Source: Cryobacterium frigoriphilum | Lineage (GTDB): Bacteria > Actinomycetota > Actinomycetes > Actinomycetales > Microbacteriaceae | Direction of reading: 5' to 3' | Assembly: GCF_004403305.1 (NCBI RefSeq) | Contig: NZ_SOHE01000015.1 | Location: forward strand, 1-64,000 | DNA: 64,000 nucleotides | Shown: positions 1 through 64,000 of the stretch, piece by piece | How positions within the stretch are numbered: position 1 is the first letter of the stretch | How the letters are laid out: each line of letters starts with the position of its first letter | The notes under the pieces: model-generated | What the model saw: the letters and a program-made list of their open reading frames with translations, nothing else | Database searches by the model: none | Told to the model about the DNA's origin: nothing | Translations under genes and position numbers: made by a program

Positions 1-45
1 TTCCGGGTTGCCGCGCTCGCCGCCGCCGGCCGGGGCGACGCGTGA
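1..45 (+). CDS. 3' end of an unidentified gene (partial)
   Basis: An open frame enters from the left edge and ends at the TGA at 43-45, giving only fourteen residues ending in AAAGRGDA. The stop overlaps the GTG start of the next gene (GTGA), which is the coupling style used throughout this window, so the two are probably one operon. The fragment is too short to identify. An amidohydrolase such as allantoinase would fit the neighbour, but that is only a guess. Confidence 0.45.
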   Translation, partial: FRVAALAAAGRGDA

Positions 46-1355
46 CCACGACCGGCCGGGCGGATGCTGCGGCCCCCGCCGGCACGCCGCGCTCCGGCGT
101 CACCGTGACCGGCGATACCGTGACCGGGCTGCTCGCCGAGATCGCCGCGATCGGCGCCGATCGCGTGCGTGGCGGCTACTCGCGGCCGGTGTTTTCGACC
201 GCCGAACACGATCTGCGGGCGTGGTATCTCGCCCAGGCCGCCAAGCGCGGTCTGCGGGTCGACACCGACCGCAACGGCGTGATTTGGGCGTGGTGGCCCG
301 AGGGCACGGGCGTGGATGCTGCAGCGGCGAAGGCCGTCGTCACGGGAAGCCACCTCGACTCGGTGCCGGGCGGCGGCGCCTTCGATGGGCCGCTCGGCGT
401 CGCCTCGGCGCTCGTCGCCGTCGACCTGCTGCGTGCCCGCGGGGTGCGCCCGCTCTGCCCCTTCGCGCTCGCCGTGTTTCCCGAGGAGGAGGGCTCCCGC
501 TTCGGAGTCGCCTGCCTCGGCTCCCGACTGCTCACCGGTACGATCGACCCTGATCGGGCCCGGTCTCTCACCGACCTGAACGGCGACACCTTCGCCGAGG
601 TCGCCGCCCGCAACGGCCTCGACCCCCGCTTCGTCGGCACCGACCCCGAGTCGGTCGCCCGCCTCGGCACCTTCGTCGAGCTGCACGTCGAGCAGGGCCG
701 CGGCCTCATCGATGCGCAGCAGAGCGTGGGCATCGGCAGCGCCGTGCTCGGCCACGGGCGTTGGCGGCTGAGCGTGTCGGGGGAGGGCAACCACGCCGGC
801 ACCACTCTCATGGCGGACCGTAAAGACCCCATGGTGGCCGCGGCGCGACTGGTCGTGCTCGTGCGCGACACCGCTCGAGCCCACCCGCAGGCACGTGCCA
901 CTGTCGGCCGCCTGCAGCCGGTACCCGGCGGCACCAATGTCATCGCCAGCCGGGTCGACCTGTGGCTTGACGCGCGGCACATGGATGACGCGGTGACGGC
1001 ATCCGTCGTCGCCGAGATCTACGCCGGAGCCGAGCTGATCGCCGCCGAAGAGGGCTGCACGGTCACGCTCACCGAGGAATCGCTCAGCGCCACCGTGCAC
1101 TTCGACCCGGCGCTGCGCGACCGGCTCGCCGTGGTGTTGCCGGGAGCCCCGGTGCTCGACACCGGCGCCGGCCACGACGCGGCCATTCTGAGCGGGTTCG
1201 TGTCGACCGCCATGCTGTTCGTGCGCAACCCCTCCGGCATCTCACATTCGCCAGAGGAATACGTCGAAGACAGCGATGCCGAGGCCGGCGCCGCGGCGCT
1301 CGCCGACGCGCTGCAGGCCCTGCTCGTCCCGACCGATCAGGGGACTGTCGCCTAA
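42..1355 (+). CDS. M20-family N-carbamoyl-L-amino-acid hydrolase / allantoate amidohydrolase
   Basis: This 437-residue protein is a zinc-dependent M20 amidohydrolase, a family that hydrolyses N-carbamoyl amino acids or allantoate and releases ammonia and CO2. The metal site is visible: GSHLDSVPGGGAFDG near residues 102-116 supplies the first His and Asp ligands, FPEEEGSRFG near 150 supplies the catalytic Glu pair, then LHVEQG, and a C-terminal SGISHSPEEY gives the last His. Length matches the family. The GTG start at 42 overlaps the upstream stop. An XRE-cupin regulator follows 9 bases downstream, and nitrogen genes lie further on, which fits nitrogen scavenging from purine or hydantoin compounds. 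Allantoate and carbamoyl-amino-acid substrates cannot be told apart from sequence. Confidence 0.85.
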   Translation: MTTTGRADAAAPAGTPRSGVTVTGDTVTGLLAEIAAIGADRVRGGYSRPVFSTAEHDLRAWYLAQAAKRGLRVDTDRNGVIWAWWPEGTGVDAAAAKAVVTGSHLDSVPGGGAFDGPLGVASALVAVDLLRARGVRPLCPFALAVFPEEEGSRFGVACLGSRLLTGTIDPDRARSLTDLNGDTFAEVAARNGLDPRFVGTDPESVARLGTFVELHVEQGRGLIDAQQSVGIGSAVLGHGRWRLSVSGEGNHAGTTLMADRKDPMVAAARLVVLVRDTARAHPQARATVGRLQPVPGGTNVIASRVDLWLDARHMDDAVTASVVAEIYAGAELIAAEEGCTVTLTEESLSATVHFDPALRDRLAVVLPGAPVLDTGAGHDAAILSGFVSTAMLFVRNPSGISHSPEEYVEDSDAEAGAAALADALQALLVPTDQGTVA

Positions 1356-1364
1356 GATCGGAGG

Positions 1365-1955
1365 GTGTCAGACATCGCGGAGTCCAAGCCTCTACCCGGT
1401 GCCCTCGAGCGCGTCATCGCCACTCAGGTGCGGTACTACCGCGCAGAGGTCGGGCTCTCCGCGGCCGATCTCGCGGTGCGCACGGGCCTGTCGAAGGCGA
1501 TGATCAGCAAGGTCGAGAGCGCGAGCACCTCGTGCTCCCTGACCACCCTGCAGCGCCTCGCCGAAGGCCTGAACGTGCCGGTCACTGCCCTGTTCCGTGG
1601 CGCCGACACCGACCGCGACGCGACGTTCACCAAGAGCGGCGAGGGCAGTCTGAGCGTGCGCAGCGGCACCCAGCACGGCCACGAATATCGGGTTCTGGGC
1701 ACGCTCAAGGGCCGCTCCGATGCGATCGAACCGACCCTGGTCACGCTCACCGACGCCTCCGATATCTTTCCGCTGTTCCAGCATCCGGGCACCGAATTTC
1801 TCTACATGCTCAGCGGAATCATGGTCTACGGCCACGGCGCCTACGAGTACACCATGCATCCCGGAGATTCCCTGCTGCTCGACGGCGAGGGCCCCCACGG
1901 CCCCCTCAAACTCATCTCCCTGCCGATCAGCTTCCTCGCGATCACCGCCCCGTAG
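1365..1955 (+). CDS. XRE-family transcriptional regulator with C-terminal cupin domain
   Basis: This is a 196-residue DNA-binding protein. Residues about 17-72 form an XRE helix-turn-helix (AADLAVRTGLSKAMISKVE is the recognition region) and residues about 115-190 form a small cupin barrel (HPGTEFLYMLSG, YTMHPGDSLLLDG). Such regulators usually sense a small metabolite in the cupin and control an adjacent catabolic operon. The start is GTG at 1365 behind GGAG in cggaggGTG, 9 bases after the amidohydrolase stop, so it is probably co-transcribed with it. The effector is unknown. It could regulate the amidohydrolase or the N-demethylase modules beyond the repeat block. Confidence 0.85.
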   Translation: MSDIAESKPLPGALERVIATQVRYYRAEVGLSAADLAVRTGLSKAMISKVESASTSCSLTTLQRLAEGLNVPVTALFRGADTDRDATFTKSGEGSLSVRSGTQHGHEYRVLGTLKGRSDAIEPTLVTLTDASDIFPLFQHPGTEFLYMLSGIMVYGHGAYEYTMHPGDSLLLDGEGPHGPLKLISLPISFLAITAP

Positions 1956-2271
1956 ACCGCCCAAGGGGCCGTTTCTGGCTTCTCGTTCACGAGAAGCCAG
2001 AAAACGCCCCATGTCAGGCATTTACATTCCGCGAGAAGCCAAAAATGGCCCCTTGAACCGGTTTCAAGGGGCCATTTTTGGCTTCTCGCCCTCTGGCCAG
2101 GCCGCCCAAGGGGCCATTTTTGGCGTCTCGTTCACGAGAAGCCAGAAAAGGCCCCATGCCGTCGCGGTGGAGCGTCAGTCGGGCTCCGCGGGCGGATGCC
2201 ACGCGCGAGTCCGGAGGCCCGGCGACCGGCGGCCAGTCACCACGACTGCTCACTCGCGGAAAAAGTACGGC
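1956..2271. other. Gene-free gap between convergent genes, filled by palindromic repeats
   Basis: This 316-base gap separates the XRE regulator (rightward) from the left N-demethylase operon (leftward). The repeat block at 1963-2155 fills its left two thirds. In 2156-2271 I see no credible gene or RNA. Because transcription converges here, the hairpins could end both transcripts. Confidence 0.7.
1963..2155. repeat. Three large hairpins built from one 21-base module in alternating orientation
   Basis: A 21-base module that starts GGGGCC, passes through a T-rich centre and ends GGCTTCTCG occurs six times, alternately direct and inverted. Hairpin 1 (1965-2010) has 21-base arms and a TTCA loop with two central mismatches. 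Hairpin 2 (2031-2089) has perfect 27-base arms and a 5-base loop but the opposite polarity, opening with the CGAGAAGCC end. Hairpin 3 (2110-2155) repeats hairpin 1 with a few changes. The arms are T/A-richer at the centre than surrounding DNA. This resembles a REP/BIME-like element or a strong bidirectional terminator. I did not see the module elsewhere in the window. Confidence 0.85.
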
Positions 2272-3321
2272 TCAGGGGGCGAGCAGCCAGTCGGCGGCCT
2301 GGTGTCGAAACCGGGTGAGGCCCTTGTACTCGGCCATGTCCTCCGGCAGCTCCTCGAGAACCCGCCCAACCCGTTCGCGCCAGGCCGGCACGGTGGCGAT
2401 CTCCGCGAGGGAGATCAGGTAGGTGCGCACGAGAAAGAGAATGGCACCGGATGTCGGCAGCCGAATCAGGTGCTGCACCTCCACCCGCAGATGCATCCGA
2501 TCGGCGAAGTTGGGGTCATCCTCGATCAGGCGACGATCACGACCCCACTCCGGATAGACGTCGGTGCTCGTGTCGAGGCGCCGGTCCACGGTCATGCTCC
2601 AGTTGGTGCGGCGAAACGTCTCGCCCGGCTGCAGGTGCATCAAAAACTGTTCGGCCCGGCTCACGATGCGTTCCCCGTGCACCCGCGGCACCGGCCCGTG
2701 AATCTCGGCGAAGCGCATGCCCACGTCGAAGCCGAGGCACCAGTCGGCGGCGAAGGTCACAACGCCGGCATCGAGCCAGAGCGCTCCTTCACGTTCGTCG
2801 AGAATGGCGATGTCGTCCTGAATCTGGCCGCTGATGAATTCGAGCGGGTCGACGCCGAGCGAGGAATCGTCACCGACCGTGAACTCGAGGCTCAGGCCGA
2901 GCAGGTCGTTGCGCCAGGTGCAGTGCCGTCCGTCGCGGGTGTACGCCATCAGATCGGGATATTCCGTGGCGAGAATGGGCAGCAGTGTCGTGATCGTGTC
3001 CCATACTGCAGGGCGCATATGTTCGAGGGTCTGGCATCGGCTCGGGTCGCGCTGCACAATTCGGGCGCGTTCGGCGAGTTCGCTCGCGTAGTCGGCGTCG
3101 ATGTCGAGCACTCGGGCGCCCCAGCCGCCGGCCTCGGTGGCCACAAACTTCGGGGCCGCCTCGACATTGGTGCCGTACCGGTACTGGTCCGCCGGAAACG
3201 GAAAAGGCAGCGTCACGGCGCGCGCCGCAATCGGTACCGCCGGCGCGGGGGGTGCCGGCGCGGAGGGTGCGGGCGCTGATGCGGCGCTTGCAGTCGTGTG
3301 GGCAGGGGGCGAGAGGGTCAC
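2272..3321 (-). CDS. Heme-dependent oxidative N-demethylase family catalytic subunit (DUF3445), left copy
   Basis: The 349-residue protein belongs to the DUF3445/HODM family, heme proteins that oxidatively remove N-methyl groups (dimethylamine monooxygenase and relatives). The family signature EIHGPVPR, likely part of the heme pocket, lies near the middle and is followed by SRAEQFLMHL and RRTNW. The GTG start at 3321 overlaps the reductase stop (GTGA), so it is the last gene of the leftward operon. A long open frame continues upstream of this start but only reads the reductase gene out of frame. The right copy at 6953-8017 shares the same motifs. The first ~35 residues are a low-complexity Ala/Pro/Ser tail. 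The exact amine substrate is not readable. Confidence 0.8.
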   Translation of the reverse strand: MTLSPPAHTTASAASAPAPSAPAPPAPAVPIAARAVTLPFPFPADQYRYGTNVEAAPKFVATEAGGWGARVLDIDADYASELAERARIVQRDPSRCQTLEHMRPAVWDTITTLLPILATEYPDLMAYTRDGRHCTWRNDLLGLSLEFTVGDDSSLGVDPLEFISGQIQDDIAILDEREGALWLDAGVVTFAADWCLGFDVGMRFAEIHGPVPRVHGERIVSRAEQFLMHLQPGETFRRTNWSMTVDRRLDTSTDVYPEWGRDRRLIEDDPNFADRMHLRVEVQHLIRLPTSGAILFLVRTYLISLAEIATVPAWRERVGRVLEELPEDMAEYKGLTRFRHQAADWLLAP

Positions 3322-4307
3322 AGGTCGAGCTCCAGTTCGTTCTCGTGGCCGCGACTCACGCAGCACATCATGGTGTCGTTGGCGGCCTTGCCCTCGGGGC
3401 TGAGGTAGAGGTCCCGGTGCTGGGGCTTTCCGGCGAGCACCGGAAGGGCGCACTCTCCGCAGATTCCGCGGCGGCACAGGTTGAGCACGGCAGTTCCGAC
3501 CGCTTCGAGGGCCTCGAGCAGGGACTGCCCGGCGGCGACCGGCACGCTGCGGGCGCTGCGGGCCAGGCGCACGGTGAAGGGGGCGCCCGGGTCGAGGGTG
3601 GCGGCCCCGAACAGCTCGTAGTGCACGCGTTTGTCGGGCCAGCCGGCCTCGGCGGCCGCGAGCAGTACGGCATCCGTGAAGCCCTGCGGGCCACAGATAT
3701 AGAGGTGTGTGCCGACCGGCTGGCTGCGCAGGCGTTGCTCCAGGGTGCGGCGAAACTGTTCGCGGGTGGTGCTCTCGACGAGGTCGTCGATGCCGAACCC
3801 TCGTGCCTCGTCGAGGTGTGCCGCGGTGCCGGGCCGGTAGGAGTACAGCAGCGACACCGAGCGGTTCCAGTCCCGGGCGGCCGCGAGGTGCGAGAGCATC
3901 GGCGTGATGCCGATGCCGGCCGCGATCAACAGGTGGTGCTTCGCTGTGGCAACGGGAGCAAACGCGCTGCGGGGCCGGGAAACCTGAACGGTGGTACCGA
4001 GCGGCAGGGCGTGCAGAGCGGTCGAGCCGCCCGCACCTCCCGGCAGTCGCAGCACCGAGATCGTGTACTCCAGCGGATGCACCCCGCTGCCGGTCAGGGA
4101 ATAGGCGTTCGTGCGCTCACCGCAGCGCACCAGAATGTGGCTGCCCGGCACGAATTCTGGCAGCACCGCGCCGTTCGGTGCGCGCAGCGTGAAGGCCCGG
4201 ATCTGCGACGTGAGGTCGACGACGCTCGTCAGGGTGAGGCTCAGTGCGTTCGGGATCGGGGGAGTCGACACGAGCGGCGGCACAGTGTCGGCGAGTACGG
4301 CGCTCAC
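3318..4307 (-). CDS. Phthalate-dioxygenase-reductase-type electron transfer subunit (flavin, NAD(P)H, 2Fe-2S), left copy
   Basis: This 329-residue reductase would pass electrons from NAD(P)H through flavin and a [2Fe-2S] centre to the heme N-demethylase. A flavin-binding barrel carries NAYSLTGSG, a nucleotide-binding fold carries LLIAAGIGITPMLSH, and a C-terminal plant-type ferredoxin domain carries CRRGICGEC with the fourth Cys in MMCCVSRG. The domain order (flavin, NAD, ferredoxin last) is that of phthalate dioxygenase reductase. The start is GTG at 4307, overlapping the preceding stop; a longer upstream extension exists but reads through the previous gene. In dimethylamine monooxygenase systems such a reductase is an essential subunit. 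Confidence 0.85.
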   Translation of the reverse strand: MSAVLADTVPPLVSTPPIPNALSLTLTSVVDLTSQIRAFTLRAPNGAVLPEFVPGSHILVRCGERTNAYSLTGSGVHPLEYTISVLRLPGGAGGSTALHALPLGTTVQVSRPRSAFAPVATAKHHLLIAAGIGITPMLSHLAAARDWNRSVSLLYSYRPGTAAHLDEARGFGIDDLVESTTREQFRRTLEQRLRSQPVGTHLYICGPQGFTDAVLLAAAEAGWPDKRVHYELFGAATLDPGAPFTVRLARSARSVPVAAGQSLLEALEAVGTAVLNLCRRGICGECALPVLAGKPQHRDLYLSPEGKAANDTMMCCVSRGHENELELDL

Positions 4308-4813
4308 GAGAGCTCTTCGGCGTTGACCATGAAGCCCAGATATGACGCGGTGCGCCGAGAGTAGTGGTGGTAGATCAGCATGAGAGCGTCGCAGCCGGTA
4401 CAGGGCACGGTGCCTCCGATCGGTTCGGTGGTCTCGGTCAGGGTCTTGCAGTGGGCACACAGCACCTGGCGACGAGCGTGCGAGGTGACCACGAGGGTGA
4501 GCTCCTCATCGAGGGCGCCGCAGTCCAGCGCGGTCGCCCTGGCGAGGTAGACATCCGTTTCGGGGCCCGCGAGCAGCAGGCGAAAGCCCACCGTGGAGGT
4601 CGCGAGCATGGTGCGCAGTCGGGTGAGGGCCGCGCTGTCCGCCCGGGCGGCCGCGAACTCGCACCACCGCGCGGCGAGGTGCGAGCCGCGCGGCCACGTG
4701 TTCAGTGCGGCCGCGCGGCCATCGTCGCCGAACGACACCACGAGAATTTCGCGGGCCGTGGCAAGCAGAGCCCCCGGGGTGGCCCGCGGAACGCTCGTGA
4801 AGGAGGTCGTCAT
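4304..4813 (-). CDS. DmmA-like small subunit with C-terminal zinc-ribbon, left copy
   Basis: This 169-residue protein resembles the DmmA-like subunit of dimethylamine monooxygenase. The N-terminal half is an alpha/beta domain without clear catalytic motifs. The C-terminal part has two CxxC pairs (CAHC and CTGC, about 17 residues apart), typical of a zinc ribbon, followed by HHYSRRTASYLGFMV. It sits between the cupin gene (2-base gap) and the reductase (4-base overlap). The right-hand copy at 5410 has the same layout, including the HxxSxxxxSFLASMV-like tail. Its role is probably structural or in electron transfer; that is inferred from context. Confidence 0.7.
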   Translation of the reverse strand: MTTSFTSVPRATPGALLATAREILVVSFGDDGRAAALNTWPRGSHLAARWCEFAAARADSAALTRLRTMLATSTVGFRLLLAGPETDVYLARATALDCGALDEELTLVVTSHARRQVLCAHCKTLTETTEPIGGTVPCTGCDALMLIYHHYSRRTASYLGFMVNAEELS

Positions 4814-4815
4814 GG

Positions 4816-5211
4816 TTAGGGGGCGAAGGTACGGGCGCCGACGTAGAAGCCGAGGGCGTAGTCATCCGTCTCGAATTTGACCGTCGTGCCCTTCGGGAAG
4901 AAGAGCACGTCCCTGGCCTTGGCGCGGGTGACCTCGCCGGTGGCCTGATCGGTGAGGATGAATTCGCCCTCGACGACGACCTTCATTTCGTCATAGGTGT
5001 ACTCGTAGACCAGGGGTGCAGAGGCCTTGAGCTCGAAGAAGCCCGAGCTGATGGCGGCACCCTCCGGGTTGGACAGGGCGTCACCGATGAATCCCTCGGA
5101 GCCCAGGATATTCATGCTCGGCAGGTTGAGGAAGGCGTTTTCGACCTTGTGGATGGATCCGGCCTTGGTGAGGGTGCCGTTCAATTCGGCGGTAGTGGTG
5201 TCGAGTGTCAT
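4816..5211 (-). CDS. EutQ-like cupin domain protein, first gene of the left N-demethylase operon
   Basis: This is a 131-residue single-domain cupin. The second half carries the barrel motifs (YTYDEMKVVVEGEFILTD, then KARDVLFFPKGTTVKFET), similar to the cupin of ethanolamine-utilisation protein EutQ. ATG at 5211 is preceded by GGAGA at a good distance. It is the promoter-proximal gene and is followed by the DmmA-like gene after 2 bases. The right-hand module has no such gene, so this cupin is the main structural difference between the two copies. It might bind a small amine or metal, or act as an accessory enzyme; no function is established here. Confidence 0.7.
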   Translation of the reverse strand: MTLDTTTAELNGTLTKAGSIHKVENAFLNLPSMNILGSEGFIGDALSNPEGAAISSGFFELKASAPLVYEYTYDEMKVVVEGEFILTDQATGEVTRAKARDVLFFPKGTTVKFETDDYALGFYVGARTFAP

Positions 5212-5409
5212 GGGATGGTCTCCTTCAGGAAGTTGTTGAACTTGCGTAACCAAGAATTACTCTCAGGAAACTCTTCGCAGGTTTCCACCGTGTTAAATCC
5301 CCTCGATTCAATCCGGTTTCTACTCGAACGGGGGTGGTGGCCGGTGATTGCAACCCCGAATTTACACCGGTGAAACACGAAATCGTTGAATAGCAGTGAA
5401 CATAGTTGC
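5212..5409. promoter_or_regulatory. Divergent promoter region between the two N-demethylase operons
   Basis: This 198-base region is clearly more AT-rich than its surroundings and separates two operons that run away from each other. A perfect 8-base palindrome CACCGGTG with flanking TT/AA lies at 5362-5375 and could be an operator. Individual -35/-10 boxes cannot be assigned with confidence. A shared operator here would co-regulate both copies. Confidence 0.6.
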
Positions 5410-5949
5410 ATGACACTCATCGTTTATCCGCCGGCCCGCAGTCTTCCGCAGTGGCCCAGTGCAGATCTCGACCGGTCTGCCGCATCGCACCTCATCATCG
5501 GCGTCGGAGGCGAGGCCGAAGCCGCCACCGCCCGTGCCGTGTTCGGCCAGGCGCAGGGCCTCGCGCCGACGACCATGCTGCATTTCGCCGAGTTTGGCGC
5601 TCCGCAGTCAGCCGCCCTTGCCGACGCGCTCAGCGCCAGCCGCGTCGGTGCCCGCGTCTACATTGTCGGCGGCCGGTACGACGTGCTGCAGGCCCTGGCT
5701 CTGGCCCGCTCTTCCGGAGTGCTGCCGCCCGAACTTCGCTGCCGGGTCACGCACACCCGGGATCTTCCCCTGTTCTGCGCGCACTGCCGGCAGACCAGCC
5801 GGGTTGTGGGCAACCCGGGCAGCGCGGTGACCTGTCCCGGCTGCGAGCGCCTGGTCGAGATCCACGCCCACAGCTCCGAGGTGCGCGGTAGTTTTCTCGC
5901 GTCGATGGTGGCACCGGCGCTCTCGCACGAACTGGCCGTGGCGGCATGA
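5410..5949 (+). CDS. DmmA-like small subunit with C-terminal zinc-ribbon, right copy
   Basis: This 179-residue paralogue of the protein at 4304-4813 has an N-terminal alpha/beta domain (HLIIGVGGEAEAATARAVFG) and a C-terminal zinc ribbon with CAHC and CPGC, followed by HAHSSEVRGSFLASMV. ATG at 5410 gives a natural N-terminus, but the ribosome site is weak; an in-frame TTG at 5386 would add 8 residues. The gene ends overlapping the next start (ATGA). The family link to dimethylamine monooxygenase subunit DmmA is from recognition of the zinc-ribbon tail and the operon, so it is moderately secure. Confidence 0.72.
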   Translation: MTLIVYPPARSLPQWPSADLDRSAASHLIIGVGGEAEAATARAVFGQAQGLAPTTMLHFAEFGAPQSAALADALSASRVGARVYIVGGRYDVLQALALARSSGVLPPELRCRVTHTRDLPLFCAHCRQTSRVVGNPGSAVTCPGCERLVEIHAHSSEVRGSFLASMVAPALSHELAVAA

Positions 5950-6953
5950 ACCTGCTGGCGGTCGAGTCGCCGTCGGTGCACGCGCATCCGTCGTCGGAAA
6001 CCCGCCTGCGGCAGCTCGCCGTCATCGCCGTCACACGCCTCACCGAGACCATCACGCACTTCGAGTGTGCCGATCCGGCCGGCGGTCGGCTGGTCTCGTA
6101 CGAACCCGGCAGCCACCTGATCGTGACCGCCGGCGCGGTGCGCAACACCTATTCACTCGTCGGAGACGGCGTGAACCCCCTCAGCTACGGCATTTCGGTG
6201 CTGCGCCGCGAACCGGGCGACCCGGCCGCGTCGGGCGGGTCAGCTTGGCTGCACGACACCCTGCACGTCGGGTCGACGGTCATGGTCGAGGGGCCGCGCT
6301 CCCTGTTCGCGCCCCGCACGACGGCTCGCCGGTCGCTGCTCGTGGCCGGCGGCATCGGCGTCACTCCGATTCTCTCCCACGCCAGGGCCGCGGCTCGCTG
6401 GGGCCGACCGGCCGAGGTCGTCTACGTTTACCGCACCGGCCATGGCGCCCATGTCGACGACCTGCGCGAACTCGCCGACTCGGGCGCCATCACCCTCTTC
6501 GAGGCGCACAATCAGACGGATGCCGCGGCACTGCTTCGCGACCGGCTCGCCGCCCAGCCCATGGGCACGCACGCCTACGCCTGCGGTCCGGTCTCGCTGC
6601 TCGACACCTACCTGAGCCTCGGACAGGAGGCCGGCTGGCCCGCGGAACGACTGCACTCCGAACGCTTCGAGGTGCCGCCACAGCAGCCGGGCCTGCCCTT
6701 CACCGCGACGATCGCCTCGACCGGCGCGCGCCTCGAGGTACCGGCCGGAGTCAGCCTGCTCGACGCCCTGCTCGAACACGGCGTGCCGGTCGCGAACCTC
6801 TGCCGCAGGGGCGTCTGTGGCGAGTGCCGTATTCCGGTGCGCTCGGGCAGCATCGAACACCGCGACTACGTGCTCTCCGAACAGGAAAAATCCGCCCACA
6901 CATCCATGCTCTGCTGCGTCTCGCGCGGCGACGAAATCGAGGTCGACCTCTAG
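5946..6953 (+). CDS. Phthalate-dioxygenase-reductase-type electron transfer subunit, right copy
   Basis: This 335-residue reductase is the paralogue of 3318-4307. It carries a flavin site (NTYSLVGDG), a nucleotide-binding site (LLVAGGIGVTPILSH), an ACGP motif, and a C-terminal [2Fe-2S] domain (CRRGVCGEC plus MLCCVSRG). It should supply electrons to the heme subunit encoded next. It overlaps the DmmA-like gene by 4 bases and the heme-subunit gene by 1 base (TAGTG), so the three are translationally coupled in the same order as the left copy. Confidence 0.86.
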   Translation: MNLLAVESPSVHAHPSSETRLRQLAVIAVTRLTETITHFECADPAGGRLVSYEPGSHLIVTAGAVRNTYSLVGDGVNPLSYGISVLRREPGDPAASGGSAWLHDTLHVGSTVMVEGPRSLFAPRTTARRSLLVAGGIGVTPILSHARAAARWGRPAEVVYVYRTGHGAHVDDLRELADSGAITLFEAHNQTDAAALLRDRLAAQPMGTHAYACGPVSLLDTYLSLGQEAGWPAERLHSERFEVPPQQPGLPFTATIASTGARLEVPAGVSLLDALLEHGVPVANLCRRGVCGECRIPVRSGSIEHRDYVLSEQEKSAHTSMLCCVSRGDEIEVDL

Positions 6954-8017
6954 TGATCCAGAACACGCTGACCCCCGCCCCCGACGAGCTGGCCCCCGCC
7001 CCCGAGCTGGCCCCCGCACTCGAGCTGGCCGCGGCCGAGACCACCGCCGATCACCTCGCCGGCCTGCCGTGGCCGTTTCCCGACGACCTCACTGCCTTTC
7101 GCTACTCGGTCAACGTCGAACCCGGCCGCACCACCCGCACCACCGCGGCCGGGCAGTGGGGCAGCCACCTCGTCGATCTCGGCGGGGCCGACTACCCGGT
7201 CATCATGGCCGAACGCCGCCGCATCCTCGACGCCGATCCGGGGCGGGCGCAGATCCTCACCGGCATGATGCCCGCCTGCTGGGACCTGCTGCTCTACTAT
7301 CTGCGTGACCTCGCCGTGTCGTACCCGGGCATCATGCACCTTGACGAAGACCCTGACGGCGTCCACTTCCACTGGCAAAACGACGTACTCGGCACCGACC
7401 AGCATTTCGTGCTCGGCGACCTCGGGAGCCTCGGACTCGACCCGCTGACCTTTCTCGGCCGCGAGGTACCCGACGATCTGCTGCTCGTCAAGGAGCGCGA
7501 CGGCCAGCTCTTCTTCGACGCCGGACTCGTCACCTTCGCCGCCGCCTGGTCGGTCACCTTCGACGTCGGCATGAACTTTCGCGAGATCCACGGCCCGGTG
7601 CCGCGCATGACCGGCGAGGGCATGACGAGCCGCGCCGAGCAGTTCCTGATGCAGCTGCCGGCCGACAAGCTCTACCGCCGGGCCAACTGGACCCTCTCCG
7701 CCTCCGGCTCCCGCAAACTCGACATCAGCCTCGAAGAGTTTCCCGAGTGGACCGACGACCTGCCGCAGCTCGTGCAGCGACGCGACTTCGGCCAGCTGCA
7801 GCTACGCATCGAACTCGAACACTTCGTGCGGCTGCCAATGTCGGGCGCCATCACCTTCTGCATTCGCACCTTCATGGCCTCCCTCGCCGAGATCAAGACC
7901 GTACCCGTCTGGCGTGACCAGCTCGCACAGGTGCTCGCCGAATTGCCGGAGGACATGGCCGCCTACAAGGGCTTTCTTGGCCATCAAGCGGATGCCGCCG
8001 CCTGGCTCCGCTCCTAA
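6953..8017 (+). CDS. Heme-dependent oxidative N-demethylase family catalytic subunit (DUF3445), right copy
   Basis: This 354-residue DUF3445 protein is the paralogue of the left copy. The conserved core EIHGPVPRM, SRAEQFLMQL and RRANW is present near residues 205-240. GTG at 6953 overlaps the reductase stop. The first ~25 residues are a repetitive APxELAPxPELAP stretch not expected in the fold, so the true start or this tail may vary. Products of the reaction would be formaldehyde and a less methylated amine. Downstream by 64 bases is an ammonium transporter, linking the operon to nitrogen supply. Confidence 0.8.
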   Translation: MIQNTLTPAPDELAPAPELAPALELAAAETTADHLAGLPWPFPDDLTAFRYSVNVEPGRTTRTTAAGQWGSHLVDLGGADYPVIMAERRRILDADPGRAQILTGMMPACWDLLLYYLRDLAVSYPGIMHLDEDPDGVHFHWQNDVLGTDQHFVLGDLGSLGLDPLTFLGREVPDDLLLVKERDGQLFFDAGLVTFAAAWSVTFDVGMNFREIHGPVPRMTGEGMTSRAEQFLMQLPADKLYRRANWTLSASGSRKLDISLEEFPEWTDDLPQLVQRRDFGQLQLRIELEHFVRLPMSGAITFCIRTFMASLAEIKTVPVWRDQLAQVLAELPEDMAAYKGFLGHQADAAAWLRS

Positions 8018-8081
8018 ATCCCACCCCGTTCACCCCCTGCACTTTCACACCCCTGCACCTTGACACCCTGGAGTTGACACA

Positions 8082-9329
8082 ATGCCCGCAGCCGATCTCG
8101 CCTGGCTCCTCGCCGCATTCGCACTGGTCTCACTCATGTTTCCCGGACTCGCCATGTTCTACGGCGGCATGCTCGGCACCAAGAACATTCTCAATATGCT
8201 CATGATGGTCATGAGCTCCCTCGCCGTCACGAGCGTTCTCTACGTTCTCTACGGCTACAGCATGGTTTCCGGCAACTCATGGGGCGGCCTCGGCATCATC
8301 GGGGATCCCCTCGAATTCTTCGGCCTGCAGACCTTCGTCACCGACCTGGAGACCGGCGGGGCCGAGGGCCTCTACTGGGCGGCCTTCTTCATCCTGTTCG
8401 CCGCGATCACCATCGCGATCGTCGCCAGCGGCGCCGCCGGTCGCATGAAGTTCGGCGCCTGGATTGCGTTCTCAGCGCTCTGGCTCACCCTCGTGTACTT
8501 TCCGCTGGCCCACCAGGTGTTCACCTTCAGCGACCCGGAATCCGGCTATGTCGGCGGCTGGCTACGCAACGTGATCGAACTGCACGACTTCGCCGGCGGC
8601 ACCGCGGTGCACATGAACGCCGGCGTTGCCGCCCTCGCCCTCGCGATGGTGCTCGGCAAACGCAAGTCCGCCGCACACCGCCCGCACAACCTGCCGATGG
8701 TCGTGCTCGGCGCCGGAATTCTCTGGTTCGGCTGGTACGGCTTCAACGGCGGCTCTGCCGCGGGCGCGAACTTTCTCGCCCAATACGTCGTGCTCACCTC
8801 CCTGCTCGCCGGTTCGGCCGGCATCATCGGGTTCTGCCTGGTGGAAAGAATCCGCAACGGCAAGGCAACGACGCTCGGTATGGCATCCGGTGCCATCGCC
8901 GGACTCGTGGGCATCACCCCCTCGGCCGACGCGGTCGACCCGATCGGCGCCCTGCTCGTGGGCCTCGCCGCCGGAGCCGTGGTCTGCCTCGCTCTGACCT
9001 GGAAGACCAAGCTCGGCATCGACGACACCCTTGATGCCTTCGCCGTGCACGGTGTCGGCGGCGTGGTCGGCGTCATCTGCGTGGTGCTCTTCGCCGACTC
9101 GGCCGCCCCCGCCGGCATCACGGGTATCCTCTTCGGCGGCAACCTCGACATCGTCTGGCGGGAGCTCGTCGCGATCACCGTCACCTGCACGTACTCCTTC
9201 GTCATGACCTACGCCATCGCCTGGGGCCTGAACAAGACCATCGGCCTGCGCGTCACCGAAGAAGACGAGTACGCCGGTCTTGACGTGACGCTGCACGCCG
9301 AAACGGCCTACGTTTCGGAACGGGCCTGA
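8082..9329 (+). CDS. amt: Ammonium transporter of the Amt family
   Basis: This 415-residue polytopic membrane protein has about eleven hydrophobic helices. Hallmarks include FPGLAMFYGGMLG in the first helices, DFAGGTAVHMNAGVAALA, a conserved WFGWYGFNGGS, and DDTLDAFAVHGVGGVVG containing a pore histidine. Amt proteins take up ammonium and often also methylammonium, which would be the natural product of demethylating dimethylamine. ATG at 8082 is preceded by GGAG. It lies 64 bases after the N-demethylase gene with no obvious terminator between them, and is followed by its usual partner, a P-II protein. Confidence 0.95.
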   Translation: MPAADLAWLLAAFALVSLMFPGLAMFYGGMLGTKNILNMLMMVMSSLAVTSVLYVLYGYSMVSGNSWGGLGIIGDPLEFFGLQTFVTDLETGGAEGLYWAAFFILFAAITIAIVASGAAGRMKFGAWIAFSALWLTLVYFPLAHQVFTFSDPESGYVGGWLRNVIELHDFAGGTAVHMNAGVAALALAMVLGKRKSAAHRPHNLPMVVLGAGILWFGWYGFNGGSAAGANFLAQYVVLTSLLAGSAGIIGFCLVERIRNGKATTLGMASGAIAGLVGITPSADAVDPIGALLVGLAAGAVVCLALTWKTKLGIDDTLDAFAVHGVGGVVGVICVVLFADSAAPAGITGILFGGNLDIVWRELVAITVTCTYSFVMTYAIAWGLNKTIGLRVTEEDEYAGLDVTLHAETAYVSERA

Positions 9330-9381
9330 CGGCCCGCGAGCACCATTCCACCCGCGACCCCACCACCGTTAGGACAGCACC

Positions 9382-9720
9382 ATGAAACTCATCACCGCCA
9401 TCATTCAGCCGCACCGCCTCGACGCCGTGCACGAAGCGCTGTCCGCCAGACACGTCAACGGCCTCACCGTCACCGAGGTCAGCGGCTACGGCGCCCAGAA
9501 GGGGCACTCGGAGATCTACCGCGGGGCCGAATACAACATCGCGTTTCGGCCCAAGGTGCGCATCGACGTCGTCGTGACCGAGGACGAAGCCGACGCGACG
9601 ATCCAGATCATCGTCGATGCCGCGTACACCGGCAAGATCGGCGACGGCAAGGTCTGGGCCACCGAGGTCAGCGAGATTGTGCGGGTGCGCACGGGGGAAC
9701 GCGGGGTGACCGCGGTCTGA
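9382..9720 (+). CDS. glnK: P-II family nitrogen regulatory protein
   Basis: This 112-residue P-II protein has the standard length. The T-loop reads GAQKGHSEIYRGAEYNIAF with Tyr51, the residue adenylylated or uridylylated in related proteins, in place. The B-loop (TGKIGDGKVW) and the C-terminal VRVRTGERG are present. It should bind the Amt trimer and block it when nitrogen is plentiful. It lies 52 bases after amt and ends before a strong hairpin. The usual actinobacterial partner glnD is not next to it. Confidence 0.95.
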   Translation: MKLITAIIQPHRLDAVHEALSARHVNGLTVTEVSGYGAQKGHSEIYRGAEYNIAFRPKVRIDVVVTEDEADATIQIIVDAAYTGKIGDGKVWATEVSEIVRVRTGERGVTAV

Positions 9721-9736
9721 GCCGCGGACATCCGCT

Positions 9737-9782
9737 CCGCGGGAGGTGTGCGTGGCCCCAACCGGGCTCACATCTCCCGCGG
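9737..9782 (+). terminator. Stem-loop after the P-II gene
   Basis: Arms 9737-9750 and 9769-9782 pair over 14 positions with a single G-T exception, starting CCGCGGGAG, and enclose an 18-base loop. No T tract follows, which is common for actinobacterial terminators. The hairpin sits 16 bases after the glnK stop, which suits the end of the N-demethylase-amt-glnK transcript. Confidence 0.6.
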
Positions 9783-9842
9783 CGCCCGCCAATCTGCTTG
9801 ACTGGCGCCATGACTTCCAGGGGAACGCGATCGGCGACCACG

Positions 9843-11495
9843 ATGACCGAGATCGAACGCAAATATGACGTGGATCGCCAGCTGCGGCTGCCCGACCTGC
9901 TGCAGATCGCCGGCATCGCGGCCCTCGAGTTTCCCGGCACGATCACGCTCACGGCCGTCTACTTCGACACCGATGCCATGAACCTCGCCCAGAACCGCAT
10001 CATTCTGCGTCGCCGCGAGGGCGGCGGTGACGCGGGCTGGCATATCAAACTGCCCGCGCGCGAGGGACGCACCGAGCTGCAGTGGCCGCTCGAGCCCGAC
10101 GCACACGATCTGCTCGATCGCGATGACAGCAACGGCCACGAGGTCGGTGGCGGGCACGCGGCGACGGATGTGCCTGCCCGCGTTCTCGACCCGATCCGCA
10201 CGATCGTGCGCGACCGGCCGCTGACCCCGCTCGCCCGCATCACGACCATTCGCACCACCGTTCTGCTGCTGAACGAGGCGGGTGACGCGGTCGCCGAGCT
10301 CGCCGACGATGACGTGTCGGCCTCCGACATGCGCGGCGGCGTCTTTCGCAAGTGGCGCGAGTGGGAGGTCGAACTCTTCTCGGCCGCCCCCGACACCCGC
10401 AAGCAGCGCACGCTTCTGCTCGATTCCATCGAGGCCGCGCTGCTCACGGCCGGGGCGCAGCCGTCGACGAGTGTGGCCAAGATCGCCAGGGCGCTCGGCG
10501 CCGACGCGCTCGCCGAGCTGACCTCGCCGTCGAAGCGGCCGACCAAGCGGGCCGAACCGCACGCCGGAAGCGCGGCATCCGTCGTCGCCACGCTGCGGAT
10601 GCTGGGGGAGCGGCTGCTCGAGGTCGACCCGCGTGCCCGGGCCGATGAGCCGAAGAGCGTGCACACCATGAGCATCACGGTCGGACGACTGCAGAGCGTG
10701 CTCTCGGTCTACCGGCGACTCTTCGATGCTGACCTGGTCGAGGCACTGAGGGCCGATCTGGCCGTGGTGGGCGCGGCACTCGTGGCCGCGAATGACGCCG
10801 AGGTGCGTGCCCGCCGGGTGGCGAAACGACTCGAGCAGCTCGCCCCGCCGCTTGCCGACGAGACCGCGGAGGCCCGGCTGCTCACCGAAACCCGCGAGGG
10901 CTATGTGGCCGCGCACGACGCACTGCGACGGGTGCTGACGAGTAGGCAGTACTTCGGGCTGCTCGACCGGCTCGACGTCTTTCTGCTGCACCCCGCCGTG
11001 ACGCCGGAGACCTATGAGACCGCTGCCCGCGAGGTCACGAAGTCCCTCGGACGCGGCATAAAACACCTGCGCGAACGAACGGATGTCGCCCTCGCCGCCC
11101 GCACCGCAGCCGCCGCCGAGTCGCCGGCCGGCCACGGCGCCCAGTCGGCGTTCGCGAGCTCCGACACCGTGCCGGCCGCCCTGCACGAGGTGGGCCAGGC
11201 CGCACTGAGGCTGCGGCACGCCGCGGAGGCGGTCGCGGCCGGGGCCGGCGGGGGCAAGAAGTACCGTCGCCTGGCGAGCGCCGCGAAAGACCTCGAGAAA
11301 GCACTCGGTGCCCACCGCGACGACCTGCATTTCAGCCAGTACCTGGCCGAGACGGCCGCCCGTGCACACGCCGCCGGCGAGGGTACCTTCGTCTACGGCG
11401 TGCTGGCGGGCCGCGCCGAGGGCGAAAACGACGGTGCCGCGCTCGACCTGGGCGCATCCGTCAGACACATCGGGCGCCTCGGCCGCAAACTCTGA
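9843..11495 (+). CDS. CYTH and CHAD domain-containing protein
   Basis: This 550-residue protein joins an N-terminal CYTH triphosphatase-like domain (begins TEIERKYDV, the EXEXK-type signature, to about residue 200) to a C-terminal CHAD helical domain rich in His and Arg (HTMSITVGRLQSVLSVYRRLF near 275, later KYRRLASAAKDLEKALGAHRD). CYTH enzymes cleave triphosphates including tripolyphosphate; CHAD domains bind polyphosphate, so polyphosphate or phosphate metabolism is likely. ATG at 9843 places the CYTH motif at the N-terminus as in the family; ATG at 9810 or TTG at 9798 would add 11-15 residues. Confidence 0.88.
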   Translation: MTEIERKYDVDRQLRLPDLLQIAGIAALEFPGTITLTAVYFDTDAMNLAQNRIILRRREGGGDAGWHIKLPAREGRTELQWPLEPDAHDLLDRDDSNGHEVGGGHAATDVPARVLDPIRTIVRDRPLTPLARITTIRTTVLLLNEAGDAVAELADDDVSASDMRGGVFRKWREWEVELFSAAPDTRKQRTLLLDSIEAALLTAGAQPSTSVAKIARALGADALAELTSPSKRPTKRAEPHAGSAASVVATLRMLGERLLEVDPRARADEPKSVHTMSITVGRLQSVLSVYRRLFDADLVEALRADLAVVGAALVAANDAEVRARRVAKRLEQLAPPLADETAEARLLTETREGYVAAHDALRRVLTSRQYFGLLDRLDVFLLHPAVTPETYETAAREVTKSLGRGIKHLRERTDVALAARTAAAAESPAGHGAQSAFASSDTVPAALHEVGQAALRLRHAAEAVAAGAGGGKKYRRLASAAKDLEKALGAHRDDLHFSQYLAETAARAHAAGEGTFVYGVLAGRAEGENDGAALDLGASVRHIGRLGRKL

Positions 11496-11570
11496 GCCCG
11501 CGTATCGGCGCCGTGCCGAACGACACGGACTCGGGCTGGTCCACACGTTCTGATGCCGGGTGAGCAACCC

Positions 11571-11624
11571 CGGGCCCGGTTCCAACACGGGGCCCGGTTC
11601 CAACACGGGGCCCGGTTTCAACAC
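11571..11624. repeat. Three 18-base direct repeats
   Basis: The unit GGGGCCCGGTTCCAACAC occurs three times head to tail (11571, 11589, 11607), the first with one base change and the third with a C to T change. It lies just after the CYTH-CHAD gene and has no coding sense. Confidence 0.9.
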
Positions 11625-11654
11625 AGTGCCCGCACCGCCGCCGCGCCCCGGCCG

Positions 11655-11741
11655 CGTACCATTCGACGGAATCTGACGCCGAAAAGGTCTGTTACCGCGT
11701 GAAATCGGTCGAATCCGGGTGAAACTCCGTCGAATGGTACG
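11655..11741. repeat. Perfect 16-base inverted repeat with 55-base spacer
   Basis: CGTACCATTCGACGGA at 11655-11670 is matched by its exact complement at 11726-11741. The spacer holds a further partial copy (GGTCGAATCC at 11707). It stands 75 bases before the next gene and could be paired operator sites for a regulator, or a large stem-loop. Confidence 0.85.
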
Positions 11742-11816
11742 GGAACGTGGTGGCGGTGAGGGGCGTTCGGCGTCGTCAACAGGGAAAAGCCGAGGCCGGC
11801 CGGGTACGCTCGCTGA

Positions 11817-12317
11817 GTGGATATTGACTGGCAGTTCAACGGCCTGCCGTTGCATGTTCTGTTCGTGCACGGCGTCGTCGTTCTCGTGCCGGTCGCCGCG
11901 CTTGCGGCGGTGCTCGCCGCCGTGTGGCCGGCCGCCCGGCGCCGCATCGGCATCGTCGCGCCGGTTCTGGCCCTCGTCGCGCTGGTGCTGGTGCCGCTCA
12001 CGGTCGAGGCCGGGGAATGGCTGGCCCAGCGCGTGGCGGCGACCCCGCTGCTCGGGACACACATGGATCTGGCCCGCACCCTGCTGCCCTGGGCGATCGC
12101 TCTGTTCGCGCTGGCCACCGTGCAGTGGGGCTGGCACCGGTTTGTCGTGACGCCTGAGGCGCGGTGGTCCGGTGTGCTGCGCGGTGCACAGACAAGGACC
12201 GCACTCACCGTGGTGATTGCGGTCCTTGTCATTCTGGTCGCCGTGGCTTCAACGGTTGCCGTCGTGGCGATCGGCGAATCCGGTACCCGCGCCGTCTGGC
12301 TGAACTCCTTCCAGTAG
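11817..12317 (+). CDS. Small integral membrane protein, DUF2231-like
   Basis: This 166-residue protein has four predicted hydrophobic helices (residues about 11-32, 43-62, 84-103, 128-152). The opening FNGLPLHVLFVHGVVVLVPVAALAAVL resembles DUF2231-type membrane proteins, whose first helix carries a conserved His. GTG at 11817 is the only reasonable start. Function is unknown. It is followed after a few bases by the stop of a convergent FHA gene. Confidence 0.75.
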   Translation: MDIDWQFNGLPLHVLFVHGVVVLVPVAALAAVLAAVWPAARRRIGIVAPVLALVALVLVPLTVEAGEWLAQRVAATPLLGTHMDLARTLLPWAIALFALATVQWGWHRFVVTPEARWSGVLRGAQTRTALTVVIAVLVILVAVASTVAVVAIGESGTRAVWLNSFQ

Positions 12318-12323
12318 AGCCGG

Positions 12324-13268
12324 CTACGAGCCCATACTGCGGCGCGGTGGCTGGGGTTTCTGAACCGCTAGTTCGCCGCCGACCCGCCCGCCGAAGGGGC
12401 GGCCGTGGTCGGCGAACTCCTCCCGGAAATACGCCATCCGCCACGGTCCCATCTCGATCCGGGCACCGGTGCGCAGAATCTGGCCCCGGCCGCGCGCGAA
12501 CCCGTCGTCGTCGGATTCCCGCACATTGCCCGACACGTCACCGAGCGGATACAGCACGTACTCGTCGTTCTCGTCGTGACGAATTTCGGCGTGGAACGAC
12601 TTCAGCCCGCCGAGCTGCAGGCTCGCCTCGGCGGCCGAACCGATCGTCGTGGTCGTCGGCAGCAGATCGAACTCCCGTGGCGGCTTGCCGTCCCAGTTCT
12701 GTGATCCGACCACGAAGATCAGGCGCGGGCGCCCGCTTCCCGGCGTGTAGTGGGTCGTCGTGACTCGACGCCGATTCTTGCGATCCAGTGTCGGTACGAG
12801 CGGAAACAGCGTCGACGGGGGCAGGGACACCGCAACCGCCCGCGTCGCCGCACGGTTGCGACCGAGCAGCATCGGGGCCAGATTGAGCATCGGGGCCAGA
12901 GCGGATGCTGACCCCAGCGTGATATTCGGCGACTTCGTCACCAGGCGCTGCAGCAGGGGCGCGTCAACGGCGCCGATTTTGGCGATCAGTCCCGAGGGAC
13001 CGGTCAGCGCCACGGTAAGGCCCTGCCTGGCGAGCTCATCGGCGATTCCGCGTACCTGACCGAGGTCCATAGAGCGACCCTGCGCGAGAAGTGCGGGGTC
13101 GCTCGTGAAGACCGTGACCTCGGTGCCGTCGGCGGTGATCGTTCCGGTCAGGGTATCCGGCGTCGCCGCTGCCGGGGAGTCAGCCGAGGCGGGTTCCAGG
13201 GCAGGTTCCGACAGCGAGAAGGCCAGGTCGACGTGCAAGTGCACGGTCGAGGTCGTGGCGGGGGACAC
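12324..13268 (-). CDS. FHA domain-containing protein
   Basis: This 314-residue protein ends in a forkhead-associated domain of about 100 residues (TTTIGSAAEASLQLGGLKSFHAEIRHDENDEYVL and later GARIEMGPWRMAYFREEFADHG), which would bind phosphothreonine peptides from Ser/Thr kinases. The N-terminal ~200 residues form an unrecognised alpha/beta domain (DGTEVTVFTSDPALLAQGRS, LARQGLTVALTGPSGLIAKIGA). GTG at 13268 is the first in-frame start after the stop of the small upstream gene, leaving a 2-base gap. Co-transcription with that gene is very likely. Confidence 0.82.
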   Translation of the reverse strand: MSPATTSTVHLHVDLAFSLSEPALEPASADSPAAATPDTLTGTITADGTEVTVFTSDPALLAQGRSMDLGQVRGIADELARQGLTVALTGPSGLIAKIGAVDAPLLQRLVTKSPNITLGSASALAPMLNLAPMLLGRNRAATRAVAVSLPPSTLFPLVPTLDRKNRRRVTTTHYTPGSGRPRLIFVVGSQNWDGKPPREFDLLPTTTTIGSAAEASLQLGGLKSFHAEIRHDENDEYVLYPLGDVSGNVRESDDDGFARGRGQILRTGARIEMGPWRMAYFREEFADHGRPFGGRVGGELAVQKPQPPRRSMGS

Positions 13269-13270
13269 GA

Positions 13271-13543
13271 CTACGCGCGGTGCGGGTCGGAGCCGGCGCT
13301 GTCGGCGTCGCTCGTGGTGACACGCAGCGTGCCGTTGAGCTTCCAGGTCGCGCGGGGTGCGTCGGGGCCGATGTCGCGGGGAACCTCGACGTGCATGTCG
13401 ATGAAGCTGTAGTTGATCGCGGCGCCCTTGCCGGTGAGGTACGACCACATTTCCTGGCCGAGGTCGGTCCAGTCCTGAATCGTGTGCTCGGTCTCATCGG
13501 GGGTGCTGTCAACGTTTCCGAGGTAATTCTGGTGTTCAGTCAC
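13271..13543 (-). CDS. Small hypothetical protein upstream of the FHA gene
   Basis: This 90-residue acidic protein has no motif I recognise. It starts VTEHQNYLGNVDSTPDETEH and has a beta-rich centre (INYSFIDMHVEVPRDIG, ATWKLNGTLRVTT). GTG at 13543 is preceded by GAAGGAA at ideal spacing, so it is a real gene. It is tightly coupled to the FHA protein, which suggests a partner or substrate of it; the threonine-rich ends could be phosphorylated and read by the FHA domain, but this is inference. Confidence 0.75.
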   Translation of the reverse strand: MTEHQNYLGNVDSTPDETEHTIQDWTDLGQEMWSYLTGKGAAINYSFIDMHVEVPRDIGPDAPRATWKLNGTLRVTTSDADSAGSDPHRA

Positions 13544-13648
13544 GGTGGGTTCCTTCTCATCATCATTGGTGCAACACAATGGGTAACCAAGTTAGGTATG
13601 TTGACACTCTAGTGTGCAAACACCCCGGCCACGGCGGAGGAATAACGA

Positions 13649-15370
13649 TCAGAGGCCGCGGCGACCAGGTAACAGTGCCGCCAGTAAAGGTGCGACCGAG
13701 GCGACCATCAGCACGGTTCCGAGCACCGCGTCATCCGCTCTCAGAAGCACGCCGGCGATCAGCAGTGCGCCGAATACGAGCGCCGACACCGCCTGTCGAA
13801 TGGTGCGCTCGAGCCGGGCGACGCGCTTCTCCAGGCCCGGATTGGTGACCGCTACGGAGCCGTTCTCGAATCGGGTGATGAGCTCATCGACTCGTTTCGG
13901 CAGACGAAAGACGATTCCGGCCGTCTCCATGGCTTGCTTTGCGAGGTCCTGCACCAGGTTGCCGCTCTCGTCACGCAGCAGCTGCGCCGCATACGGCTCG
14001 ACGGAATCCCAGAGATTGAACGCGGGATTGAGGGCGCTGGCCACCCCGGAGGTGAGCGACATCGCTCTGATGATGAGCAGAAAGTTTTCAGGCAGCTGAA
14101 ACGGCAGCGAACGCACGACATCGCCGAACTGCACGGCGAAGTCGCGGAACTCCCGCGGGTCCACCTCGCGCAGCTCGGCGAAACCCATGCCACCGAAGCG
14201 TGCGAACAGCGTGGTCATTGCCCGCTCAAGCTCGGTCGTCTCCGCTGAGGGAAGCAGCACACCAACGTCGTTCATGGCATTGACCAGACCGCGCCCATCT
14301 CGCGAGGCGGCGGCGATGAGCATTTTGCGCAGCCCGGTGCGCGTGCTGGTGGGCACCTCGCCCATCATGCCGAAGTCGATGAAGGTGAGTTTCCACCCAC
14401 GCTCCGCGGCCGTATCGGACCCGTCGGTGACCGGAGTGACGAAGATGTTTCCGGGATGAGGATCGGCGTGAAAGAAGCCCTTGGTGAACATCTGGTCAAA
14501 CATGACCGCAGCGAAGACGGGGGCCACCTCCGCCGGGTCGATGCCCGCCGCGACCAGGGCGTCCACGTCGGTGATCTTGATCGCCGACACGTCCTCCAGC
14601 GTGAGCACGCGGCGGGTGGTGCGCTCCCAGACGACGACGGGCACGCTGACGCGATCGTCGTCCGGAAAGGCAGCCGCGAAACGCTCGGAGCTGGCGGCCT
14701 CATGCAGGTAGTCAATCTCCTCGAGGCTCGTGAGTGCGAACTCCTCGACGAGCGCCGGCATGTCGACCCGGTTGGAGACGAGCTTGACGTGGCTGAGCCA
14801 GCCGCCCACCTTGCGCAGGGCTGCCAGATCGACGTCGATGATCTCATCGATGCCCGGTCGCTGCACCTTGATGATGACCTCGTCGAGCCCGGTGTCGGCG
14901 GCGTCGCGCGGGGTGAGTCTGGCTCGATGCGCCTGCCCGAGCGACGCGGCGGCAACCGGAGTCTCGTCGACGAGTGCGTACGCTCGCTCAAGTGGCATGC
15001 CCAGCTCGTCCTCGACGGCCGCGCGAATGGCGGCGAACGACACGGGCGCGACTTCGTCCTGGAGCCCCTCAAGCTCGGCGGTAATCTCGGGCGGAAGCAC
15101 GTCGAGACGTGACGACATGAACTGCCCGACCTTGATCATCAGCCCGCCAAGGTCGGCCGCCAGCACGTGGAAACCCCGTGCGAAGCGTCGCATGCGCTTC
15201 GTGCGGGTGCGCTCGGCGACCTTGATCAGCCCGATTCGGGGCAGGAACAGCTCGAACCACCACGTGACGGCGAGATACCAGCTGGCAAATCGCAGGATGC
15301 GGCGGTATCGGGCGCGCATATTGCCCGCGCCCGATTCTGAGTCGTTGCTGCCTCGACGAGCCGATGGCAC
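13649..15370 (-). CDS. ABC1/UbiB-family atypical protein kinase-like protein
   Basis: This 573-residue protein carries all UbiB-family signatures: KVGQFMSSR (the KxGQ motif), AAASLGQAHRA (Ala-rich loop), FFHADPHPGNIF and FIDFGMMGE (catalytic and metal residues). Two hydrophobic helices at the C-terminus (about residues 525-570) anchor it in the membrane. Family members act as ATPases or kinases in isoprenoid quinone and lipid handling; the actinobacterial role is unsettled. It starts 4 bases after the PadR stop, so the regulator and this gene are one unit. Confidence 0.9.
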   Translation of the reverse strand: MPSARRGSNDSESGAGNMRARYRRILRFASWYLAVTWWFELFLPRIGLIKVAERTRTKRMRRFARGFHVLAADLGGLMIKVGQFMSSRLDVLPPEITAELEGLQDEVAPVSFAAIRAAVEDELGMPLERAYALVDETPVAAASLGQAHRARLTPRDAADTGLDEVIIKVQRPGIDEIIDVDLAALRKVGGWLSHVKLVSNRVDMPALVEEFALTSLEEIDYLHEAASSERFAAAFPDDDRVSVPVVVWERTTRRVLTLEDVSAIKITDVDALVAAGIDPAEVAPVFAAVMFDQMFTKGFFHADPHPGNIFVTPVTDGSDTAAERGWKLTFIDFGMMGEVPTSTRTGLRKMLIAAASRDGRGLVNAMNDVGVLLPSAETTELERAMTTLFARFGGMGFAELREVDPREFRDFAVQFGDVVRSLPFQLPENFLLIIRAMSLTSGVASALNPAFNLWDSVEPYAAQLLRDESGNLVQDLAKQAMETAGIVFRLPKRVDELITRFENGSVAVTNPGLEKRVARLERTIRQAVSALVFGALLIAGVLLRADDAVLGTVLMVASVAPLLAALLPGRRGL

Positions 15371-15374
15371 CCCG

Positions 15375-15935
15375 TCAGTCCTGGGCGAGAATCGAGTACA
15401 GCCGACGACGAGCGTCGTCGAGTACGGTGACGGCCTGCTTGATCTGCTCGGGGGTGCCGGTTCGACCCACCTGAGCGGCCGCCTGGGCGAGCTCGACGCC
15501 CGACTTGGGCAACGCTGCGAAACCGTGGCCGGCGGAGGAATCCGCGGATGCCCACGGAGCGGTCGTGTCGGCGTCGGTGACGGCTTCGCGACCCTCCTCG
15601 GTCAGGGAATAGATCTTGCGACCGTTGGACTCTTCGGCGCTGATGAGACCCTCGTCGGCCAGCAGCTGCAGGGTTGGGTAGACCGAGCCAGCGCTGGGCT
15701 TCCAGCTGCCGGCACTGCGCTCTTCGATTTCGTGGATGATCTGGTAGCCGTGCATCGGCTGCTCGGCCAGCAGGGCCAGCACCGCCGCGCGTACTTCGCC
15801 GCGACCGGCGCGGGTGCCCGTCTGCTTCTCGAACCTGGAACGGAACTGCTCGACGGCCTGCCAGATGCCGTCGATGTTGCCGGCTCCGAAGCTCGAGCCG
15901 CCGCCGAACCCGCTTGTGGGGAATGAATTACCCAT
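15375..15935 (-). CDS. PadR-family transcriptional regulator
   Basis: This 186-residue protein has a PadR winged helix at about residues 45-120 (AVLALLAEQPMHGYQIIHEIEERS, GSVYPTLQLLADEGLI) and a C-terminal helical dimerisation tail. The Gly/Ser-rich N-terminal ~25 residues are typical of actinobacterial members. ATG at 15935 follows a perfect GAGGAGG site; a longer reading frame upstream is not needed. It probably represses its own operon with the UbiB-like gene through the phased sites at 15975-16011. Confidence 0.9.
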   Translation of the reverse strand: MGNSFPTSGFGGGSSFGAGNIDGIWQAVEQFRSRFEKQTGTRAGRGEVRAAVLALLAEQPMHGYQIIHEIEERSAGSWKPSAGSVYPTLQLLADEGLISAEESNGRKIYSLTEEGREAVTDADTTAPWASADSSAGHGFAALPKSGVELAQAAAQVGRTGTPEQIKQAVTVLDDARRRLYSILAQD

Positions 15936-15974
15936 GATTGCCTCCTCGGCATGTAGAACTCTGGATGAACCGCG

Positions 15975-16011
15975 AACGATACTCAACGATAGCTTAACGA
16001 TACACAACGAT
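15975..16011 (-). promoter_or_regulatory. Four AACGAT sites spaced one helical turn apart upstream of padR
   Basis: AACGAT begins at 15975, 15985, 15996 and 16006, spacing 10, 11 and 10 bases, so all copies face the same side of the helix. The region is AT-rich for this genome and lies 40-76 bases upstream of the padR start, where the promoter must be. It is a strong candidate operator for PadR itself. Confidence 0.6.
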
Positions 16012-16125
16012 GGGGTTGGGCGATAGGCCCTCGGGGCGCTGTCTGGCCTGGCCGAGACGAAAGCGGATGTCGGAGGTCTCCGTTAGCCTCGAGAGGTCCG
16101 AAGACCCCACGCCTCAGGAGGCCCC

Positions 16126-19100
16126 GTGTTTCTGCTCGATCCCACAACGGTCGTCTACTCCGCGAGCGACCTGAGCGCTGCCGCCACCTGCGAATGGGCC
16201 TCCATGCGTCGCCTTGACGCAAAGCTCGGGCGTATCCCGGCCACCGCCGAACCCGCCGACGCCATGCTGCAACGTACCGCCGTGCTCGGCGACGTGCACG
16301 AGCACCGCATGCTCGAGCGGCTGCGCGGCAGCCACAATGTGGTCGAAATCGAGCGCCCCACCATCAGTGAGATCGCCACCGCTGCCGCGCAGAGTGAGGC
16401 GGCGCTGCGGGCCGGGGCCGACGTGGTGTTTCAGGCGGCCTTCTTCGACGGGCGCTTTCTCGGGTACGCCGACTTCATCATCCGCTCGTCGAAGCCGGGC
16501 GAGAACCCGATCTACGAGGTCTACGACACGAAGCTGGCGCGCCGGGCCAAGATCACGGCCCTGCTGCAGCTCGCGGCGTACAGCGAGCAGCTGCAGAAGA
16601 TCGGTGTCAGTACGGGTGAAAACGTGCACCTCGTGCTTGGTGACGGGCGCACCAGCACGCACCGGTTACGGGACATCTTTCCCGTTTACCGCACCCGCCG
16701 GGCACGGCTGGAGCGCCTGATCGACGAGCGCCTCGCCGAGGACACCGCCACGCCATGGGGCGACCTGCGGTACGCCGCCTGTGGTCGGTGCGCGCTCTGT
16801 GAAGAACAGGTGCAGCAGCACCGCGACGTGCTGCTCGTTGCGAACCTGAGGCTCAGTCAGCGCCTGCGGCTGCGCGCGGCCGGGGTTGTCACGATCGAAC
16901 AACTCGCTGACACGACCGGCGTGGTGCCCGGAATCAGCGCCGTGACCCTCGCCACGCTCAGTCAGCAGGCCGCGCTGCAGGTCGCTTCCCCGGCAGGCCG
17001 ACCGGGGTGGCGCGTCATTCAGCCCGAGGCTCTCGCCGCGTTGCCGGAGCCCGACGCCGGGGACATCTTCTTCGACTTCGAGGGCGATCCGCTGTACCAG
17101 GAGGGGGCCGACACCCCCGATTCCGCGACCGTCTGGGGGCTCGACTATCTCTTCGGGCTCGTCGAAGAAGACGACACTTTTCGCCCCTTCTGGGCGCACA
17201 CCCACGCCGAGGAACGCCAGGCCCTGATCGACTTTCTCGCCTATGTGGCCGAGCGGCGGGCACGTTACCCCAACCTGCACATCTACCACTACGCACCCTA
17301 CGAGCGCACCCACCTGCTGATGCTCGCCGCCCGCCACGGCGTGGGCGAAGAGGCCGTCGACGACCTGCTGCGCGACAACGTACTGGTCGACCTATACCCC
17401 GTCGTTCGGCAGGGACTGCGCATCGGCAGCCGCAGCTACTCCCTCAAGAAACTCGAGCCGCTCTACATGGGCGCCGACGAGCGCGAGGGGGTCGCCAACG
17501 CCGCCGACTCCATCGCCGAGTACGCCCGCGCCAGCACCCTGGCTGCTTCCGGGCAAGCGGATGCCGCCGCCGAGGTTCTCGGCGACATCGCCCGCTACAA
17601 CGCCTACGACTGCCGGTCCACCCTGCGGCTGAGGGACTGGCTGCTCGTCCGCGCCGCCGAAAACCCCGTGACGAGCCTGCCGGCAAGCACCGAACTCGAC
17701 CTCGCCCCGATTGTGCGCGAGCCCGATCCGGTCTACCTCGAGCTCGAAGCGTTGCTCGCCACCGTGCCCCGCCTCGAACGCACGAATGACCAGACCGCTC
17801 TCGCGCTCGCATCCGCCGCCATCGACTATCACCGCCGAGAACAGAAATCATTCTGGTGGGACCACTTCAACCGCCTCGCGAGCCCGGTAGAAGACTGGGC
17901 CGATACCCGCGACGTGCTCGTGATCGACTCCGCCACGGTCGATGTGGGGTGGCACCGGGAGGGGCGCCAGCTGCTTGACCGACGAGTGTTGCGCATCACC
18001 GGTACGCTTGCGCCCGGCAGCTCGCTCAAGATCGGATCCCAGCCGTTTCTGGTCTACGGGCTACCGTACCCGCCGATCACCGGCAGTCGCACCCCGGGCG
18101 CCCGCACCGCGCACAACAAGGCGACCGTCGTCGACGTGATCGACGACTCGGTGTACCTCATCGAAGAGCAACTCGAACGCGGGGCGCCAAACCATGACGC
18201 CGTGCCGATGGCGCTCACGCCCGGCACCCCGCCGCCGGCCGGAACTCAGGTAGACGCAATCGCCGAGTGGGGCCGTGCCGTGCTCGACGCCCAGCCGCAG
18301 AACCTCCCCACCGCAGCCTTCGATATTCTGCGGCGCTGCCCGCCCCGCGTCGGGCCCGCAGGCACGGCAGCACTGACAGCGGTCATCGACGACAATGTGC
18401 AGAGCGCCATTCGCGACACCCTGCTGGCGCTCGGTGACTCGTACCTGGCCGTGCAGGGACCGCCCGGAACCGGCAAAACCTACGTTGGGTCGCGGGTGAT
18501 CGCCGACCTCGTCGTGAACCACGGCTGGAACATCGGGGTCGTCGCGCAGAGCCACGCCGCCGTAGAAAACATGCTGCGCGCGGTGATCATGGCCGGGGCC
18601 GAGCTGGGGCTGGGGCCCGAGCGCGTCGGCAAGAAGGCCAAGGGCGGCGACGAGAAGAAGCCCGTGCCGTGGACCGCTCTCGACACCAAGACCTTCGCGC
18701 GTTTCACTCACCAGGCCGGCGGTTTCGTGGTGGGCGGCACGGCCTGGGACTTCAGCAACACCAACCGTATTGCGCGCGGCTCGCTCGACCTGCTCGTGAT
18801 CGACGAGGCCGGGCAGTTCTCCCTCGCGAGCACGATCGCGGCGGCCGTCGCCACTCGTCGCCTGCTGCTGCTCGGCGACCCGCAACAGCTGCCGCAGGTC
18901 AGTCAGGGCACGCATCCCGAGCCCGTCGACGAGTCCGCCCTCGGCTGGCTCAGTGCCGGCCACCGGGTGCTGCCGCCCGAGTTCGGGTACTTTCTCGCCA
19001 CGAGCTGGCGCATGCACCCGGATGTCTGCGCGCCCGTCTCCGCCCTGTCCTACGACGGTCAGCTGCGCTCCCATGCCTCCACGCGCAGCCTCGACGGTGT

Positions 19101-19578
19101 CGTTCCGGGACTGCACGCGGTTCCCGTCGTGCACAGTGGCAACTCCACGTCGTCGGCCGAAGAAGCGGCCGCGGTCGTGCAGATCGTGCGCGGTGTGCTT
19201 GGCCGACCCTGGACATCCGCCGAAGTGACCGAGCCGCTACGGGCCGACAACGTGATCGTCGTGGCGCCATACAACGCCCAGGTCGAGCTGCTGCGGCAGC
19301 ACCTGCGGGCGGCCGGCTTCGACGGGGTCCCCGTGGGCACGGTCGATAAATTTCAGGGCAAGGAGGCGATGGTCGCGATCGTGTCACTCGCGGCGAGTTC
19401 GGCCGAAGAGGTGCCGCGTGGACTCGAATTCCTGCTGCTCGCGAACCGGCTGAACGTGGCTATCTCGCGCGCCCAGTGGGCCGCTTTTCTGGTGTACTCG
19501 CCCGCGATCACCGACACCCTGCCGACGAGTGTCGAGGGCCTCACGCAGCTGAGCGCGTTCATCACCCTCACCGAGTGA
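16126..19578 (+). CDS. TM0106-family RecB-like nuclease fused to a superfamily 1 helicase
   Basis: This 1150-residue protein has an N-terminal TM0106-type PD-(D/E)XK nuclease region (residues about 30-240; FLGYADFIIR and EVYDTKLARRAKITALLQLAAYSEQL are the core) with Cys residues (CGRCALCEEQ) that could bind Fe-S or zinc. A RNase H-like or exonuclease-like middle follows (FFDFEGDP near 315, YNAYDCRSTLRLRDWL near 490). The C-terminal DNA2/UPF1-type helicase has Walker A GPPGTGKT at 778-785, DEAGQFS near 893 and VDKFQGKEA near 1074. GTG at 16126 follows GGAGG. It is probably a DNA repair or DNA-processing enzyme; a defence role is possible. Confidence 0.88.
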   Translation: MFLLDPTTVVYSASDLSAAATCEWASMRRLDAKLGRIPATAEPADAMLQRTAVLGDVHEHRMLERLRGSHNVVEIERPTISEIATAAAQSEAALRAGADVVFQAAFFDGRFLGYADFIIRSSKPGENPIYEVYDTKLARRAKITALLQLAAYSEQLQKIGVSTGENVHLVLGDGRTSTHRLRDIFPVYRTRRARLERLIDERLAEDTATPWGDLRYAACGRCALCEEQVQQHRDVLLVANLRLSQRLRLRAAGVVTIEQLADTTGVVPGISAVTLATLSQQAALQVASPAGRPGWRVIQPEALAALPEPDAGDIFFDFEGDPLYQEGADTPDSATVWGLDYLFGLVEEDDTFRPFWAHTHAEERQALIDFLAYVAERRARYPNLHIYHYAPYERTHLLMLAARHGVGEEAVDDLLRDNVLVDLYPVVRQGLRIGSRSYSLKKLEPLYMGADEREGVANAADSIAEYARASTLAASGQADAAAEVLGDIARYNAYDCRSTLRLRDWLLVRAAENPVTSLPASTELDLAPIVREPDPVYLELEALLATVPRLERTNDQTALALASAAIDYHRREQKSFWWDHFNRLASPVEDWADTRDVLVIDSATVDVGWHREGRQLLDRRVLRITGTLAPGSSLKIGSQPFLVYGLPYPPITGSRTPGARTAHNKATVVDVIDDSVYLIEEQLERGAPNHDAVPMALTPGTPPPAGTQVDAIAEWGRAVLDAQPQNLPTAAFDILRRCPPRVGPAGTAALTAVIDDNVQSAIRDTLLALGDSYLAVQGPPGTGKTYVGSRVIADLVVNHGWNIGVVAQSHAAVENMLRAVIMAGAELGLGPERVGKKAKGGDEKKPVPWTALDTKTFARFTHQAGGFVVGGTAWDFSNTNRIARGSLDLLVIDEAGQFSLASTIAAAVATRRLLLLGDPQQLPQVSQGTHPEPVDESALGWLSAGHRVLPPEFGYFLATSWRMHPDVCAPVSALSYDGQLRSHASTRSLDGVVPGLHAVPVVHSGNSTSSAEEAAAVVQIVRGVLGRPWTSAEVTEPLRADNVIVVAPYNAQVELLRQHLRAAGFDGVPVGTVDKFQGKEAMVAIVSLAASSAEEVPRGLEFLLLANRLNVAISRAQWAAFLVYSPAITDTLPTSVEGLTQLSAFITLTE

Positions 19579-19608
19579 CGCTTCAGCTCGCCCGGGCCCG
19601 GCGCGAGC

Positions 19609-19666
19609 GCGCCCCGAACGGGCGACCGCTACGGTAACGGCCGTAGCGCCCACCCGTTTGGGGCGC
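19609..19666. terminator. Large bidirectional stem-loop between convergent genes
   Basis: An outer stem pairs 19609-19622 with 19653-19666 (GCGCCCCGAACGGG against its near complement, one G-T pair). An inner stem pairs CGCTACGG at 19627-19634 with CCGTAGCG at 19641-19648. It lies between the nuclease-helicase and ptsH, which converge, so it can end transcription from both sides. Confidence 0.75.
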
Positions 19667-19699
19667 GGTCCTGAACGACGCTCCTGAACGAGAGGTGGG

Positions 19700-19978
19700 C
19701 TACTCGGCGTCGAGGTCGGTTTCGAGAATCTTCACGAGGGCGTCGAGCGCCTCATCGGCGCCCTCGCCCTCGGCACGCAGCACGACGACGTCGCCGTGGG
19801 CGGCGCCCAGGCTCATCAGCGAGAGGATGCTCGACGCGTCCATGGCGTCTTCGGCCGGCTCGTCTTCCATCGCGATGGTGACCTCGATGGGCAGCTCGGC
19901 GACGGCCTCCGCGAAGATTCCGGCGGGGCGGGCATGCAGGCCAACACGGCTGGCGATGGTTACTTTACGTTCGGACAT
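19700..19978 (-). CDS. ptsH: Phosphocarrier protein HPr
   Basis: This 92-residue HPr carries the active-site histidine His15 in VGLHARPAG and the regulatory-serine region DASSILSLMSLGA near residue 50. It relays phosphate from Enzyme I to the fructose permease encoded upstream. ATG at 19978 follows a GGAGGA site. It is the last gene of the leftward fruR-fruK-fruA-ptsI-ptsH series. Confidence 0.95.
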   Translation of the reverse strand: MSERKVTIASRVGLHARPAGIFAEAVAELPIEVTIAMEDEPAEDAMDASSILSLMSLGAAHGDVVVLRAEGEGADEALDALVKILETDLDAE

Positions 19979-20044
19979 GGGTCCTCCTGGGTCGGGGATG
20001 AAGCGAATAGGGGCACAGCGAGATTGTTGCCGTGTAGAACGAGG

Positions 20045-21802
20045 CTACAGACCGAGCTCGGCGAGAATGGGCAGGGCCGCACGCACGCGTTCCTTGGCTT
20101 CGGTCGCCGTCGGAGCGGTGAGGGCCAGCGCGGCGATCTCGCGGGCCTCGGCGAGGGTGACGCTCGCGAGCACGGCGGCGACGGCGCTCAGCGACCGGGC
20201 CGTCATCGACAGGGTCGTGACACCGATTCCCACGAGCACCACGGCGAGGGCGGGGTCGGCCGCGGCCTCGCCGCACACACCCACTGGCTTGTGGTGGCCT
20301 TCGGCCTCGCTGCCGGCCGCGGTGAGGCGGATCAGCTGCAGCACGGCCGGCTGCCACGGCGTGTTCAGAGCCGCGAGCGGGCCGAGCTGACGGTCGGCCG
20401 CCATGGCGTACTGCGTAAGGTCGTTGGTGCCGAGGCTCACGAACTCCACGTGCGTGAGGATGCTCGCGGACATGATCGCCGCCGAGGGAACCTCGACCAT
20501 CACGCCGGGAATCTGGAGGCCCGCGGCGGCGCACAGGCCGGCGAAGTGCTCGGCCTCATCGGTCGTGGAGATCATCGGGGCCATCACCCAGACCAGCGCC
20601 TCGGTGCCCTCAGCGGCCAGTGCAATGGCCTGAAGCTGGCGTTCGAGCACTCCCGGCGAGGTGAAGTCGGTGCGGTACCCGCGCACGCCGAGGGCTGGGT
20701 TGGGCTCGGTGGCATCCGTCAGAAAGGGCAGCGGCTTGTCGGCGCCGGCGTCGAGGGTGCGCACGACGACCTTCTTACCGGGGAAGGCGTCGAAGACGCC
20801 GCGGTAGGCCTCGACCTGTTCGTCGATGGTGGGTTCGGTGTCGCGGCCGAGAAAGCAGAACTCGGTGCGCAGCAGTCCCACGCCCTGGGCGTTCGCGGCG
20901 GCGGCCTTGACGGCATCCTTCGCGCCGCCCACGTTGGCGAGCAGCGGCACGAGGTGGCCGTCTTTGAGGCGACCGTTACCGTCGAAGACCGAGAGCACGG
21001 CGCTCGTGGTCGTCCACGCGGCGGCGGCGGCGCGCTCGGTGGCGCCCGGGTTCAGGGTGATGGTGCCGGCGGCGCCGTCGACATAGATCTCGGTGCCGTC
21101 GGCGAGGGTTTCGACCCCGGCCGCGGCGACGATGGCTGGCAAGCCGAGGGCACGGGCGATGATCGCCGTGTGCGACTGCGGGCCGCCGCTCGACGTGACG
21201 AGGGCGAGCACGATCGACGGGTCGAGCGTGGCGGTGTCGGCCGGCGCGAGGTCCTCGCCGACCAGAATGAAGGGGGTGTCCGAGAGGGGGATACCGGGGG
21301 CGGGCATGCCGCGCAGCTCCGCCACGATCCGTGCCCGCACGTCGAGCACATCGGCGGCCCGTTCGGCCATGTAGCCGCCCAGGTTGTGGAGCATTTCGGC
21401 GACGGATGCTCCCGCCTCCCAGATCGCGCGTTCCGGTGTGAGGCCGGCGTTGTTGATGAGCTTGATGCCGCCTTTGATGAGCAGCGGGTCGGCGGCCATC
21501 AGCGCGGTGGCCTCGAGAACGGCCTTGCTAGCACCCTTCGCGCCCTCTGCCCGGTTCTTGAGCTCGGCGTGCACGGCCTTCGACGCGGTGCGCAGCGCTG
21601 CGATGGCGTCGTCGGCGGTCGTGCCGCTGAGCTGTTCGCCGGGTGTGGGTTCGCTGACGGGGGAGGGCATCTGGCGGATGACGCCGATGATTCGTCCGGG
21701 GGTGACGCCCACACCGGAGTAGGACCGCGTCGAGGACGGTTCGTGCTTATTCCCCGCGGGCTGCGCCTCGGTGGACTTCGTCTGTTCTGAAACGGTGGGC
21801 AC
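20045..21802 (-). CDS. ptsI: PTS Enzyme I (phosphoenolpyruvate-protein phosphotransferase)
   Basis: This 585-residue Enzyme I transfers phosphate from PEP to HPr. The phospho-histidine loop SSGGPQSHTAIIARALGLPAIV lies near residue 220, the PEP-binding LLRTEFCFLGRD and GVRGYRTDF near 320-380, and the C-terminal VCGEAAADP carries the catalytic Cys. GTG at 21802 (VPTVSEQ) with an upstream GAGGA gives about 25 residues more than a typical Enzyme I, starting with a Ser/Thr-rich tail. ATG or GTG further inside is less well placed. HPr follows 66 bases downstream. Confidence 0.92.
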   Translation of the reverse strand: MPTVSEQTKSTEAQPAGNKHEPSSTRSYSGVGVTPGRIIGVIRQMPSPVSEPTPGEQLSGTTADDAIAALRTASKAVHAELKNRAEGAKGASKAVLEATALMAADPLLIKGGIKLINNAGLTPERAIWEAGASVAEMLHNLGGYMAERAADVLDVRARIVAELRGMPAPGIPLSDTPFILVGEDLAPADTATLDPSIVLALVTSSGGPQSHTAIIARALGLPAIVAAAGVETLADGTEIYVDGAAGTITLNPGATERAAAAAWTTTSAVLSVFDGNGRLKDGHLVPLLANVGGAKDAVKAAAANAQGVGLLRTEFCFLGRDTEPTIDEQVEAYRGVFDAFPGKKVVVRTLDAGADKPLPFLTDATEPNPALGVRGYRTDFTSPGVLERQLQAIALAAEGTEALVWVMAPMISTTDEAEHFAGLCAAAGLQIPGVMVEVPSAAIMSASILTHVEFVSLGTNDLTQYAMAADRQLGPLAALNTPWQPAVLQLIRLTAAGSEAEGHHKPVGVCGEAAADPALAVVLVGIGVTTLSMTARSLSAVAAVLASVTLAEAREIAALALTAPTATEAKERVRAALPILAELGL

Positions 21803-21839
21803 GGAACATCCTCGATTCTTCGCAATACTGCTGAGTTCT

Positions 21840-21899
21840 GTGAACTGCTGGCCGGTGAACTGCTGGCTGGTGAACTGCTGGCTGGTGAACTGCTGGATT
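21840..21899. repeat. Four 15-base tandem repeats upstream of ptsI
   Basis: The unit GTGAACTGCTGGCTG occurs four times (21840, 21855, 21870, 21885), the first and last slightly changed. It lies in the 175-base gap between fruA and ptsI, 38 bases from the ptsI start. Its place in the leader could affect ptsI expression if the copy number varies. Confidence 0.9.
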
Positions 21900-21977
21900 G
21901 TGCTGGATACTACCCGCGTCAGCGCGGCCTCGGGGCGGGGCCGCGGCCCCATCCCGAGGCCGCGGCCTGACTCAAGG

Positions 21978-23990
21978 TTAGGCGGTGGCCAGTGCGGCCT
22001 CGTCAACCTTCGGCTTGCGCACAACGTAGCGCTTCAGGCCGACCACGGCGAAGGCCGAGATGACGGTACCGATGACGATCGACAGCACGAACAGCAGGAA
22101 GTTGTCGATCGCGAAGAACACGAACACGCCACCGTGCGGCGCCTTGCTCGTGACACCCCACATCATCGACAGGCCACCGGTGACGGCTGCACCGAGCATG
22201 CTGGCCGGGATGACGCGGAACACATCGGCGGCGGCGAACGGGATGGCACCCTCGGTGATGAAGGACGCGCCGAGCAGCCAGGCCGCCTTGCCGTTCTCAC
22301 GCTCGGCGATGGTGAACAGCTTCTTGTTGATCACCGTGGCGAGGGCCATCGCGAGCGGCGGCACCATGCCGGCGGCCATGACCGCGGCCATGATCTGCCA
22401 CGGCGCCTGATTGGCGACGGTTGCCGCGCCGAGGCCGGCGACGGCGAAGGCGTAGGCGACCTTGTTCAGCGGGCCACCGAGGTCGAAGGCCATCATGAGG
22501 CCCAGGATGATACCCAGCACGATGGCGGAGGCACCGGTGAGGCCGTTGAGGAAGTCGCTCAGGCCGAGTGTCAGCAGCGCGATGGGACCGCCGAGCACGA
22601 AGAACATCGCTCCGGAGGCCACGATCGACGCGACGAGCGGGATGATGACGACGGGCATCAGGCTGCGCAGCCAGCGCGGAACGCTCAGCCGACCGATGCT
22701 CGCGGCCACGACACCGGCGAGCAGACCACCGACGATTCCGCCGAGGAAGCCGGCGTCCATGAAGCCGGCGACCGCGCCGGCGACGAAGCCGGGGGCGATA
22801 CCGGGGCGGTCGGCGATCGCGAAGGCGATGTAGCCGGCGAGAGCCGGAACCAGGAAGCCCATCGACAGGGCACCGATCTTGAAGAAGACCGCGCCCAGGT
22901 AGGCCAGCAGGCCGCCCTCGGGCAGGTTGCCGAAGCTGTTGTTGATGACCACGTCATCGGCAACCTCGGTGATCTGGTAGCCACCGAGCAGAAAGCCGAG
23001 GGCGATGAGCAGCCCTCCGCCGGCGACGAACGGGATCATGTAGCTGACACCGGTGAGCAGGGCGCGCTTGACCTTTTGGCCGAAGTGCTCGTTGGCCTCG
23101 GTCGAGTCGTCGGCCACGGCACCGGTGCCGCCGGCGACCCGGCGTGCATTCGGGTTTTCGGAGGCGGCGAGCGCCTCCTGGATCATCTTCGCGGGTTCGT
23201 CGATGCCGCGCTTGACCGGGGAACTGATCACGGGCAGGCCGGCGAACCGTTCACGGCCGCGCACGTCGACGTCGACGGCGAAGATGACGGCATCGGCGGC
23301 GGCGATGATCGACGAGGCGAGCGGCGTGGCGCCGGCCGAGCCCTGGGTTTCGACCTGCAGGTCGACGCCGGCCTCTTTCGCGGCGGCGACGAGGGCATCC
23401 GCTGCCATGTAGGTGTGGGCGATGCCGGTGGGGCAGGCGGTGACGGCCACGAGGCGCTTGATGGCGGTGTGTGCGCCGGCGGAGGTGCCGGTGCCGGTTC
23501 CGGTTTCCGCGGCGGGCACGCCACCGGCGGCAACCGGAACGGGCGTCACGACGGCGCCGACGAGCTGCACGATTTCGGCGGCGGATCCGGCCGAACGCAG
23601 GGACGCGGTGAAGTCTTTCTTCATCAGGGAGCGCGCGAGCTTCGCGAGAAGCTTCAGGTGCTCCTGGTCGGCGCCATCGGGGGCGGCAATGAAGAAGACG
23701 AGGTCGGCGGGGCCGTCTTTCGATCCGAAATCGACCGGGCTCGCCAGTCGTGCAAAAGCCAGGGTCGGCTGAGTCACGGCGGTGGAGCGGCAGTGCGGGA
23801 TCGCGAGGCCACCGGGGATGCCGGTCGAGGTCTTGGCTTCACGGGCGAGGGCGTCTTTCAACAGCCCGTCGACCTCGGTGGCCCGGCCACTAGCGACAAC
23901 GAGCTCGACGAGGTGTCGAATCACGGTCGACGGCTCGAGACCGAGGTTGCTGTCCAGAGCGACAAGCTCCGGGGTAATCAGTGCACTCAC
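21978..23990 (-). CDS. fruA: PTS fructose transporter, fused IIA-IIB-IIC
   Basis: This 670-residue permease imports fructose as fructose-1-phosphate. Domain IIA (1-145) has the phospho-His66 in IPHCRST; IIB (about 175-275) has the phospho-Cys186 in VTACPTGIAHTYMAAD; IIC (from about 310) is the membrane channel with eight or more helices, starting GVSYMIPFVAGGGLLIALGFLLGG. A Thr/Gly/Ala linker at 150-172 joins A to B. The start overlaps the fruK stop by 4 bases. Confidence 0.95.
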   Translation of the reverse strand: MSALITPELVALDSNLGLEPSTVIRHLVELVVASGRATEVDGLLKDALAREAKTSTGIPGGLAIPHCRSTAVTQPTLAFARLASPVDFGSKDGPADLVFFIAAPDGADQEHLKLLAKLARSLMKKDFTASLRSAGSAAEIVQLVGAVVTPVPVAAGGVPAAETGTGTGTSAGAHTAIKRLVAVTACPTGIAHTYMAADALVAAAKEAGVDLQVETQGSAGATPLASSIIAAADAVIFAVDVDVRGRERFAGLPVISSPVKRGIDEPAKMIQEALAASENPNARRVAGGTGAVADDSTEANEHFGQKVKRALLTGVSYMIPFVAGGGLLIALGFLLGGYQITEVADDVVINNSFGNLPEGGLLAYLGAVFFKIGALSMGFLVPALAGYIAFAIADRPGIAPGFVAGAVAGFMDAGFLGGIVGGLLAGVVAASIGRLSVPRWLRSLMPVVIIPLVASIVASGAMFFVLGGPIALLTLGLSDFLNGLTGASAIVLGIILGLMMAFDLGGPLNKVAYAFAVAGLGAATVANQAPWQIMAAVMAAGMVPPLAMALATVINKKLFTIAERENGKAAWLLGASFITEGAIPFAAADVFRVIPASMLGAAVTGGLSMMWGVTSKAPHGGVFVFFAIDNFLLFVLSIVIGTVISAFAVVGLKRYVVRKPKVDEAALATA

Positions 23991-25021
23991 TGGTCATCCT
24001 CCTTTGGATGGGTGGGATACGCCGCCACGGTGACGACTTCATTCGGTACTGCAGGGGTGAGGGAATCGGGAGTGACGGAAAAAGCGGTCACGGTGACGGC
24101 GTCGGGATCGGTCTGTTCGAGGGCCGGCACGGTGGAACCGGGCAGAGCGGCGGCGGCGGCGCCGTGCGCGGCGGCCTGACGCAGGCAGTCGGCGGGGGAT
24201 GCCCCGGCGTTGCTGCTGAGCAGAAATCCGGCGAGGGCCGAGTCGCCGGCGCCGACAGTGCTGACCGCCACCATCGGCGGGGTCGTGGCGAGCCAGTAGC
24301 CCTCGCTCGTCACGAGCAGCGCGCCCTTCGAACCGAGGGTCGCGAGCACGGCGCCGACACCGGCGGCGATCAGGGTCTGTGCGGCGGCCGCGGCGAGCTG
24401 TGGGTCGGCTTCGAGGCTGTCGGGGTTGGAGATGCCGGTCAGCTCGGCGAGTTCGTCGGCATTGGGCTTGAGCAGGTCGGGGCCGGCGGCGACGGATGCG
24501 GCGAGCGGCGCCCCCGAGGAATCGATCGCCACGCGCGGCGCGGCCGTTCCGTAGCGGGTGCGCAGCGCGCGGGTGACGTCGGCATAGAACGATGCCGGCA
24601 CGCCCGGCGGCAGGGATCCGGCGAGCACGACCCAGCGCGCACCCTCGGCCTGGCTGAGCACGAGGTCGACGAGGTCGTGCTGCTGCTGCGCTGTCAGTGC
24701 CGGGCCCGGCTCATTGACCTTCGTCGTGGTGCCGTCGGGCTCGGTGATCGCGACGTTGCTGCGCAGCGCCGCACCGATCGGCAGGCCGAGGTGGGGAACA
24801 CCCTGAGCGGTGAGCGCGAGCAACACCGGGTCCTCGGGGTCGCCGGGAAGTATGGCCAGGCTGCGCACCCCGGAGACCTCGAGGGCACGGCAGATGTTGA
24901 CGCCCTTGCCGCCGGGTTCCTGGTGCGCCGAGACGGCCCGCTGTACCTCGCCACGGGCGAGAGCGCCGGGCAGGGCGATCGTGCGATCCAGGCTCGGGTT
25001 GGGGGTAAGCGTTACGATCAC
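23987..25021 (-). CDS. fruK: 1-phosphofructokinase
   Basis: This 344-residue PfkB-type kinase converts fructose-1-phosphate to fructose-1,6-bisphosphate. It has the N-terminal TLTPNPSLDRTI, the substrate-binding GGKGVNICRAL and the C-terminal ATP/anion hole VGAGDSALAGFL. GTG at 25021 overlaps the regulator stop. The C-terminal ~45 residues (ending AAYPTHPKEDDQ) extend past the usual end of the family. Confidence 0.93.
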   Translation of the reverse strand: MIVTLTPNPSLDRTIALPGALARGEVQRAVSAHQEPGGKGVNICRALEVSGVRSLAILPGDPEDPVLLALTAQGVPHLGLPIGAALRSNVAITEPDGTTTKVNEPGPALTAQQQHDLVDLVLSQAEGARWVVLAGSLPPGVPASFYADVTRALRTRYGTAAPRVAIDSSGAPLAASVAAGPDLLKPNADELAELTGISNPDSLEADPQLAAAAAQTLIAAGVGAVLATLGSKGALLVTSEGYWLATTPPMVAVSTVGAGDSALAGFLLSSNAGASPADCLRQAAAHGAAAAALPGSTVPALEQTDPDAVTVTAFSVTPDSLTPAVPNEVVTVAAYPTHPKEDDQ

Positions 25022-25806
25022 GCGATCACGACCTCTACGTCGGCCGCGGCGAGGGCTGCGGCGAGTTCCGGATGGGGGGCGGCATCGGTGATGAGGGTGT
25101 CGATCTCCCCGAGCGTCGCGAAACGCACGAGTGTCTCCTCGCCGAGCTTGGATGAATCGGCCAGCGCCACAACACGGCGGGCCGAGCGCACGATCGCGGT
25201 CTTCACGGCCGCTTCGACGGAGTCGGGGGTGCTGAAACCGAAGTCGGGATGCACGCCGTTGGCGCCGATGAAGGCGATATCGGGCCGCAGTGCATCGAGC
25301 TGCTCGATGGTCGTGCGACCCACAATGGCCCGCGTGAGCCCGCGCACGCGACCGCCCAGAATATGCAGCTGCACGGCATCCGTTCCCGACAGCTTGTACG
25401 CGATCGGGATGGCGTTGGTGATCACGAGCAACGGGTCGGCTCCGGGGGCAGGAACCCAGTCGCAGAGCAGATCGGCGAGGCGCTCGGTGGTGGTGCCGGC
25501 GTCGAGCACCACGGAGCCGGTGCGACCGAGCGGCATCATGGCCAGGGCGGCCGCAGCGATGCGGGACTTCTCATCGAGACGCTGGGTCTGGCGCACCTCG
25601 AGGCTGGGCTCCGACAGGCTCTGCCGGTCGGTGGCGACGGCGCCGCCGTGTACCCGGCGCAGCTGACGGTTGTCTTCGAGGGTGGAGAGGTCGCGGCGCA
25701 CGGTCTCGGGCGTGACGTTGAAGCGAGCGGCGAGGTCATTCACCGTGACGCGGCCCCACTCGGTGACGAGTTCGGCGATCAACAGCTGACGTTCTTCGGC
25801 GAACAT
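25018..25806 (-). CDS. fruR: DeoR-family regulator of the fructose operon
   Basis: This 262-residue DeoR-type repressor has a winged helix at residues 5-60 (AARFNVTPETVRRDLSTLE) and a sugar-phosphate sensing domain (DAGTTTERLADLL, ITNAIPIAYKL, GANGVHPDFGFSTPD). ATG at 25806 follows a perfect GAGGAGG. It is the first gene of the fructose operon, so it most likely binds fructose-1-phosphate and controls its own promoter at 25810-26000. Confidence 0.9.
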   Translation of the reverse strand: MFAEERQLLIAELVTEWGRVTVNDLAARFNVTPETVRRDLSTLEDNRQLRRVHGGAVATDRQSLSEPSLEVRQTQRLDEKSRIAAAALAMMPLGRTGSVVLDAGTTTERLADLLCDWVPAPGADPLLVITNAIPIAYKLSGTDAVQLHILGGRVRGLTRAIVGRTTIEQLDALRPDIAFIGANGVHPDFGFSTPDSVEAAVKTAIVRSARRVVALADSSKLGEETLVRFATLGEIDTLITDAAPHPELAAALAAADVEVVIA

Positions 25807-26030
25807 GATGCCTCCTCGACTGTGAGTGACTGCGACTGTGAGTGGATGTGGTGAACACGGGATGAAACGGAGCTGAACGGGGGTGAATCCGGCTTGTAGC
25901 ACTGACTGTAGCTTCGTTCATCTTTACATGCAAGAGCAAACACAGATAAACAAAGAATATTTGTGAAGCGCTGAACCGCGTCCGGGGTGGGCGGCGGGCA
26001 GTGTCGGAGGGGGCCGTTAGCGTGGGAGGC
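25807..26030. promoter_or_regulatory. Divergent promoter region between fruR and sbcD
   Basis: The right part is AT-rich. ACAAA-GAATA-TTTGT at 25950-25964 is a perfect 5-base inverted repeat and could be a FruR operator. Near the fruR start, GACTGTGAGT is repeated at 25818 and 25834 (16-base period). Confidence 0.5.
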
Positions 26031-27284
26031 ATGAAGATTCTGCATACCTCGGACTGGCACATCGGGCGCACCTTTCATACCCACCCCACCCTCGAACATC
26101 TCGGCACGGTACTGACCGCACTCGTCGAGGTCGTGCGTGACCGCGGCGTCGACGTGGTCGTCGTCGCCGGCGACATCTTCGACTCGGCGATGCCCTCCAG
26201 AGACAGCCTCGGTGTTCTGACGACCGTGCTGCGACAGCTCAAGGCTGCCGGCGCCATTGTCGTGATGACGAGCGGCAACCACGACTCCGCCGCCCGACTC
26301 GGCTTTCAGGCCGAGTGGGCGCGGCTGGCAGGCATCCACATCATCACCCGGCACGACGAATACCTCGAGCCGGTCACGGTGACGGATGCCCACGGGCCCG
26401 TTCACTTCTACGGCATTCCGTACCTGGAGCCGGTCATCATTCGCCATCATCACCCTGAGGAAGAACTGAAGACCCACGAGCAGGTGCTCGGCTTTGTCAT
26501 GCGGGGGGTGCGGGCCGATGCGGCCGCGCGCGGTGGGCGCAGCGTCGTGCTTGCCCATTGCTTCGCGGCCGGTAGTGCGCCGGCGACCGAGGCCAGCGAG
26601 GTCGAGCGGGACATCACCGCCGGTGGCCTCGACGTCGTCTCGACGAGCGTGTTCGATGGTCCCGACTACGTTGCCCTCGGCCACATCCACGGCCGCGCCA
26701 CGCTCAGCAACCGGGTGCGTTACTGCGGGGCTCCGCTGCACTACTCATTCTCGGAGGCCGGCAAGCCGCGGGGTGCCTGGCTCGTCGAGCTCGGCGCCGT
26801 CGGGGCCGATGCCGACGTTGAGTGGGTCGACCTGCCCGTTCCGCGGCGCCTGAGCCAGATCACCGGCACCCTCGACGAACTCCTGGGCGACCCGAGCCTT
26901 CGACGCAATGAGGGCGACTGGGTGAAGGCCGTGCTCACCGATCGGGTGCGCCCGCTCGACGGCATGCGGCAGTTGCATGAGCGGTTTCCGTTCTGCGTGG
27001 CGCTCGAGCACCGACCCAGCGTGGTGGTGGACCCCGAGGCCTCGACCTACCGGGAACGGGTGAGGGCGAAGTCCGACCCGGACATTGTGGCTGGTTTTCT
27101 CGAATACGTGCGCAATGGTGTCGGGCCCACAGAGTTCGAGGCCGCCCTGATCACCGAAATTCTGCAGCAGCAGAACAGCACGAATGAGCAGAACAGCACG
27201 ACCGAGCAGAACAGCACGACCGAGCAGCACGGCGCGACTGAGCAGCATAGCGCGCCGTCGACCGCGCAGGGGGTGCGGTCATGA
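26031..27284 (+). CDS. sbcD: Exonuclease SbcCD, nuclease subunit D
   Basis: This 417-residue Mre11-type calcineurin-like nuclease has its metal motifs in order: HTSDWHIG (residues 5-12), GDIFDS, SGNHDSAARLG and GHIHGRA. ATG at 26031 begins MKILHTSDWH as in the family; GTG at 26001 would add ten atypical residues. The C-terminus carries a low-complexity Gln/Asn/Ser/Thr tail made of 18-base tandem repeats (27171-27254). It overlaps sbcC by 4 bases. Confidence 0.93.
   Translation: MKILHTSDWHIGRTFHTHPTLEHLGTVLTALVEVVRDRGVDVVVVAGDIFDSAMPSRDSLGVLTTVLRQLKAAGAIVVMTSGNHDSAARLGFQAEWARLAGIHIITRHDEYLEPVTVTDAHGPVHFYGIPYLEPVIIRHHHPEEELKTHEQVLGFVMRGVRADAAARGGRSVVLAHCFAAGSAPATEASEVERDITAGGLDVVSTSVFDGPDYVALGHIHGRATLSNRVRYCGAPLHYSFSEAGKPRGAWLVELGAVGADADVEWVDLPVPRRLSQITGTLDELLGDPSLRRNEGDWVKAVLTDRVRPLDGMRQLHERFPFCVALEHRPSVVVDPEASTYRERVRAKSDPDIVAGFLEYVRNGVGPTEFEAALITEILQQQNSTNEQNSTTEQNSTTEQHGATEQHSAPSTAQGVRS
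27171..27242 (+). repeat. 18-base tandem repeats encoding the SbcD tail
   Basis: Units at 27171, 27189, 27207 and 27225 encode QNSTNE, QNSTTE, QNSTTE and QHGATE, followed by a degenerate fifth copy. The first three are nearly identical in DNA. Confidence 0.9.
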
Positions 27285-30283
27285 AGATTCTGCGCCTGCG
27301 CCTCGCGGGCTTCGGACCCTACAAGAACGAACAGCTCATCGACTTCGAGAAATTCGACGACGATGGCATCTTCCTGATCACGGGCAAGACCGGGGCCGGC
27401 AAATCGAGCATCCTCGACGCCATCTGTTTTGCCCTCTACGCGCAGGTTCCGCGTTTCGACGGCGGTGAACTGTCGTTGCGCAGCGACCACTGCGCACCCG
27501 ACGACCCGACCTTCGTTGAGCTTGTCTTCAGCGTCGGTGGGCAGCAATACCGGGTGTACCGCACGCCGCGGTATCCGAGGCCGAAGAAGCGCGGCGGCGG
27601 AACCACGATCTCGCAGCCCGACGCCGTGCTCGAGGTACGGCAGGGAGACGACTTCATCGGTGTGGCCGCCCGACCGGTCGACGTCGGCAACGAACTCAGC
27701 CGCATCCTGCCGCTCAAGGTCGACCAGTTTCTGCAGGTGATCCTGCTCGCCCAGAACCGATTCCAGAAGTTCTTGCTCGCCAAGACCGAGGATCGCCGCA
27801 CGGTGTTGCGTACCCTGTTCGGAACAGCGCGATTCGAACAACTCGAATCCGCGTTGATCGTGCGCCGAAAGTTAGTCGACGGGCAGCTCGCCGACGTCGT
27901 GCGCAGCATCGAGGAACGGGCGGCATCCGCTGCCATCCAGCTGCGGCTTGATGCTGCGCCGCCGACGCCAGACCTCGATTGGTTTGACGCTGCGCTGACC
28001 GCGCTGCGAAGCGAACTGGCCGCGGCCGCTGAGCAGTCCGATCGGGCGGCCCTGGCCCTGCTGACCGCGGTGGCCGGCCAGAAACAGGTCGATGACGTCG
28101 CTCGCCGCCAGCAGCGCCGCGATGCCGCGAGCGCCCGGCTCGGTGCACTCGACGAGGCGCGCGCGGCGATCGACGCGCAGCGTCTCGTGTTGCAGAGGGC
28201 CGCTCGCGCCGCCCGCGTCTGGCCACAGGTGCGCGCGGCCGAGCAGTCGGCCATCGATCTCGCCGCCGCTCTCACCGCCGAAGCGGATGCCCGCGCCCGC
28301 TGGTGCGATCTCGCGCTCACCGACGCCGACGCCAACGCCGACACCGATGCAAACGCCGACGCCGTCACCGTGACGGTCGTGCGCGGTCTGCTCGACGCGC
28401 TGCTCGGCCGCCTCGGCACCCTCGATGATGCCCTCGGTGACGAGCGGCGCCTGCCCGCACTCGACTCCGAGATCACCGATCTGGCGGCGCGGGTGCACTC
28501 CGCCGCGACCGAGCTGGCCGACGCCCAATCCCGTATCGACGCGCTGCCAGAGCAGATCACTCTCGCCGAGACCGATCTCGCCGACATGACCCTGCTGGCG
28601 GCGCGTGAGGGCGACGCGACCGCCGATCGCGACCGGGCCGAAGCGTCGCTCGCGGCCGCCACCGTCGTCGCGGAGTGCACCGACCAGCTGCGCGTCGCGC
28701 AACAGGGGGAGACCGCGGCCAGTGCCGCCAACACCGCCTCCGCGGCCCGCTACGAGGCGCTGTTGGCCGCCCGGTTCGCCGGGTTTTCCTCCGAACTCGC
28801 GAGCCGACTGGTACCGGGGCAACCGTGTTCAGTGTGTGGGGCGGCCGAGCATCCGCATCCGTCGAACGGTGTGCCCGACCCGGTCACCGAAATCGACCTC
28901 GACGCGGCCCGGCTCGCGATGACCGCGCGGCAGCACGACCTCGCCGACGCGCACGACACGGTGCAGACGATCGGTACCCGACTGGCGACCGCACGGGCGC
29001 GGGCCGGCGACCGCAGCGTGACGCAGCTGACCGTCGAGGTGCAGACCACGACAGACGCCCAGAGCACGGCCAGGGCCGCCGCCGCCCGAACCGGGAGTCT
29101 CGCCGATTCGGTGAAGGGACTGCGCAGCGAATTGGCCGTGGCAGCTGCCGGGCTCGTCGACACCCGTGCCAGTCGGGATGCGGCCGCCAGTGCCCACACC
29201 GAGCGCCTCAGCCATCGGCAGACGATCGCCGCCCGCGTGGCCGTGCACCGCGGCGACTTCGCGAGCATCGGTGATCAGGTCGCCCATCTGGAGCACCAGC
29301 GCGACCTCAGCCGCCGGCTGGTGGACGCCCTCGAACAGGCGAGGGAGCGCGCCGACGCCGACACGACCGTTCGCGGTGCCCTCGCCGCACAGCTTCTCGA
29401 GGAGCACTTCGATCGTGCGGACGAGGTGGGCACGGCGCGCCTGACCGCGGCCGAAATTACCCGTCGGCAGGCACTCGTGCGCGTTCACGATGACGCTCTC
29501 GCCGCCGCGCAGGCCACCCTCGCCGAACCCGACCTGATCGGGCTGCCCCTCGAGCCCGTGAACCGGGAACCCGCCGACCTGTTGCTGCGCGAGGCCAGCG
29601 TCGCGCGTGACGATGCCCTCACCGGGCACAGTTCGGTCGCGGAGCGTGCGGGCCAGCTCTCGACGGTGGTGACGGATGTTCGCCGCCATTTCACGGCATC
29701 CGCTGCCCTGCTCGTGGAACAGAAGCAGGTTCGCGGTCTCGCCGACGTCGTACACGGCGACGAACCCAACACCAAGAGGATGCGCCTGGAAAGCTTCGTG
29801 CTCGCTGCCCAGCTCGAGGAGATCGTTGCGGCGGCCAACCAGCGGCTGCGCACGATGACGAGCGGTCGCTACACCCTGGAGCACGACGATGCGGCGGAGT
29901 TTCGAGGCGCGCAGTCGGGGCTCGGGCTCGCGATTCGCGACGAGCACACCGGTCGGGCGCGGGCGACCCAGTCCCTGTCGGGTGGCGAGACTTTTCTGGC
30001 CTCGCTCGCCCTGGCGCTGGGCCTCGCCGAGGTGGTCACCAACCAGGCCGGCGGAATCACGCTCGACACCCTGTTCGTCGATGAGGGCTTTGGGTCCCTC
30101 GACAGCGAAACCCTGGAAACGGCGATGGGTACTCTCGACACGCTGCGCGCCGGCGGGCGCACGATTGGGCTGATCAGCCACGTCGAGTCGATGAAGGAGC
30201 AGATCCCCGCCCGACTGAGCATCGTCGTCACTGACCAGGGCTACAGCGAAGTCGAGGCCCAGAGCTCAGGGACACAGAGCTAA
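27281..30283 (+). CDS. sbcC: Exonuclease SbcCD, SMC-like ATPase subunit C
   Basis: This 1000-residue Rad50-like ATPase opens with Walker A GKTGAGKSS (residues about 33-41). Long Ala/Arg-rich coiled coils flank the zinc-hook CSVC at about residue 516, and the C-terminus holds LSGGE near 900 and Walker B LFVDEGFGSLD near 932. With SbcD it cleaves hairpins and opens DNA ends. A DADANADTDANADAV repeat at about 347-360 lies in the first coil. The stop codon lies inside a 15-base tandem repeat. Confidence 0.93.
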   Translation: MKILRLRLAGFGPYKNEQLIDFEKFDDDGIFLITGKTGAGKSSILDAICFALYAQVPRFDGGELSLRSDHCAPDDPTFVELVFSVGGQQYRVYRTPRYPRPKKRGGGTTISQPDAVLEVRQGDDFIGVAARPVDVGNELSRILPLKVDQFLQVILLAQNRFQKFLLAKTEDRRTVLRTLFGTARFEQLESALIVRRKLVDGQLADVVRSIEERAASAAIQLRLDAAPPTPDLDWFDAALTALRSELAAAAEQSDRAALALLTAVAGQKQVDDVARRQQRRDAASARLGALDEARAAIDAQRLVLQRAARAARVWPQVRAAEQSAIDLAAALTAEADARARWCDLALTDADANADTDANADAVTVTVVRGLLDALLGRLGTLDDALGDERRLPALDSEITDLAARVHSAATELADAQSRIDALPEQITLAETDLADMTLLAAREGDATADRDRAEASLAAATVVAECTDQLRVAQQGETAASAANTASAARYEALLAARFAGFSSELASRLVPGQPCSVCGAAEHPHPSNGVPDPVTEIDLDAARLAMTARQHDLADAHDTVQTIGTRLATARARAGDRSVTQLTVEVQTTTDAQSTARAAAARTGSLADSVKGLRSELAVAAAGLVDTRASRDAAASAHTERLSHRQTIAARVAVHRGDFASIGDQVAHLEHQRDLSRRLVDALEQARERADADTTVRGALAAQLLEEHFDRADEVGTARLTAAEITRRQALVRVHDDALAAAQATLAEPDLIGLPLEPVNREPADLLLREASVARDDALTGHSSVAERAGQLSTVVTDVRRHFTASAALLVEQKQVRGLADVVHGDEPNTKRMRLESFVLAAQLEEIVAAANQRLRTMTSGRYTLEHDDAAEFRGAQSGLGLAIRDEHTGRARATQSLSGGETFLASLALALGLAEVVTNQAGGITLDTLFVDEGFGSLDSETLETAMGTLDTLRAGGRTIGLISHVESMKEQIPARLSIVVTDQGYSEVEAQSSGTQS

Positions 30284-30302
30284 GGGACACAGTGCTAAGG
30301 GA
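30261..30302 (+). repeat. 15-base tandem repeat spanning the sbcC stop codon
   Basis: AGAGCTCAGGGACAC is followed by AGAGCTAAGGGACAC and AGTGCTAAGGGA. The TAA stop at 30281-30283 exists because of one C to A difference between the first and second unit, so loss of a unit would keep a stop while that base decides protein length. Confidence 0.85.
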
Positions 30303-30334
30303 TCGCCCGGTGTCGCGGCGGGCGGGTTTCTGGA

Positions 30335-31303
30335 TCACGCCGGGGCGTGCAGTGCTGCCTTGAGCGTCATGGCGGCCTGGGTGACGGCGGCACGGGCCGC
30401 CTGCGTGTCGTGCAGCTGATTGAGCATCACGAAGTCGTGCAGAATCCCGGTGTAGCGCACGGCGGTGACCGCGACCCCGGCCGTGCGCAGTTTGGCGGCG
30501 AAGGCCTCACCCTCGTCGCGCAGTACGTCGGCCTCGCTCGTGATGATGAGTGCCGGGGGCAGGCCGCGCAACTGCTCGGTGGTGGCGCGCAGCGGACTCG
30601 CTGTGATCTGGGCGCGGTCCTTCTCGTTCGTCGTGTATTGATCCCAGAACCACTTCATCGCGGCGAGGCTCAGAAAGTATCCCTTGGCGAAGAGCTTGTA
30701 GGACTCCGTGTCGAACTTCGCGTTGGTCACCGGGTAAAACTCGACCTGCTGCACGAAGTGCACGTCCCCGCGTTCCTTCGCGAGCAGCGTGAGGGCGATC
30801 GCCAGGTTGCCGCCCACCGAGTCCCCGGCCACGGCGAGACGTGAACCATCCAGATTCTGGTCGGCTCCGTCCCGCATGATCCACTGGGCGACCGCGTAGC
30901 ACTGCTCGAGGGCGATGGGGTACTTGGCTTCGGGCGCGCGGTCGTACTCGGGAAAGACCACCGCAGCGTTCGCTCCTATCGCGAGGTCCCGCACCAGACG
31001 GTCATGGGTGTGGGCGTCACCGAACACCCAACCGGCGCCGTGCAGGTACAGGATCACCGGCAGAGTGCCCGTGCTGCCCACGGGCCGAACGATGCGGGCA
31101 TTGACCAGACCGGTGGGTCCGCCGGCGATCCCCACCCAGTCCTCGTCGATGTCGGGCTTGTGAATGTGGCTGGACTGCACCTCGTCGACGGCACGACGGC
31201 CGTCATTGGGCGGGAGCTCGTGCAGGTACGGACGCTCGTCGGTCGCCTCGGCGAAGGCCTGCGCGGCCGGTTCGAGGGCGATGTTGCGGGGGTTGGCGGT
31301 CAT
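30335..31303 (-). CDS. Alpha/beta hydrolase, hormone-sensitive-lipase-like esterase
   Basis: This 322-residue carboxylesterase has HGAGWVFGD (oxyanion-hole HGGG-type motif), nucleophile elbow GDSVGGNL (Ser near 165), an acid in ITSEADVLRDEG and His in GILHDFVM. These mark the HSL/GDXG family. No signal peptide, so cytoplasmic. It is divergent from an AraC regulator at 31453, which is its likely controller. The ester substrate is unknown. Confidence 0.88.
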   Translation of the reverse strand: MTANPRNIALEPAAQAFAEATDERPYLHELPPNDGRRAVDEVQSSHIHKPDIDEDWVGIAGGPTGLVNARIVRPVGSTGTLPVILYLHGAGWVFGDAHTHDRLVRDLAIGANAAVVFPEYDRAPEAKYPIALEQCYAVAQWIMRDGADQNLDGSRLAVAGDSVGGNLAIALTLLAKERGDVHFVQQVEFYPVTNAKFDTESYKLFAKGYFLSLAAMKWFWDQYTTNEKDRAQITASPLRATTEQLRGLPPALIITSEADVLRDEGEAFAAKLRTAGVAVTAVRYTGILHDFVMLNQLHDTQAARAAVTQAAMTLKAALHAPA

Positions 31304-31452
31304 CAGAGTCCCATCACGATCAGCAAATGGCTCGGCTAGCTCTCATCGTCGCGGAATAACGGTCGAATCGGCAGGCACCGGCACGGATCGGCCACCTCCC
31401 GTGCGTGCAGCGACCACTGGCCGGTTCGCGGCGAGGTGAGTACGATAACGCC

Positions 31453-32364
31453 ATGGTTGTGCTCATCCGCCGTCTCGATCAGTACCGGTATGAGCTCGGG
31501 CAGCAGAACGGCTTCGAGCGCTTCGTGATCGGTCGCCTCGAATCGCTGCAACCCGAGGTCGTTGCCGGCGCCGAGCCGACCGGCTGCGATCTGGTCGACG
31601 TGCACGTTCAGCACATCGGCTGTCTTGAACTGTTTCAGGCCGGCCAGATCACCGTGGTCCCGGCGGGACATCTGCTCATCTTCGATGCGTCGCGGCCCTG
31701 CGTGCTCAGCTATCCCGGCCCGCATCTGAGCTCGCTGTTCGAAGCGCCCAAGCGGCGTCTGGGGCTGTCTGACACCGATCTGGCGGCGCTCTGCCGCACG
31801 CCGATCGGGCTGGCGGTGACGGATGCGCCGCCCGGCGGGGCATCCGTCGCCGCGGCCGCGATCGCCCAGCTCGCGCGGGTCGCCGGAACGCTGAACGTGC
31901 GGGCTGGCACGCTGATCGCGGAGGCGATTGTCGACCTGGTTCGCATCGCCGCGACCGAGCAACTCGCGCTCTGCCCCTCAAACGATCTGCTGCATGTCAC
32001 GCTCGTGCACCGGGTCAGAGACTACATCGACGCGCATCTGCGTGACCCCGAATTGTCGCCGGGAGCGATTGCGACCGCTCACCTGATCTCCCTGCGGGCG
32101 CTGCACAAGGCCTTCGAGACCGAGCCGGTGACCGTGCACCGGCTGATTCAGCAGCGTCGACTCGAGCGAGCCCGCAGCGATCTTGGCGGTCCGGGCGAAC
32201 CCGCCGTTGCCGTCGCGTTGATCGCCGAGCGGTGGGGGTTCGGCAGCCCGTCGCTGTTCACCCGACTCTTTCGCCAACGTTTTGGCGCATCCCCGAGCGA
32301 ATGGCGCCGATTGAGCGGCGAGTCGACGGCTGTCGGGCTGAGCGAACCGGTGCGAAAACGGTGA
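31453..32364 (+). CDS. AraC-family transcriptional regulator
   Basis: This 303-residue protein has an N-terminal sensor of the AraC-binding-like type (VQHIGCLELFQAGQITVVPAGHLLIFDAS) and a C-terminal double helix-turn-helix (residues about 195-295; HLISLRALHKAFE and ERWGFGSPSLFTRLFRQRFGASPSEWRR). ATG at 31453 is chosen because the region before it is not conserved-looking; an in-frame start at 31405 would add 16 residues. It is divergent from the esterase, suggesting control of it. Confidence 0.85.
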   Translation: MVVLIRRLDQYRYELGQQNGFERFVIGRLESLQPEVVAGAEPTGCDLVDVHVQHIGCLELFQAGQITVVPAGHLLIFDASRPCVLSYPGPHLSSLFEAPKRRLGLSDTDLAALCRTPIGLAVTDAPPGGASVAAAAIAQLARVAGTLNVRAGTLIAEAIVDLVRIAATEQLALCPSNDLLHVTLVHRVRDYIDAHLRDPELSPGAIATAHLISLRALHKAFETEPVTVHRLIQQRRLERARSDLGGPGEPAVAVALIAERWGFGSPSLFTRLFRQRFGASPSEWRRLSGESTAVGLSEPVRKR

Positions 32365-32447
32365 AATTGGGGATTGCCACGGAGCCCGCGGACTGCCACG
32401 ATCGGATGGCTGTGTACGAGGATGTGTGCGGCCGATGGGAGCCCCGC

Positions 32448-32954
32448 ATGACCCAAAAGATCCTGTACATCGACCTCGACAATGCGCTTGTGAATGTGCA
32501 GTCGGGCATCGATCGGCTGACCAACGCGGAGTACTGCCGCTATGAGAAGCGCCTCGACGAGGCGCCCGGAATTTACGCCCGCATGGAGCCTCTGCCCGGC
32601 GCGATCGAGGCCTTCTGTACCCTGTCCCGATCGTTCGACACGTACATTCTGTCCACGGCGCCGTGGGGCAACGCGAGTGCGTGGCAGAACAAACTTGAGT
32701 GGGTCCACGAGTATCTGGGGGCCGAAGAGGGTACCCCCGCCTACCAGCGCCTCATCCTGTCGCATCACAAGCACCTGAACCGCGGGGAATTTCTCGTCGA
32801 CGACCGTTCGGCAATCGGTGCCGACCGGTTCGAGGGCGAACTGATCCAGTTTCTGACACCGGACTTTCCGGACTGGGCGACCGTCACGCGGTACCTGCTC
32901 GAGCGGGCCGAAGACGACACGGTTGCCAGCCCGCGCCGTTTTTCTCACGCCTGA
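32448..32954 (+). CDS. 5'(3')-deoxyribonucleotidase-like HAD phosphatase
   Basis: This 168-residue HAD-family protein resembles the NT5C deoxyribonucleotidases. Motif 1 is YIDLDNAL near residue 8 (DxD with the nucleophile Asp), motif 2 is LSTAPW, and HHKHLNRGEFLVDDR holds motif 3 Lys and motif 4 Asp. ATG at 32448 follows GGGAG. It would dephosphorylate deoxynucleotides in the cytoplasm. The last Asp of motif 1 is followed by Asn rather than the usual Gly/Asp, within family variation. Confidence 0.85.
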   Translation: MTQKILYIDLDNALVNVQSGIDRLTNAEYCRYEKRLDEAPGIYARMEPLPGAIEAFCTLSRSFDTYILSTAPWGNASAWQNKLEWVHEYLGAEEGTPAYQRLILSHHKHLNRGEFLVDDRSAIGADRFEGELIQFLTPDFPDWATVTRYLLERAEDDTVASPRRFSHA

Positions 32955-33050
32955 CACCCATCTGGGTCATAGGAACCCCATAGCCGGATGCAGTTTGCTC
33001 TGTATCAGAGACGACGGCTGGGGCCGTTGACCTGAGTGAAAGGCAGAGCA

Positions 33051-34406
33051 ATGACCACGCATGACGACCGTTCGCCCGACCAGATCGCGGCAGCCGCCGC
33101 GGCCGCACCCTACGTTGTGGTCTACGAAGCAGCCGCTGATGGAACGACCGGTCTGAACCCGTCGTGGGGCGCATCCCCGGCACCGGTGGTCGCGAGGCGT
33201 GCGTTCTGGCGTACCCGCACCGCCGCCGCGGTCGGTGTCGCTGCGGCGCTCATCGTGGGATCGAGCGGCATCGGCTATGCCCTCGGCCAGGCCGGAGCGT
33301 CGAGCGCCGGCAGTGACCTGAGCACGACATCCGTCACCGGCGACTACCCCGGAACGACCGAGGGGGCCACCGGCACCGAGGGAAGCGGCGCCGACGGCCC
33401 GCCGGACGGCTTCTCCGCCCCGGGCGGCGCAGGTCCCGGCGCGGCGACCGGTTTCGGGCCGGGATCCTCGACCGGTTCCTCGGCGAGCACGCTCGAGTCG
33501 ACCGCGGCCAGTGACGCACAATCGGTCGGCATCGTGCTCATCGAGACCGAACTCGACTATGAGAGCTCGGCCGCGGCCGGCACGGGCGTTGTGCTCAGCA
33601 GCGACGGGCTGATCCTCACCAATAATCACGTCATTGAGGGTTCAACGAGCATTTCGGTCACGGTCGCGACGACCGGTGAGACGTACCCGGCCGAGGTCGT
33701 CGGCACCGACTCGAGCGCCGATATCGCCGTGCTGCAACTGACGGATGCCTTCGGCCTCACCCCCGCAGACCTCGACACCACCTCTGCTGTGGCAGTCGGG
33801 GATGCCGTGACGGGCGTCGGCAACGCCGGCGGCACCGGTGAGCTCACCGCGGCCGCTGGCGCGGTCACGTCGCTCGACGAGACCATCACGGCACAGAATT
33901 CCGACGGTTCCAACGCCGAAACGCTCAGCGAACTCATCGAGATCAATGCGCAGATCGAGTCCGGGGACTCCGGCGGTCCGCTGCTCGATGCCGACGGCGA
34001 GGTCATCGGCATCAACACCGCGGCATCGTCGGGCACCGCGAACGTGACCGGCTACGCGATCACGATCGAGAACGCCCTCGAGACCGTCGCCGCCATCGAA
34101 TCGGGCGTCGAGACCGACACCGTCACCATCGGCTACCCGGCGTTTCTCGGCGTCGCTGTCGGCGCCACCACGACCGATGGTTCGGCGCTGCTCCAGGCCG
34201 TGATCGAGGGTACGCCGGCGGCCGCGGCCGGCCTCGTCGCCGGTGACACCATCACCGCCGTGGACGCACTCGCCGTCACGTCGTCGAGCCTGTCCGCCGT
34301 GCTGCACGGCTACGACGTCGGTGACGCGGTCGCCGTCAGCTGGACCGATGCCGCGGGAGCCAGCCACACCGCATCCGTCACGCTGATCGCTGGCCCCGCC
34401 GACTGA
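33051..34406 (+). CDS. Membrane-anchored HtrA/DegP-type serine protease with PDZ domain
   Basis: This 451-residue trypsin-like protease has a cytoplasmic N-terminal stretch, one membrane helix at about residues 56-82 (AAAVGVAAALIVGSSGIGYA), a Gly/Ser/Thr linker, and a protease domain with triad His193 (TNNHVIEG), Asp224 (SADIAVLQ) and Ser307 (ESGDSGGPLL). A PDZ domain fills about 360-450 (GTPAAAAGLVAGDTITAVD). ATG at 33051 follows GAAAGG. The active site faces outside, so it likely handles misfolded envelope proteins. The stop codon sits in an 18-base tandem repeat. Confidence 0.92.
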   Translation: MTTHDDRSPDQIAAAAAAAPYVVVYEAAADGTTGLNPSWGASPAPVVARRAFWRTRTAAAVGVAAALIVGSSGIGYALGQAGASSAGSDLSTTSVTGDYPGTTEGATGTEGSGADGPPDGFSAPGGAGPGAATGFGPGSSTGSSASTLESTAASDAQSVGIVLIETELDYESSAAAGTGVVLSSDGLILTNNHVIEGSTSISVTVATTGETYPAEVVGTDSSADIAVLQLTDAFGLTPADLDTTSAVAVGDAVTGVGNAGGTGELTAAAGAVTSLDETITAQNSDGSNAETLSELIEINAQIESGDSGGPLLDADGEVIGINTAASSGTANVTGYAITIENALETVAAIESGVETDTVTIGYPAFLGVAVGATTTDGSALLQAVIEGTPAAAAGLVAGDTITAVDALAVTSSSLSAVLHGYDVGDAVAVSWTDAAGASHTASVTLIAGPAD

Positions 34407-34446
34407 CCCTGCCCCGCCGACTGACCCTGCCCCGCCGACTGACCCT
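34393..34446 (+). repeat. Three 18-base tandem repeats spanning the protease stop codon
   Basis: GCCCCGCCGACTGACCCT occurs exactly three times (34393, 34411, 34429), followed by a partial fourth copy. The TGA stop lies within the first unit, and every unit carries the same TGA in frame. Confidence 0.92.
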
Positions 34447-34471
34447 GCCCCGCCCGCTCTCGCGTGGTGTT

Positions 34472-35185
34472 TTAGGTCGGCTGCGGGCCGAGGCAGGCAG
34501 CGAAGCGATCGCGCAGAGCGTGAAACTGGTCGACCGTGAGTCCCGCGCGCACGAGGTACGCCTGCACCCCGCCGAAACGGGCGAGCACGGCCAGCACATG
34601 CCGCAGGGCATCGGCCGGGCTGTCAAGGTGCAGGCTGAGCGCCGCCTCGTATTCTTCCTCGGTCAACGGCAGCTCGCGCAGCGCTGCATCGGCCAACTCC
34701 CGGCGAAAGAGCCGCACCTCGGTGGTCGAGAGCGCATAGTCGGCAATGACATCGTCGGGGTCGGCTCCGGCGGCCAGCAGGGTGAGAGCCACGACGAGGC
34801 CCGTCCGGTCCTTGCCGGCCGCGCAGTGCACGAGAACCGGGCCGGTCGCATCGGCGATGACCGCAACGGCTCGGGTGAGCTGCACCGCCCGGGTGTAGAT
34901 GAGCGTCTCGTAGATTTCCTCGAGCGTTCCGGTCAGCGGCTGCACGTGCGGCGGCGCATCCGCGGCCTCGAAGATTGGCAGGTGGCGCACCGGAATCGGG
35001 TGCTGCACCTCTCCGCGCTCGCCGCCGTCGCGCAGGTCAAGCACGAGAGCGACCTTCAGGCGTGCCAGAACGGATGCCCCCGCCTCGGTGATCGCATCCA
35101 GGGTCGCCGCCCGCAGCAACCATGGCGAGCCGATGTCGCCGATTGCGCGCACGTTGTAGGTGCCGGGCACGCTCAGGAGAGTCAT
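34472..35185 (-). CDS. Tyrosine-protein phosphatase of the atypical (DSP/PtpB-like) family
   Basis: This 237-residue phosphatase has the P-loop HCAAGKDRTG with Cys121 and Arg127, plus the N-terminal RAATLDAITEAG and LVLDLRDGGER regions typical of actinobacterial PtpB/IphP-like enzymes. These can act on phosphotyrosine or phosphoinositides. There is no signal peptide. ATG at 35185 (MTLLSVPG) is chosen; an in-frame ATG/GTG 2 codons before is also possible. Confidence 0.88.
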   Translation of the reverse strand: MTLLSVPGTYNVRAIGDIGSPWLLRAATLDAITEAGASVLARLKVALVLDLRDGGERGEVQHPIPVRHLPIFEAADAPPHVQPLTGTLEEIYETLIYTRAVQLTRAVAVIADATGPVLVHCAAGKDRTGLVVALTLLAAGADPDDVIADYALSTTEVRLFRRELADAALRELPLTEEEYEAALSLHLDSPADALRHVLAVLARFGGVQAYLVRAGLTVDQFHALRDRFAACLGPQPT

Positions 35186-35287
35186 GCCCACAGCCTCCGC
35201 CGACGAGGTGAACGCACGGTAACCCCGACCTGACGATTACCCCAACTCTGCGGGCTCCCTGTGCGAGATCAGGACTGCGCGGTGCAC

Positions 35288-36112
35288 CTACGACTGCACG
35301 GTGATCTGTACGGCGAATTCGTTCTGCACGCTGCCGTCTTTCATGCTGGTGTTGAAGGCCACGAGGTCGTAAAATCCGGCAGTCAACCCGCTCGGGAGGG
35401 TCACGAACTCGCCGAACAGTGATTCCACCCCGCCTTCCTCGGTCATCAGGTATCGGGTGAAAACGACGGTTCCGCGGGCGTCGCGCAGTTCCACGGTGAG
35501 TTGCGCTTCGAAGACCGTGGCGACACCCGACACGCTGAGTACGCCGCCGGCGGCGACCGTATCGCCGCATGCCGGGCTCGTCAAGGTGATCGCCGGGCGA
35601 GTGGGGGACAGCGTCACCGGGCGCTCGACGAGATTGATGCGCGACCCATCTTTCGGGCTGAGCTCGTAGGCCCGCAGAATGATTGGGCGGGCGCTCTCGC
35701 TCTCTGGGGCGAAGGCGAGCAGGGTCTGCCAGGTGCCGGGAGTCCCACTGCCGGAGGTCGCCGTGAGATGACGCACGCAGAGCTGATCGCCTGCCTCGTT
35801 CACCGCGTCGACCGTGAGCGCGGCCTCGAAGGTGTTCGACGTTCCGTCGAACGCTATGGGTATCCGCACCGTTGCGCTGTCCTCCGGTCGCAGGATCGTG
35901 ATGAATGCGGGATCGGACGTGGGTGTCGGCGTGGGATCAGCCGTGGGCGTTTCGCTGGGTGTTGGTGTTGGCGTGGCGGTGGGTGCAGGTGAGGTCGGCG
36001 GCGCTGCCAACGGACCGGAACCCGCACAGGCTGCCACGAGCAGCACGGCGGCCGCGACAATCACGGTTGCCGTGAGACGGCCGGTGCGCAGAGGAAATTG
36101 GAGGTGAACCAT
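35288..36112 (-). CDS. Lipoprotein with two Gmad2-like immunoglobulin-type domains
   Basis: This 274-residue secreted lipoprotein starts with a signal peptide and the lipobox VAAC (Cys29), followed by a Pro/Thr linker (PTPTPTPSETPTADPTPTPT, to about residue 67). Two similar beta domains follow: residues about 70-170 and 172-274, each with the pattern of a FEAxLTV core and a later KDGS. The second clearly matches Gmad2. It probably stands outside the membrane; such domains are linked to spore or germination-like and cell wall proteins, but the role here is unknown. Confidence 0.8.
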   Translation of the reverse strand: MVHLQFPLRTGRLTATVIVAAAVLLVAACAGSGPLAAPPTSPAPTATPTPTPSETPTADPTPTPTSDPAFITILRPEDSATVRIPIAFDGTSNTFEAALTVDAVNEAGDQLCVRHLTATSGSGTPGTWQTLLAFAPESESARPIILRAYELSPKDGSRINLVERPVTLSPTRPAITLTSPACGDTVAAGGVLSVSGVATVFEAQLTVELRDARGTVVFTRYLMTEEGGVESLFGEFVTLPSGLTAGFYDLVAFNTSMKDGSVQNEFAVQITVQS

Positions 36113-36170
36113 GGCTCCAGACCTTTCCTCGGCCTATTTTACGCCCGTTCCCGTCTCTTCCGCTGGTGGT

Positions 36171-36989
36171 TTAGAAGGGAAAGAGCAGCCGGTGCAGAAA
36201 CTGCCGGGTGCGGTCCTCTCGGGGGTTGCGCAGCACCTCCTTCGGGGCGCCGTGCTCGACGATCAGGCCGCCGTCGACGAACGCGATCTCGGTTGCGACC
36301 TCGCGTGCAAATTCGAGTTCGTGGGTCACGATGACCATGGTCCAGCCCTCGGTGGCGAGCTCCTTGATCAGCCGCAGCACGTCGCCGACGAGTTCAGGGT
36401 CGAGCGCCGAGGTGGGCTCATCGAAGAGCAGCAGTTGCGGGCGCAGTGCGAGGGCACGCACGATGCCGACCCGCTGCTGCTGACCGCCGGAGAGTTCGAA
36501 GGGGTAGCTGTCTTTTTTCTCGGTGAGGCCGACCCGGTCGAGCAAGGCGAGAGCCTCGGCGGTGACCTCGGCCCGGTTGCGCTTCTGCACGATGACCGGG
36601 CCTTCGATGACGTTCTCGAGCACGGTTTTGTGCGGAAAGAGGTTGTAGTGCTGAAAGACCATGGCGGAGCGGTCGCGCAGTGTCGTGAGTTGTTTCTTGC
36701 CGGGGACGGCGTCGAAGCTCACGGTGGGGTAGTCGGCCACATCGATTGTGCCGCCGTCGGCGAGGTCCAGACCGTTGAGGCAGCGCAGAATCGTGGTCTT
36801 TCCCGAACCCGAGGGCCCGATCAGGGCGAGAACGGTGCCGCGGTTCACGGTCAGGTCGATCGATTCGAGCACCCGGGTTGTGCCGAAGCTCTTCTGCAGG
36901 CCGCGCACGGTGAGCAGGGCGGCGGCATCCGTCGGCGGCGTTGCAGGCAGGAACACGGGCGGGGTTACGGGCGGGTCAACGGGCGACAT
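36171..36989 (-). CDS. Polar amino acid (cystine-type) ABC transporter, ATP-binding protein
   Basis: This 272-residue ATPase has Walker A GPSGSGKTT, signature LSGGQQQRVGIVRAL, and Walker B LLLFDEPTSALDPE with the switch His in VTHELEFAREV. The sequence is of the GlnQ/TcyC type. ATG at 36989 overlaps the permease stop by 14 bases. The first ~25 residues are a Pro/Val-rich extension. Confidence 0.92.
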   Translation of the reverse strand: MSPVDPPVTPPVFLPATPPTDAAALLTVRGLQKSFGTTRVLESIDLTVNRGTVLALIGPSGSGKTTILRCLNGLDLADGGTIDVADYPTVSFDAVPGKKQLTTLRDRSAMVFQHYNLFPHKTVLENVIEGPVIVQKRNRAEVTAEALALLDRVGLTEKKDSYPFELSGGQQQRVGIVRALALRPQLLLFDEPTSALDPELVGDVLRLIKELATEGWTMVIVTHELEFAREVATEIAFVDGGLIVEHGAPKEVLRNPREDRTRQFLHRLLFPF

Positions 36990-37644
36990 AGCGGTCCAAT
37001 CGCTTTTCGAGAAAACCCTGTCCGGTCGAGAGCACCAGGCAGATGACCCAGTACACGAGGGCAGCCTCAAGGTAGATCAGCATGAATTCCTGGCTGAAGG
37101 CGGCGATCTGCTCGGCCTCGCGGAACAGTTCGGTCACGAGCACCAAGGACGCGAGCGAGGTGTCCTTGACCAGGCTGATGAAGGTGTTGGACAGCGGCGG
37201 TACCGACACCCGCGCGGCCTGCGGCAAAATGATGCGGCTGAGCGTGCGGCTGCGGGACATACCGACCATGTAGGCCGCCTCCCACTGACCCTTGGGTACC
37301 GACAGGATCGCAGCGCGGATGACCTCGGCCGCGTAGCCACCGACGTTGATGGAGAAGGCAATGATGGCGCTCGGCCAGTAGTCGAGCACGATGCCCAGTG
37401 AGGGCAGGCCGTAGAAGATGACATAGAGCTGCACCAACAGGGGGGTGCCGCGCACGATTGAGATGTAGACGCGCGCGATGGACGAGATCCAGCGCCGCCG
37501 GGACAGGCGCATGAGCGCGAGGGCGAGCGCCAGCACGAGCCCGATGGCGAAGGATGCCAACGCGAGCGGGATCGTGCCGGTGATCGCCCCCTGCACCAGG
37601 GGGCCGATGGAACTGAAAAACAGCTCGGAGCTGGATTCATTCAT
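36976..37644 (-). CDS. Polar amino acid (cystine-type) ABC transporter, permease
   Basis: This 222-residue His/Glu/Gln/Arg-type permease has about five membrane helices and the EAA-like loop GMSRSRTLSRIILPQAARVSVPPL. It pairs with the ATPase and binding protein on either side, in the order binding protein, permease, ATPase. Only one permease gene exists, so a homodimer is expected. Confidence 0.92.
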   Translation of the reverse strand: MNESSSELFFSSIGPLVQGAITGTIPLALASFAIGLVLALALALMRLSRRRWISSIARVYISIVRGTPLLVQLYVIFYGLPSLGIVLDYWPSAIIAFSINVGGYAAEVIRAAILSVPKGQWEAAYMVGMSRSRTLSRIILPQAARVSVPPLSNTFISLVKDTSLASLVLVTELFREAEQIAAFSQEFMLIYLEAALVYWVICLVLSTGQGFLEKRLDRYVAR

Positions 37645-37710
37645 GCGCGATTCATCAGTTCTTCGGGTCCCGGTTCTTGGTCAGGGTCGTGAGCGGATGC
37701 CCACGTCGAG

Positions 37711-38517
37711 CTACTGGCTGACGTCCGCACCGAAATAGGTGTCGCTGATCTCGGCGAGGGTGCCGTCGGCGGCGAGGGTGGCGAGCGCGTCGCTGATCGC
37801 GGCGGCGAGAGCGTCGCTGCCGAGCGCGAAGGCGAAGGCACTCTCGGAACGATCGGTCGTCTCGGCGGCGACCTTCAGGCCGTCGGCTCCGGTCTGCTTC
37901 TGGTAGTCGAGAAAGGTGAGCTTGTCGTTGACGGTCGCGTCAACGCGGCCCTCTTCGACGAGCGCCACGGACTGCGCCCAGCCATCGACTGCTTCGACGG
38001 TCGCGCCACTCTCGGTCGCGAGGGTGTACCAGTTGCTCGTGAGCGACTGCGCGGTGGTCAGACCATCGAGGCTTGCGAAGGAGGTGATCGAGGTGTTGGC
38101 CTCGGGAACGACGATCACGCCGGTCGAGTAGGTGTAGGGCGTGGAAAACGCGTAGGAATCGACGCGCTCGGGGGTGATCGAGACCTGGTTGGCGATCACA
38201 TCGAAGCGACCGGACGTGAGTCCCCCGAAGATGCCGTCCCACTGGGTCTCTTCGAAGCTGACCTCGACGCCGAGCTCGGCGGCCACGGCTTCGACGACGT
38301 CCACGTCATAGCCGGTCAGGTCGCCCGAGCCGTCTTCGTGGTACGAGAAGGGGCGGTAGGTGCCCTCGGTGCCGACGGTCAGAACCCCGGAATCCAGCAC
38401 GCTGCTGAGCGAATCGTCGGTGCCAGCCGAGTCGCCGCCGGTGGCGGAGCATCCGGTGAGGGCGACGGTTACCGCGGTGAGGAGTGCTGCCGAGACGATT
38501 CTGCTGTTCAACTTCAT
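37711..38517 (-). CDS. Cystine-type amino acid ABC transporter, substrate-binding lipoprotein
   Basis: This 268-residue binding protein has a signal peptide ending in the lipobox LTGC (Cys22). The family-3 core includes GTEGTYRPFSYHEDG, LTGYDVDVVEAVAAELG, FDVIANQVSITPER and FSTPYTYSTG, which is closest to the cystine-binding (TcyJ/FliY) group. ATG at 38517 starts the signal peptide MKLNSRIVSAALL. It is first in the operon. Confidence 0.9.
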   Translation of the reverse strand: MKLNSRIVSAALLTAVTVALTGCSATGGDSAGTDDSLSSVLDSGVLTVGTEGTYRPFSYHEDGSGDLTGYDVDVVEAVAAELGVEVSFEETQWDGIFGGLTSGRFDVIANQVSITPERVDSYAFSTPYTYSTGVIVVPEANTSITSFASLDGLTTAQSLTSNWYTLATESGATVEAVDGWAQSVALVEEGRVDATVNDKLTFLDYQKQTGADGLKVAAETTDRSESAFAFALGSDALAAAISDALATLAADGTLAEISDTYFGADVSQ

Positions 38518-38626
38518 GGGTGCTGGCCTTACCAAGAGTGGATGCGAGTGCGTGTGTGCGCCGAAATCGCCGAATGGCAACTCCCTAGCGTAACAAGGCG
38601 GACAGCGTCGTGAATATTCCGCAGCT

Positions 38627-40789
38627 CTAGGCGCGCACGGCCAGTGTGAAGGGGAGCACCGCACCCGCACCCGCTCGGCGCAGGGCCCGTCCGGCCACGG
38701 TGAGGGTCCACCGGCTGTCGGCCACGTCGTCGATCAGCAGCACGGGCCGGCCCGCGAAGCCGTCGGGTGCGGCCGTCGTCAGCGCTGCGGCCAGATCGTC
38801 GCCAACCGCGAAGCGCTCCCACACTGCCGCCAGTCGGTAGGCGCTGTTGCCGCCGCTCGTTCCGGTCGGCCCGCCATTGACCGCGTCGAGGGTGCCGAGG
38901 AATGGCAACCGGCCGACCTGCGCCAGCGCCTGGGCCACCGAATCGATGAGCAACGGATGCGCGCGGCTCGGCATGGCCACCACGGCCGCCGGTCGTTCCT
39001 CCCACTTCCAGTCGGCGAGCACGCGAATGCAGGCGGCCGTCATGGCCTGGCTGGCCGGGGCATCCGCCGCCCCCGCAGCGAAGACCTCGCGCAACGGGCC
39101 GCCCCAGCCGAGGTCGGTGAGCCGGGCGAGGGCTCGGCCCGGAGCGAGACGCTCGGTGACGGCGATATTGCCCTTCACGTTCACGCCGAGGCTCGCCACG
39201 CCGGTGGGCCACTGCGCCCGCGGTTCGATCGTGACGCCGGCGCGGTCGAGGGCCGCCGCTGCTGCAGCGGCGGCATCGTCGTGCACGTCGACCGGGTACC
39301 AGGGAGACGTGCAGTTGTCGCAGCGGCCGCAGGCAACGGCGGTGTCGTCGTCGAGGGCGCGCTGCAGAAATTCCATGCGACAGGCGCTCGTGCGTTCGAA
39401 CTGAAGCATGGCCTGCTGTTCACTCTGCCGGGCCGCCGCGATGCGCTCGTAGCGTTCGGCGTCGTAGACCCAGGGCTGCCCGGTGGCAACCCAGCCGCCC
39501 TTCACCCGCTGCACCGCGCCGTCAACGTCGAGCACCTTGAGCAGCAGTTCGAGTGGCGAACGGCGCAGGTCGACGCGGGCCTCGAGCGCCGGGGTGGACA
39601 GCGCCGCGCCCGCCTCGCTGAGGGCGTTGAGCACCGATTCGGCCTTGTTCTGGCTCGGCATCGACGAGGTCGCGAAGTACTGCCAGATGTCTTCGTCTTC
39701 GATGCCGGGCAGCAGCAGAACGTCGGCGTTCTCGGTGGCGCGGCCGGCGCGACCGACCTGCTGGTAGTAGGCAACGGGGGAGGAGGGCGCCCCCAGATGA
39801 AGCACAAAGCCGAGATCGGGCTTATCGAAGCCCATGCCGAGGGCGCTCGTGGCCACGAGGGCCTTGACCTCGTTGCGCTTGAGCATGCCCTCGCTCTCTT
39901 CCCGCTCGGTGGTGTCGGTCTGGCCGGTGTAGGCACGCACCTCATGGCCGGCCTCCCGTAACAGCCGGGCGGTGTCTTCGGCCGCGGACACGGTGAGGGT
40001 GTAGATGATGCCGCTGCCAGGCAGCTCGGCGAGGTGGCTGAGCAGCCACGACAGTCGGGCCCGCGAGCCCGGCAGTCGCAGCACGCCGAGCCGCAGCGAG
40101 GAGCGGGCGAGCGGCCCGCGAATGGTCACGACCTCGGCGGTTCCGCCGGCGCCGGTGTGGGTCGAAGCGCCAGGGGCGACCCGCCCGACCTGCTCCGCGA
40201 CATCCGTCACCACCCGGCTGTTCGCCGTCGCGGTCGTCGCAAGAACGGGCACGCCGGCCGGCATCTGCGCGATGAGGTCGCGCAGTCGGCGGTAGTCGGG
40301 GCGAAAATCATGGCCCCAGTCGGAGATGCAGTGCGCCTCATCAACGACCAGCAGCCCAACCCGGCTGATCAGGGCGGGCAGCTGCTCGTCGCGGAAACTC
40401 GGGTTGTTGAGGCGTTCGGGGCTGACCAGCAGCACGTCGACCTCGTCGGCCTGCAGCGCCCGCATCACGTCGGCCCATTCGTGCGGGTTCGCGGAGTTGA
40501 TCGACACGGCCCGCACCCCGGCTCGGGCGGCCGCGGCGACCTGGTCGCGCATCAGCGCGAGCAGCGGCGACACCAGAATGGTCGGCCCCGCGCCCTGACG
40601 GCGCAACAGCAGCGTGGCCACAAAGTACACCGCGGATTTGCCCCACCCGGTGCGTTGCACGACGAGCGCGCGCCGCCGCTGATCGACGAGCGTCTCGATG
40701 GCCTCGTACTGACCCTCGTGAAAGTCGGCTGCGTCGTTGCCGACCAGGGTTCGCAGAATTTCGAGAGCGGATGCGCGGGTGTCGGTCAT
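38627..40789 (-). CDS. RecQ-type ATP-dependent DNA helicase with C-terminal phosphoribosyltransferase-like domain
   Basis: This 720-residue protein has helicase domains at about 20-370: QRTGWGKSAVYF (Walker A variant), VVDEAHCISDWGHDFRPDYRRL (DEAH), TSALGMGFDKPDLGFVLHLG and QQVGRAGR (motif VI). A zinc-binding Cys cluster follows (SACRMEFL, CGRCDNC). The C-terminal ~180 residues look like a phosphoribosyltransferase, with VLLIDDVADSRWTLTVAGRAL matching the PRPP-binding loop. This RecQ-PRTase arrangement occurs in Actinobacteria. It probably works in recombination repair. Confidence 0.88.
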   Translation of the reverse strand: MTDTRASALEILRTLVGNDAADFHEGQYEAIETLVDQRRRALVVQRTGWGKSAVYFVATLLLRRQGAGPTILVSPLLALMRDQVAAAARAGVRAVSINSANPHEWADVMRALQADEVDVLLVSPERLNNPSFRDEQLPALISRVGLLVVDEAHCISDWGHDFRPDYRRLRDLIAQMPAGVPVLATTATANSRVVTDVAEQVGRVAPGASTHTGAGGTAEVVTIRGPLARSSLRLGVLRLPGSRARLSWLLSHLAELPGSGIIYTLTVSAAEDTARLLREAGHEVRAYTGQTDTTEREESEGMLKRNEVKALVATSALGMGFDKPDLGFVLHLGAPSSPVAYYQQVGRAGRATENADVLLLPGIEDEDIWQYFATSSMPSQNKAESVLNALSEAGAALSTPALEARVDLRRSPLELLLKVLDVDGAVQRVKGGWVATGQPWVYDAERYERIAAARQSEQQAMLQFERTSACRMEFLQRALDDDTAVACGRCDNCTSPWYPVDVHDDAAAAAAAALDRAGVTIEPRAQWPTGVASLGVNVKGNIAVTERLAPGRALARLTDLGWGGPLREVFAAGAADAPASQAMTAACIRVLADWKWEERPAAVVAMPSRAHPLLIDSVAQALAQVGRLPFLGTLDAVNGGPTGTSGGNSAYRLAAVWERFAVGDDLAAALTTAAPDGFAGRPVLLIDDVADSRWTLTVAGRALRRAGAGAVLPFTLAVRA

Positions 40790-40982
40790 TCCTCCAGCGT
40801 GCCAGATACCACCGACACTTCCACTCGACTCCGACAGCGCGGAGCTGCGTGTGCGTCTCGTTCAGCTCGACAACCGGCGCCGCTGCGCAGGCGCCAGCGC
40901 CACCATGCGGTCCGACTGCGAACCGGGGCGGGGCTCAGCGTTTCAGGCGCACGCGGGCAGGTTCCCTCGGTAGGCTTTGAGG

Positions 40983-41729
40983 GTGAACGTGATCCAGGAG
41001 TTTGAGACTCGAATGCTCCCCGATTTGGTTCCGGGTTTTCGGCAGTTGGTCGGGCAGGCGCGAGTGAGTGACCCGATCCTGCTGAACGAGCGTGCCATGG
41101 TGAGAATGCTCGTTCCCGTGCAGTGGATCCTGCGTCGGGTCGGAACCGACGGCATCCGTTTGACGAAGGCCGGGCACCTGCCGCCGGCCGTGGTGATTGA
41201 AGCGTCGACTCAGCTGGATTGGGGCTGGCCCATCGAGGTCAACCGCGAGGTGCACATCCGCCCGCTGGGTGAGCTGCGCGCCCATCTGCGCGACGTCGGT
41301 CTGCTGCGGGTGAGCAAGGGCACACTGTTGCTGACCGTGCGCGGTCGGACCCTCGTCGAATCGCCGCGCGAGCTGTGGCGTTACCTCGCGGCGACGATCC
41401 ACCACAGTCGCACCCCCGGTGTGAGCGATGCCACTCGACTGCTGCTGCTCTACGTCGCCACCCGCACGCTCGATAGCCGTTCGGAGTATCTCGAGGTGCT
41501 GGGGCGCGGGCTCGGCTCGCTCGGCTGGGTGGTCTCCGCCGAATCCGGAATGTCAGGGGAGGACGCGGCCGATGAGTTGATTGCCCCCAAATGGCGGTTA
41601 TTGACGCGGCTCGGTGTCTTCGAGGGTGCCCGTCACGGATTCGGCCGCACCGAAACCGTCACCGTGGGTGGCGCCGCCTTCGCGCGGGCCGCCCTCAAGG
41701 TCGAGGTGCCGGCGATCGTGCCGGCCTAA
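40983..41729 (+). CDS. Hypothetical protein
   Basis: This 248-residue soluble protein has no motif I recognise. It contains a sequence of helices with PVQWILRRVGTDGIRLTKAGHLPPAVV and later WRLLTRLGVFEGARHG, which read like winged-helix segments. GTG at 40983 lies behind TAGG; TTG at 40977 or GTG at 40989 are alternatives. It is divergent from recQ with a 193-base gap. I make no functional claim. Confidence 0.7.
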   Translation: MNVIQEFETRMLPDLVPGFRQLVGQARVSDPILLNERAMVRMLVPVQWILRRVGTDGIRLTKAGHLPPAVVIEASTQLDWGWPIEVNREVHIRPLGELRAHLRDVGLLRVSKGTLLLTVRGRTLVESPRELWRYLAATIHHSRTPGVSDATRLLLLYVATRTLDSRSEYLEVLGRGLGSLGWVVSAESGMSGEDAADELIAPKWRLLTRLGVFEGARHGFGRTETVTVGGAAFARAALKVEVPAIVPA

Positions 41730-41771
41730 GCCCTCCCGGCAGCTGTCTCGGTGCCAGCCTGGGTGCCGCCG

Positions 41772-42371
41772 CTACGTCGGAATGCTTCCGTTCGGGAACA
41801 GCGTGTTCACGGCGTCGGTCATCTGGGAGACGCTCGCGATCACCGAGACGACGAAGATCGCAGCCCACACCCAGGCCGGGGCGATGCCGCGGCCGACACG
41901 GCGCCGTACGATCACCGACCGACCGATGACGTAGATGCCGGCGGACAGGAACGCCCAGGCCCAGTGGAACGGCTTGGTCACGCCATCCTTCAGCAGGCGG
42001 CGCCGGTCGAAGAGGGCCAGAGCGACCGACGCGGCATACACGCCGAAGGACACGAAGCTATTGGTGACCTCTTCGGAGGTGGGAGGTGCGGTGCTCCCCG
42101 CCATCACGAGCTCCAGCTGTGCCGTCACGTCGACGGATGATGCCGTGTACAGCACGAGCAGGGGCAGCAGCGTGATCGCCCAGATCAGCGGGTTGTAAAC
42201 GGCCGTGTTCGGGCCGATCACGGCGGGCGCGGTTACACCGTAAACCTCGAGGGCGGGATCGTGCAGGTCATCGGTCCAGCGGGTGCCGTCCCACCAGCGC
42301 TGCCGGGGCGAGCCCATCGGGTCGGCGTACCAGCCGGGCGGATGCGCGCGCGGCGCGGGTGTGTCGGTCAT
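41772..42371 (-). CDS. DUF2510 domain membrane protein
   Basis: This 199-residue protein opens with a DUF2510 module (PPGWYADPMGSPRQRWWDGTRWTDD, residues 11-37), common at the N-terminus of actinobacterial membrane proteins. Four hydrophobic helices follow, at about 62-80, 98-118, 135-150 and 165-185. It starts with ATG at 42371 behind GGGGG. Function is unknown. Confidence 0.85.
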   Translation of the reverse strand: MTDTPAPRAHPPGWYADPMGSPRQRWWDGTRWTDDLHDPALEVYGVTAPAVIGPNTAVYNPLIWAITLLPLLVLYTASSVDVTAQLELVMAGSTAPPTSEEVTNSFVSFGVYAASVALALFDRRRLLKDGVTKPFHWAWAFLSAGIYVIGRSVIVRRRVGRGIAPAWVWAAIFVVSVIASVSQMTDAVNTLFPNGSIPT

Positions 42372-42471
42372 GGGTCCCCCTCGAGTCGTCTGGTCCAGCC
42401 TAAACGACCGAGCCTGGGTCGGCAGGGTGCGCTGCCGGGGCTATCCGTCGTTCAGGTGGTTGGATGGGACC

Positions 42472-43809
42472 ATGGACGCCACCCCCAGCTACATTGACGA
42501 TTTCGCCCGGTTCATTTACGAATCACCGTCGTCGTATCACGCAGTCGCGGAGGCGGCCCGCCGTCTTGATCTGGCCGGCTTCACCCGACTCGCGGAGCGC
42601 GACGCGTGGCCGGAACAGCCGGGACGCCACTACATCGTGCGTGACGGTGCCCTGATTGCCTGGGTGCAGCCCGTCGGTGCCGGGCCGACGACCCCGTTTC
42701 GCATTCTCGGCGCACACACCGATTCGCCCGGTTTCAAGCTCAAGCCCAAACCCACGATCGGTTCACACGGATGGCTCCAGGCCGGGGTCGAGGTCTACGG
42801 CGGGCCGTTGCTCAACTCCTGGCTCGACCGTGAGCTCGAACTCGCCGGCCGCCTCGTCACCCATGACGGCACCGAGCACCTCGTGCGCACCGGGCCGTTC
42901 CTGCGCATTCCGCAGCTGGCCGTTCACCTCGACCGCGAGGTCAACAACGGCCTGACCCTCGACCGCCAGCGCCACCTCACCCCCGTCTTCGGAGTGGGCG
43001 ATGTGACCCAGGCCGACCTCATCGGGCACCTCGCCGGACTCGCCGGCCTGGACGGCAGCGATATTGCGGGGTACGACCTGCTCACGGCCGACACCGCACC
43101 CCCGGCGACCTTCGGCCTCGGCGGGGAGCTGTTCGCGGCCGGACGCATGGACAACCTCACCTCGGTGCACGCCGGGCTGCTCGCCCTCATTCTGGCCGGC
43201 GACGCGGCGTTCCCGGGTGAGGGTGACGGTGACGGTGACGGTGACGGTGTCGGGGGAGAGGCATCCGCTGCCCCCGCCATCAGCGTGCTCGCCGCCTTCG
43301 ACCATGAGGAGATCGGCTCCGCCTCCCGGTCGGGCGCGGCCGGACCCCTGCTCGATGACGTTCTCACCCGCATCGGTGCGGGCCTCGGCGCGACGGTGAC
43401 CGACCGCCTGCGGGCCTACGCCGAGTCCTGGTGCCTGAGCGCCGACGCCGGTCACGCCGTGCACCCCAACTATCCCGAGCGCCACGACCCGGCAAACCTG
43501 CCCGTTCTCGGCGGTGGCCCGCTGCTGAAGATCAACGCGAATCAGCGCTACGCGACGGATGCCACGGGCGCGGCCCTCTTCGCCCGCACCTGCGCGCGGG
43601 CCGGGGTGACCTATCAGGAGTTCGTCTCGAACAACACGGTGCCGTGCGGCTCGACGATCGGCCCGCTCACCGCAACCCGCCTCGGAATTCGCACCGTCGA
43701 CGTGGGAGTGCCGCTGCTGTCGATGCACTCGGCCCGTGAGCTCTGCCACGTCAACGACCCGGCGGCGCTGTCCGCGGCCGTGGCCGTCTTCTTCACGCCC
43801 GAGCGCTGA
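42472..43809 (+). CDS. M18-family aminopeptidase
   Basis: This 445-residue cytosolic zinc aminopeptidase shows the M18 metal ligands in order: AHTDSPGFKLKP near 82, AGRMDNL near 223, AFDHEEIGS near 280, and SADAGHAVHPNYPERH near 323, plus a late MHSARELCHV. ATG at 42472 starts DATPSYIDDFARFI as in the family; a longer frame upstream is not needed. A GDGDGDGDG run at about 247-256, from a GGTGAC tandem repeat, extends a surface loop. Confidence 0.92.
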   Translation: MDATPSYIDDFARFIYESPSSYHAVAEAARRLDLAGFTRLAERDAWPEQPGRHYIVRDGALIAWVQPVGAGPTTPFRILGAHTDSPGFKLKPKPTIGSHGWLQAGVEVYGGPLLNSWLDRELELAGRLVTHDGTEHLVRTGPFLRIPQLAVHLDREVNNGLTLDRQRHLTPVFGVGDVTQADLIGHLAGLAGLDGSDIAGYDLLTADTAPPATFGLGGELFAAGRMDNLTSVHAGLLALILAGDAAFPGEGDGDGDGDGVGGEASAAPAISVLAAFDHEEIGSASRSGAAGPLLDDVLTRIGAGLGATVTDRLRAYAESWCLSADAGHAVHPNYPERHDPANLPVLGGGPLLKINANQRYATDATGAALFARTCARAGVTYQEFVSNNTVPCGSTIGPLTATRLGIRTVDVGVPLLSMHSARELCHVNDPAALSAAVAVFFTPER

Positions 43810-43864
43810 ACGTCTCCGACGGGTAGACAGCGAGAGAGCCGACAACAACACGGGGCGGGCGAGA

Positions 43865-43920
43865 TGTCACAGAACGCCCCGCGAAGCCTCTCGAGGGTGT
43901 CGAAGGGGCCATCTGTGACA
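43865..43920. terminator. Stem-loop between convergent aminopeptidase and MpaB-like genes
   Basis: TGTCACAG at 43865-43872 pairs with CTGTGACA at 43913-43920, and the stem continues with a small bulge to CCCC/GGGG. It lies 56 bases after the aminopeptidase stop and 16 bases before the end of the opposing gene. Confidence 0.55.
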
Positions 43921-43935
43921 CTTCGCCAATCCGAC

Positions 43936-44865
<930 letters not shown>

Positions 44866-44931
44866 GACAGGAGAGTAACGCGGCCCGGCTGGGATTTGCC
44901 CCGGCCTGAGCCCCGGCCCGATCCCCGGCCG

Positions 44932-45162
44932 TCAGAGATTGATTGCCACGATCTGGGCGACCGGATGCCCGCGCCGCGTCAGAATGATCTCCTCGCCGCT
45001 CTCCGACCGTTTCACGAGCAGGGCCAGATGTCTTTTCGCGTCTTCGATGTCAACGCTGAGCGGCACTGCCGGCGGGGCCGCTGGCTCGGGAAACGGGTCG
45101 AATTCTGCCTCGGGTTGCGGCTTACCGACACGGTCCGAAAACACTCGATCTGCGCTGTTCAC
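44932..45162 (-). CDS. Orphan Phd/YefM-like antitoxin
   Basis: This 76-residue protein ends in a Phd/YefM-like module (SVDIEDAKRHLALLVKRSESGEEIILTRRGHPVAQIVAI). The first ~35 residues are acidic and Pro/Ala-rich, unlike the usual N-terminus. GTG at 45162 follows GGAG. No toxin gene is adjacent: the next leftward gene is the MpaB-like oxygenase and the upstream side is an opposing small gene. It may act alone as a regulator or be a relic. Confidence 0.7.
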   Translation of the reverse strand: MNSADRVFSDRVGKPQPEAEFDPFPEPAAPPAVPLSVDIEDAKRHLALLVKRSESGEEIILTRRGHPVAQIVAINL

Positions 45163-45303
45163 AACGTAGCTCCTCTCATCAGCGGATGCTCCCTCGACGG
45201 TACGCCGCCCGCCCGGTGATGGCTATGGCAAATGGCCGAAGTGTGAGATGCGCAGCGCCGGAAGATGGGCCGAGCTGTGAGCCGGCCCGCCTACGCTGGG
45301 CAG

Positions 45304-45591
45304 ATGCCTTCGTTTCGCGTGACCATCGCCGTCGGAGCGCTGCACCCGGGAGTCGCGCCCGCTGTGGTGCTGCCCGCGGCAGCTGCGGCCGCGGGCACCC
45401 TCACCACGGTTGAGGCCAGCGACCTGAGCGTGGTCGCCGGCTCGGCCCGCCTCATCGTGCGTTTCACCGCAGAAGACCGTGAGGTCGCCGAGCAGGTCGC
45501 CGACCACGTGCTCGCGGTGACCGCAAGCCTCGCCGAGCCGCGTACCTCAACGCTCACCAAGCGTGTCGGTGGCCGCTGGCTCACCGCCTGA
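45304..45591 (+). CDS. Small hypothetical protein
   Basis: This 95-residue protein starts at ATG 45304 (MPSFRVTIAV) and forms an alternating strand/helix pattern (TLTTVEASDLSVVAG, LIVRFTAEDREVAEQVADHVLAV) ending KRVGGRWLTA. I do not recognise a family; it resembles small ferredoxin-like folds. It converges with the molybdopterin oxidoreductase gene. Confidence 0.65.
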   Translation: MPSFRVTIAVGALHPGVAPAVVLPAAAAAAGTLTTVEASDLSVVAGSARLIVRFTAEDREVAEQVADHVLAVTASLAEPRTSTLTKRVGGRWLTA

Positions 45592-45651
45592 CTCACCCGC
45601 GGCCCCGACCGGCCCGAGAACGCGCCCCATCGGTGCAATCACACGCCGCTG

Positions 45652-46245
45652 TCACCAGTAGCGCTCCTCCTGCCAGGGGTCGCCGCGCATGTGGTAGCCA
45701 TTGAGCTCCCAGAAACCGGGCTCGTCGCGGCGCATCAGCTCGAGTCCGTGTACCCACTTGGCGCTCTTCCAGAAGTACAGGTGCGGCACGATCAGCCGGG
45801 CCGGGCCGCCATGCTCCGGGGTCAGCTCGTCGTCGTCGAGCCGGTGCGCGATCCAGGCCTTGCCGCCGCGCAGATCGGCCAGCGACAGGTTGGTCGTGTA
45901 GCCGCCGTACGAGTGCACCATGGCAAACTCGGTGCGGGTGGTCACGGTGTCGAGCAGCGTGTCGAGCGAGACGCCGCGCCAGCGCGTTCCGAGCTGCGAC
46001 CATCCGCTCACGCAGTGAACGTCAACGCTCACGTCTTCCTGCGGCAGGGCCTGCAACTGCGCCCAATCCCAGCGATGGTCCCGATGACGCTCGGTGCGAA
46101 TGAGAAATTCCCAGTCCTGACGACGGATGCTCGGGATCGGCCCCGCAGACACCACCGGCAGTGTGTCGGACACGGACTGTCCCGGTGGCAGCAGCGAAGA
46201 ATCCAGACGTCTGCGGCCCAACAATTTTGACGGGATCAGCTTCAT
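45652..46245 (-). CDS. Molybdopterin-dependent oxidoreductase (sulfite-oxidase-like domain)
   Basis: This 197-residue protein is the molybdopterin-binding domain of the sulfite oxidase/MsrP superfamily. The molybdenum-ligating Cys lies in VHCVSGWSQLG near residue 77, followed by SYGGYTTNL and the C-terminal ELNGYHMRGDPW. ATG at 46245 (MKLIPSKLLG). No Tat signal peptide and no heme or dimerisation domain, so it is the short cytoplasmic type. Substrate is unknown. Confidence 0.87.
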   Translation of the reverse strand: MKLIPSKLLGRRRLDSSLLPPGQSVSDTLPVVSAGPIPSIRRQDWEFLIRTERHRDHRWDWAQLQALPQEDVSVDVHCVSGWSQLGTRWRGVSLDTLLDTVTTRTEFAMVHSYGGYTTNLSLADLRGGKAWIAHRLDDDELTPEHGGPARLIVPHLYFWKSAKWVHGLELMRRDEPGFWELNGYHMRGDPWQEERYW

Positions 46246-46404
46246 GACGCTCCTTGCAACCAACACCAGCGGGGTTCGCGAACACCGCAGCCTAGCGGGC
46301 GTCGTTCACCCCGGTGTAGGGGTTGCGCGGGGGGCAATTCTCTGCATACCCCCCTTCGGGCGTAGGCTCGGCAGGTTGCATTTTTCACGAACCGAGGTAT
46401 CGCA

Positions 46405-47925
46405 ATGACACACGACTCGACCACACCGCCCACGAAGACGGCCGCTTCGGCGCAGAAAACGCTCACACCCTCAACGAACCGCAAGGTCATCGCGCTCGCG
46501 ATCGCCGGTGCCTTCGGTGGTTTTCTCTTCGGCTTCGACTCGAGCGTGGTCAACGGCGCCGTGAACGCCATTCAGCAGGAGTTCGGCCTCAACGCCGCCC
46601 TGACCGGGTTCGCCGTGGCCTGCGCGCTCCTCGGCGCCGCCCTGGGTGCCTTCTTCGGCGGGCGCATCGCCGACCGCTACGGCCGCATCCCCGTGATGAT
46701 CATCGGCGCCGCGGTCTTTCTGCTGTCGTCGCTCGGCTCGGGCTTCGCCTTCGGTGTCGTCGACCTGATCGTGTGGCGGGTGCTGGGCGGAATCGGGATC
46801 GGTCTCGCATCCGTCGTCGCCCCGGCCTACATCGCCGAGATATCCCCGCGCAACATGCGCGGGCGACTCGGGTCGCTGCAGCAGCTCGCGATCACGATCG
46901 GTATCTTCACCGCGTTGCTCAGCAATGCGACGCTGTCCGACAACGCCGGCGGAGCGGATGCCGAATTCTGGTTCGGCCTCGAGGCCTGGCGCTGGATGTT
47001 TCTGATCGGCGCCGTGCCGGCCGTCATCTACGGCGTCATCGCCTTTCTGCTGCCCGAATCCCCGCGGTTCCTCGTACTCAAGGATCGGGAAGCGGATGCC
47101 CGCGCCGTGTTCAACAAGGTCTGGCCCGGCGGCGACGTCGACCGGGAGATTCGCGACATGCGCGCCTCGATCGAGGGCGATCGCCGCGCCAAGACCACCG
47201 GGTCGCTGCGCGGCTCGAGCTTCGGCCTCAAGCCCATCGTCTGGGTCGGCATCACCCTCTCGGTGTTCCAGCAGTTCGTGGGCATCAACGTGATCTTCTA
47301 TTACTCGACGACTCTCTGGGAGGCCGTCGGGTTCCAGGAACGCGACTCCCACGCCATCTCGGTCGCGACCTCGGTCACCAATATTCTCGTCACCCTCATC
47401 GCGATTGCCCTCGTCGACCGCGTCGGTCGCCGCCCCATTCTGCTCTTCGGTTCCGTCGGCATGACGGCGTCGCTGGCCACGATGGCCATCGCCTTCAGCC
47501 AGTCGATCACGGTCGCCGGAGAACTCAGCCTGCCCGGCGCCTGGGGCCCGATCGCCCTCGTCGCCGCCAACGTGTTCGTGATCTCCTTCGGCGCCTCGTG
47601 GGGCCCGGTCGTCTGGGTGCTGCTGGGCGAGATGTTCCCGAACACGATTCGTGCCAAGGCACTCGGACTCGCGGCCGCAGCCCAGTGGATCGCCAACTTT
47701 CTGATCACGGTGACGTTCCCGCCCATGTCGGATGCGTCGCTGCCGCTCACCTATGCGATGTACGCGCTCTTCGCGGCCCTGTCGTTCTGGTTCGTGATGA
47801 CCAAGGTGCCCGAGACCAACGGCATGTCCCTCGAAGAGGCCAACACCCTGCTGCCGCCGAAAAACGCGGCCAGGAACGCGGCCAGGAATGCCGCCAAGAC
47901 CGCGGCACAGGCGCCCACGAAGTAG
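46405..47925 (+). CDS. Sugar porter MFS transporter
   Basis: This 506-residue transporter has twelve helices and sugar-porter signatures: GFDSSVVNGAV, GGRIADRYGRIPVM, RVLGGIGIGLASVVAPAYIAEISPRNMRG, PESPRFLV, QQFVGINVIFYYSTTLW and VPETNGMSLEE. ATG at 46405 follows GAGG. The C-terminal tail is an Ala/Asn/Lys repeat (NAARNAARNAAKTAAQ). It probably imports a hexose or polyol with protons. Confidence 0.93.
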   Translation: MTHDSTTPPTKTAASAQKTLTPSTNRKVIALAIAGAFGGFLFGFDSSVVNGAVNAIQQEFGLNAALTGFAVACALLGAALGAFFGGRIADRYGRIPVMIIGAAVFLLSSLGSGFAFGVVDLIVWRVLGGIGIGLASVVAPAYIAEISPRNMRGRLGSLQQLAITIGIFTALLSNATLSDNAGGADAEFWFGLEAWRWMFLIGAVPAVIYGVIAFLLPESPRFLVLKDREADARAVFNKVWPGGDVDREIRDMRASIEGDRRAKTTGSLRGSSFGLKPIVWVGITLSVFQQFVGINVIFYYSTTLWEAVGFQERDSHAISVATSVTNILVTLIAIALVDRVGRRPILLFGSVGMTASLATMAIAFSQSITVAGELSLPGAWGPIALVAANVFVISFGASWGPVVWVLLGEMFPNTIRAKALGLAAAAQWIANFLITVTFPPMSDASLPLTYAMYALFAALSFWFVMTKVPETNGMSLEEANTLLPPKNAARNAARNAAKTAAQAPTK

Positions 47926-47980
47926 GTCCCGTGCTCGCGCGCCCCCTGCCCGTTCCCGCCGAACCTGATAAACAGGAGGG

Positions 47981-49393
47981 GTGACCCCGATCAACGCTGC
48001 CGACCTCGATATTCTGCGCCGCACGCTCGGCACGCCCGACCTCGCGTGGCTGCTGGCCCGCATGCGCACGCGGCTCGAAAGCACCGGCCAACTGACCGGC
48101 ACGGTCACCAAACCCCAGTCCTCGGCCGGGGAGCGGGCCGCGGTCGCACGTCTGCTCAACCGGCCCGTGCGGGCCGGCACCTCGGCATCCGTCTCGCTCG
48201 ACACCCTCGATGACGTGCTGCGCCGGTCGGGCACCTGGCCGGCCGGACTCGCCGCTGCCGTCGTCGCCCTCACCGGCACGGTCGTCGACCCGGTGGAGCG
48301 GGCCGGGGAACGTGACGCCTGGCAGGCCGCAGCGAACACCCTGCGGCGTCTCGGCCGGCCCGAACTCTCCGGCTGGGCCGATCGCGTGATTCGCACCGGC
48401 GCCCTGCGCCGCGCGGCTCCGACCGCGGCCGCGGCACAGGCGCTCGCCGCTCAGCTCGCGACGGTGGCCGCGGCCCTGCCGACGAGTGGGGAGTCGCTCG
48501 GCGGTTTCGCGGCCCGCACCGTGCATGACGCTCACGCCCTCGACGCGCACACCCAGCTGGGTGCTCTCGCGGTCGGCCTCGCGAGCGCGCTGGGCGCGGC
48601 TCTCGCGGGCGCCAGCTCGGCCGCATCGTCGCCCACTGCGCCGTCGAACGCTGCGCCGTCGAGTACTGCGCCGTCGAGCGCTGCGCCGTCGAACGCTGCG
48701 CCGTCGAACGCTGCGCCGTCGAGCGCTGCGCCGTCGAACTCAGCGCCGACGGATGCCTCGGCCGAGTCCGCGCGCTGGCGCCGGGAAGCCTGGCAATCGG
48801 TGGGGGTTGTGCTCGACGAGCTCTCGTCGAGCGTGCTCGTGCTGGGGCTGCCGGGTGGCGTCGAGTCACCGACCGCTCGCGCCCTCGCGGCACTCGGTGA
48901 CGCCGGACAGCCGGTCGTTCTCACCCTGCGACAGCTGCTCGCCGACGGGATCGGGATCGTGCCGTCCGTCGTCTTCGTCTGCGAGAACCCGGCCGTGGTC
49001 GCGGCCGCGGCCGACGCACTGGGGCCGGATTCGGCACCGCTGGTCTGCCTGAACGGTCAGCCCGGTGCCGCGGCGATCCTGCTGCTCGAGGCCCTCGTCG
49101 CCGGCGGAGCAACCCTGCGCTTTCACGGTGACTTCGACTGGAGCGGCATCGGTGTGGCCCGGGCACTCGGCGAGCGCGTGGCCTGGACGCCGTGGCGCTT
49201 CGCCGCCGCGGACTATTCAGCGGCCTGTGCCGAGCTGAGCGGGCTGCCGCCGTTGCTCGTGCTGCCGGGCGTCAGCGCCGCGAGCGTGGAGACACCGTGG
49301 GACGCCGACCTGGCTGAGGCCATGGCATCCGTCGCACTGGCCGTTGATGAAGAACTCATGCTGCCCGGACTGCTCGCGGATCTCGCGCGCTGA
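47981..49393 (+). CDS. TIGR02679 / DUF2399 protein (JetD-like), solitary
   Basis: This 470-residue protein matches the TIGR02679 family, whose C-terminal DUF2399 domain is Toprim-like and acts as the nuclease JetD in Wadjet plasmid-restriction systems. Core motifs are VFVCENPAVVAAAADAL, LVCLNGQPGAAAILLLEAL and RFHGDFDWSGIG. The N-terminal half is helical. A repetitive Ala-Pro-Ser linker from 15-base repeats (48641-48745) separates the halves. GTG at 47981 sits directly behind AGGAGGG. JetA, JetB and JetC homologues are absent from both sides. Confidence 0.82.
   Translation: MTPINAADLDILRRTLGTPDLAWLLARMRTRLESTGQLTGTVTKPQSSAGERAAVARLLNRPVRAGTSASVSLDTLDDVLRRSGTWPAGLAAAVVALTGTVVDPVERAGERDAWQAAANTLRRLGRPELSGWADRVIRTGALRRAAPTAAAAQALAAQLATVAAALPTSGESLGGFAARTVHDAHALDAHTQLGALAVGLASALGAALAGASSAASSPTAPSNAAPSSTAPSSAAPSNAAPSNAAPSSAAPSNSAPTDASAESARWRREAWQSVGVVLDELSSSVLVLGLPGGVESPTARALAALGDAGQPVVLTLRQLLADGIGIVPSVVFVCENPAVVAAAADALGPDSAPLVCLNGQPGAAAILLLEALVAGGATLRFHGDFDWSGIGVARALGERVAWTPWRFAAADYSAACAELSGLPPLLVLPGVSAASVETPWDADLAEAMASVALAVDEELMLPGLLADLAR
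48641..48745 (+). repeat. Seven 15-base tandem repeats encoding an Ala-Pro-Ser linker
   Basis: Seven units of the form CCGTCGAACGCTGCG lie head to tail, with small changes at the AAC/AGC/AGT codon. They encode PSNAA/PSSAA repeats in the linker of the JetD-like protein. Confidence 0.93.
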
Positions 49394-49434
49394 CCCGACA
49401 ACGTGGCCCTGACGTCGGTCAGTGTCACTCGGTA

Positions 49435-50553
49435 TCAGTCGGTGTCAGTCGGCGCCGTGGGCCGGACCGCGGCCGACCAGCGCTCTTCGACGTGGCCGAA
49501 TCGCCAGCCGGCGAAGGCGATGACCCAGGCGAGCAGTGCGATGGCGACGATGACGTAGCCCACGTTCTCGAGATCGAGGCCGCCGATCAGATAGAGCGGG
49601 CCAGACACGATGCCCGCCCGGTCGACGAGCACGGACAGGAGCTCGATCGATCCGATCACGAGGGCCACCGCGACCGACAGGGCGGTAATCACGAGGTTGT
49701 AGTAGACCTTGCGCACGGGCGTGGTGAAGGCCCAGCCGTAGGCATAGTTCATGAAGATGCCGTCGAGGGAGTCCAGCAGGCTCATGCCCGCCGCGAACAG
49801 AATCGGCAGGGTCAGAATGGCGTACCAGGGCAGCGCGAAGGCGGCCGCCCCGCCGGCCAGGATCAGCAGGCTGACCTCGGTCGCGGTATCAAAGCCCAGA
49901 CCGAACAGCAGCCCGATCGGATACATCTGCCAGGGTCGTGTCACGACCCGCGTCGCACGAGCGAAGAAGCGGTTAATGAAACCGCGGTTCGCGAGCTGCT
50001 CGTCGAGTGCGGCTTCGTCAAAGTCCCCGCGCCGCATGCGACGAAAGACCCGCACGATGCTCAGCAGAATGACGAGGTTGATGATACCGATGAGGTACAG
50101 AAAGGCCCCGGAGACGGTCGTTCCGACCAGACCGAGAATCGATTGCAGCGCCGACGAGTCCGATTGCACCTGCCCGGCCAGGCCACGGATGCCCGCCGCC
50201 AGCAGGCCGCACAGCACAAAGACGATCGTCGAGTGACCGAGCGAGAACCAGAAGCCCACCGACAGCGGGCGACGGCCGTCGTTCATGAGCTTGCGCGTGG
50301 TGTTGTCGATCGCGGCGATATGGTCGGCATCGAAGGCGTGCCGCAACCCCAGGGCGTAGGCCGTCAGTCCGATTCCGACCCCGAAGAGCCCGGCCGAACC
50401 CACGTCGAACCGCTGCGGCACGACGAGGGCGAACAGAACTCCCCAGCCGAGTACGTGCAGCAGCAGCACAAAGCCGGCCATGCCGGCGAGCGCCGTCCAT
50501 TCCCCACGCGTGAGGGCGCGCCGCACCCGGCTCCACCGTTCGGCCCCGGTCAT
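49435..50553 (-). CDS. HoxN/NixA-type nickel/cobalt permease (NiCoT)
   Basis: This 372-residue protein has eight hydrophobic helices and the NiCoT signatures RHAFDADHIAAIDN (the metal-selecting HX4DH), FFSLGHSTIV-like FWFSLGHSTIVF and LGFDTATEVSLL. It would import Ni2+ with high affinity for the [NiFe]-hydrogenase 5 kb to the right. It starts 3 bases inside the ATPase gene stop, so it is co-transcribed with the FecBCD-like importer. Confidence 0.93.
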   Translation of the reverse strand: MTGAERWSRVRRALTRGEWTALAGMAGFVLLLHVLGWGVLFALVVPQRFDVGSAGLFGVGIGLTAYALGLRHAFDADHIAAIDNTTRKLMNDGRRPLSVGFWFSLGHSTIVFVLCGLLAAGIRGLAGQVQSDSSALQSILGLVGTTVSGAFLYLIGIINLVILLSIVRVFRRMRRGDFDEAALDEQLANRGFINRFFARATRVVTRPWQMYPIGLLFGLGFDTATEVSLLILAGGAAAFALPWYAILTLPILFAAGMSLLDSLDGIFMNYAYGWAFTTPVRKVYYNLVITALSVAVALVIGSIELLSVLVDRAGIVSGPLYLIGGLDLENVGYVIVAIALLAWVIAFAGWRFGHVEERWSAAVRPTAPTDTD

Positions 50554-51464
50554 GCTGTTCCCTCGCCGTGTCGTACGGTTGCGGAATCGTCGTAGTGGGT
50601 CACGATGGTGCTGCGCGGGGCCGAGTCGTTGGCCGAGGAATGAGTGGAACCGTCGGTCGAACCGATCCGTGAGTCGACGTAGGCGACGACGCTCACCCGC
50701 ACCCCGTACAGCCGGGAGAGGCTGACCTCGGTCAGCAGCTCCGCGGCCGGCCCCACCTGCGCCTGGCCCGGGTGCAGCAGCACAACCGTATCGGCGAGGT
50801 ACAGGGCGTGATCGGGTTCGTGAGTGCTCAGGAGCAGGCCCATGCCGTCGGCCGCGAGTTCACGCAGCAGCCGCAACACCCGCACCTGATTCTTCAGGTC
50901 GAGTCCGGTCGAGGGCTCATCGAGAATGAGCAGGCTGGTCTCGGCCGCCACCGCGCGGGCGATCAGCACGAGCTGTTGTTCGCCGCCGCTCAGCGTCGAA
51001 AACGACCGATCGCGCAGGGCCGCGATGCCGACCCGCTCCATCGCGAGCAGTGCGGCCGCTCGATCCCCGGCCCCCGGCGTTCGGAACACCTGCACGTGCC
51101 GTGCCCGACCCATCAGCACCATGTCGAACGCCCGGTACGCAAACGAGGAGCCGCGGGCCTGCGGCACGTAGCCGACGGCCGTTCGGCGATGCACGCTGCC
51201 CCGATGCACGGGCAGCAGCCCGGCGGCGCAGCGCACCAGGGTGGTCTTGCCGCTGCCGTTCGGGCCGAGCACCGCCGTGATCGATCCGTCCGGCAGGTGC
51301 AGGCTCACGTCCCGAAACACGAGGGGGCGGCCGGGGTAGCCGAACCCCACCTGCCGCAGCTGGAGCAGCGGCCCGCCGCTGTCAGAAACGCCGCTGTCAG
51401 TAACGCCGCCGTCAGTAACGCCGCCGTCAGGCCCCCCGCTGTCAGGCCCCCCGCTGTCAGGCAC
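50550..51464 (-). CDS. FecE/BtuD-like ABC transporter ATP-binding protein
   Basis: This 304-residue ATPase has Walker A GPNGSGKTT, signature LSGGEQQLVLIARA and Walker B LLILDEPSTGLD. It is of the iron-siderophore/cobalamin type. GTG at 51464 overlaps the permease stop by 8 bases. The first ~28 residues are a repeat of SGGPD/GGVTD from tandem DNA repeats and do not belong to the fold. Another start after the repeat is possible. Confidence 0.9.
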   Translation of the reverse strand: MPDSGGPDSGGPDGGVTDGGVTDSGVSDSGGPLLQLRQVGFGYPGRPLVFRDVSLHLPDGSITAVLGPNGSGKTTLVRCAAGLLPVHRGSVHRRTAVGYVPQARGSSFAYRAFDMVLMGRARHVQVFRTPGAGDRAAALLAMERVGIAALRDRSFSTLSGGEQQLVLIARAVAAETSLLILDEPSTGLDLKNQVRVLRLLRELAADGMGLLLSTHEPDHALYLADTVVLLHPGQAQVGPAAELLTEVSLSRLYGVRVSVVAYVDSRIGSTDGSTHSSANDSAPRSTIVTHYDDSATVRHGEGTA

Positions 51465-52557
51465 TGTCCCAGATCCGGTCTCGGTGCCGCCGCAGCAGCA
51501 CGAAGAACACCGGCGCCCCGATCAGCGCCGTCAGCACGCCGAGCGGAATCTCCCCGGCCGTGAGCGAGCGGGCGACGGTGTCGACGACGATGAGAAAGGC
51601 GCCGCCGAGCAACACGGACACCGGCAGCAGCACTCGGTTGTCCGGGCCGACCCACATGCGGGCGAGGTGCGGAATGACGAGTCCCACCCAGCTGATCACG
51701 CCGCTCACGGCGACCGCCCCGGCCACGATCAGGGCGACCGACGTCAGCACGACCCAGCGCAGCAGGCGGGGGCGCAGACCGAGGGCGGCGGCATCGTCGT
51801 CGCCGAGCGAGAGCACGTTGATGCGCCAGCGCAGGGCGAGCACGACGAACGTTCCGAGCAGGATGGGACCCAGCGCGACGAGCACCTGGCCGGGGGTTGC
51901 CCCCGCGATGCTGCCGAGCAACCAGAAGACAATCGCCGGCAGGGTCGTGAACGGGTCGGCGAGGTAGGTGACGAGGGCCACGAGCGCGGAGAAGAACGAC
52001 CCGGTGACGACCCCGCCGAGCACGAGCATCAGCAGCGGTGTACCGCCCCGCCCCGAGGTGATCAGAAAAACCAGCGCGAGGGCGAGCAGACCGCAGGCGA
52101 ACGACCCGCCGACGAGCAGAACCGGGCCCAGCCCGAGCAGCAGCGCGAGGGCCCCGCCGAAGGATGCCCCGGCCGAGACCCCGATAATCTCGGGGCTCAC
52201 GAGCGGGTTGCGAAAGATGGCCTGCAGGGCGGCCCCGCCCAGGGCGAGACCGCCGCCGACCAGCGCGGCCAACAGTACCCGGGGCATCCGCACCAGAAGC
52301 ACGACGTTGCGCTCGGTCGGAGCAATCGTGTCGGCACCGAGGTCGCCGCCGACCAGGATCTGCGCGACGTGACCGACGGGCACGTCGAACCGGCCAAGCG
52401 CGAGCGCGAGCAGCGACACGGTCAGCAGGGCGCCGAACGAGATCAGTATCGGGAGCCGGGTACGGATGCGGGTCGGCGCGGCGCTGCCGGCAGGGCCGTG
52501 GGTCCGGCGTGGTGCACGACGGCGGTGAACCTGTCGGGGGTGCGCCTCAGGCAGCAC
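51457..52557 (-). CDS. FecCD-family ABC transporter permease
   Basis: This 366-residue permease has about ten helices. Family motifs include GGGLALGGAALQAIFRNPLVSPEIIGVSAGASFGG and GVISWVGLVIPHLARMWVG, followed by EIPLGVLTALIGAPVFFVLL at the C-terminus. GTG at 52557 begins an Arg/His-rich N-terminal tail. It pairs with the binding protein 45 bases upstream. Confidence 0.92.
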   Translation of the reverse strand: MLPEAHPRQVHRRRAPRRTHGPAGSAAPTRIRTRLPILISFGALLTVSLLALALGRFDVPVGHVAQILVGGDLGADTIAPTERNVVLLVRMPRVLLAALVGGGLALGGAALQAIFRNPLVSPEIIGVSAGASFGGALALLLGLGPVLLVGGSFACGLLALALVFLITSGRGGTPLLMLVLGGVVTGSFFSALVALVTYLADPFTTLPAIVFWLLGSIAGATPGQVLVALGPILLGTFVVLALRWRINVLSLGDDDAAALGLRPRLLRWVVLTSVALIVAGAVAVSGVISWVGLVIPHLARMWVGPDNRVLLPVSVLLGGAFLIVVDTVARSLTAGEIPLGVLTALIGAPVFFVLLRRHRDRIWDSA

Positions 52558-52602
52558 GAGTCACCCGGACTGAATTATTCGGCATCCGTCACCCGGCAGC
52601 TG

Positions 52603-53775
52603 TCACCCGGCATGGAACTGCTGGTAGTTCGACGACCGGTCGTTCACGTCCAGCCACAGCATCGTGTCGACCTGGGCCTCGGTGGGTGTGTGGCCATAGA
52701 GAAACGGGTAGTCGGCCGCGATCTGGGCGCGCAGGGCGCTCGTGCCGAGGGATGGAAAGGCGATGTCGGCCAGCCAGGTCCACATGAGCGGCGACTCCTG
52801 ACCGGGTGGGTCCCACCGGTAGCCGCCGAGCGGAACCCGGTACACCCGCCGGTTGGCGACCGCGCGCACTCCGGACCAGACCGGGTTCGAGTAGATGTCG
52901 TCGGGCATCGCAGCGTCGAAGTTGCCGAGCAGGATCACCTCGGGATTCCAAGCCAACACCTGCTCAACGTCGACGCCGACCATGCCGGTACCGGGGGCGG
53001 GGGTGTCGCCCGTTGCCGGGTTGGTGCCCCCGACGAGCTTGATGTAAAAATCGTTGTAGGTGTTCGCGCCGGCGACCTTGAGGCCCTCGGCGAAGCGGTT
53101 GAAATAGAGGATGCTCGGCCCCGTCGCCGTGCGGGCCGCGGCATCGACCCGAGCCTGCGCGAGGGCGGCGTCGCTGCGGGCCTTCATGTCGGTGGCACGT
53201 TCGGGTTTACCGAGCATGGTCGCGAAGATGCGGGTCCAGGAGTCGACGTCGTCCTGGGTGCCGTTGTTGGTGAGGCCGATGACCGTGAGGCCGGCGTTCT
53301 CGAGCGGTTCGATCAGGGGAGAGTCGCTCCACTGCACCACCACATCGGGCTCCAGCTCGAGGATGCTCTCGACGTTGGGCGTGAAATCACTCGTCGCGAT
53401 CTCGTGCGGAACCGTGAGCAGTTCGGGAAAGAACTGGCCCAGGATGCCGTCTTTCATCGCGGCCCAGGAGGCAGTGTGCATGCCGACCAGATGCTGCGCT
53501 GACCGGTCGACGGCCACGATGAGCGAGGCCGATGGCATCGGAATCGTGACGACCCGGGTCACGGCCTGACTGAAGGTCAGGGCCGTGCCGCGGTTGTCGG
53601 TCACCTCGATCGGAGTCGGGCGTGCCTGGCCGCTCGGTATCGACGAGGTCGCCGAGGAATCCGTGCACGACGCGAGCACGATGGTGCCGCCGAGGAGAAA
53701 GAACCCGGTCAGGACCGTACGCCGGCTGAGCGTTGCCGAACCTGGTGGCGGCGGGCGTTCCGGACTGCTCATCAC
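52603..53775 (-). CDS. Periplasmic-type metal/siderophore-binding lipoprotein (FecB/BtuF-like)
   Basis: This 390-residue binding protein has a signal peptide with lipobox LASC (Cys37), preceded by SRRTVLTGFFLLGG. The two lobes show RVVTIPMPSASLIVAVDRSAQHLVG and PNVESILELEPDVVVQW, the pattern of class III binding proteins for iron chelates, heme or cobalamin. It is divergent from hypA, next to a NiCoT permease, so nickel or cobalt complexes are plausible substrates. An iron siderophore cannot be excluded. Confidence 0.85.
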   Translation of the reverse strand: MMSSPERPPPPGSATLSRRTVLTGFFLLGGTIVLASCTDSSATSSIPSGQARPTPIEVTDNRGTALTFSQAVTRVVTIPMPSASLIVAVDRSAQHLVGMHTASWAAMKDGILGQFFPELLTVPHEIATSDFTPNVESILELEPDVVVQWSDSPLIEPLENAGLTVIGLTNNGTQDDVDSWTRIFATMLGKPERATDMKARSDAALAQARVDAAARTATGPSILYFNRFAEGLKVAGANTYNDFYIKLVGGTNPATGDTPAPGTGMVGVDVEQVLAWNPEVILLGNFDAAMPDDIYSNPVWSGVRAVANRRVYRVPLGGYRWDPPGQESPLMWTWLADIAFPSLGTSALRAQIAADYPFLYGHTPTEAQVDTMLWLDVNDRSSNYQQFHAG

Positions 53776-53942
53776 GGACCTCCTGCTGGGCGCGGTGGTT
53801 GCACAAAACGCGGGTTCCGCACAGCATCCGCCCGAACTCCGGTGCTGTCAACGGCTTGCCGCACCCACGGCGCCGCCGCCGAAGATCAGGCATTGCGATG
53901 ACCGCACCCTGGGTCTACATTGTTTCTTCGAGGTGGCCTATT

Positions 53943-54341
53943 GTGCATGAGTTGTCGATTGCATCCAGCCTCGTCGACACGATCCGTGACCGTACCGGCG
54001 AGCGATCGGTCACGTGCGTTCACCTGCGAATCGGGCAGCTCTCGGGAGTGCTGGCGGATGCCCTGCGCTTCAGCTTCGACATCGCGGCGGCGGGAACCCC
54101 GCTCGAAGGAGCCCGGCTCGTATTGCAGCAGCCGGTCGGTCGCATCCGCTGTCGCAGCTGCGGGCTTGATTCCGAGTTGGCCGACCAATTTCTGCTCTGC
54201 CCGTGCGGCAGCGCCGACGTGCAGGTGACCGCCGGGCGCGAGCTCGATCTGGTATCGGTGGATGTCGCATCCGCTTCTGCATCCGCTTCTGCATCCGCTT
54301 CTGCATCCGCTTCTGCAGAGAGCCGACAGCCGGTCGGCTAG
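53943..54341 (+). CDS. hypA: Hydrogenase maturation nickel metallochaperone HypA
   Basis: This 132-residue HypA begins VHELSIASSL with His2 and Glu3, the nickel ligands, which fixes the GTG start at 53943. The zinc site is Cys70, Cys73, Cys86 and Cys88; the second pair is CPC rather than CPxC. The C-terminal 25 residues are an Ala-Ser repeat (four 12-base units at 54267-54314) not needed for function. It starts the rightward hydrogenase operon and hands nickel to HypB and the large subunit. Confidence 0.9.
   Translation: MHELSIASSLVDTIRDRTGERSVTCVHLRIGQLSGVLADALRFSFDIAAAGTPLEGARLVLQQPVGRIRCRSCGLDSELADQFLLCPCGSADVQVTAGRELDLVSVDVASASASASASASASASAESRQPVG
54267..54314 (+). repeat. Four 12-base tandem repeats in the hypA tail
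   Basis: GCATCCGCTTCT occurs four times exactly (54267-54314) and encodes Ala-Ser repeats at the end of HypA. Confidence 0.95.
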
Positions 54342-54358
54342 AGAAGGGACGACAGCAG

Positions 54359-55261
54359 GTGTGTTCAACGTGTGGCTGTAGCGACGAGGCCGGAGTACGC
54401 GTCGCCGGGGTGCCTTTGCCCGGCCTGCAACTCATTGCGAACCCGAACCACGAGCACCCGCACGACCACCCGCACGACCAGGGCCGCTCACACTCCCACC
54501 CGCACAGCCACACTCCAGAGGCTGCGATCGACGCCGCGACCGCGACCTCGAGCGAAACGGTCGTGCTGGAGCAGAGTCTGCTTGCCCGAAACGATCTGCT
54601 CGCCGCCCGCAACCGCGGCTGGCTCGATGGCCGCGACATCCGTGCCGTCAACGTCATGAGTTCACCCGGATCGGGCAAGACGACCCTGCTCGTGCGCACC
54701 CTCGCCGATTGGGGACAGCGGATGCCGTTCGCCGTCGTCGAGGGCGACCAGGAGACCTCGATCGACGCCGACCGCATTCGGGCCACCGGTGTGCCCGTCG
54801 TGCAGATCAACACCGGGGCCGGCTGCCACCTTGACGCCGACATGCTCCAACACGCCCTGCGCGCCCTCGATCCCGACCCGGGATGCACGGTGCTCATCGA
54901 AAACGTCGGCAATCTCGTCTGCCCGGCCCTGTTCGACCTCGGCGAAGCCGCCAGGGTCGTCATCGTGTCGGTCACCGAGGGCGACGACAAACCTCGCAAA
55001 TACCCGCACATGTTCTCGGCGGCCGACCTTGTGGTGATCAACAAGAGCGACCTGCTTCCCTACGTTGAATTCGATGTCGAGCGCTGCGCAAACCAGGCTC
55101 GACAGCTGAATCCGAATGTTGACGTGCTGGTCGTATCCGCCACCACGGGCGCAGGCCTCGACGGTTGGTACGACTGGCTGACGCGCCCGCCCGGCACGAA
55201 CTCAGGCGACGTAACCCCAGGAGACACCGATGCCCAGCCACACAGCTACCAAACGTACTGA
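54359..55261 (+). CDS. hypB: Hydrogenase nickel incorporation GTPase HypB
   Basis: This 300-residue GTPase starts VCSTCGC (metal-binding CxxCxC), then a His/Asp-rich stretch at 31-51 for nickel storage, Walker A SSPGSGKTT at 101-109, EGDQETSIDADR, NTGAGCHLDADML, ENVGNLVCPALFDLGE and the base-specificity NKSD. GTG at 54359 is preceded by AAGGGA and puts the CxxCxC motif at the N-terminus. It overlaps the small subunit gene by 32 bases. Confidence 0.94.
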   Translation: MCSTCGCSDEAGVRVAGVPLPGLQLIANPNHEHPHDHPHDQGRSHSHPHSHTPEAAIDAATATSSETVVLEQSLLARNDLLAARNRGWLDGRDIRAVNVMSSPGSGKTTLLVRTLADWGQRMPFAVVEGDQETSIDADRIRATGVPVVQINTGAGCHLDADMLQHALRALDPDPGCTVLIENVGNLVCPALFDLGEAARVVIVSVTEGDDKPRKYPHMFSAADLVVINKSDLLPYVEFDVERCANQARQLNPNVDVLVVSATTGAGLDGWYDWLTRPPGTNSGDVTPGDTDAQPHSYQTY

Positions 55262-56306
55262 CCCGACCCCCGCGGAAGAGGCCCTGATCCACGTCTTGTG
55301 GATCAACGCCGGACTGAGTTGCGACGGCGACTCGGTCGCCCTCACCGCGGCGACCCAGCCGAGCATCGAAGAGATCGCCCTCGGCGCCCTTCCCGGCCTG
55401 CCGCACATCAGTATGCACTGGCCCCTCATCGACTTCGAGTGCGGCCCCGAGCACGGCGCCGACGACTTTCTGGAGTGGTTCCGCAAGGCCGACCGCGGCG
55501 AGCTCGAACCCTTCGTGCTGATCGTCGAGGGGTCGATCCCGAACGAAAAGCTGCACGCCGAGGGCGGCTACTGGAGCGGCTTCGGCAACAACCCCGAGAC
55601 CGGGCAGCCAATCACCACGAGCGAGTGGCTCGACCGCCTCGCCCCGAAGGCCACCGCCATCATCGCCGCCGGAACCTGCGCGACCTACGGCGGCATTCAC
55701 GCCATGGCCGGTAACCCGACCGGCGCGATGGGAGTGCCCGACTACCTCGGCTACGGCTGGACCAGCAAGGCGGGAATCCCGGTGGTGTGCGTGCCGGGCT
55801 GCCCGATCCAGCCGGATAACCTCTCGGAGACCATCACCTATCTGCTGTACCAGGCCACCGGGCAGGCGCCGATGATTCCGCTCGATGACAACCTGCGGCC
55901 GACCTGGCTGTTCGGCCACACCGTACACGAAGGATGTGACCGGGCCGGCTACTACGAGCAGGGCGACTTCGCGACCGAATACGGTTCGCCCAAGTGCATC
56001 GTGAAGCTCGGCTGCTGGGGGCCCGTCGTCAAGTGCAACGTGCCCAAGCGCGGCTGGATGAACGGCATCGGGGGCTGCCCGAACGTGGGCGGCATCTGCA
56101 TCGGCTGCACCATGCCGGGCTTTCCCGACAAGTTCATGCCCTTCATGGACGAACCGCCCGGCGGCAAGCTGTCGACGACGGCGATCATGCCCTACGGCAC
56201 CACGATTCGGGCGCTGCGAAAGATCACCGGCAACACCCTCGACACAGAACCCCGCTGGCGCCGGCCCGGCAGCAAACTGCTCACCGGCGCCGTTCGCACC
56301 TGGTAG
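55230..56306 (+). CDS. hhyS: Group 1h [NiFe]-hydrogenase small subunit
   Basis: This 358-residue Fe-S subunit carries electrons from the large subunit. The proximal cluster motif is NAGLSCDGDSVALTA, with Cys31 and Asp34, where other hydrogenases have two Cys. This 3Cys-1Asp arrangement marks the oxygen-tolerant, high-affinity group 1h. Other ligands lie in GTCATYGG, GCPIQPDNL, CIVKLGCWGPVVKCN and GGCPNVGGICIGCTMPGFPD. There is no Tat signal peptide, which is normal for this group. The gene overlaps hypB by 32 bases. Confidence 0.93.
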   Translation: MPSHTATKRTDPTPAEEALIHVLWINAGLSCDGDSVALTAATQPSIEEIALGALPGLPHISMHWPLIDFECGPEHGADDFLEWFRKADRGELEPFVLIVEGSIPNEKLHAEGGYWSGFGNNPETGQPITTSEWLDRLAPKATAIIAAGTCATYGGIHAMAGNPTGAMGVPDYLGYGWTSKAGIPVVCVPGCPIQPDNLSETITYLLYQATGQAPMIPLDDNLRPTWLFGHTVHEGCDRAGYYEQGDFATEYGSPKCIVKLGCWGPVVKCNVPKRGWMNGIGGCPNVGGICIGCTMPGFPDKFMPFMDEPPGGKLSTTAIMPYGTTIRALRKITGNTLDTEPRWRRPGSKLLTGAVRTW

Positions 56307-56354
56307 TCCCCACCCCACACCGATACCGGCCTGGCCACGCGAAAGGCGCCAGAT

Positions 56355-58151
56355 ATGACCTCGACATTGCCCACTCCCGCAACCCCCTCCGAGCGGGGGA
56401 ACGATTCCCTCGTCGAGATGAACTGGGACCCCATCACCCGCATCGTGGGGAGCCTGGGCATCTACACGAAGATCGACTTCGCGAACCGAGAGGTTGTGGA
56501 GTGCCACAGCACCTCGTCGATCTTTCGCGGCTATTCGATCTTCATGAAGGGCAAGGACCCGCGCGACGCGCACTTCATCACGAGCCGCATCTGCGGTATC
56601 TGCGGGGACAACCACGCCACCTGCTCGTGTTACGCCCAGAACATGGCCTACGGGGTCAAGCCGCCGAACCTCGGCGAGTGGATCGTGAACCTCGGCGAAG
56701 CGGCCGAGTACATGTTCGACCACAACATTTTTCAAGAGAACCTGGTCGGCGTGGACTACTGCGAGAGGATGGTGAAGGAGACCAACCCCGGGGTGCTCGC
56801 GCTCGCCGAGAACACCCGCGCCCCGCACGAGGGTGAGCACGGATACCGCACCATCGCCGACATCATGCGCAGCCTCAACCCCTTCACGGGCGAGTTCTAC
56901 CGCGAGGCGCTGCAGGTGAGCCGTTCCACGCGCGAAATGTTCTGCCTCATGGAGGGCCGCCACGTGCATCCGTCGACGCTGTATCCCGGCGGGGTCGGGA
57001 CCGTCGCGACGATCCAACTGATGACGGACTACATCACCCGCCTCATGCGCTACGTCGAGTTCATGAAAAAGGTCGTGCCCATGCACGACGACCTGTTCGA
57101 CTTCTTCTACGAGGCGTTGCCCGGCTACGAACAGGTCGGGCTGCGGCGCACGCTGCTCGGCTGCTGGGGCGCCTTCCAGGATCCCGAGTACTGCAACTTC
57201 GCCTACAAGGACATGACCGAGTGGGGACGCAAGATGTACGTCACCCCCGGCGTCGTCGTCGACGGCAAGCTCGTGACCACCGACCTGGTGCGCATCAACC
57301 TCGGCATCCGCATCATGCTCGGCTCCTCGTACTATCAGGACTGGACCGGGCAGGAAATGTTCGTCACCAAGGATCCGCTCGGCAACCCGGTCGACCGCCG
57401 GCATCCGTGGAACCAGCACACCAACCCGCAGCCGCAACGCCGCGACCTCGGCGATAAGTACAGCTGGGTCATGTCGCCGCGCTGGTTCGACGGCACCGAC
57501 AATCTCGCCCTCGACACCGGCGGCGGACCGCTCGCCCGGCTGTGGACGACGGCGCTCGCCGGGCTCGTCGACATCGGCTACATCAAGGCGACCGGCACGA
57601 GCGTGCAGATCGAGCTGCCCAAGACCGCGCTCAAGGGGCCGGTCAGCCTCGAGTGGACGATTCCACAGTGGAGCAACACGCTCGAACGCAACCGGGCGCG
57701 CACCTATTTTCAGGCCTACGCGGCCGCCGCTGCGCTGCACTTCGCCGAGAAGGCGCTCGAAGAGATTCGGGCCGGGCGCACCAAGACCTGGGAATCGTTC
57801 GAGGTGCCCGACGAAGCGGTGAGTTGCGGCTTTACCGAGGCGGTGCGCGGTGTGCTGAGCCACCACATGGTGATTCGGGACGGCAAGATCGCCAACTATC
57901 ACCCTTACCCGCCCACGCCGTGGAACGCGAGTCCCCGAGACTCCTCCGGCACGCCTGGGCCCTACGAAGACGCCGTGCAGGGCCAACCGATCTTTGAGGA
58001 GAATGATCGCGAGCACTTCAAGGGCATCGACATCATGCGCACCGTGCGCAGCTTCGACCCGTGTCTGCCGTGCGGGGTGCACATGTACCTCGGCGAGGGC
58101 AAGACCCTCGACGTGCTGCATTCCCCGACGCAGACCCTGACCGGCGAATAG
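56355..58151 (+). CDS. hhyL: Group 1h [NiFe]-hydrogenase large subunit
   Basis: This 598-residue catalytic subunit holds the Ni-Fe site. The L1 motif is RICGICGDNHATC (Cys80, Cys83) and the L2 motif is DPCLPCGVH (Cys570, Cys573). The 22 residues after His576 (MYLGEGKTLDV...) should be removed by the maturation protease encoded at 62205. ATG at 56355 is preceded by GAAAGG. The 48-base gap to hhyS suggests a common transcript. Enzymes of this group oxidise atmospheric H2. Confidence 0.94.
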   Translation: MTSTLPTPATPSERGNDSLVEMNWDPITRIVGSLGIYTKIDFANREVVECHSTSSIFRGYSIFMKGKDPRDAHFITSRICGICGDNHATCSCYAQNMAYGVKPPNLGEWIVNLGEAAEYMFDHNIFQENLVGVDYCERMVKETNPGVLALAENTRAPHEGEHGYRTIADIMRSLNPFTGEFYREALQVSRSTREMFCLMEGRHVHPSTLYPGGVGTVATIQLMTDYITRLMRYVEFMKKVVPMHDDLFDFFYEALPGYEQVGLRRTLLGCWGAFQDPEYCNFAYKDMTEWGRKMYVTPGVVVDGKLVTTDLVRINLGIRIMLGSSYYQDWTGQEMFVTKDPLGNPVDRRHPWNQHTNPQPQRRDLGDKYSWVMSPRWFDGTDNLALDTGGGPLARLWTTALAGLVDIGYIKATGTSVQIELPKTALKGPVSLEWTIPQWSNTLERNRARTYFQAYAAAAALHFAEKALEEIRAGRTKTWESFEVPDEAVSCGFTEAVRGVLSHHMVIRDGKIANYHPYPPTPWNASPRDSSGTPGPYEDAVQGQPIFEENDREHFKGIDIMRTVRSFDPCLPCGVHMYLGEGKTLDVLHSPTQTLTGE

Positions 58152-58157
58152 GCCGTC

Positions 58158-59156
58158 ATGAGCGAGGCGCGCTCGACCGTCAGCGCAAACACCGGTATCG
58201 CCACCCTGCTCGACGCGCTCGGTGCGGGCGGAATGCTCGCCCGGGAGCGCGCCGAAGAGCTCGTGCGCCAGGTGACCGACCTTTATGGCGAGGCCCTCGA
58301 ACACGTGCTCACGATCGCCGGTGAGACGGATGCCCATGGCATTCGCCCGGCTCCGGGCGGCACCGACGGGCTCGACCGCGCACCGGGTTCGCACTCGATG
58401 GTCGGCGCCCTCGTCGCGGATGAGCTGATCTCCGGGCTGCTGCTCGTGCACGGCCTGCACCCGCAGGACGCCCCGACCCGGGTGGCCGCGGCCCTCGAGA
58501 GCGTGCGGCCCTACCTCGGCTCACACGGCGGCGACGTACAGCTGCTCGGGCTGAGCGCCGACGGTGTGGTGCGGTTGCGCCTGCTCGGCAGCTGCAACGG
58601 ATGCCCCTCCTCCTCGGTCACCCTCAAGCTCGCCGTCGAAGACGCCATCGAACGGGCGGCTCCCGAGGTCACCCGAATCGACGTGGAGGAACCGGTGAAG
58701 GTGGCCGCGGTCATCCCGGTGGCGGCGCTGCGCATCCGCTTGGCCGATGCTCCGGACACCGCGGACGCACGGGCCGACCTCGGCGGCAGCTGGCAACCGG
58801 TGCCCGAACTGGCCGACCTCGACCCCGGCGAGGTTGCCGGCTTCGTCGTGGCCGGGGTGCCGATTCTGGCGACGCGCACCAGTTCAGACGTGTTCGTGTT
58901 TCGGGACCACTGCCCGCGCTGCGCGGCGTCGATGGCGGGGGCGACCCTGCAGCGGGCGCTCGCCGCGCCGGCCGGCGGCGGACTGCTGCGCTGCCCGACC
59001 TGCCGCAAACACTTCGACGTGCGCGCGGCCGGGGCGTGCATCGAGGACAAGGGAGTGCACCTGGATCCGCTGCCGCTACTCAGGCGTGACGGGGTGCCGA
59101 GCGTCGCCGTGCCGAGCCTCGTCGTGCCGAGCCTCGTCGGTGGGGTCTCCTCGTGA
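58158..59156 (+). CDS. NifU-like and Rieske-like fused iron-sulfur protein of the hydrogenase operon
   Basis: This 332-residue protein joins a NifU C-terminal domain (residues about 105-180, with Cys146 and Cys149 in GSCNGCPSS) to a Rieske-like domain (about 210-290). The Rieske ligand pattern is unusual: HCPRC (252 and 255) and CPTCRKH (279, 282, His285) instead of CxH and CxxH. It may pass electrons from the hydrogenase, as proposed for the Fe-S partner of mycobacterial group 1h enzymes, or bind zinc. The tail is a VPSLV repeat. Confidence 0.82.
   Translation: MSEARSTVSANTGIATLLDALGAGGMLARERAEELVRQVTDLYGEALEHVLTIAGETDAHGIRPAPGGTDGLDRAPGSHSMVGALVADELISGLLLVHGLHPQDAPTRVAAALESVRPYLGSHGGDVQLLGLSADGVVRLRLLGSCNGCPSSSVTLKLAVEDAIERAAPEVTRIDVEEPVKVAAVIPVAALRIRLADAPDTADARADLGGSWQPVPELADLDPGEVAGFVVAGVPILATRTSSDVFVFRDHCPRCAASMAGATLQRALAAPAGGGLLRCPTCRKHFDVRAAGACIEDKGVHLDPLPLLRRDGVPSVAVPSLVVPSLVGGVSS
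59094..59138 (+). repeat. Three 15-base repeats at the end of the NifU/Rieske gene
   Basis: GTGCCGAGCCTCGTC-type units at 59094, 59109 and 59124 encode VPSVA, VPSLV and VPSLV at the protein tail. Confidence 0.9.
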
Positions 59157-59956
59157 TTGACGCGCGCGCTGCCGGGCCGGCCGGTGCAACCGGGGGAGCC
59201 GCGGCCGAATCCGCGTTCGCGGTGCTGAGCCGAATCACCCGCAACCGCCCGGCCCGGAATACCGGGCCGCGCTGCGAGATGTGCGGGGAACCCATCGGTG
59301 ACCCGCACCAGCATGTGGTCGACGTCGACAGTCGGGCGATGATGTGCACCTGTCGGCCGTGCTACCTGCTCTTCACCGACGTGACCGCGCACCTGCGCTA
59401 CCGCTCGGTGCCCGATCGGTATCGTCGCTTCACCGACTTCGAGCTCGGGCCTGGCCAGTGGGACGAACTCGAGATCCCGGTTGGGCTCGCGTTCTTCTTC
59501 GAAAATTCGACGTCCGTGCAGAATTCACGATCGGCACGGACGATCGCGTTCTATCCGGGTCCGGCCGGTGCGACCGAGTCCGAGCTTGCGCTCGGGGCCT
59601 GGGACACCGTACGGGCACGCAATCCGGGCCTGGACATCGTGGCCCCCGATACCGAGGCGCTTCTCGTGCGGGCACCCGGAGCCGATGGTGTGGGACCGCG
59701 GGGCGCCGGGGGCGGCGCCGGGCGGTACGAGTGCTACCTCGTGCCGATCGACGCCTGCTACGAACTCGTCGGCGAGTTGCGGCGGGTGTGGCGCGGTTTC
59801 GACGGCGGCCAGGACGCCCGCGCACAGCTGACCGCCTTCTTCGACCGCGTGGCGGCGCGCAGCCGTCCCGCGCCGGCGGGGGCGGCATCCGCGGCCCGGA
59901 GCGTGGTCGGGGCAGGCACCGGCAGCACGAGCGGTCGGGGTGAGCGAGATGCTTGA
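59153..59956 (+). CDS. DUF5947-type hydrogenase-associated protein
   Basis: This 267-residue protein recurs next to group 1h hydrogenases. Residues about 40-85 hold a Cys/His cluster (CEMCGEPIGDPHQHVVDV, then MCTCRPCYLLF), which could bind zinc or Fe-S. The middle (RYRSVPDRYRRFTDFELG, WDELEIPVGLAFFF) forms a second domain and the C-terminus is low-complexity. It overlaps its neighbours by 4-8 bases. Its function is unknown; a role in assembly or electron transfer is inferred. Confidence 0.78.
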   Translation: MIDARAAGPAGATGGAAAESAFAVLSRITRNRPARNTGPRCEMCGEPIGDPHQHVVDVDSRAMMCTCRPCYLLFTDVTAHLRYRSVPDRYRRFTDFELGPGQWDELEIPVGLAFFFENSTSVQNSRSARTIAFYPGPAGATESELALGAWDTVRARNPGLDIVAPDTEALLVRAPGADGVGPRGAGGGAGRYECYLVPIDACYELVGELRRVWRGFDGGQDARAQLTAFFDRVAARSRPAPAGAASAARSVVGAGTGSTSGRGERDA

Positions 59957-60629
59957 CCTCGGCTTCTCCGTGCTCGAAATCACCCCCGAACCGTATGCCG
60001 CCGTGCCCCAGCTGACCGCGCGCCTGCGGCTGACCGAATCGACCGGCGCCATCGTTCACGCGATCGCGCTGCGCTCCCAGGTGCGCATCCATCCGCAGCG
60101 CCGCGCCTACAGTGCCGAGGAGGAGGCCGGTCTGCTCGACCTGTTCGGCGCCCGGGCCCGGTGGACGTCGACGCTGAAGTCCTTTCTGTGGCTGCAGTGC
60201 AGCACCACGGTGTCGGGCTTCACCGGGCAGACCGAAGTGGACCTGCCGCTCGTGTGCACCTATGACTTCGACGTGGCCGCCGCGAAGTACCTGCACGCGG
60301 TGCGGGACAGCACGGTGCCGCTCGAGCTGCTGTTCTCGGGCAGCGTCTTCACCCGCGGCGAGAAGGGGTTCGGTGTGGAGCAGGTGCCGTGGAACTGTGA
60401 GGCCGCCTACGCCCTGCCGGTGTCGGTCTGGCGTGAACTCATGGACCGCTACTTTCCACACGCCGGCTGGATCCGACTCGATCGGGACGTGCTCGGCGAC
60501 CTCGCCCACTACAAGGCATCGCTCGGGCTGACCTCGTGGGAAGCGGCGATCGCCACGCTGCTGGCCTGCGCCGAAGCGCAGGATTCTCCGAGCCGGCAGG
60601 ATGCGTCGGGCCGAGAGGTGCGCTCATGA
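59949..60629 (+). CDS. DUF6084-type hydrogenase-associated protein
   Basis: This 226-residue protein is a companion of the DUF5947 protein in group 1h operons. It is beta-rich with ARLRLTESTGAIVHAIALRSQVRIHPQRR, DLFGARARWTSTLKSFLW and FSGSVFTRGEKGFGVEQVPW. ATG at 59949 gives MLDLGFSVLEITPEPYA, like other family N-termini; GTG at 59940 would add three residues. No catalytic motif is visible. Confidence 0.78.
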   Translation: MLDLGFSVLEITPEPYAAVPQLTARLRLTESTGAIVHAIALRSQVRIHPQRRAYSAEEEAGLLDLFGARARWTSTLKSFLWLQCSTTVSGFTGQTEVDLPLVCTYDFDVAAAKYLHAVRDSTVPLELLFSGSVFTRGEKGFGVEQVPWNCEAAYALPVSVWRELMDRYFPHAGWIRLDRDVLGDLAHYKASLGLTSWEAAIATLLACAEAQDSPSRQDASGREVRS

Positions 60630-62089
60630 CCGGCGGCCGGCACCCTGGCCTCACCCTCGCCCGCGCCGTGGCCGACGCGGTGCTCTACGAGGGCTACCTG
60701 CTCTACCCCTACCGCGCGTCGGCGCAGAAGAACCAGGCCCGCTGGCAGTTCGGCATTCTGGGGCCACCCGGTGCCGCCGCAGCCGGAGTCGGCGAAGAAC
60801 CCCAGATGCTGACCGATGCCCTGCTGCGGGTCGCGCCGTCGGCATCCGCTGCCCGGCCGGGCGCCGTCACCGTTTCGGTCTGCGTGCGCTTTCTGCAGCT
60901 GCAAACCCGCACCGTGGAACGGGCCGTGGCCGACGGAAACGACTTCGAGCCGGTCTCCGAGTTGCAGGTGAACGGTGCGCGCTGGCTGAGCTGGGACGAA
61001 GCCGTGCCGTGCGAACTCGAGCTCGGCCCGTTCGCCCTGGAACAGCTGGAACGCGGGCTGACCGTGCCCCTGTCGGTTCCCGCCGGCGAAGACCTGGAGT
61101 GGCTGCCCGACTCGGGCTCCTCCGAAAAATCTGGCCGACCCGGCGCGGCACCGGGTCGGCTGGTGCGTCGCCGCCGCGCGCTGAGCGGCTCCCTGCGGCT
61201 GACGGCCGAGGCGCTGTCCGACCAGCCTCTCGGCGGCGACCTGCTGCTGCGCCTGCGGGTCGCGGTCGAAAACGTGGCGGCGGGCGTTCCGTCCGTGAAA
61301 GCGGATGCCGTCGCCACCTCGTTCATCGGCACGCACCTGCTGGTGACCTGCGAAAACGCGGGTTTCGTGTCCGTGCTCGACCCGCCCGTCGAAGCGCAGG
61401 CATCCGCCGCCGAGTGTGTGCACGAGCGCTGCTGGCCCGTGCTCGCGGGGCCGGAAGGGCAGGATGACGTGCTGCTGGCGTCGCCGATCATTCTCTACGA
61501 CCACCCCTCGGTCGCGCCGGAGAGCGCAGTCGCCCTGTTCGACTCGACCGAGATCGACGAGATCCTCACGCTGCGGGTGCTGACGCTGACAGAGGAAGAA
61601 AAAGCCGAGGCGCGGGTCACCGACCCACGAGCCGCGGCCATCATCGACCGCTGCGAGGCGCTGACCGTCGATGAGCTCGAGAAGCTGCACGGAGCGCTGC
61701 GCAGCCCCCGCGTCTTCGAGGGTGCGGCCGCGTTCGAAATCGAAGACCCGGGGGACGTGCCCTGGTGGAGCCCCGAAGCCGACGAGAGTGTGAGACCCGA
61801 CCAGGACGTCGTTGTCATCGACGGCGTGCCCGTCGCCCGCGGCAGCCGGGTGCGCCTGCATCCCCGCCGCCACGCCGATGCGCAGGACCTGTTCTCGGCC
61901 GGCGAGATCGCCCTCGTGGCCGGGGTACATTTCGATGTCGACGGCAGTACCCACGTCGCGGTCACCCTCGAGATCGATCCCGCGGCCGACCTACACGACT
62001 GGTTCGGCCGCTACCTCTACTTCGCGCCCGACGAGCTCGAACCCCTCGAGCCCCCCGACGCGGATTTTCAGCAGAAAGGAAGGCCATGA
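60626..62089 (+). CDS. Hydrogenase-operon protein of unknown function, 487 residues
   Basis: This large soluble protein begins with ARAVADAVLYEGYLLYPYRASAQKNQARWQFG, a conserved opening of proteins near actinobacterial hydrogenases. Later parts include SWDEAVPCELELGPFAL, LRVAVENVAAG, MLASPIILYDHPSVAPESA-like LLASPIILYDHPSVAPE and EEKAEARVTDPRAAAIIDRCEAL. Near the C-terminus a loop reads VAGVHFDVDGSTHVAVTLE. I know no function. ATG at 60626 overlaps the previous stop. Confidence 0.75.
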   Translation: MTGGRHPGLTLARAVADAVLYEGYLLYPYRASAQKNQARWQFGILGPPGAAAAGVGEEPQMLTDALLRVAPSASAARPGAVTVSVCVRFLQLQTRTVERAVADGNDFEPVSELQVNGARWLSWDEAVPCELELGPFALEQLERGLTVPLSVPAGEDLEWLPDSGSSEKSGRPGAAPGRLVRRRRALSGSLRLTAEALSDQPLGGDLLLRLRVAVENVAAGVPSVKADAVATSFIGTHLLVTCENAGFVSVLDPPVEAQASAAECVHERCWPVLAGPEGQDDVLLASPIILYDHPSVAPESAVALFDSTEIDEILTLRVLTLTEEEKAEARVTDPRAAAIIDRCEALTVDELEKLHGALRSPRVFEGAAAFEIEDPGDVPWWSPEADESVRPDQDVVVIDGVPVARGSRVRLHPRRHADAQDLFSAGEIALVAGVHFDVDGSTHVAVTLEIDPAADLHDWFGRYLYFAPDELEPLEPPDADFQQKGRP

Positions 62090-62205
62090 AATTCATCGGA
62101 GGCGTGACGGTCTTCGTGCTCGCCGCGAGCGCGGCCGTCGCCGTGGTCGTGGGAATACGCTCGATCCCGGACCTTCAGCGGTACCTGAAGATGCGCGAGA
62201 TGTAG
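62086..62205 (+). CDS. DUF6893-type single-helix membrane microprotein
   Basis: This 39-residue peptide is one membrane helix (residues about 5-27, GGVTVFVLAASAAVAVVVGI) with a basic tail RSIPDLQRYLKMREM. ATG at 62086 overlaps the 487-residue gene and the stop overlaps the protease start, so it is translationally coupled. Similar tiny proteins stand at this place in other group 1h operons. It may tie the hydrogenase to the membrane. Confidence 0.8.
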   Translation: MKFIGGVTVFVLAASAAVAVVVGIRSIPDLQRYLKMREM

Positions 62206-62726
62206 TGCCGGCCCGGATTCTGGTGGCCGGAGTCGGCAACATCTTTCTGAGCGACGATGGCTTCGGCCCCGAGGTCGCACGGCAATTCATGACGGATGCC
62301 GCCGCCTCACTCCCGGGCGTGCGCGTCGTCGACTACGGAATCCGCGGCATTCACCTGGTTTACGACCTGCTCGACGGCGTCGACCAGCTGGTTCTCGTGG
62401 ATGCGCTGCCGGCGCGCGGTGCACGGGCGGCGGCCGGCGGCATCCGGGTGCTGCAGATTCGGCCGGAAGACGTGACCGGCCGCTCTGACCGAGGCGCCGG
62501 CACCCCCGACGCCCACAGCATGGATCCGCTCGCGGCGCTCGACGGCCTGCACGCGCTCGGTGGCGCGCTGCCGCTCACCTATCTGGTGGGCTGCGTCGCC
62601 CGGGATACCGCGGAGGGGATGGGCCTCAGCGACGAGGTCGCGGCGTCCGTTCCCGAAGCGCTTGCCGCGGTGCGGGCGTTGATCAGCTTGCAGAATCAGA
62701 ATCAGAGCGAGAGCGGAGGCGAATGA
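62205..62726 (+). CDS. Hydrogenase maturation protease
   Basis: This 173-residue HyaD/HycI-type endopeptidase has GVGNIFLSDDGFG at 9-21 (nickel-sensing Asp/Asn), VDYGIRGIHLVYDL, LVDALPA and the late PDAHSMDPLAAL (His ligand). It should cut the large subunit after His576. GTG at 62205 overlaps the small membrane gene stop by 1 base. Confidence 0.92.
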   Translation: MPARILVAGVGNIFLSDDGFGPEVARQFMTDAAASLPGVRVVDYGIRGIHLVYDLLDGVDQLVLVDALPARGARAAAGGIRVLQIRPEDVTGRSDRGAGTPDAHSMDPLAALDGLHALGGALPLTYLVGCVARDTAEGMGLSDEVAASVPEALAAVRALISLQNQNQSESGGE

Positions 62727-63013
62727 TGTGCTTGGGAATTCCGGGACGGGTAGTTGAGCGGGTGGAGGGTTTCGGTGACCAGCTGGCGCTCGTGACGGTC
62801 GCGGGCGTGCCGCGGCGCATCAATGTCGGCCTGCTCGACGACGGCGCGTTCGAGGTGGGCAGCTGGGTGATCATTCACATGGGTTTCGCACTCGAGGTGG
62901 TCGACGAGACGGCCGCCGACCAGGCCCGGGAGGGGCTCGAACTGCTCGGGCGCGCCGATCCGGGGCCCGGTGCCACCGATTCTGCCGACCGGTCGGACCT
63001 CGACACGAACTAG
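62726..63013 (+). CDS. hypC: Hydrogenase assembly chaperone HypC
   Basis: This 95-residue HypC begins MCLGIPGRV. Cys2 must be near the N-terminus to bind the Fe(CN)2CO unit, so the second of two adjacent ATG codons (62726) is chosen. It contains RINVGLLDDGAFEVGSWVIIHMGFALEVVDE. The C-terminal ~20 residues are an acidic tail. HypD, its partner, is not in the window. Confidence 0.92.
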   Translation: MCLGIPGRVVERVEGFGDQLALVTVAGVPRRINVGLLDDGAFEVGSWVIIHMGFALEVVDETAADQAREGLELLGRADPGPGATDSADRSDLDTN

Positions 63014-63071
63014 CCGGGCCGGGCGCGGGGCCTGATTTCGGCCAACGGGTGCCGTGGGTGTAGCGTAGCTT

Positions 63072-63090
63072 AACGAGAAACGTTCTCATT
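63072..63090. promoter_or_regulatory. Zur-like palindromic operator
   Basis: AACGAGAAACGTTCTCATT fits the pattern AAnGAnAAnCnTTnTCnTT with two mismatched pairs. The actinobacterial Zur consensus (TGAxAATCATTxTCA) has the same core layout. It lies 42 bases before the surface-protein start, where a repressor would act. Confidence 0.65.
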
Positions 63091-63131
63091 AAGCGCGGCG
63101 ACCGAGCCGCGCACGCCACTGGAAAGGCACC

Positions 63132-63866
63132 ATCATCTCCATCTCTACCCTTCCCACCAACGCTCCTGCCGCAGCCCCGAGCCGTCGTATCGCCACCGCC
63201 CCGTCGTCCGTCTCGCGGTCCCGCCGTCGCGGCGTGCTGACCGGCGCCGCGCTCGCCGGAGCGGTCGCGCTCACGCTGACCGCAGCGACCGGTGCGAGCG
63301 CCGCCGCCAGCTATTCCTTCAGCGAGGGCCACGTCGATGTCGTGCACGTGGGTTTCAACTCCGCCGGCACGGGTCTCGGCCTCGCCGTCGGCAACGAGGG
63401 CGACCCCGCTCATCCCGAGGGCGTCTATGCGGCGGCCGACTCGCAGTTTGTCGTGACCGACACCGAAGCCCTCGGTGGCTTCGTGCTTCCCGAGGACCCG
63501 GCTGTGGCGGAGGTGAACGGCGTGCTCTTTGCCGGGTTCTCCGGTTCCGGCGACCTGATCGAATCCGGCATCTTCGGGTACGGCGATCAGGTCTCGGTCA
63601 CGCTCGAGGACTGGGACTTCGTGCCGGCCGCGGGTGAATCGGCGGGAACGACGTTCCTGATCGAGCAGCAGTCGAGCAGCGATACCTTCTTCGATGGTGC
63701 GGGCGACGTGCAGGACTTCACCGTCAACACCATTGACGCGCCCGAAGCCTTCCACGAGCACGCGACCTGGACCTTCGAGAAGGCCGGCACCTACACCTTC
63801 GATTTCACCGCCGAGGGCAACGGGTTCGCAGCTGACCTGACCCCGTTCACCTTCGTCGTCGGCTAG
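63132..63866 (+). CDS. Choice-of-anchor M domain secreted protein
   Basis: This secreted protein (about 244 residues from ATC at 63132) has a twin-Arg-like basic n-region (SRSRRRG), a hydrophobic core (GAALAGAVALTLTAATGASAAA) and one beta domain of the actinobacterial surface-anchored type (YSFSEGHVDVVHVGFNSAG ... HEHATWTFEKAGTYTFDFTAEG). Such proteins accompany zinc/manganese ABC transporters. No LPXTG motif is present. No ATG, GTG or TTG lies before the signal peptide in frame, but GGAAAGG stands 4 bases before ATC. The other start, GTG 63234, would give a signal peptide without positive charges. Confidence 0.75.
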   Translation: MISISTLPTNAPAAAPSRRIATAPSSVSRSRRRGVLTGAALAGAVALTLTAATGASAAASYSFSEGHVDVVHVGFNSAGTGLGLAVGNEGDPAHPEGVYAAADSQFVVTDTEALGGFVLPEDPAVAEVNGVLFAGFSGSGDLIESGIFGYGDQVSVTLEDWDFVPAAGESAGTTFLIEQQSSSDTFFDGAGDVQDFTVNTIDAPEAFHEHATWTFEKAGTYTFDFTAEGNGFAADLTPFTFVVG

Positions 63867-63880
63867 CTCGAAACCTGAGC

Positions 63881-63919
63881 GCAGTGCTGCCGGGCGCCGA
63901 TGGTGCCGGGCAGCACTGC
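63881..63919 (+). terminator. Stem-loop after the surface-protein gene
   Basis: GCAGTGCTGCC at 63881 pairs with GGCAGCACTGC ending at 63919, with a GC-rich loop that can extend the stem. It begins 15 bases after the stop codon. Confidence 0.7.
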
Positions 63920-63949
63920 TGTAGCGCTACAGTCAATACGTGCGCGCTT

Positions 63950-63968
63950 AACGATAACGATTCTCGTT
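63950..63968. promoter_or_regulatory. Second Zur-like palindrome near the right edge
   Basis: AACGATAACGATTCTCGTT follows the same AAnGAnAAnCnTTnTCnTT layout as the site at 63072, except at the centre. It is downstream of a terminator, so it probably controls the next gene, beyond the window. Confidence 0.6.
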
Positions 63969-64000
63969 CTCGGGACTTGCTGCGACCACAAAGCCTCAAT

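Follow-up and report, generated by a model that had tools for sequence, protein, structure and literature searches.

The window analysed here, a stretch of 64,000 nucleotides from Cryobacterium frigoriphilum, contains two complete DmmABC-type gene sets that, according to gene calls and family profiles, diverge from a common region of 198 bp. Each set comprises a zinc-ribbon subunit (A), a flavin/2Fe-2S reductase (B) and a haem-PAS subunit (C). The left set (L) is headed by an EutQ-like cupin gene, and the right set (R) continues into amt and glnK. The features of the region are the following.

42..1355, + strand: M20-family amidohydrolase of the allantoate amidohydrolase/carbamoylase type (NF006770 over cut-off)
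1365..1955, + strand: XRE-cupin regulator, candidate local regulator (PF01381 and PF07883)
2272..3321, − strand: C_L, haem-PAS catalytic subunit, dimethylamine-demethylase type (PF11927, 1.4e-68; GTG start)
3318..4307, − strand: B_L, flavin/2Fe-2S NAD(P)H reductase (PF00111, PF22290)
4304..4813, − strand: A_L, DmmA zinc-ribbon subunit (NF041259, 3e-31)
4816..5211, − strand: EutQ-like cupin that opens the left operon (PF06249)
5257..5271, + strand: GlnR-type box 1, TTAC-n6-GAAAC; two of the four species have a weaker form
5281..5295, − strand: GlnR-type box 2, TAAC-n6-GAAAC; conserved in four species
5362..5376, + strand: GlnR-type box 3, TTAC-n6-GAAAC; across four species the half-sites are conserved and the spacer varies
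5410..5949, + strand: A_R, DmmA zinc-ribbon subunit (NF041259, 2.4e-26; alternative TTG start at 5386)
5946..6953, + strand: B_R, flavin/2Fe-2S reductase (Fer2 and DmmA-like_N)
6953..8017, + strand: C_R, haem-PAS catalytic subunit of a separate R clade (PF11927, 6.9e-55)
8082..9329, + strand: cluster-specific Amt, with near-identical copies in the other genomes that carry the pair
9382..9720, + strand: GlnK, the sole P-II match in the genome

All the genes of both sets are present and their open reading frames are intact. C_L and C_R are the only two matches to PF11927 in the 4.38-Mb genome, both A proteins match NF041259/PF22289, and both B proteins match Fer2 and DmmA-like_N. Against PDB entry 5lte, C_L scored 7.6e-94 and C_R 5.6e-65, the latter with a fold match of TM 0.77, and HODM entries were the only strong matches in a PDB structure search with C_R. 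By these families (PF11927 for C, DmmA-type for A, a Fer2 reductase for B) both sets would be of the N-demethylase type, as the initial annotation had proposed. Its picture of one trio standing twice, back to back and in the same gene order, with a cupin gene first on the left and amt and glnK behind the right trio, agrees with the gene calls and families; the 198-base gap is exact provided that A_R starts at 5410. The overlaps, described there as the same, are equal between A and B (4 nt on each side) and differ between B and C (4 nt on the left, 1 nt on the right).

The wiring to Amt and P-II read from the gene order also held: the sets are linked to a P-II protein without a second match in the genome and to an Amt whose copies in the other three pair genomes are 89-99% identical to it, the next best being 52%. 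The other Amt of the source genome shares 46% with it. A core transporter of the genus was ruled out, the other Amt genes of Cryobacterium being 44-52% identical. The source genome, a draft, also contains gmaS and mgsABC, which indicate the N-methylglutamate pathway; together with a FAD oxidase gene they lie not on the contig of the window but on another, C25, one end of which holds the genes found ahead of the amidohydrolase gene in C. melibiosiphilum. This pathway link was invisible in the window of the first reading. A profile search confined to the genus found gmaS over the cut-off in five of 57 Cryobacterium genomes, all four pair genomes among them. The amidohydrolase gene itself adjoins gmaS-mgs in some relatives (the same neighbourhood in L012, L050 and L114), and the XRE-cupin regulator was found again near some of the clusters in relatives.

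Age of the pair and its arrangement in relatives

Between L and R the identity is 48% for C, 46% for B and 36% over 89 aa for A. In the C-subunit tree, built without L018_10001 (a duplicate of L078_2867), the 15 R rows all fall into a single clade with support 100/100 and a branch of 0.61. The C_R clade spans at least five actinobacterial families, and B_R groups with the B proteins that adjoin C_R genes in a tree of 61 B rows from 46 sources, a subset of the whole. A recent mirror duplication was ruled out by the 48% identity of the C subunits and by their separate clades. The alignment of the paralogues, suggested earlier as a means of dating the duplication, gave 36-48% identity. Because the copies diverged before the genus arose and are mostly arranged in tandem outside it, the idea of a local mirror duplication was not borne out. 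Judged by its sequence, R is an ancient paralogue of L and forms a sister subfamily within the haem-PAS enzymes.

The R gene was found in 46 of the 401 genomes sampled, where identity to C_R of at least 53% was scored as R and the sorting was checked on retrieved sequences; a second Gordonia R-type gene (50% identity) lies outside this count. An L gene lies within about 3.5 kb of R in 40/46 of these genomes and beside R in 38 of the 41 loci subsequently retrieved, a set that omits the R genomes G061-G064 and G066. The order cupin-A_L-B_L-C_L-A_R-B_R-C_R occurs in 30/41 loci and is followed by amt-gmaS in 26 of those, the commonest layout being the tandem cupin-A_L-B_L-C_L-A_R-B_R-C_R-amt-gmaS-mgsABC-oxidase. 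The search of other genomes that the initial annotation had advised showed that the divergent pair recurs in 4/57 Cryobacterium genomes, the source genome (G000) counted, with the tandem form usual elsewhere. The divergent form is a Cryobacterium arrangement and, being found in four genomes of the genus, it is not a product of chance.

Departures from the common layout concern mainly the reductase and the L genes. A_R is found in 41/41 loci, and in seven of the 41 the L set is whole and the R set has no reductase of its own; in the six of these placed in the tree the sole B groups with L-type B. One R genome (G325) has a locus with no B_R and with remnants of A_L and C_L only. Cassettes of the form cupin-B-A_R-C_R occur in the Rhodococcus-like loci L019, L178 and L181, where gmaS is absent from the stretch read, and L016 resembles them with no cupin match. 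In L174, A_L and C_L are reduced to remnants ahead of A_R-C_R, which likely shows how the Rhodococcus-like R cassettes without L originated. A genome counted as L-only (G199) has an extra HODM-like match behind C_L with 37% identity to C_R, and its label is unsure.

GlnR-type boxes of the promoter region

The 198-bp gap contains three of the five GlnR-type boxes of the window, and this number was reached by 0/5000 shuffles. Its boxes agree with the consensus used, gTnAC-n6-GaAAc, as given in PMC10704036. Upstream of 84 loci, 60 boxes were observed against 3.06 expected; the GlnR half-site pair ranked first among 1440 permutations, the strongest permuted control motif giving 48, and a scan of the spacer peaked at 6 (60 boxes; next-best spacer, 20). 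No box lies within 400 bp in 30/84 loci. In the source genome, GlnR-type boxes also precede a glutamine synthetase gene, the other amt and gmaS. The nitrogen control suggested at first reading is thus supported by the boxes, to which GlnR would be expected to bind in Cryobacterium.

The GlnR regulon of Mycobacterium smegmatis, as described in the portions of PMC3662644 and PMC4222082 that treat these genes, offers a likeness in its amt, its 'vanillate O-demethylase oxidoreductase' group and a type III glutamine synthetase. There MSMEG_4635-4638 and 6259-6261 are GlnR-dependent and GlnR was bound upstream of amtA and amt1 (ChIP peaks 37, 38 and 47), with negative gel-shifts upstream of msmeg_4638 and msmeg_6258 (PMC4222082, PMC3662644). 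The two cases differ in that the M. smegmatis genes are not named dimethylamine demethylase in those portions, and in that the Cryobacterium link is drawn from the motif alone. Gene order and annotation suggest that MSMEG_4636-4639 are DmmABC homologues, which would give a possible function to an operon of that regulon already seen under other names. The promoter boxes would place the use of methylated amines by Actinobacteria inside the GlnR nitrogen response.

Substrates of the two sets and the proposed route

To our knowledge, dimethylamine is the only characterised specificity of the bacterial haem-PAS demethylases. After rows with the same core were merged, 62 R, 147 L and 7 proteobacterial rows remained. 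C_L carries F, Y, Q and Q at sites 41, 50, 174 and 290, as do 7/7 proteobacterial rows. R rows have W41 (62/62), F50 (61/62), P174 (62/62) and E290 (61/62, the other being D), against Q290 in 147/147 L and 7/7 proteobacterial rows, so that C_R differs from the dimethylamine enzymes by Q to E, F to W and Q to P. R-like residues at these sites also occur in a few L rows (W in 2/147, P in 2/147). The sites are alignment differences, and their placement in the haem pocket is only putative. H214, R243, R244, N246 and W247 are invariant, R rows keeping each with at most one exception apiece. The left set fits DmmABC/HODM in its alpha, reductase and DmmA subunits, its A-B-C order and the four diagnostic residues. 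The right set fits in the alpha fold and the three subunits, and because the four residues differ it was filed as a sister subfamily and not as a dimethylamine monooxygenase. The earlier suggestion that the copies handle different amines is, with the ancient separate clade and the fixed residue differences, favoured over plain redundancy.

A route can be proposed in which L would be the actinobacterial dimethylamine monooxygenase: electrons from NAD(P)H would run in B by way of flavin and 2Fe-2S, A would serve as zinc-ribbon partner, and oxidation of an N-methyl group by the haem-PAS C would release methylamine and formaldehyde. R would have been adapted to a different N-methylated compound, trimethylamine being the likeliest, which it would convert directly into dimethylamine for L; the phrase of the initial annotation, "trimethylamine or dimethylamine to methylamine", is for the right copy an inference. 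Methylamine would then enter the gamma-glutamylmethylamide/N-methylglutamate route (gmaS-mgsABC and the FAD oxidase), Amt would recapture ammonium or methylammonium under the control of GlnK, and GlnR would turn the promoters on when nitrogen is limiting. A GlnR-controlled nitrogen-scavenging module for methylated amines is, as a whole, highly probable from what can be seen in the sequence, namely gene content, paired conservation, the separate clade, the diagnostic residues, the boxes and the gmaS-mgs link. The full statement, which adds L acting on dimethylamine and R most likely on trimethylamine, has a probability of about 0.5.

The trimethylamine step is assigned to R because of an anti-correlation with trimethylamine monooxygenase (Tmm), itself phylogenetically confounded and clustered on the tree. 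In the 401-genome sample, Tmm over the cut-off occurs in 1/46 R genomes against 14/43 L-only genomes, 29/43 of the latter being without it. Within Cryobacterium it occurs in 1/4 pair genomes and 3/3 single-L genomes, and the profile search found none over the cut-off in the source genome. R genomes that keep Tmm are G059 (C. luteum), G065, G080 and G318. On the tree, where L is represented by two rows for G066 and by none for G062 and G064, a single clade gives 31 R rows, all without Tmm; mixed clades gave 1/6 R against 10/14 L rows and 0/4 R against 1/13 L rows. Tdm, over the cut-off in 13/51 genomes (50/56 loci plus G000, with L029, L032, L043, L044, L064 and L065 omitted) and in G080 alone of 13 R genomes, adds little to this. 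Trimethylamine is hence a tentative choice of substrate, at somewhat under even odds. More tentative still is the proposal that the R clade is a haem-PAS trimethylamine N-demethylase that bypasses the Tmm-Tdm N-oxide route, its Trp/Glu change fitting a tertiary methylammonium, and that with L and gmaS-mgs it makes up, in Actinobacteria, a complete GlnR-controlled operon from trimethylamine to glutamate.

A second dimethylamine or secondary-amine monooxygenase, as an isozyme of other affinity or broader range, would suit the fold, subunit set and operons common to L and R, and the 7/41 loci in which R has no reductase of its own, the one B grouping with L-type B in the six placed in the tree. 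However, at positions that are constant in L and in the solved dimethylamine enzyme at least 61 of the 62 R rows carry other amino acids, the separate branch is long, and joint retention in one operon speaks against plain redundancy, which makes this reading unlikely. Rather improbable too is the action of R on another N-methyl compound, such as an N-methylated amino acid, a choline- or betaine-derived amine or a dimethylalkylamine: the four Rhodococcus-like cassettes without gmaS in the stretch read would agree with it, but R lies in or beside the gmaS cluster in 32/41 loci. A demethylating role for R further along the route, on methylamine or N-methylglutamate, could be argued from an operon ending with those steps; since gmaS (32/41) and the FAD oxidase (31/41) are kept in most R loci, R is unlikely to replace them, and such a role is very improbable. 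One mixed enzyme with R as a structural or regulatory part would explain the reductase apparently common to both sets in 7/41 loci and can be practically discarded, given the invariant residues kept in R, the presence of A_R in every retrieved R locus and the R cassettes with no adjoining L in some Rhodococcus-like genomes.

The locus differs from known systems in several respects. The DmmABC/HODM systems of Ruegeria pomeroyi, Methylocella and Paracoccus (PDB 5lte, 5lth) share the three subunits, their order, the haem-PAS catalytic subunit and, often, the proximity of gmaS-mgs, amt or P-II, but the Cryobacterium locus has two divergent sets and a C_R without the residues of the dimethylamine enzyme. 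An ancient C_R clade kept with C_L in one operon is a natural pair in which to study substrate change in a sensor-like PAS pocket. Should trimethylamine prove to be the substrate of R, Actinobacteria classed as non-users for want of Tmm would need rescoring. The clusters of McTaggart et al. 2015 (PMC5023230) are similar in that EutQ cupin and ferredoxin-type reductase genes lie close to the methylated-amine genes of Arthrobacter and Mycobacterium; in the section on these clusters the reductase gene was proposed as Tmd, a separate dimethylamine enzyme was not found, and the paired L/R system is missing. A literature search limited to open-licence papers yielded no title that treats the L/R pair. 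The Tmm-Tdm route would likewise supply dimethylamine and adjoins the L set in three Streptomyces loci, but Tmm over the cut-off is absent from the source genome and from 45/46 R genomes. Unlike the DmmDABC operon, the Cryobacterium locus has no DmmD (GcvT) gene and has the EutQ-like cupin instead. A cupin match is present in 76/94 actinobacterial loci against 0/6 proteobacterial plasmid loci, and DmmD-like matches occur in 2/94 actinobacterial loci, each with a Tdm gene.

Two divergent N-demethylase-type sets and the age of their split

Contig C56 (the window) of this 4.38 Mb genome carries two complete three-gene sets in divergent orientation, left (L) and right (R) of a 198-bp gap, each with a DmmA zinc-ribbon subunit (A), a reductase (B) and a haem-PAS catalytic subunit (C).

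4816-5211, minus strand: cupin gene of the left set, then A_L, B_L and C_L down to 2272
5410-5949, plus strand: A_R of the right set, then B_R and C_R (to 8017), amt and glnK (to 9720)

Gene calls and family matches on both sides confirm this back-to-back arrangement, as described in the initial annotation. A_L and A_R match the DmmA family, B_L and B_R the flavin/NAD/2Fe-2S reductases, and C_L and C_R family PF11927, the haem-dependent oxidative N-demethylase alpha (HODM). The solved dimethylamine enzyme 5lte is matched by C_L at 7.6e-94 and by C_R at 5.6e-65, and the predicted structure of C_R (mean pLDDT 81.7) gives TM scores of 0.77 to 5lte and 0.78 to 5lth.

The earlier interpretation is partly supported and is widened here: both sets are built on the N-demethylase plan. 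A recent duplication is contradicted by the 48% identity between C_L and C_R and by the separate R clade. A tree built from 81 catalytic subunits puts all 15 right-type rows in a single clade (100/100, branch 0.61), with loci of Cryobacterium, Aeromicrobium, Mycobacterium, Gordonia, Rhodococcus, Modestobacter and Corynebacterium, names that cover at least five families; the proteobacterial enzymes group with 5lte in a different clade (100/100). C_R shares 92% identity with its counterpart in Cryobacterium melibiosiphilum. The divergent arrangement, proposed for a search in other genomes, recurs: among 57 Cryobacterium genomes, 4 have the pair, 3 have one left-type gene alone and 1 has a stop-bearing fragment.

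Diagnostic residues and the substrate of the right set

Residues were counted over 62 R, 147 L and 7 proteobacterial rows, with numbering from codon 6950, and four sites part the clades. R rows have W41 (62/62), F50 (61/62), P174 (62/62) and E290 (61/62, the remaining one D), while L rows have F at site 41 (139/147, W in 2), Y at 50 (146/147), Q at 174 (144/147, P in 2) and Q at 290 (147/147). The F, Y, Q, Q of dimethylamine monooxygenase, found in all seven proteobacterial rows including 5lte, are shared by most L rows and replaced in R; H214, R243, R244, N246 and W247 are retained in R rows with at most one exception each. At the sequence level the left set shows the features expected of a dimethylamine monooxygenase. 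Its right counterpart, of the same plan, lacks the diagnostic residues and is classed as a sister subfamily with a putative substrate assignment. Since its changes lie at sites fixed across two phyla, they argue for a substrate other than that of L.

Trimethylamine is proposed because its conversion to dimethylamine is the step otherwise lacking; that R carries it out is a tentative reading, to which we give a probability of about 0.4. The distribution of trimethylamine monooxygenase (Tmm) was compared in three overlapping samples. The first is drawn from the Rhodococcus globerulus family and comprises 401 genomes, with HODM genes counted at E 1e-30 or better (89/401) and sorted into R and L by identity to C_R; here Tmm is above cut-off in 1/46 R, 14/43 L-only and 46/312 HODM-free genomes (Fisher 1.1e-4 for R against L-only). 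Within Cryobacterium it occurs in 1/4 pair genomes, 3/3 genomes with a single L gene and 1 of the remaining 50, and in a mixed set of 51 genomes in 3/13 R against 27/38 L-only. Against the proposal, 31 of the Tmm-free R rows come from one clade, and in the two clades mixed for R and L Tmm is present in 1/6 R against 10/14 L rows and in 0/4 R against 1/13 L rows, so that few independent events are represented. Among the genomes taken as L-only, one carries a further HODM-like match directly behind C_L (L193, 6299-7114; 37% to C_R over 322 aa), either an additional, divergent subtype or a copy in decay.

That R substitutes for the methylamine or N-methylglutamate steps is disfavoured, as gmaS and the FAD oxidase are retained in 32/41 and 31/41 fetched R loci.

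The pair as a conserved unit

Among the 46 R genomes of the 401, L lies within about 3.5 kb in 40, elsewhere in 4, and is absent from 2. The order cupin-A_L-B_L-C_L-A_R-B_R-C_R is found in 30 of the 41 fetched R loci, continued by amt-gmaS in 26; seven have that order minus B_R, one has R ahead of L, and three (genomes G325, G299 and G367) are without a whole C_L, those of G299 and G367 reading cupin-B-A_R-C_R. A tree of 61 B proteins places most of those adjoining C_R in a separate group; where an R set has no B of its own, the B present lies with L-type B in all six loci included of the seven (L173 was left out). From this grouping, and from A_R in 41/41 loci, the reductase looks swappable between sets, whereas A and C stay together.

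The G325 locus (L174, 5390-8899) has A_L and C_L remnants (55 and 58 aa) ahead of A_R-C_R and is, judging by these, the relic of a tandem pair that is being reduced to the B-A_R-C_R form. Separate B-A_R-C_R cassettes stand in the Rhodococcus-like loci L019, L178, L181 and L016, the first three with a cupin match and L016 adjoining an AMP-binding enzyme gene; gmaS was not found near them within the stretch read, and perhaps they serve a further substrate. An R-type set on a 'Candidatus Mycobacterium methanotrophicum' plasmid (L068, 13424-15918), with no L set found within the stretch read, may be broken, its B matching in two pieces; so may gmaS in L148 (12587-13910, genome G478), which matches in three pieces in an otherwise whole operon.

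In Cryobacterium, gmaS is above cut-off in 5/57 genomes, including all four pair genomes. Here gmaS, mgsABC, a HutD-like gene and the FAD oxidase are on contig C25, the oxidase at the contig end. Because C. melibiosiphilum has these genes immediately upstream of an amidohydrolase and the pair, C25 and C56 are probably neighbours.

Proposed nitrogen control and accessory genes

The GlnR consensus is given as gTnAc-n6-GaAAc in PMC10704036. The pattern TNAC-n6-GNAAC occurs five times in the window against 3.4 expected, three of them inside the 198-bp gap, a number reached by 0/5000 gap shuffles. All four species keep the half-sites of boxes 2 and 3, with variable spacers between them, and box 1 is weaker in two of the four. 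In the Rhodococcus globerulus family, 54/84 loci carry a box no more than 400 bp upstream of their first gene, and the 60 upstream boxes compare with 3.06 expected from the remainder of the same loci. The motif ranks first among 1440 half-site permutations (others' mean 3.5, best 48), and the spacer scan peaks at spacer 6 (60), followed by spacer 5 (20). The upstream boxes have 54 distinct spacers and therefore are not copies of one sequence. Elsewhere in this genome, two boxes precede one of two glutamine-synthetase-type genes (contig C79) and two precede gmaS, and the motif also stands ahead of the other amt. For M. smegmatis, PMC4222082 reports GlnR dependence of MSMEG_4635-4638 (18- to 32-fold) and 6259-6261 (10- to 16-fold), with gel-shifts showing binding upstream of amtA and amt1 and not of 4638 or 6258; ChIP peaks are given at 4635 (amtA), 4639 and 6259 (amt1) (PMC3662644). 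From gene order and annotation, MSMEG_4636-4639 would be an L-type set.

The cluster Amt has 89-99% relatives in the other pair genomes only, the remaining genus matches listed reaching at most 52%. P-II is matched in 26/57 Cryobacterium genomes, 31/57 giving no match at E 0.001, the cluster copy being the sole match in this genome. As amt or P-II genes lie near dmm on proteobacterial plasmids (L125, L127) and amtB is included in the R. pomeroyi scheme of PMC5520151, the amt/P-II association with dmm is general. An EutQ-like cupin is matched in 76/94 actinobacterial against 0/6 proteobacterial plasmid loci, and a DmmD-like protein in 2/94 (both with a Tdm gene) against 5/6; our guess is that the cupin may fill the part on the formaldehyde side that has been proposed for DmmD. 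McTaggart et al. (PMC5023230) had already described EutQ genes close to genes for methylated amines.

Between a regulator gene and C_L (1954-2158) lies a cluster of nearly palindromic 24-base hairpin units, possibly a REP-like element or terminators; of the six near-matches to their core in the window, five fall in this cluster. At 54416-63013, NiFe hydrogenase small and large subunit genes stand with CobW/HypB-type, NifU, DUF6084 and protease genes, a set that resembles high-affinity hydrogenase clusters.
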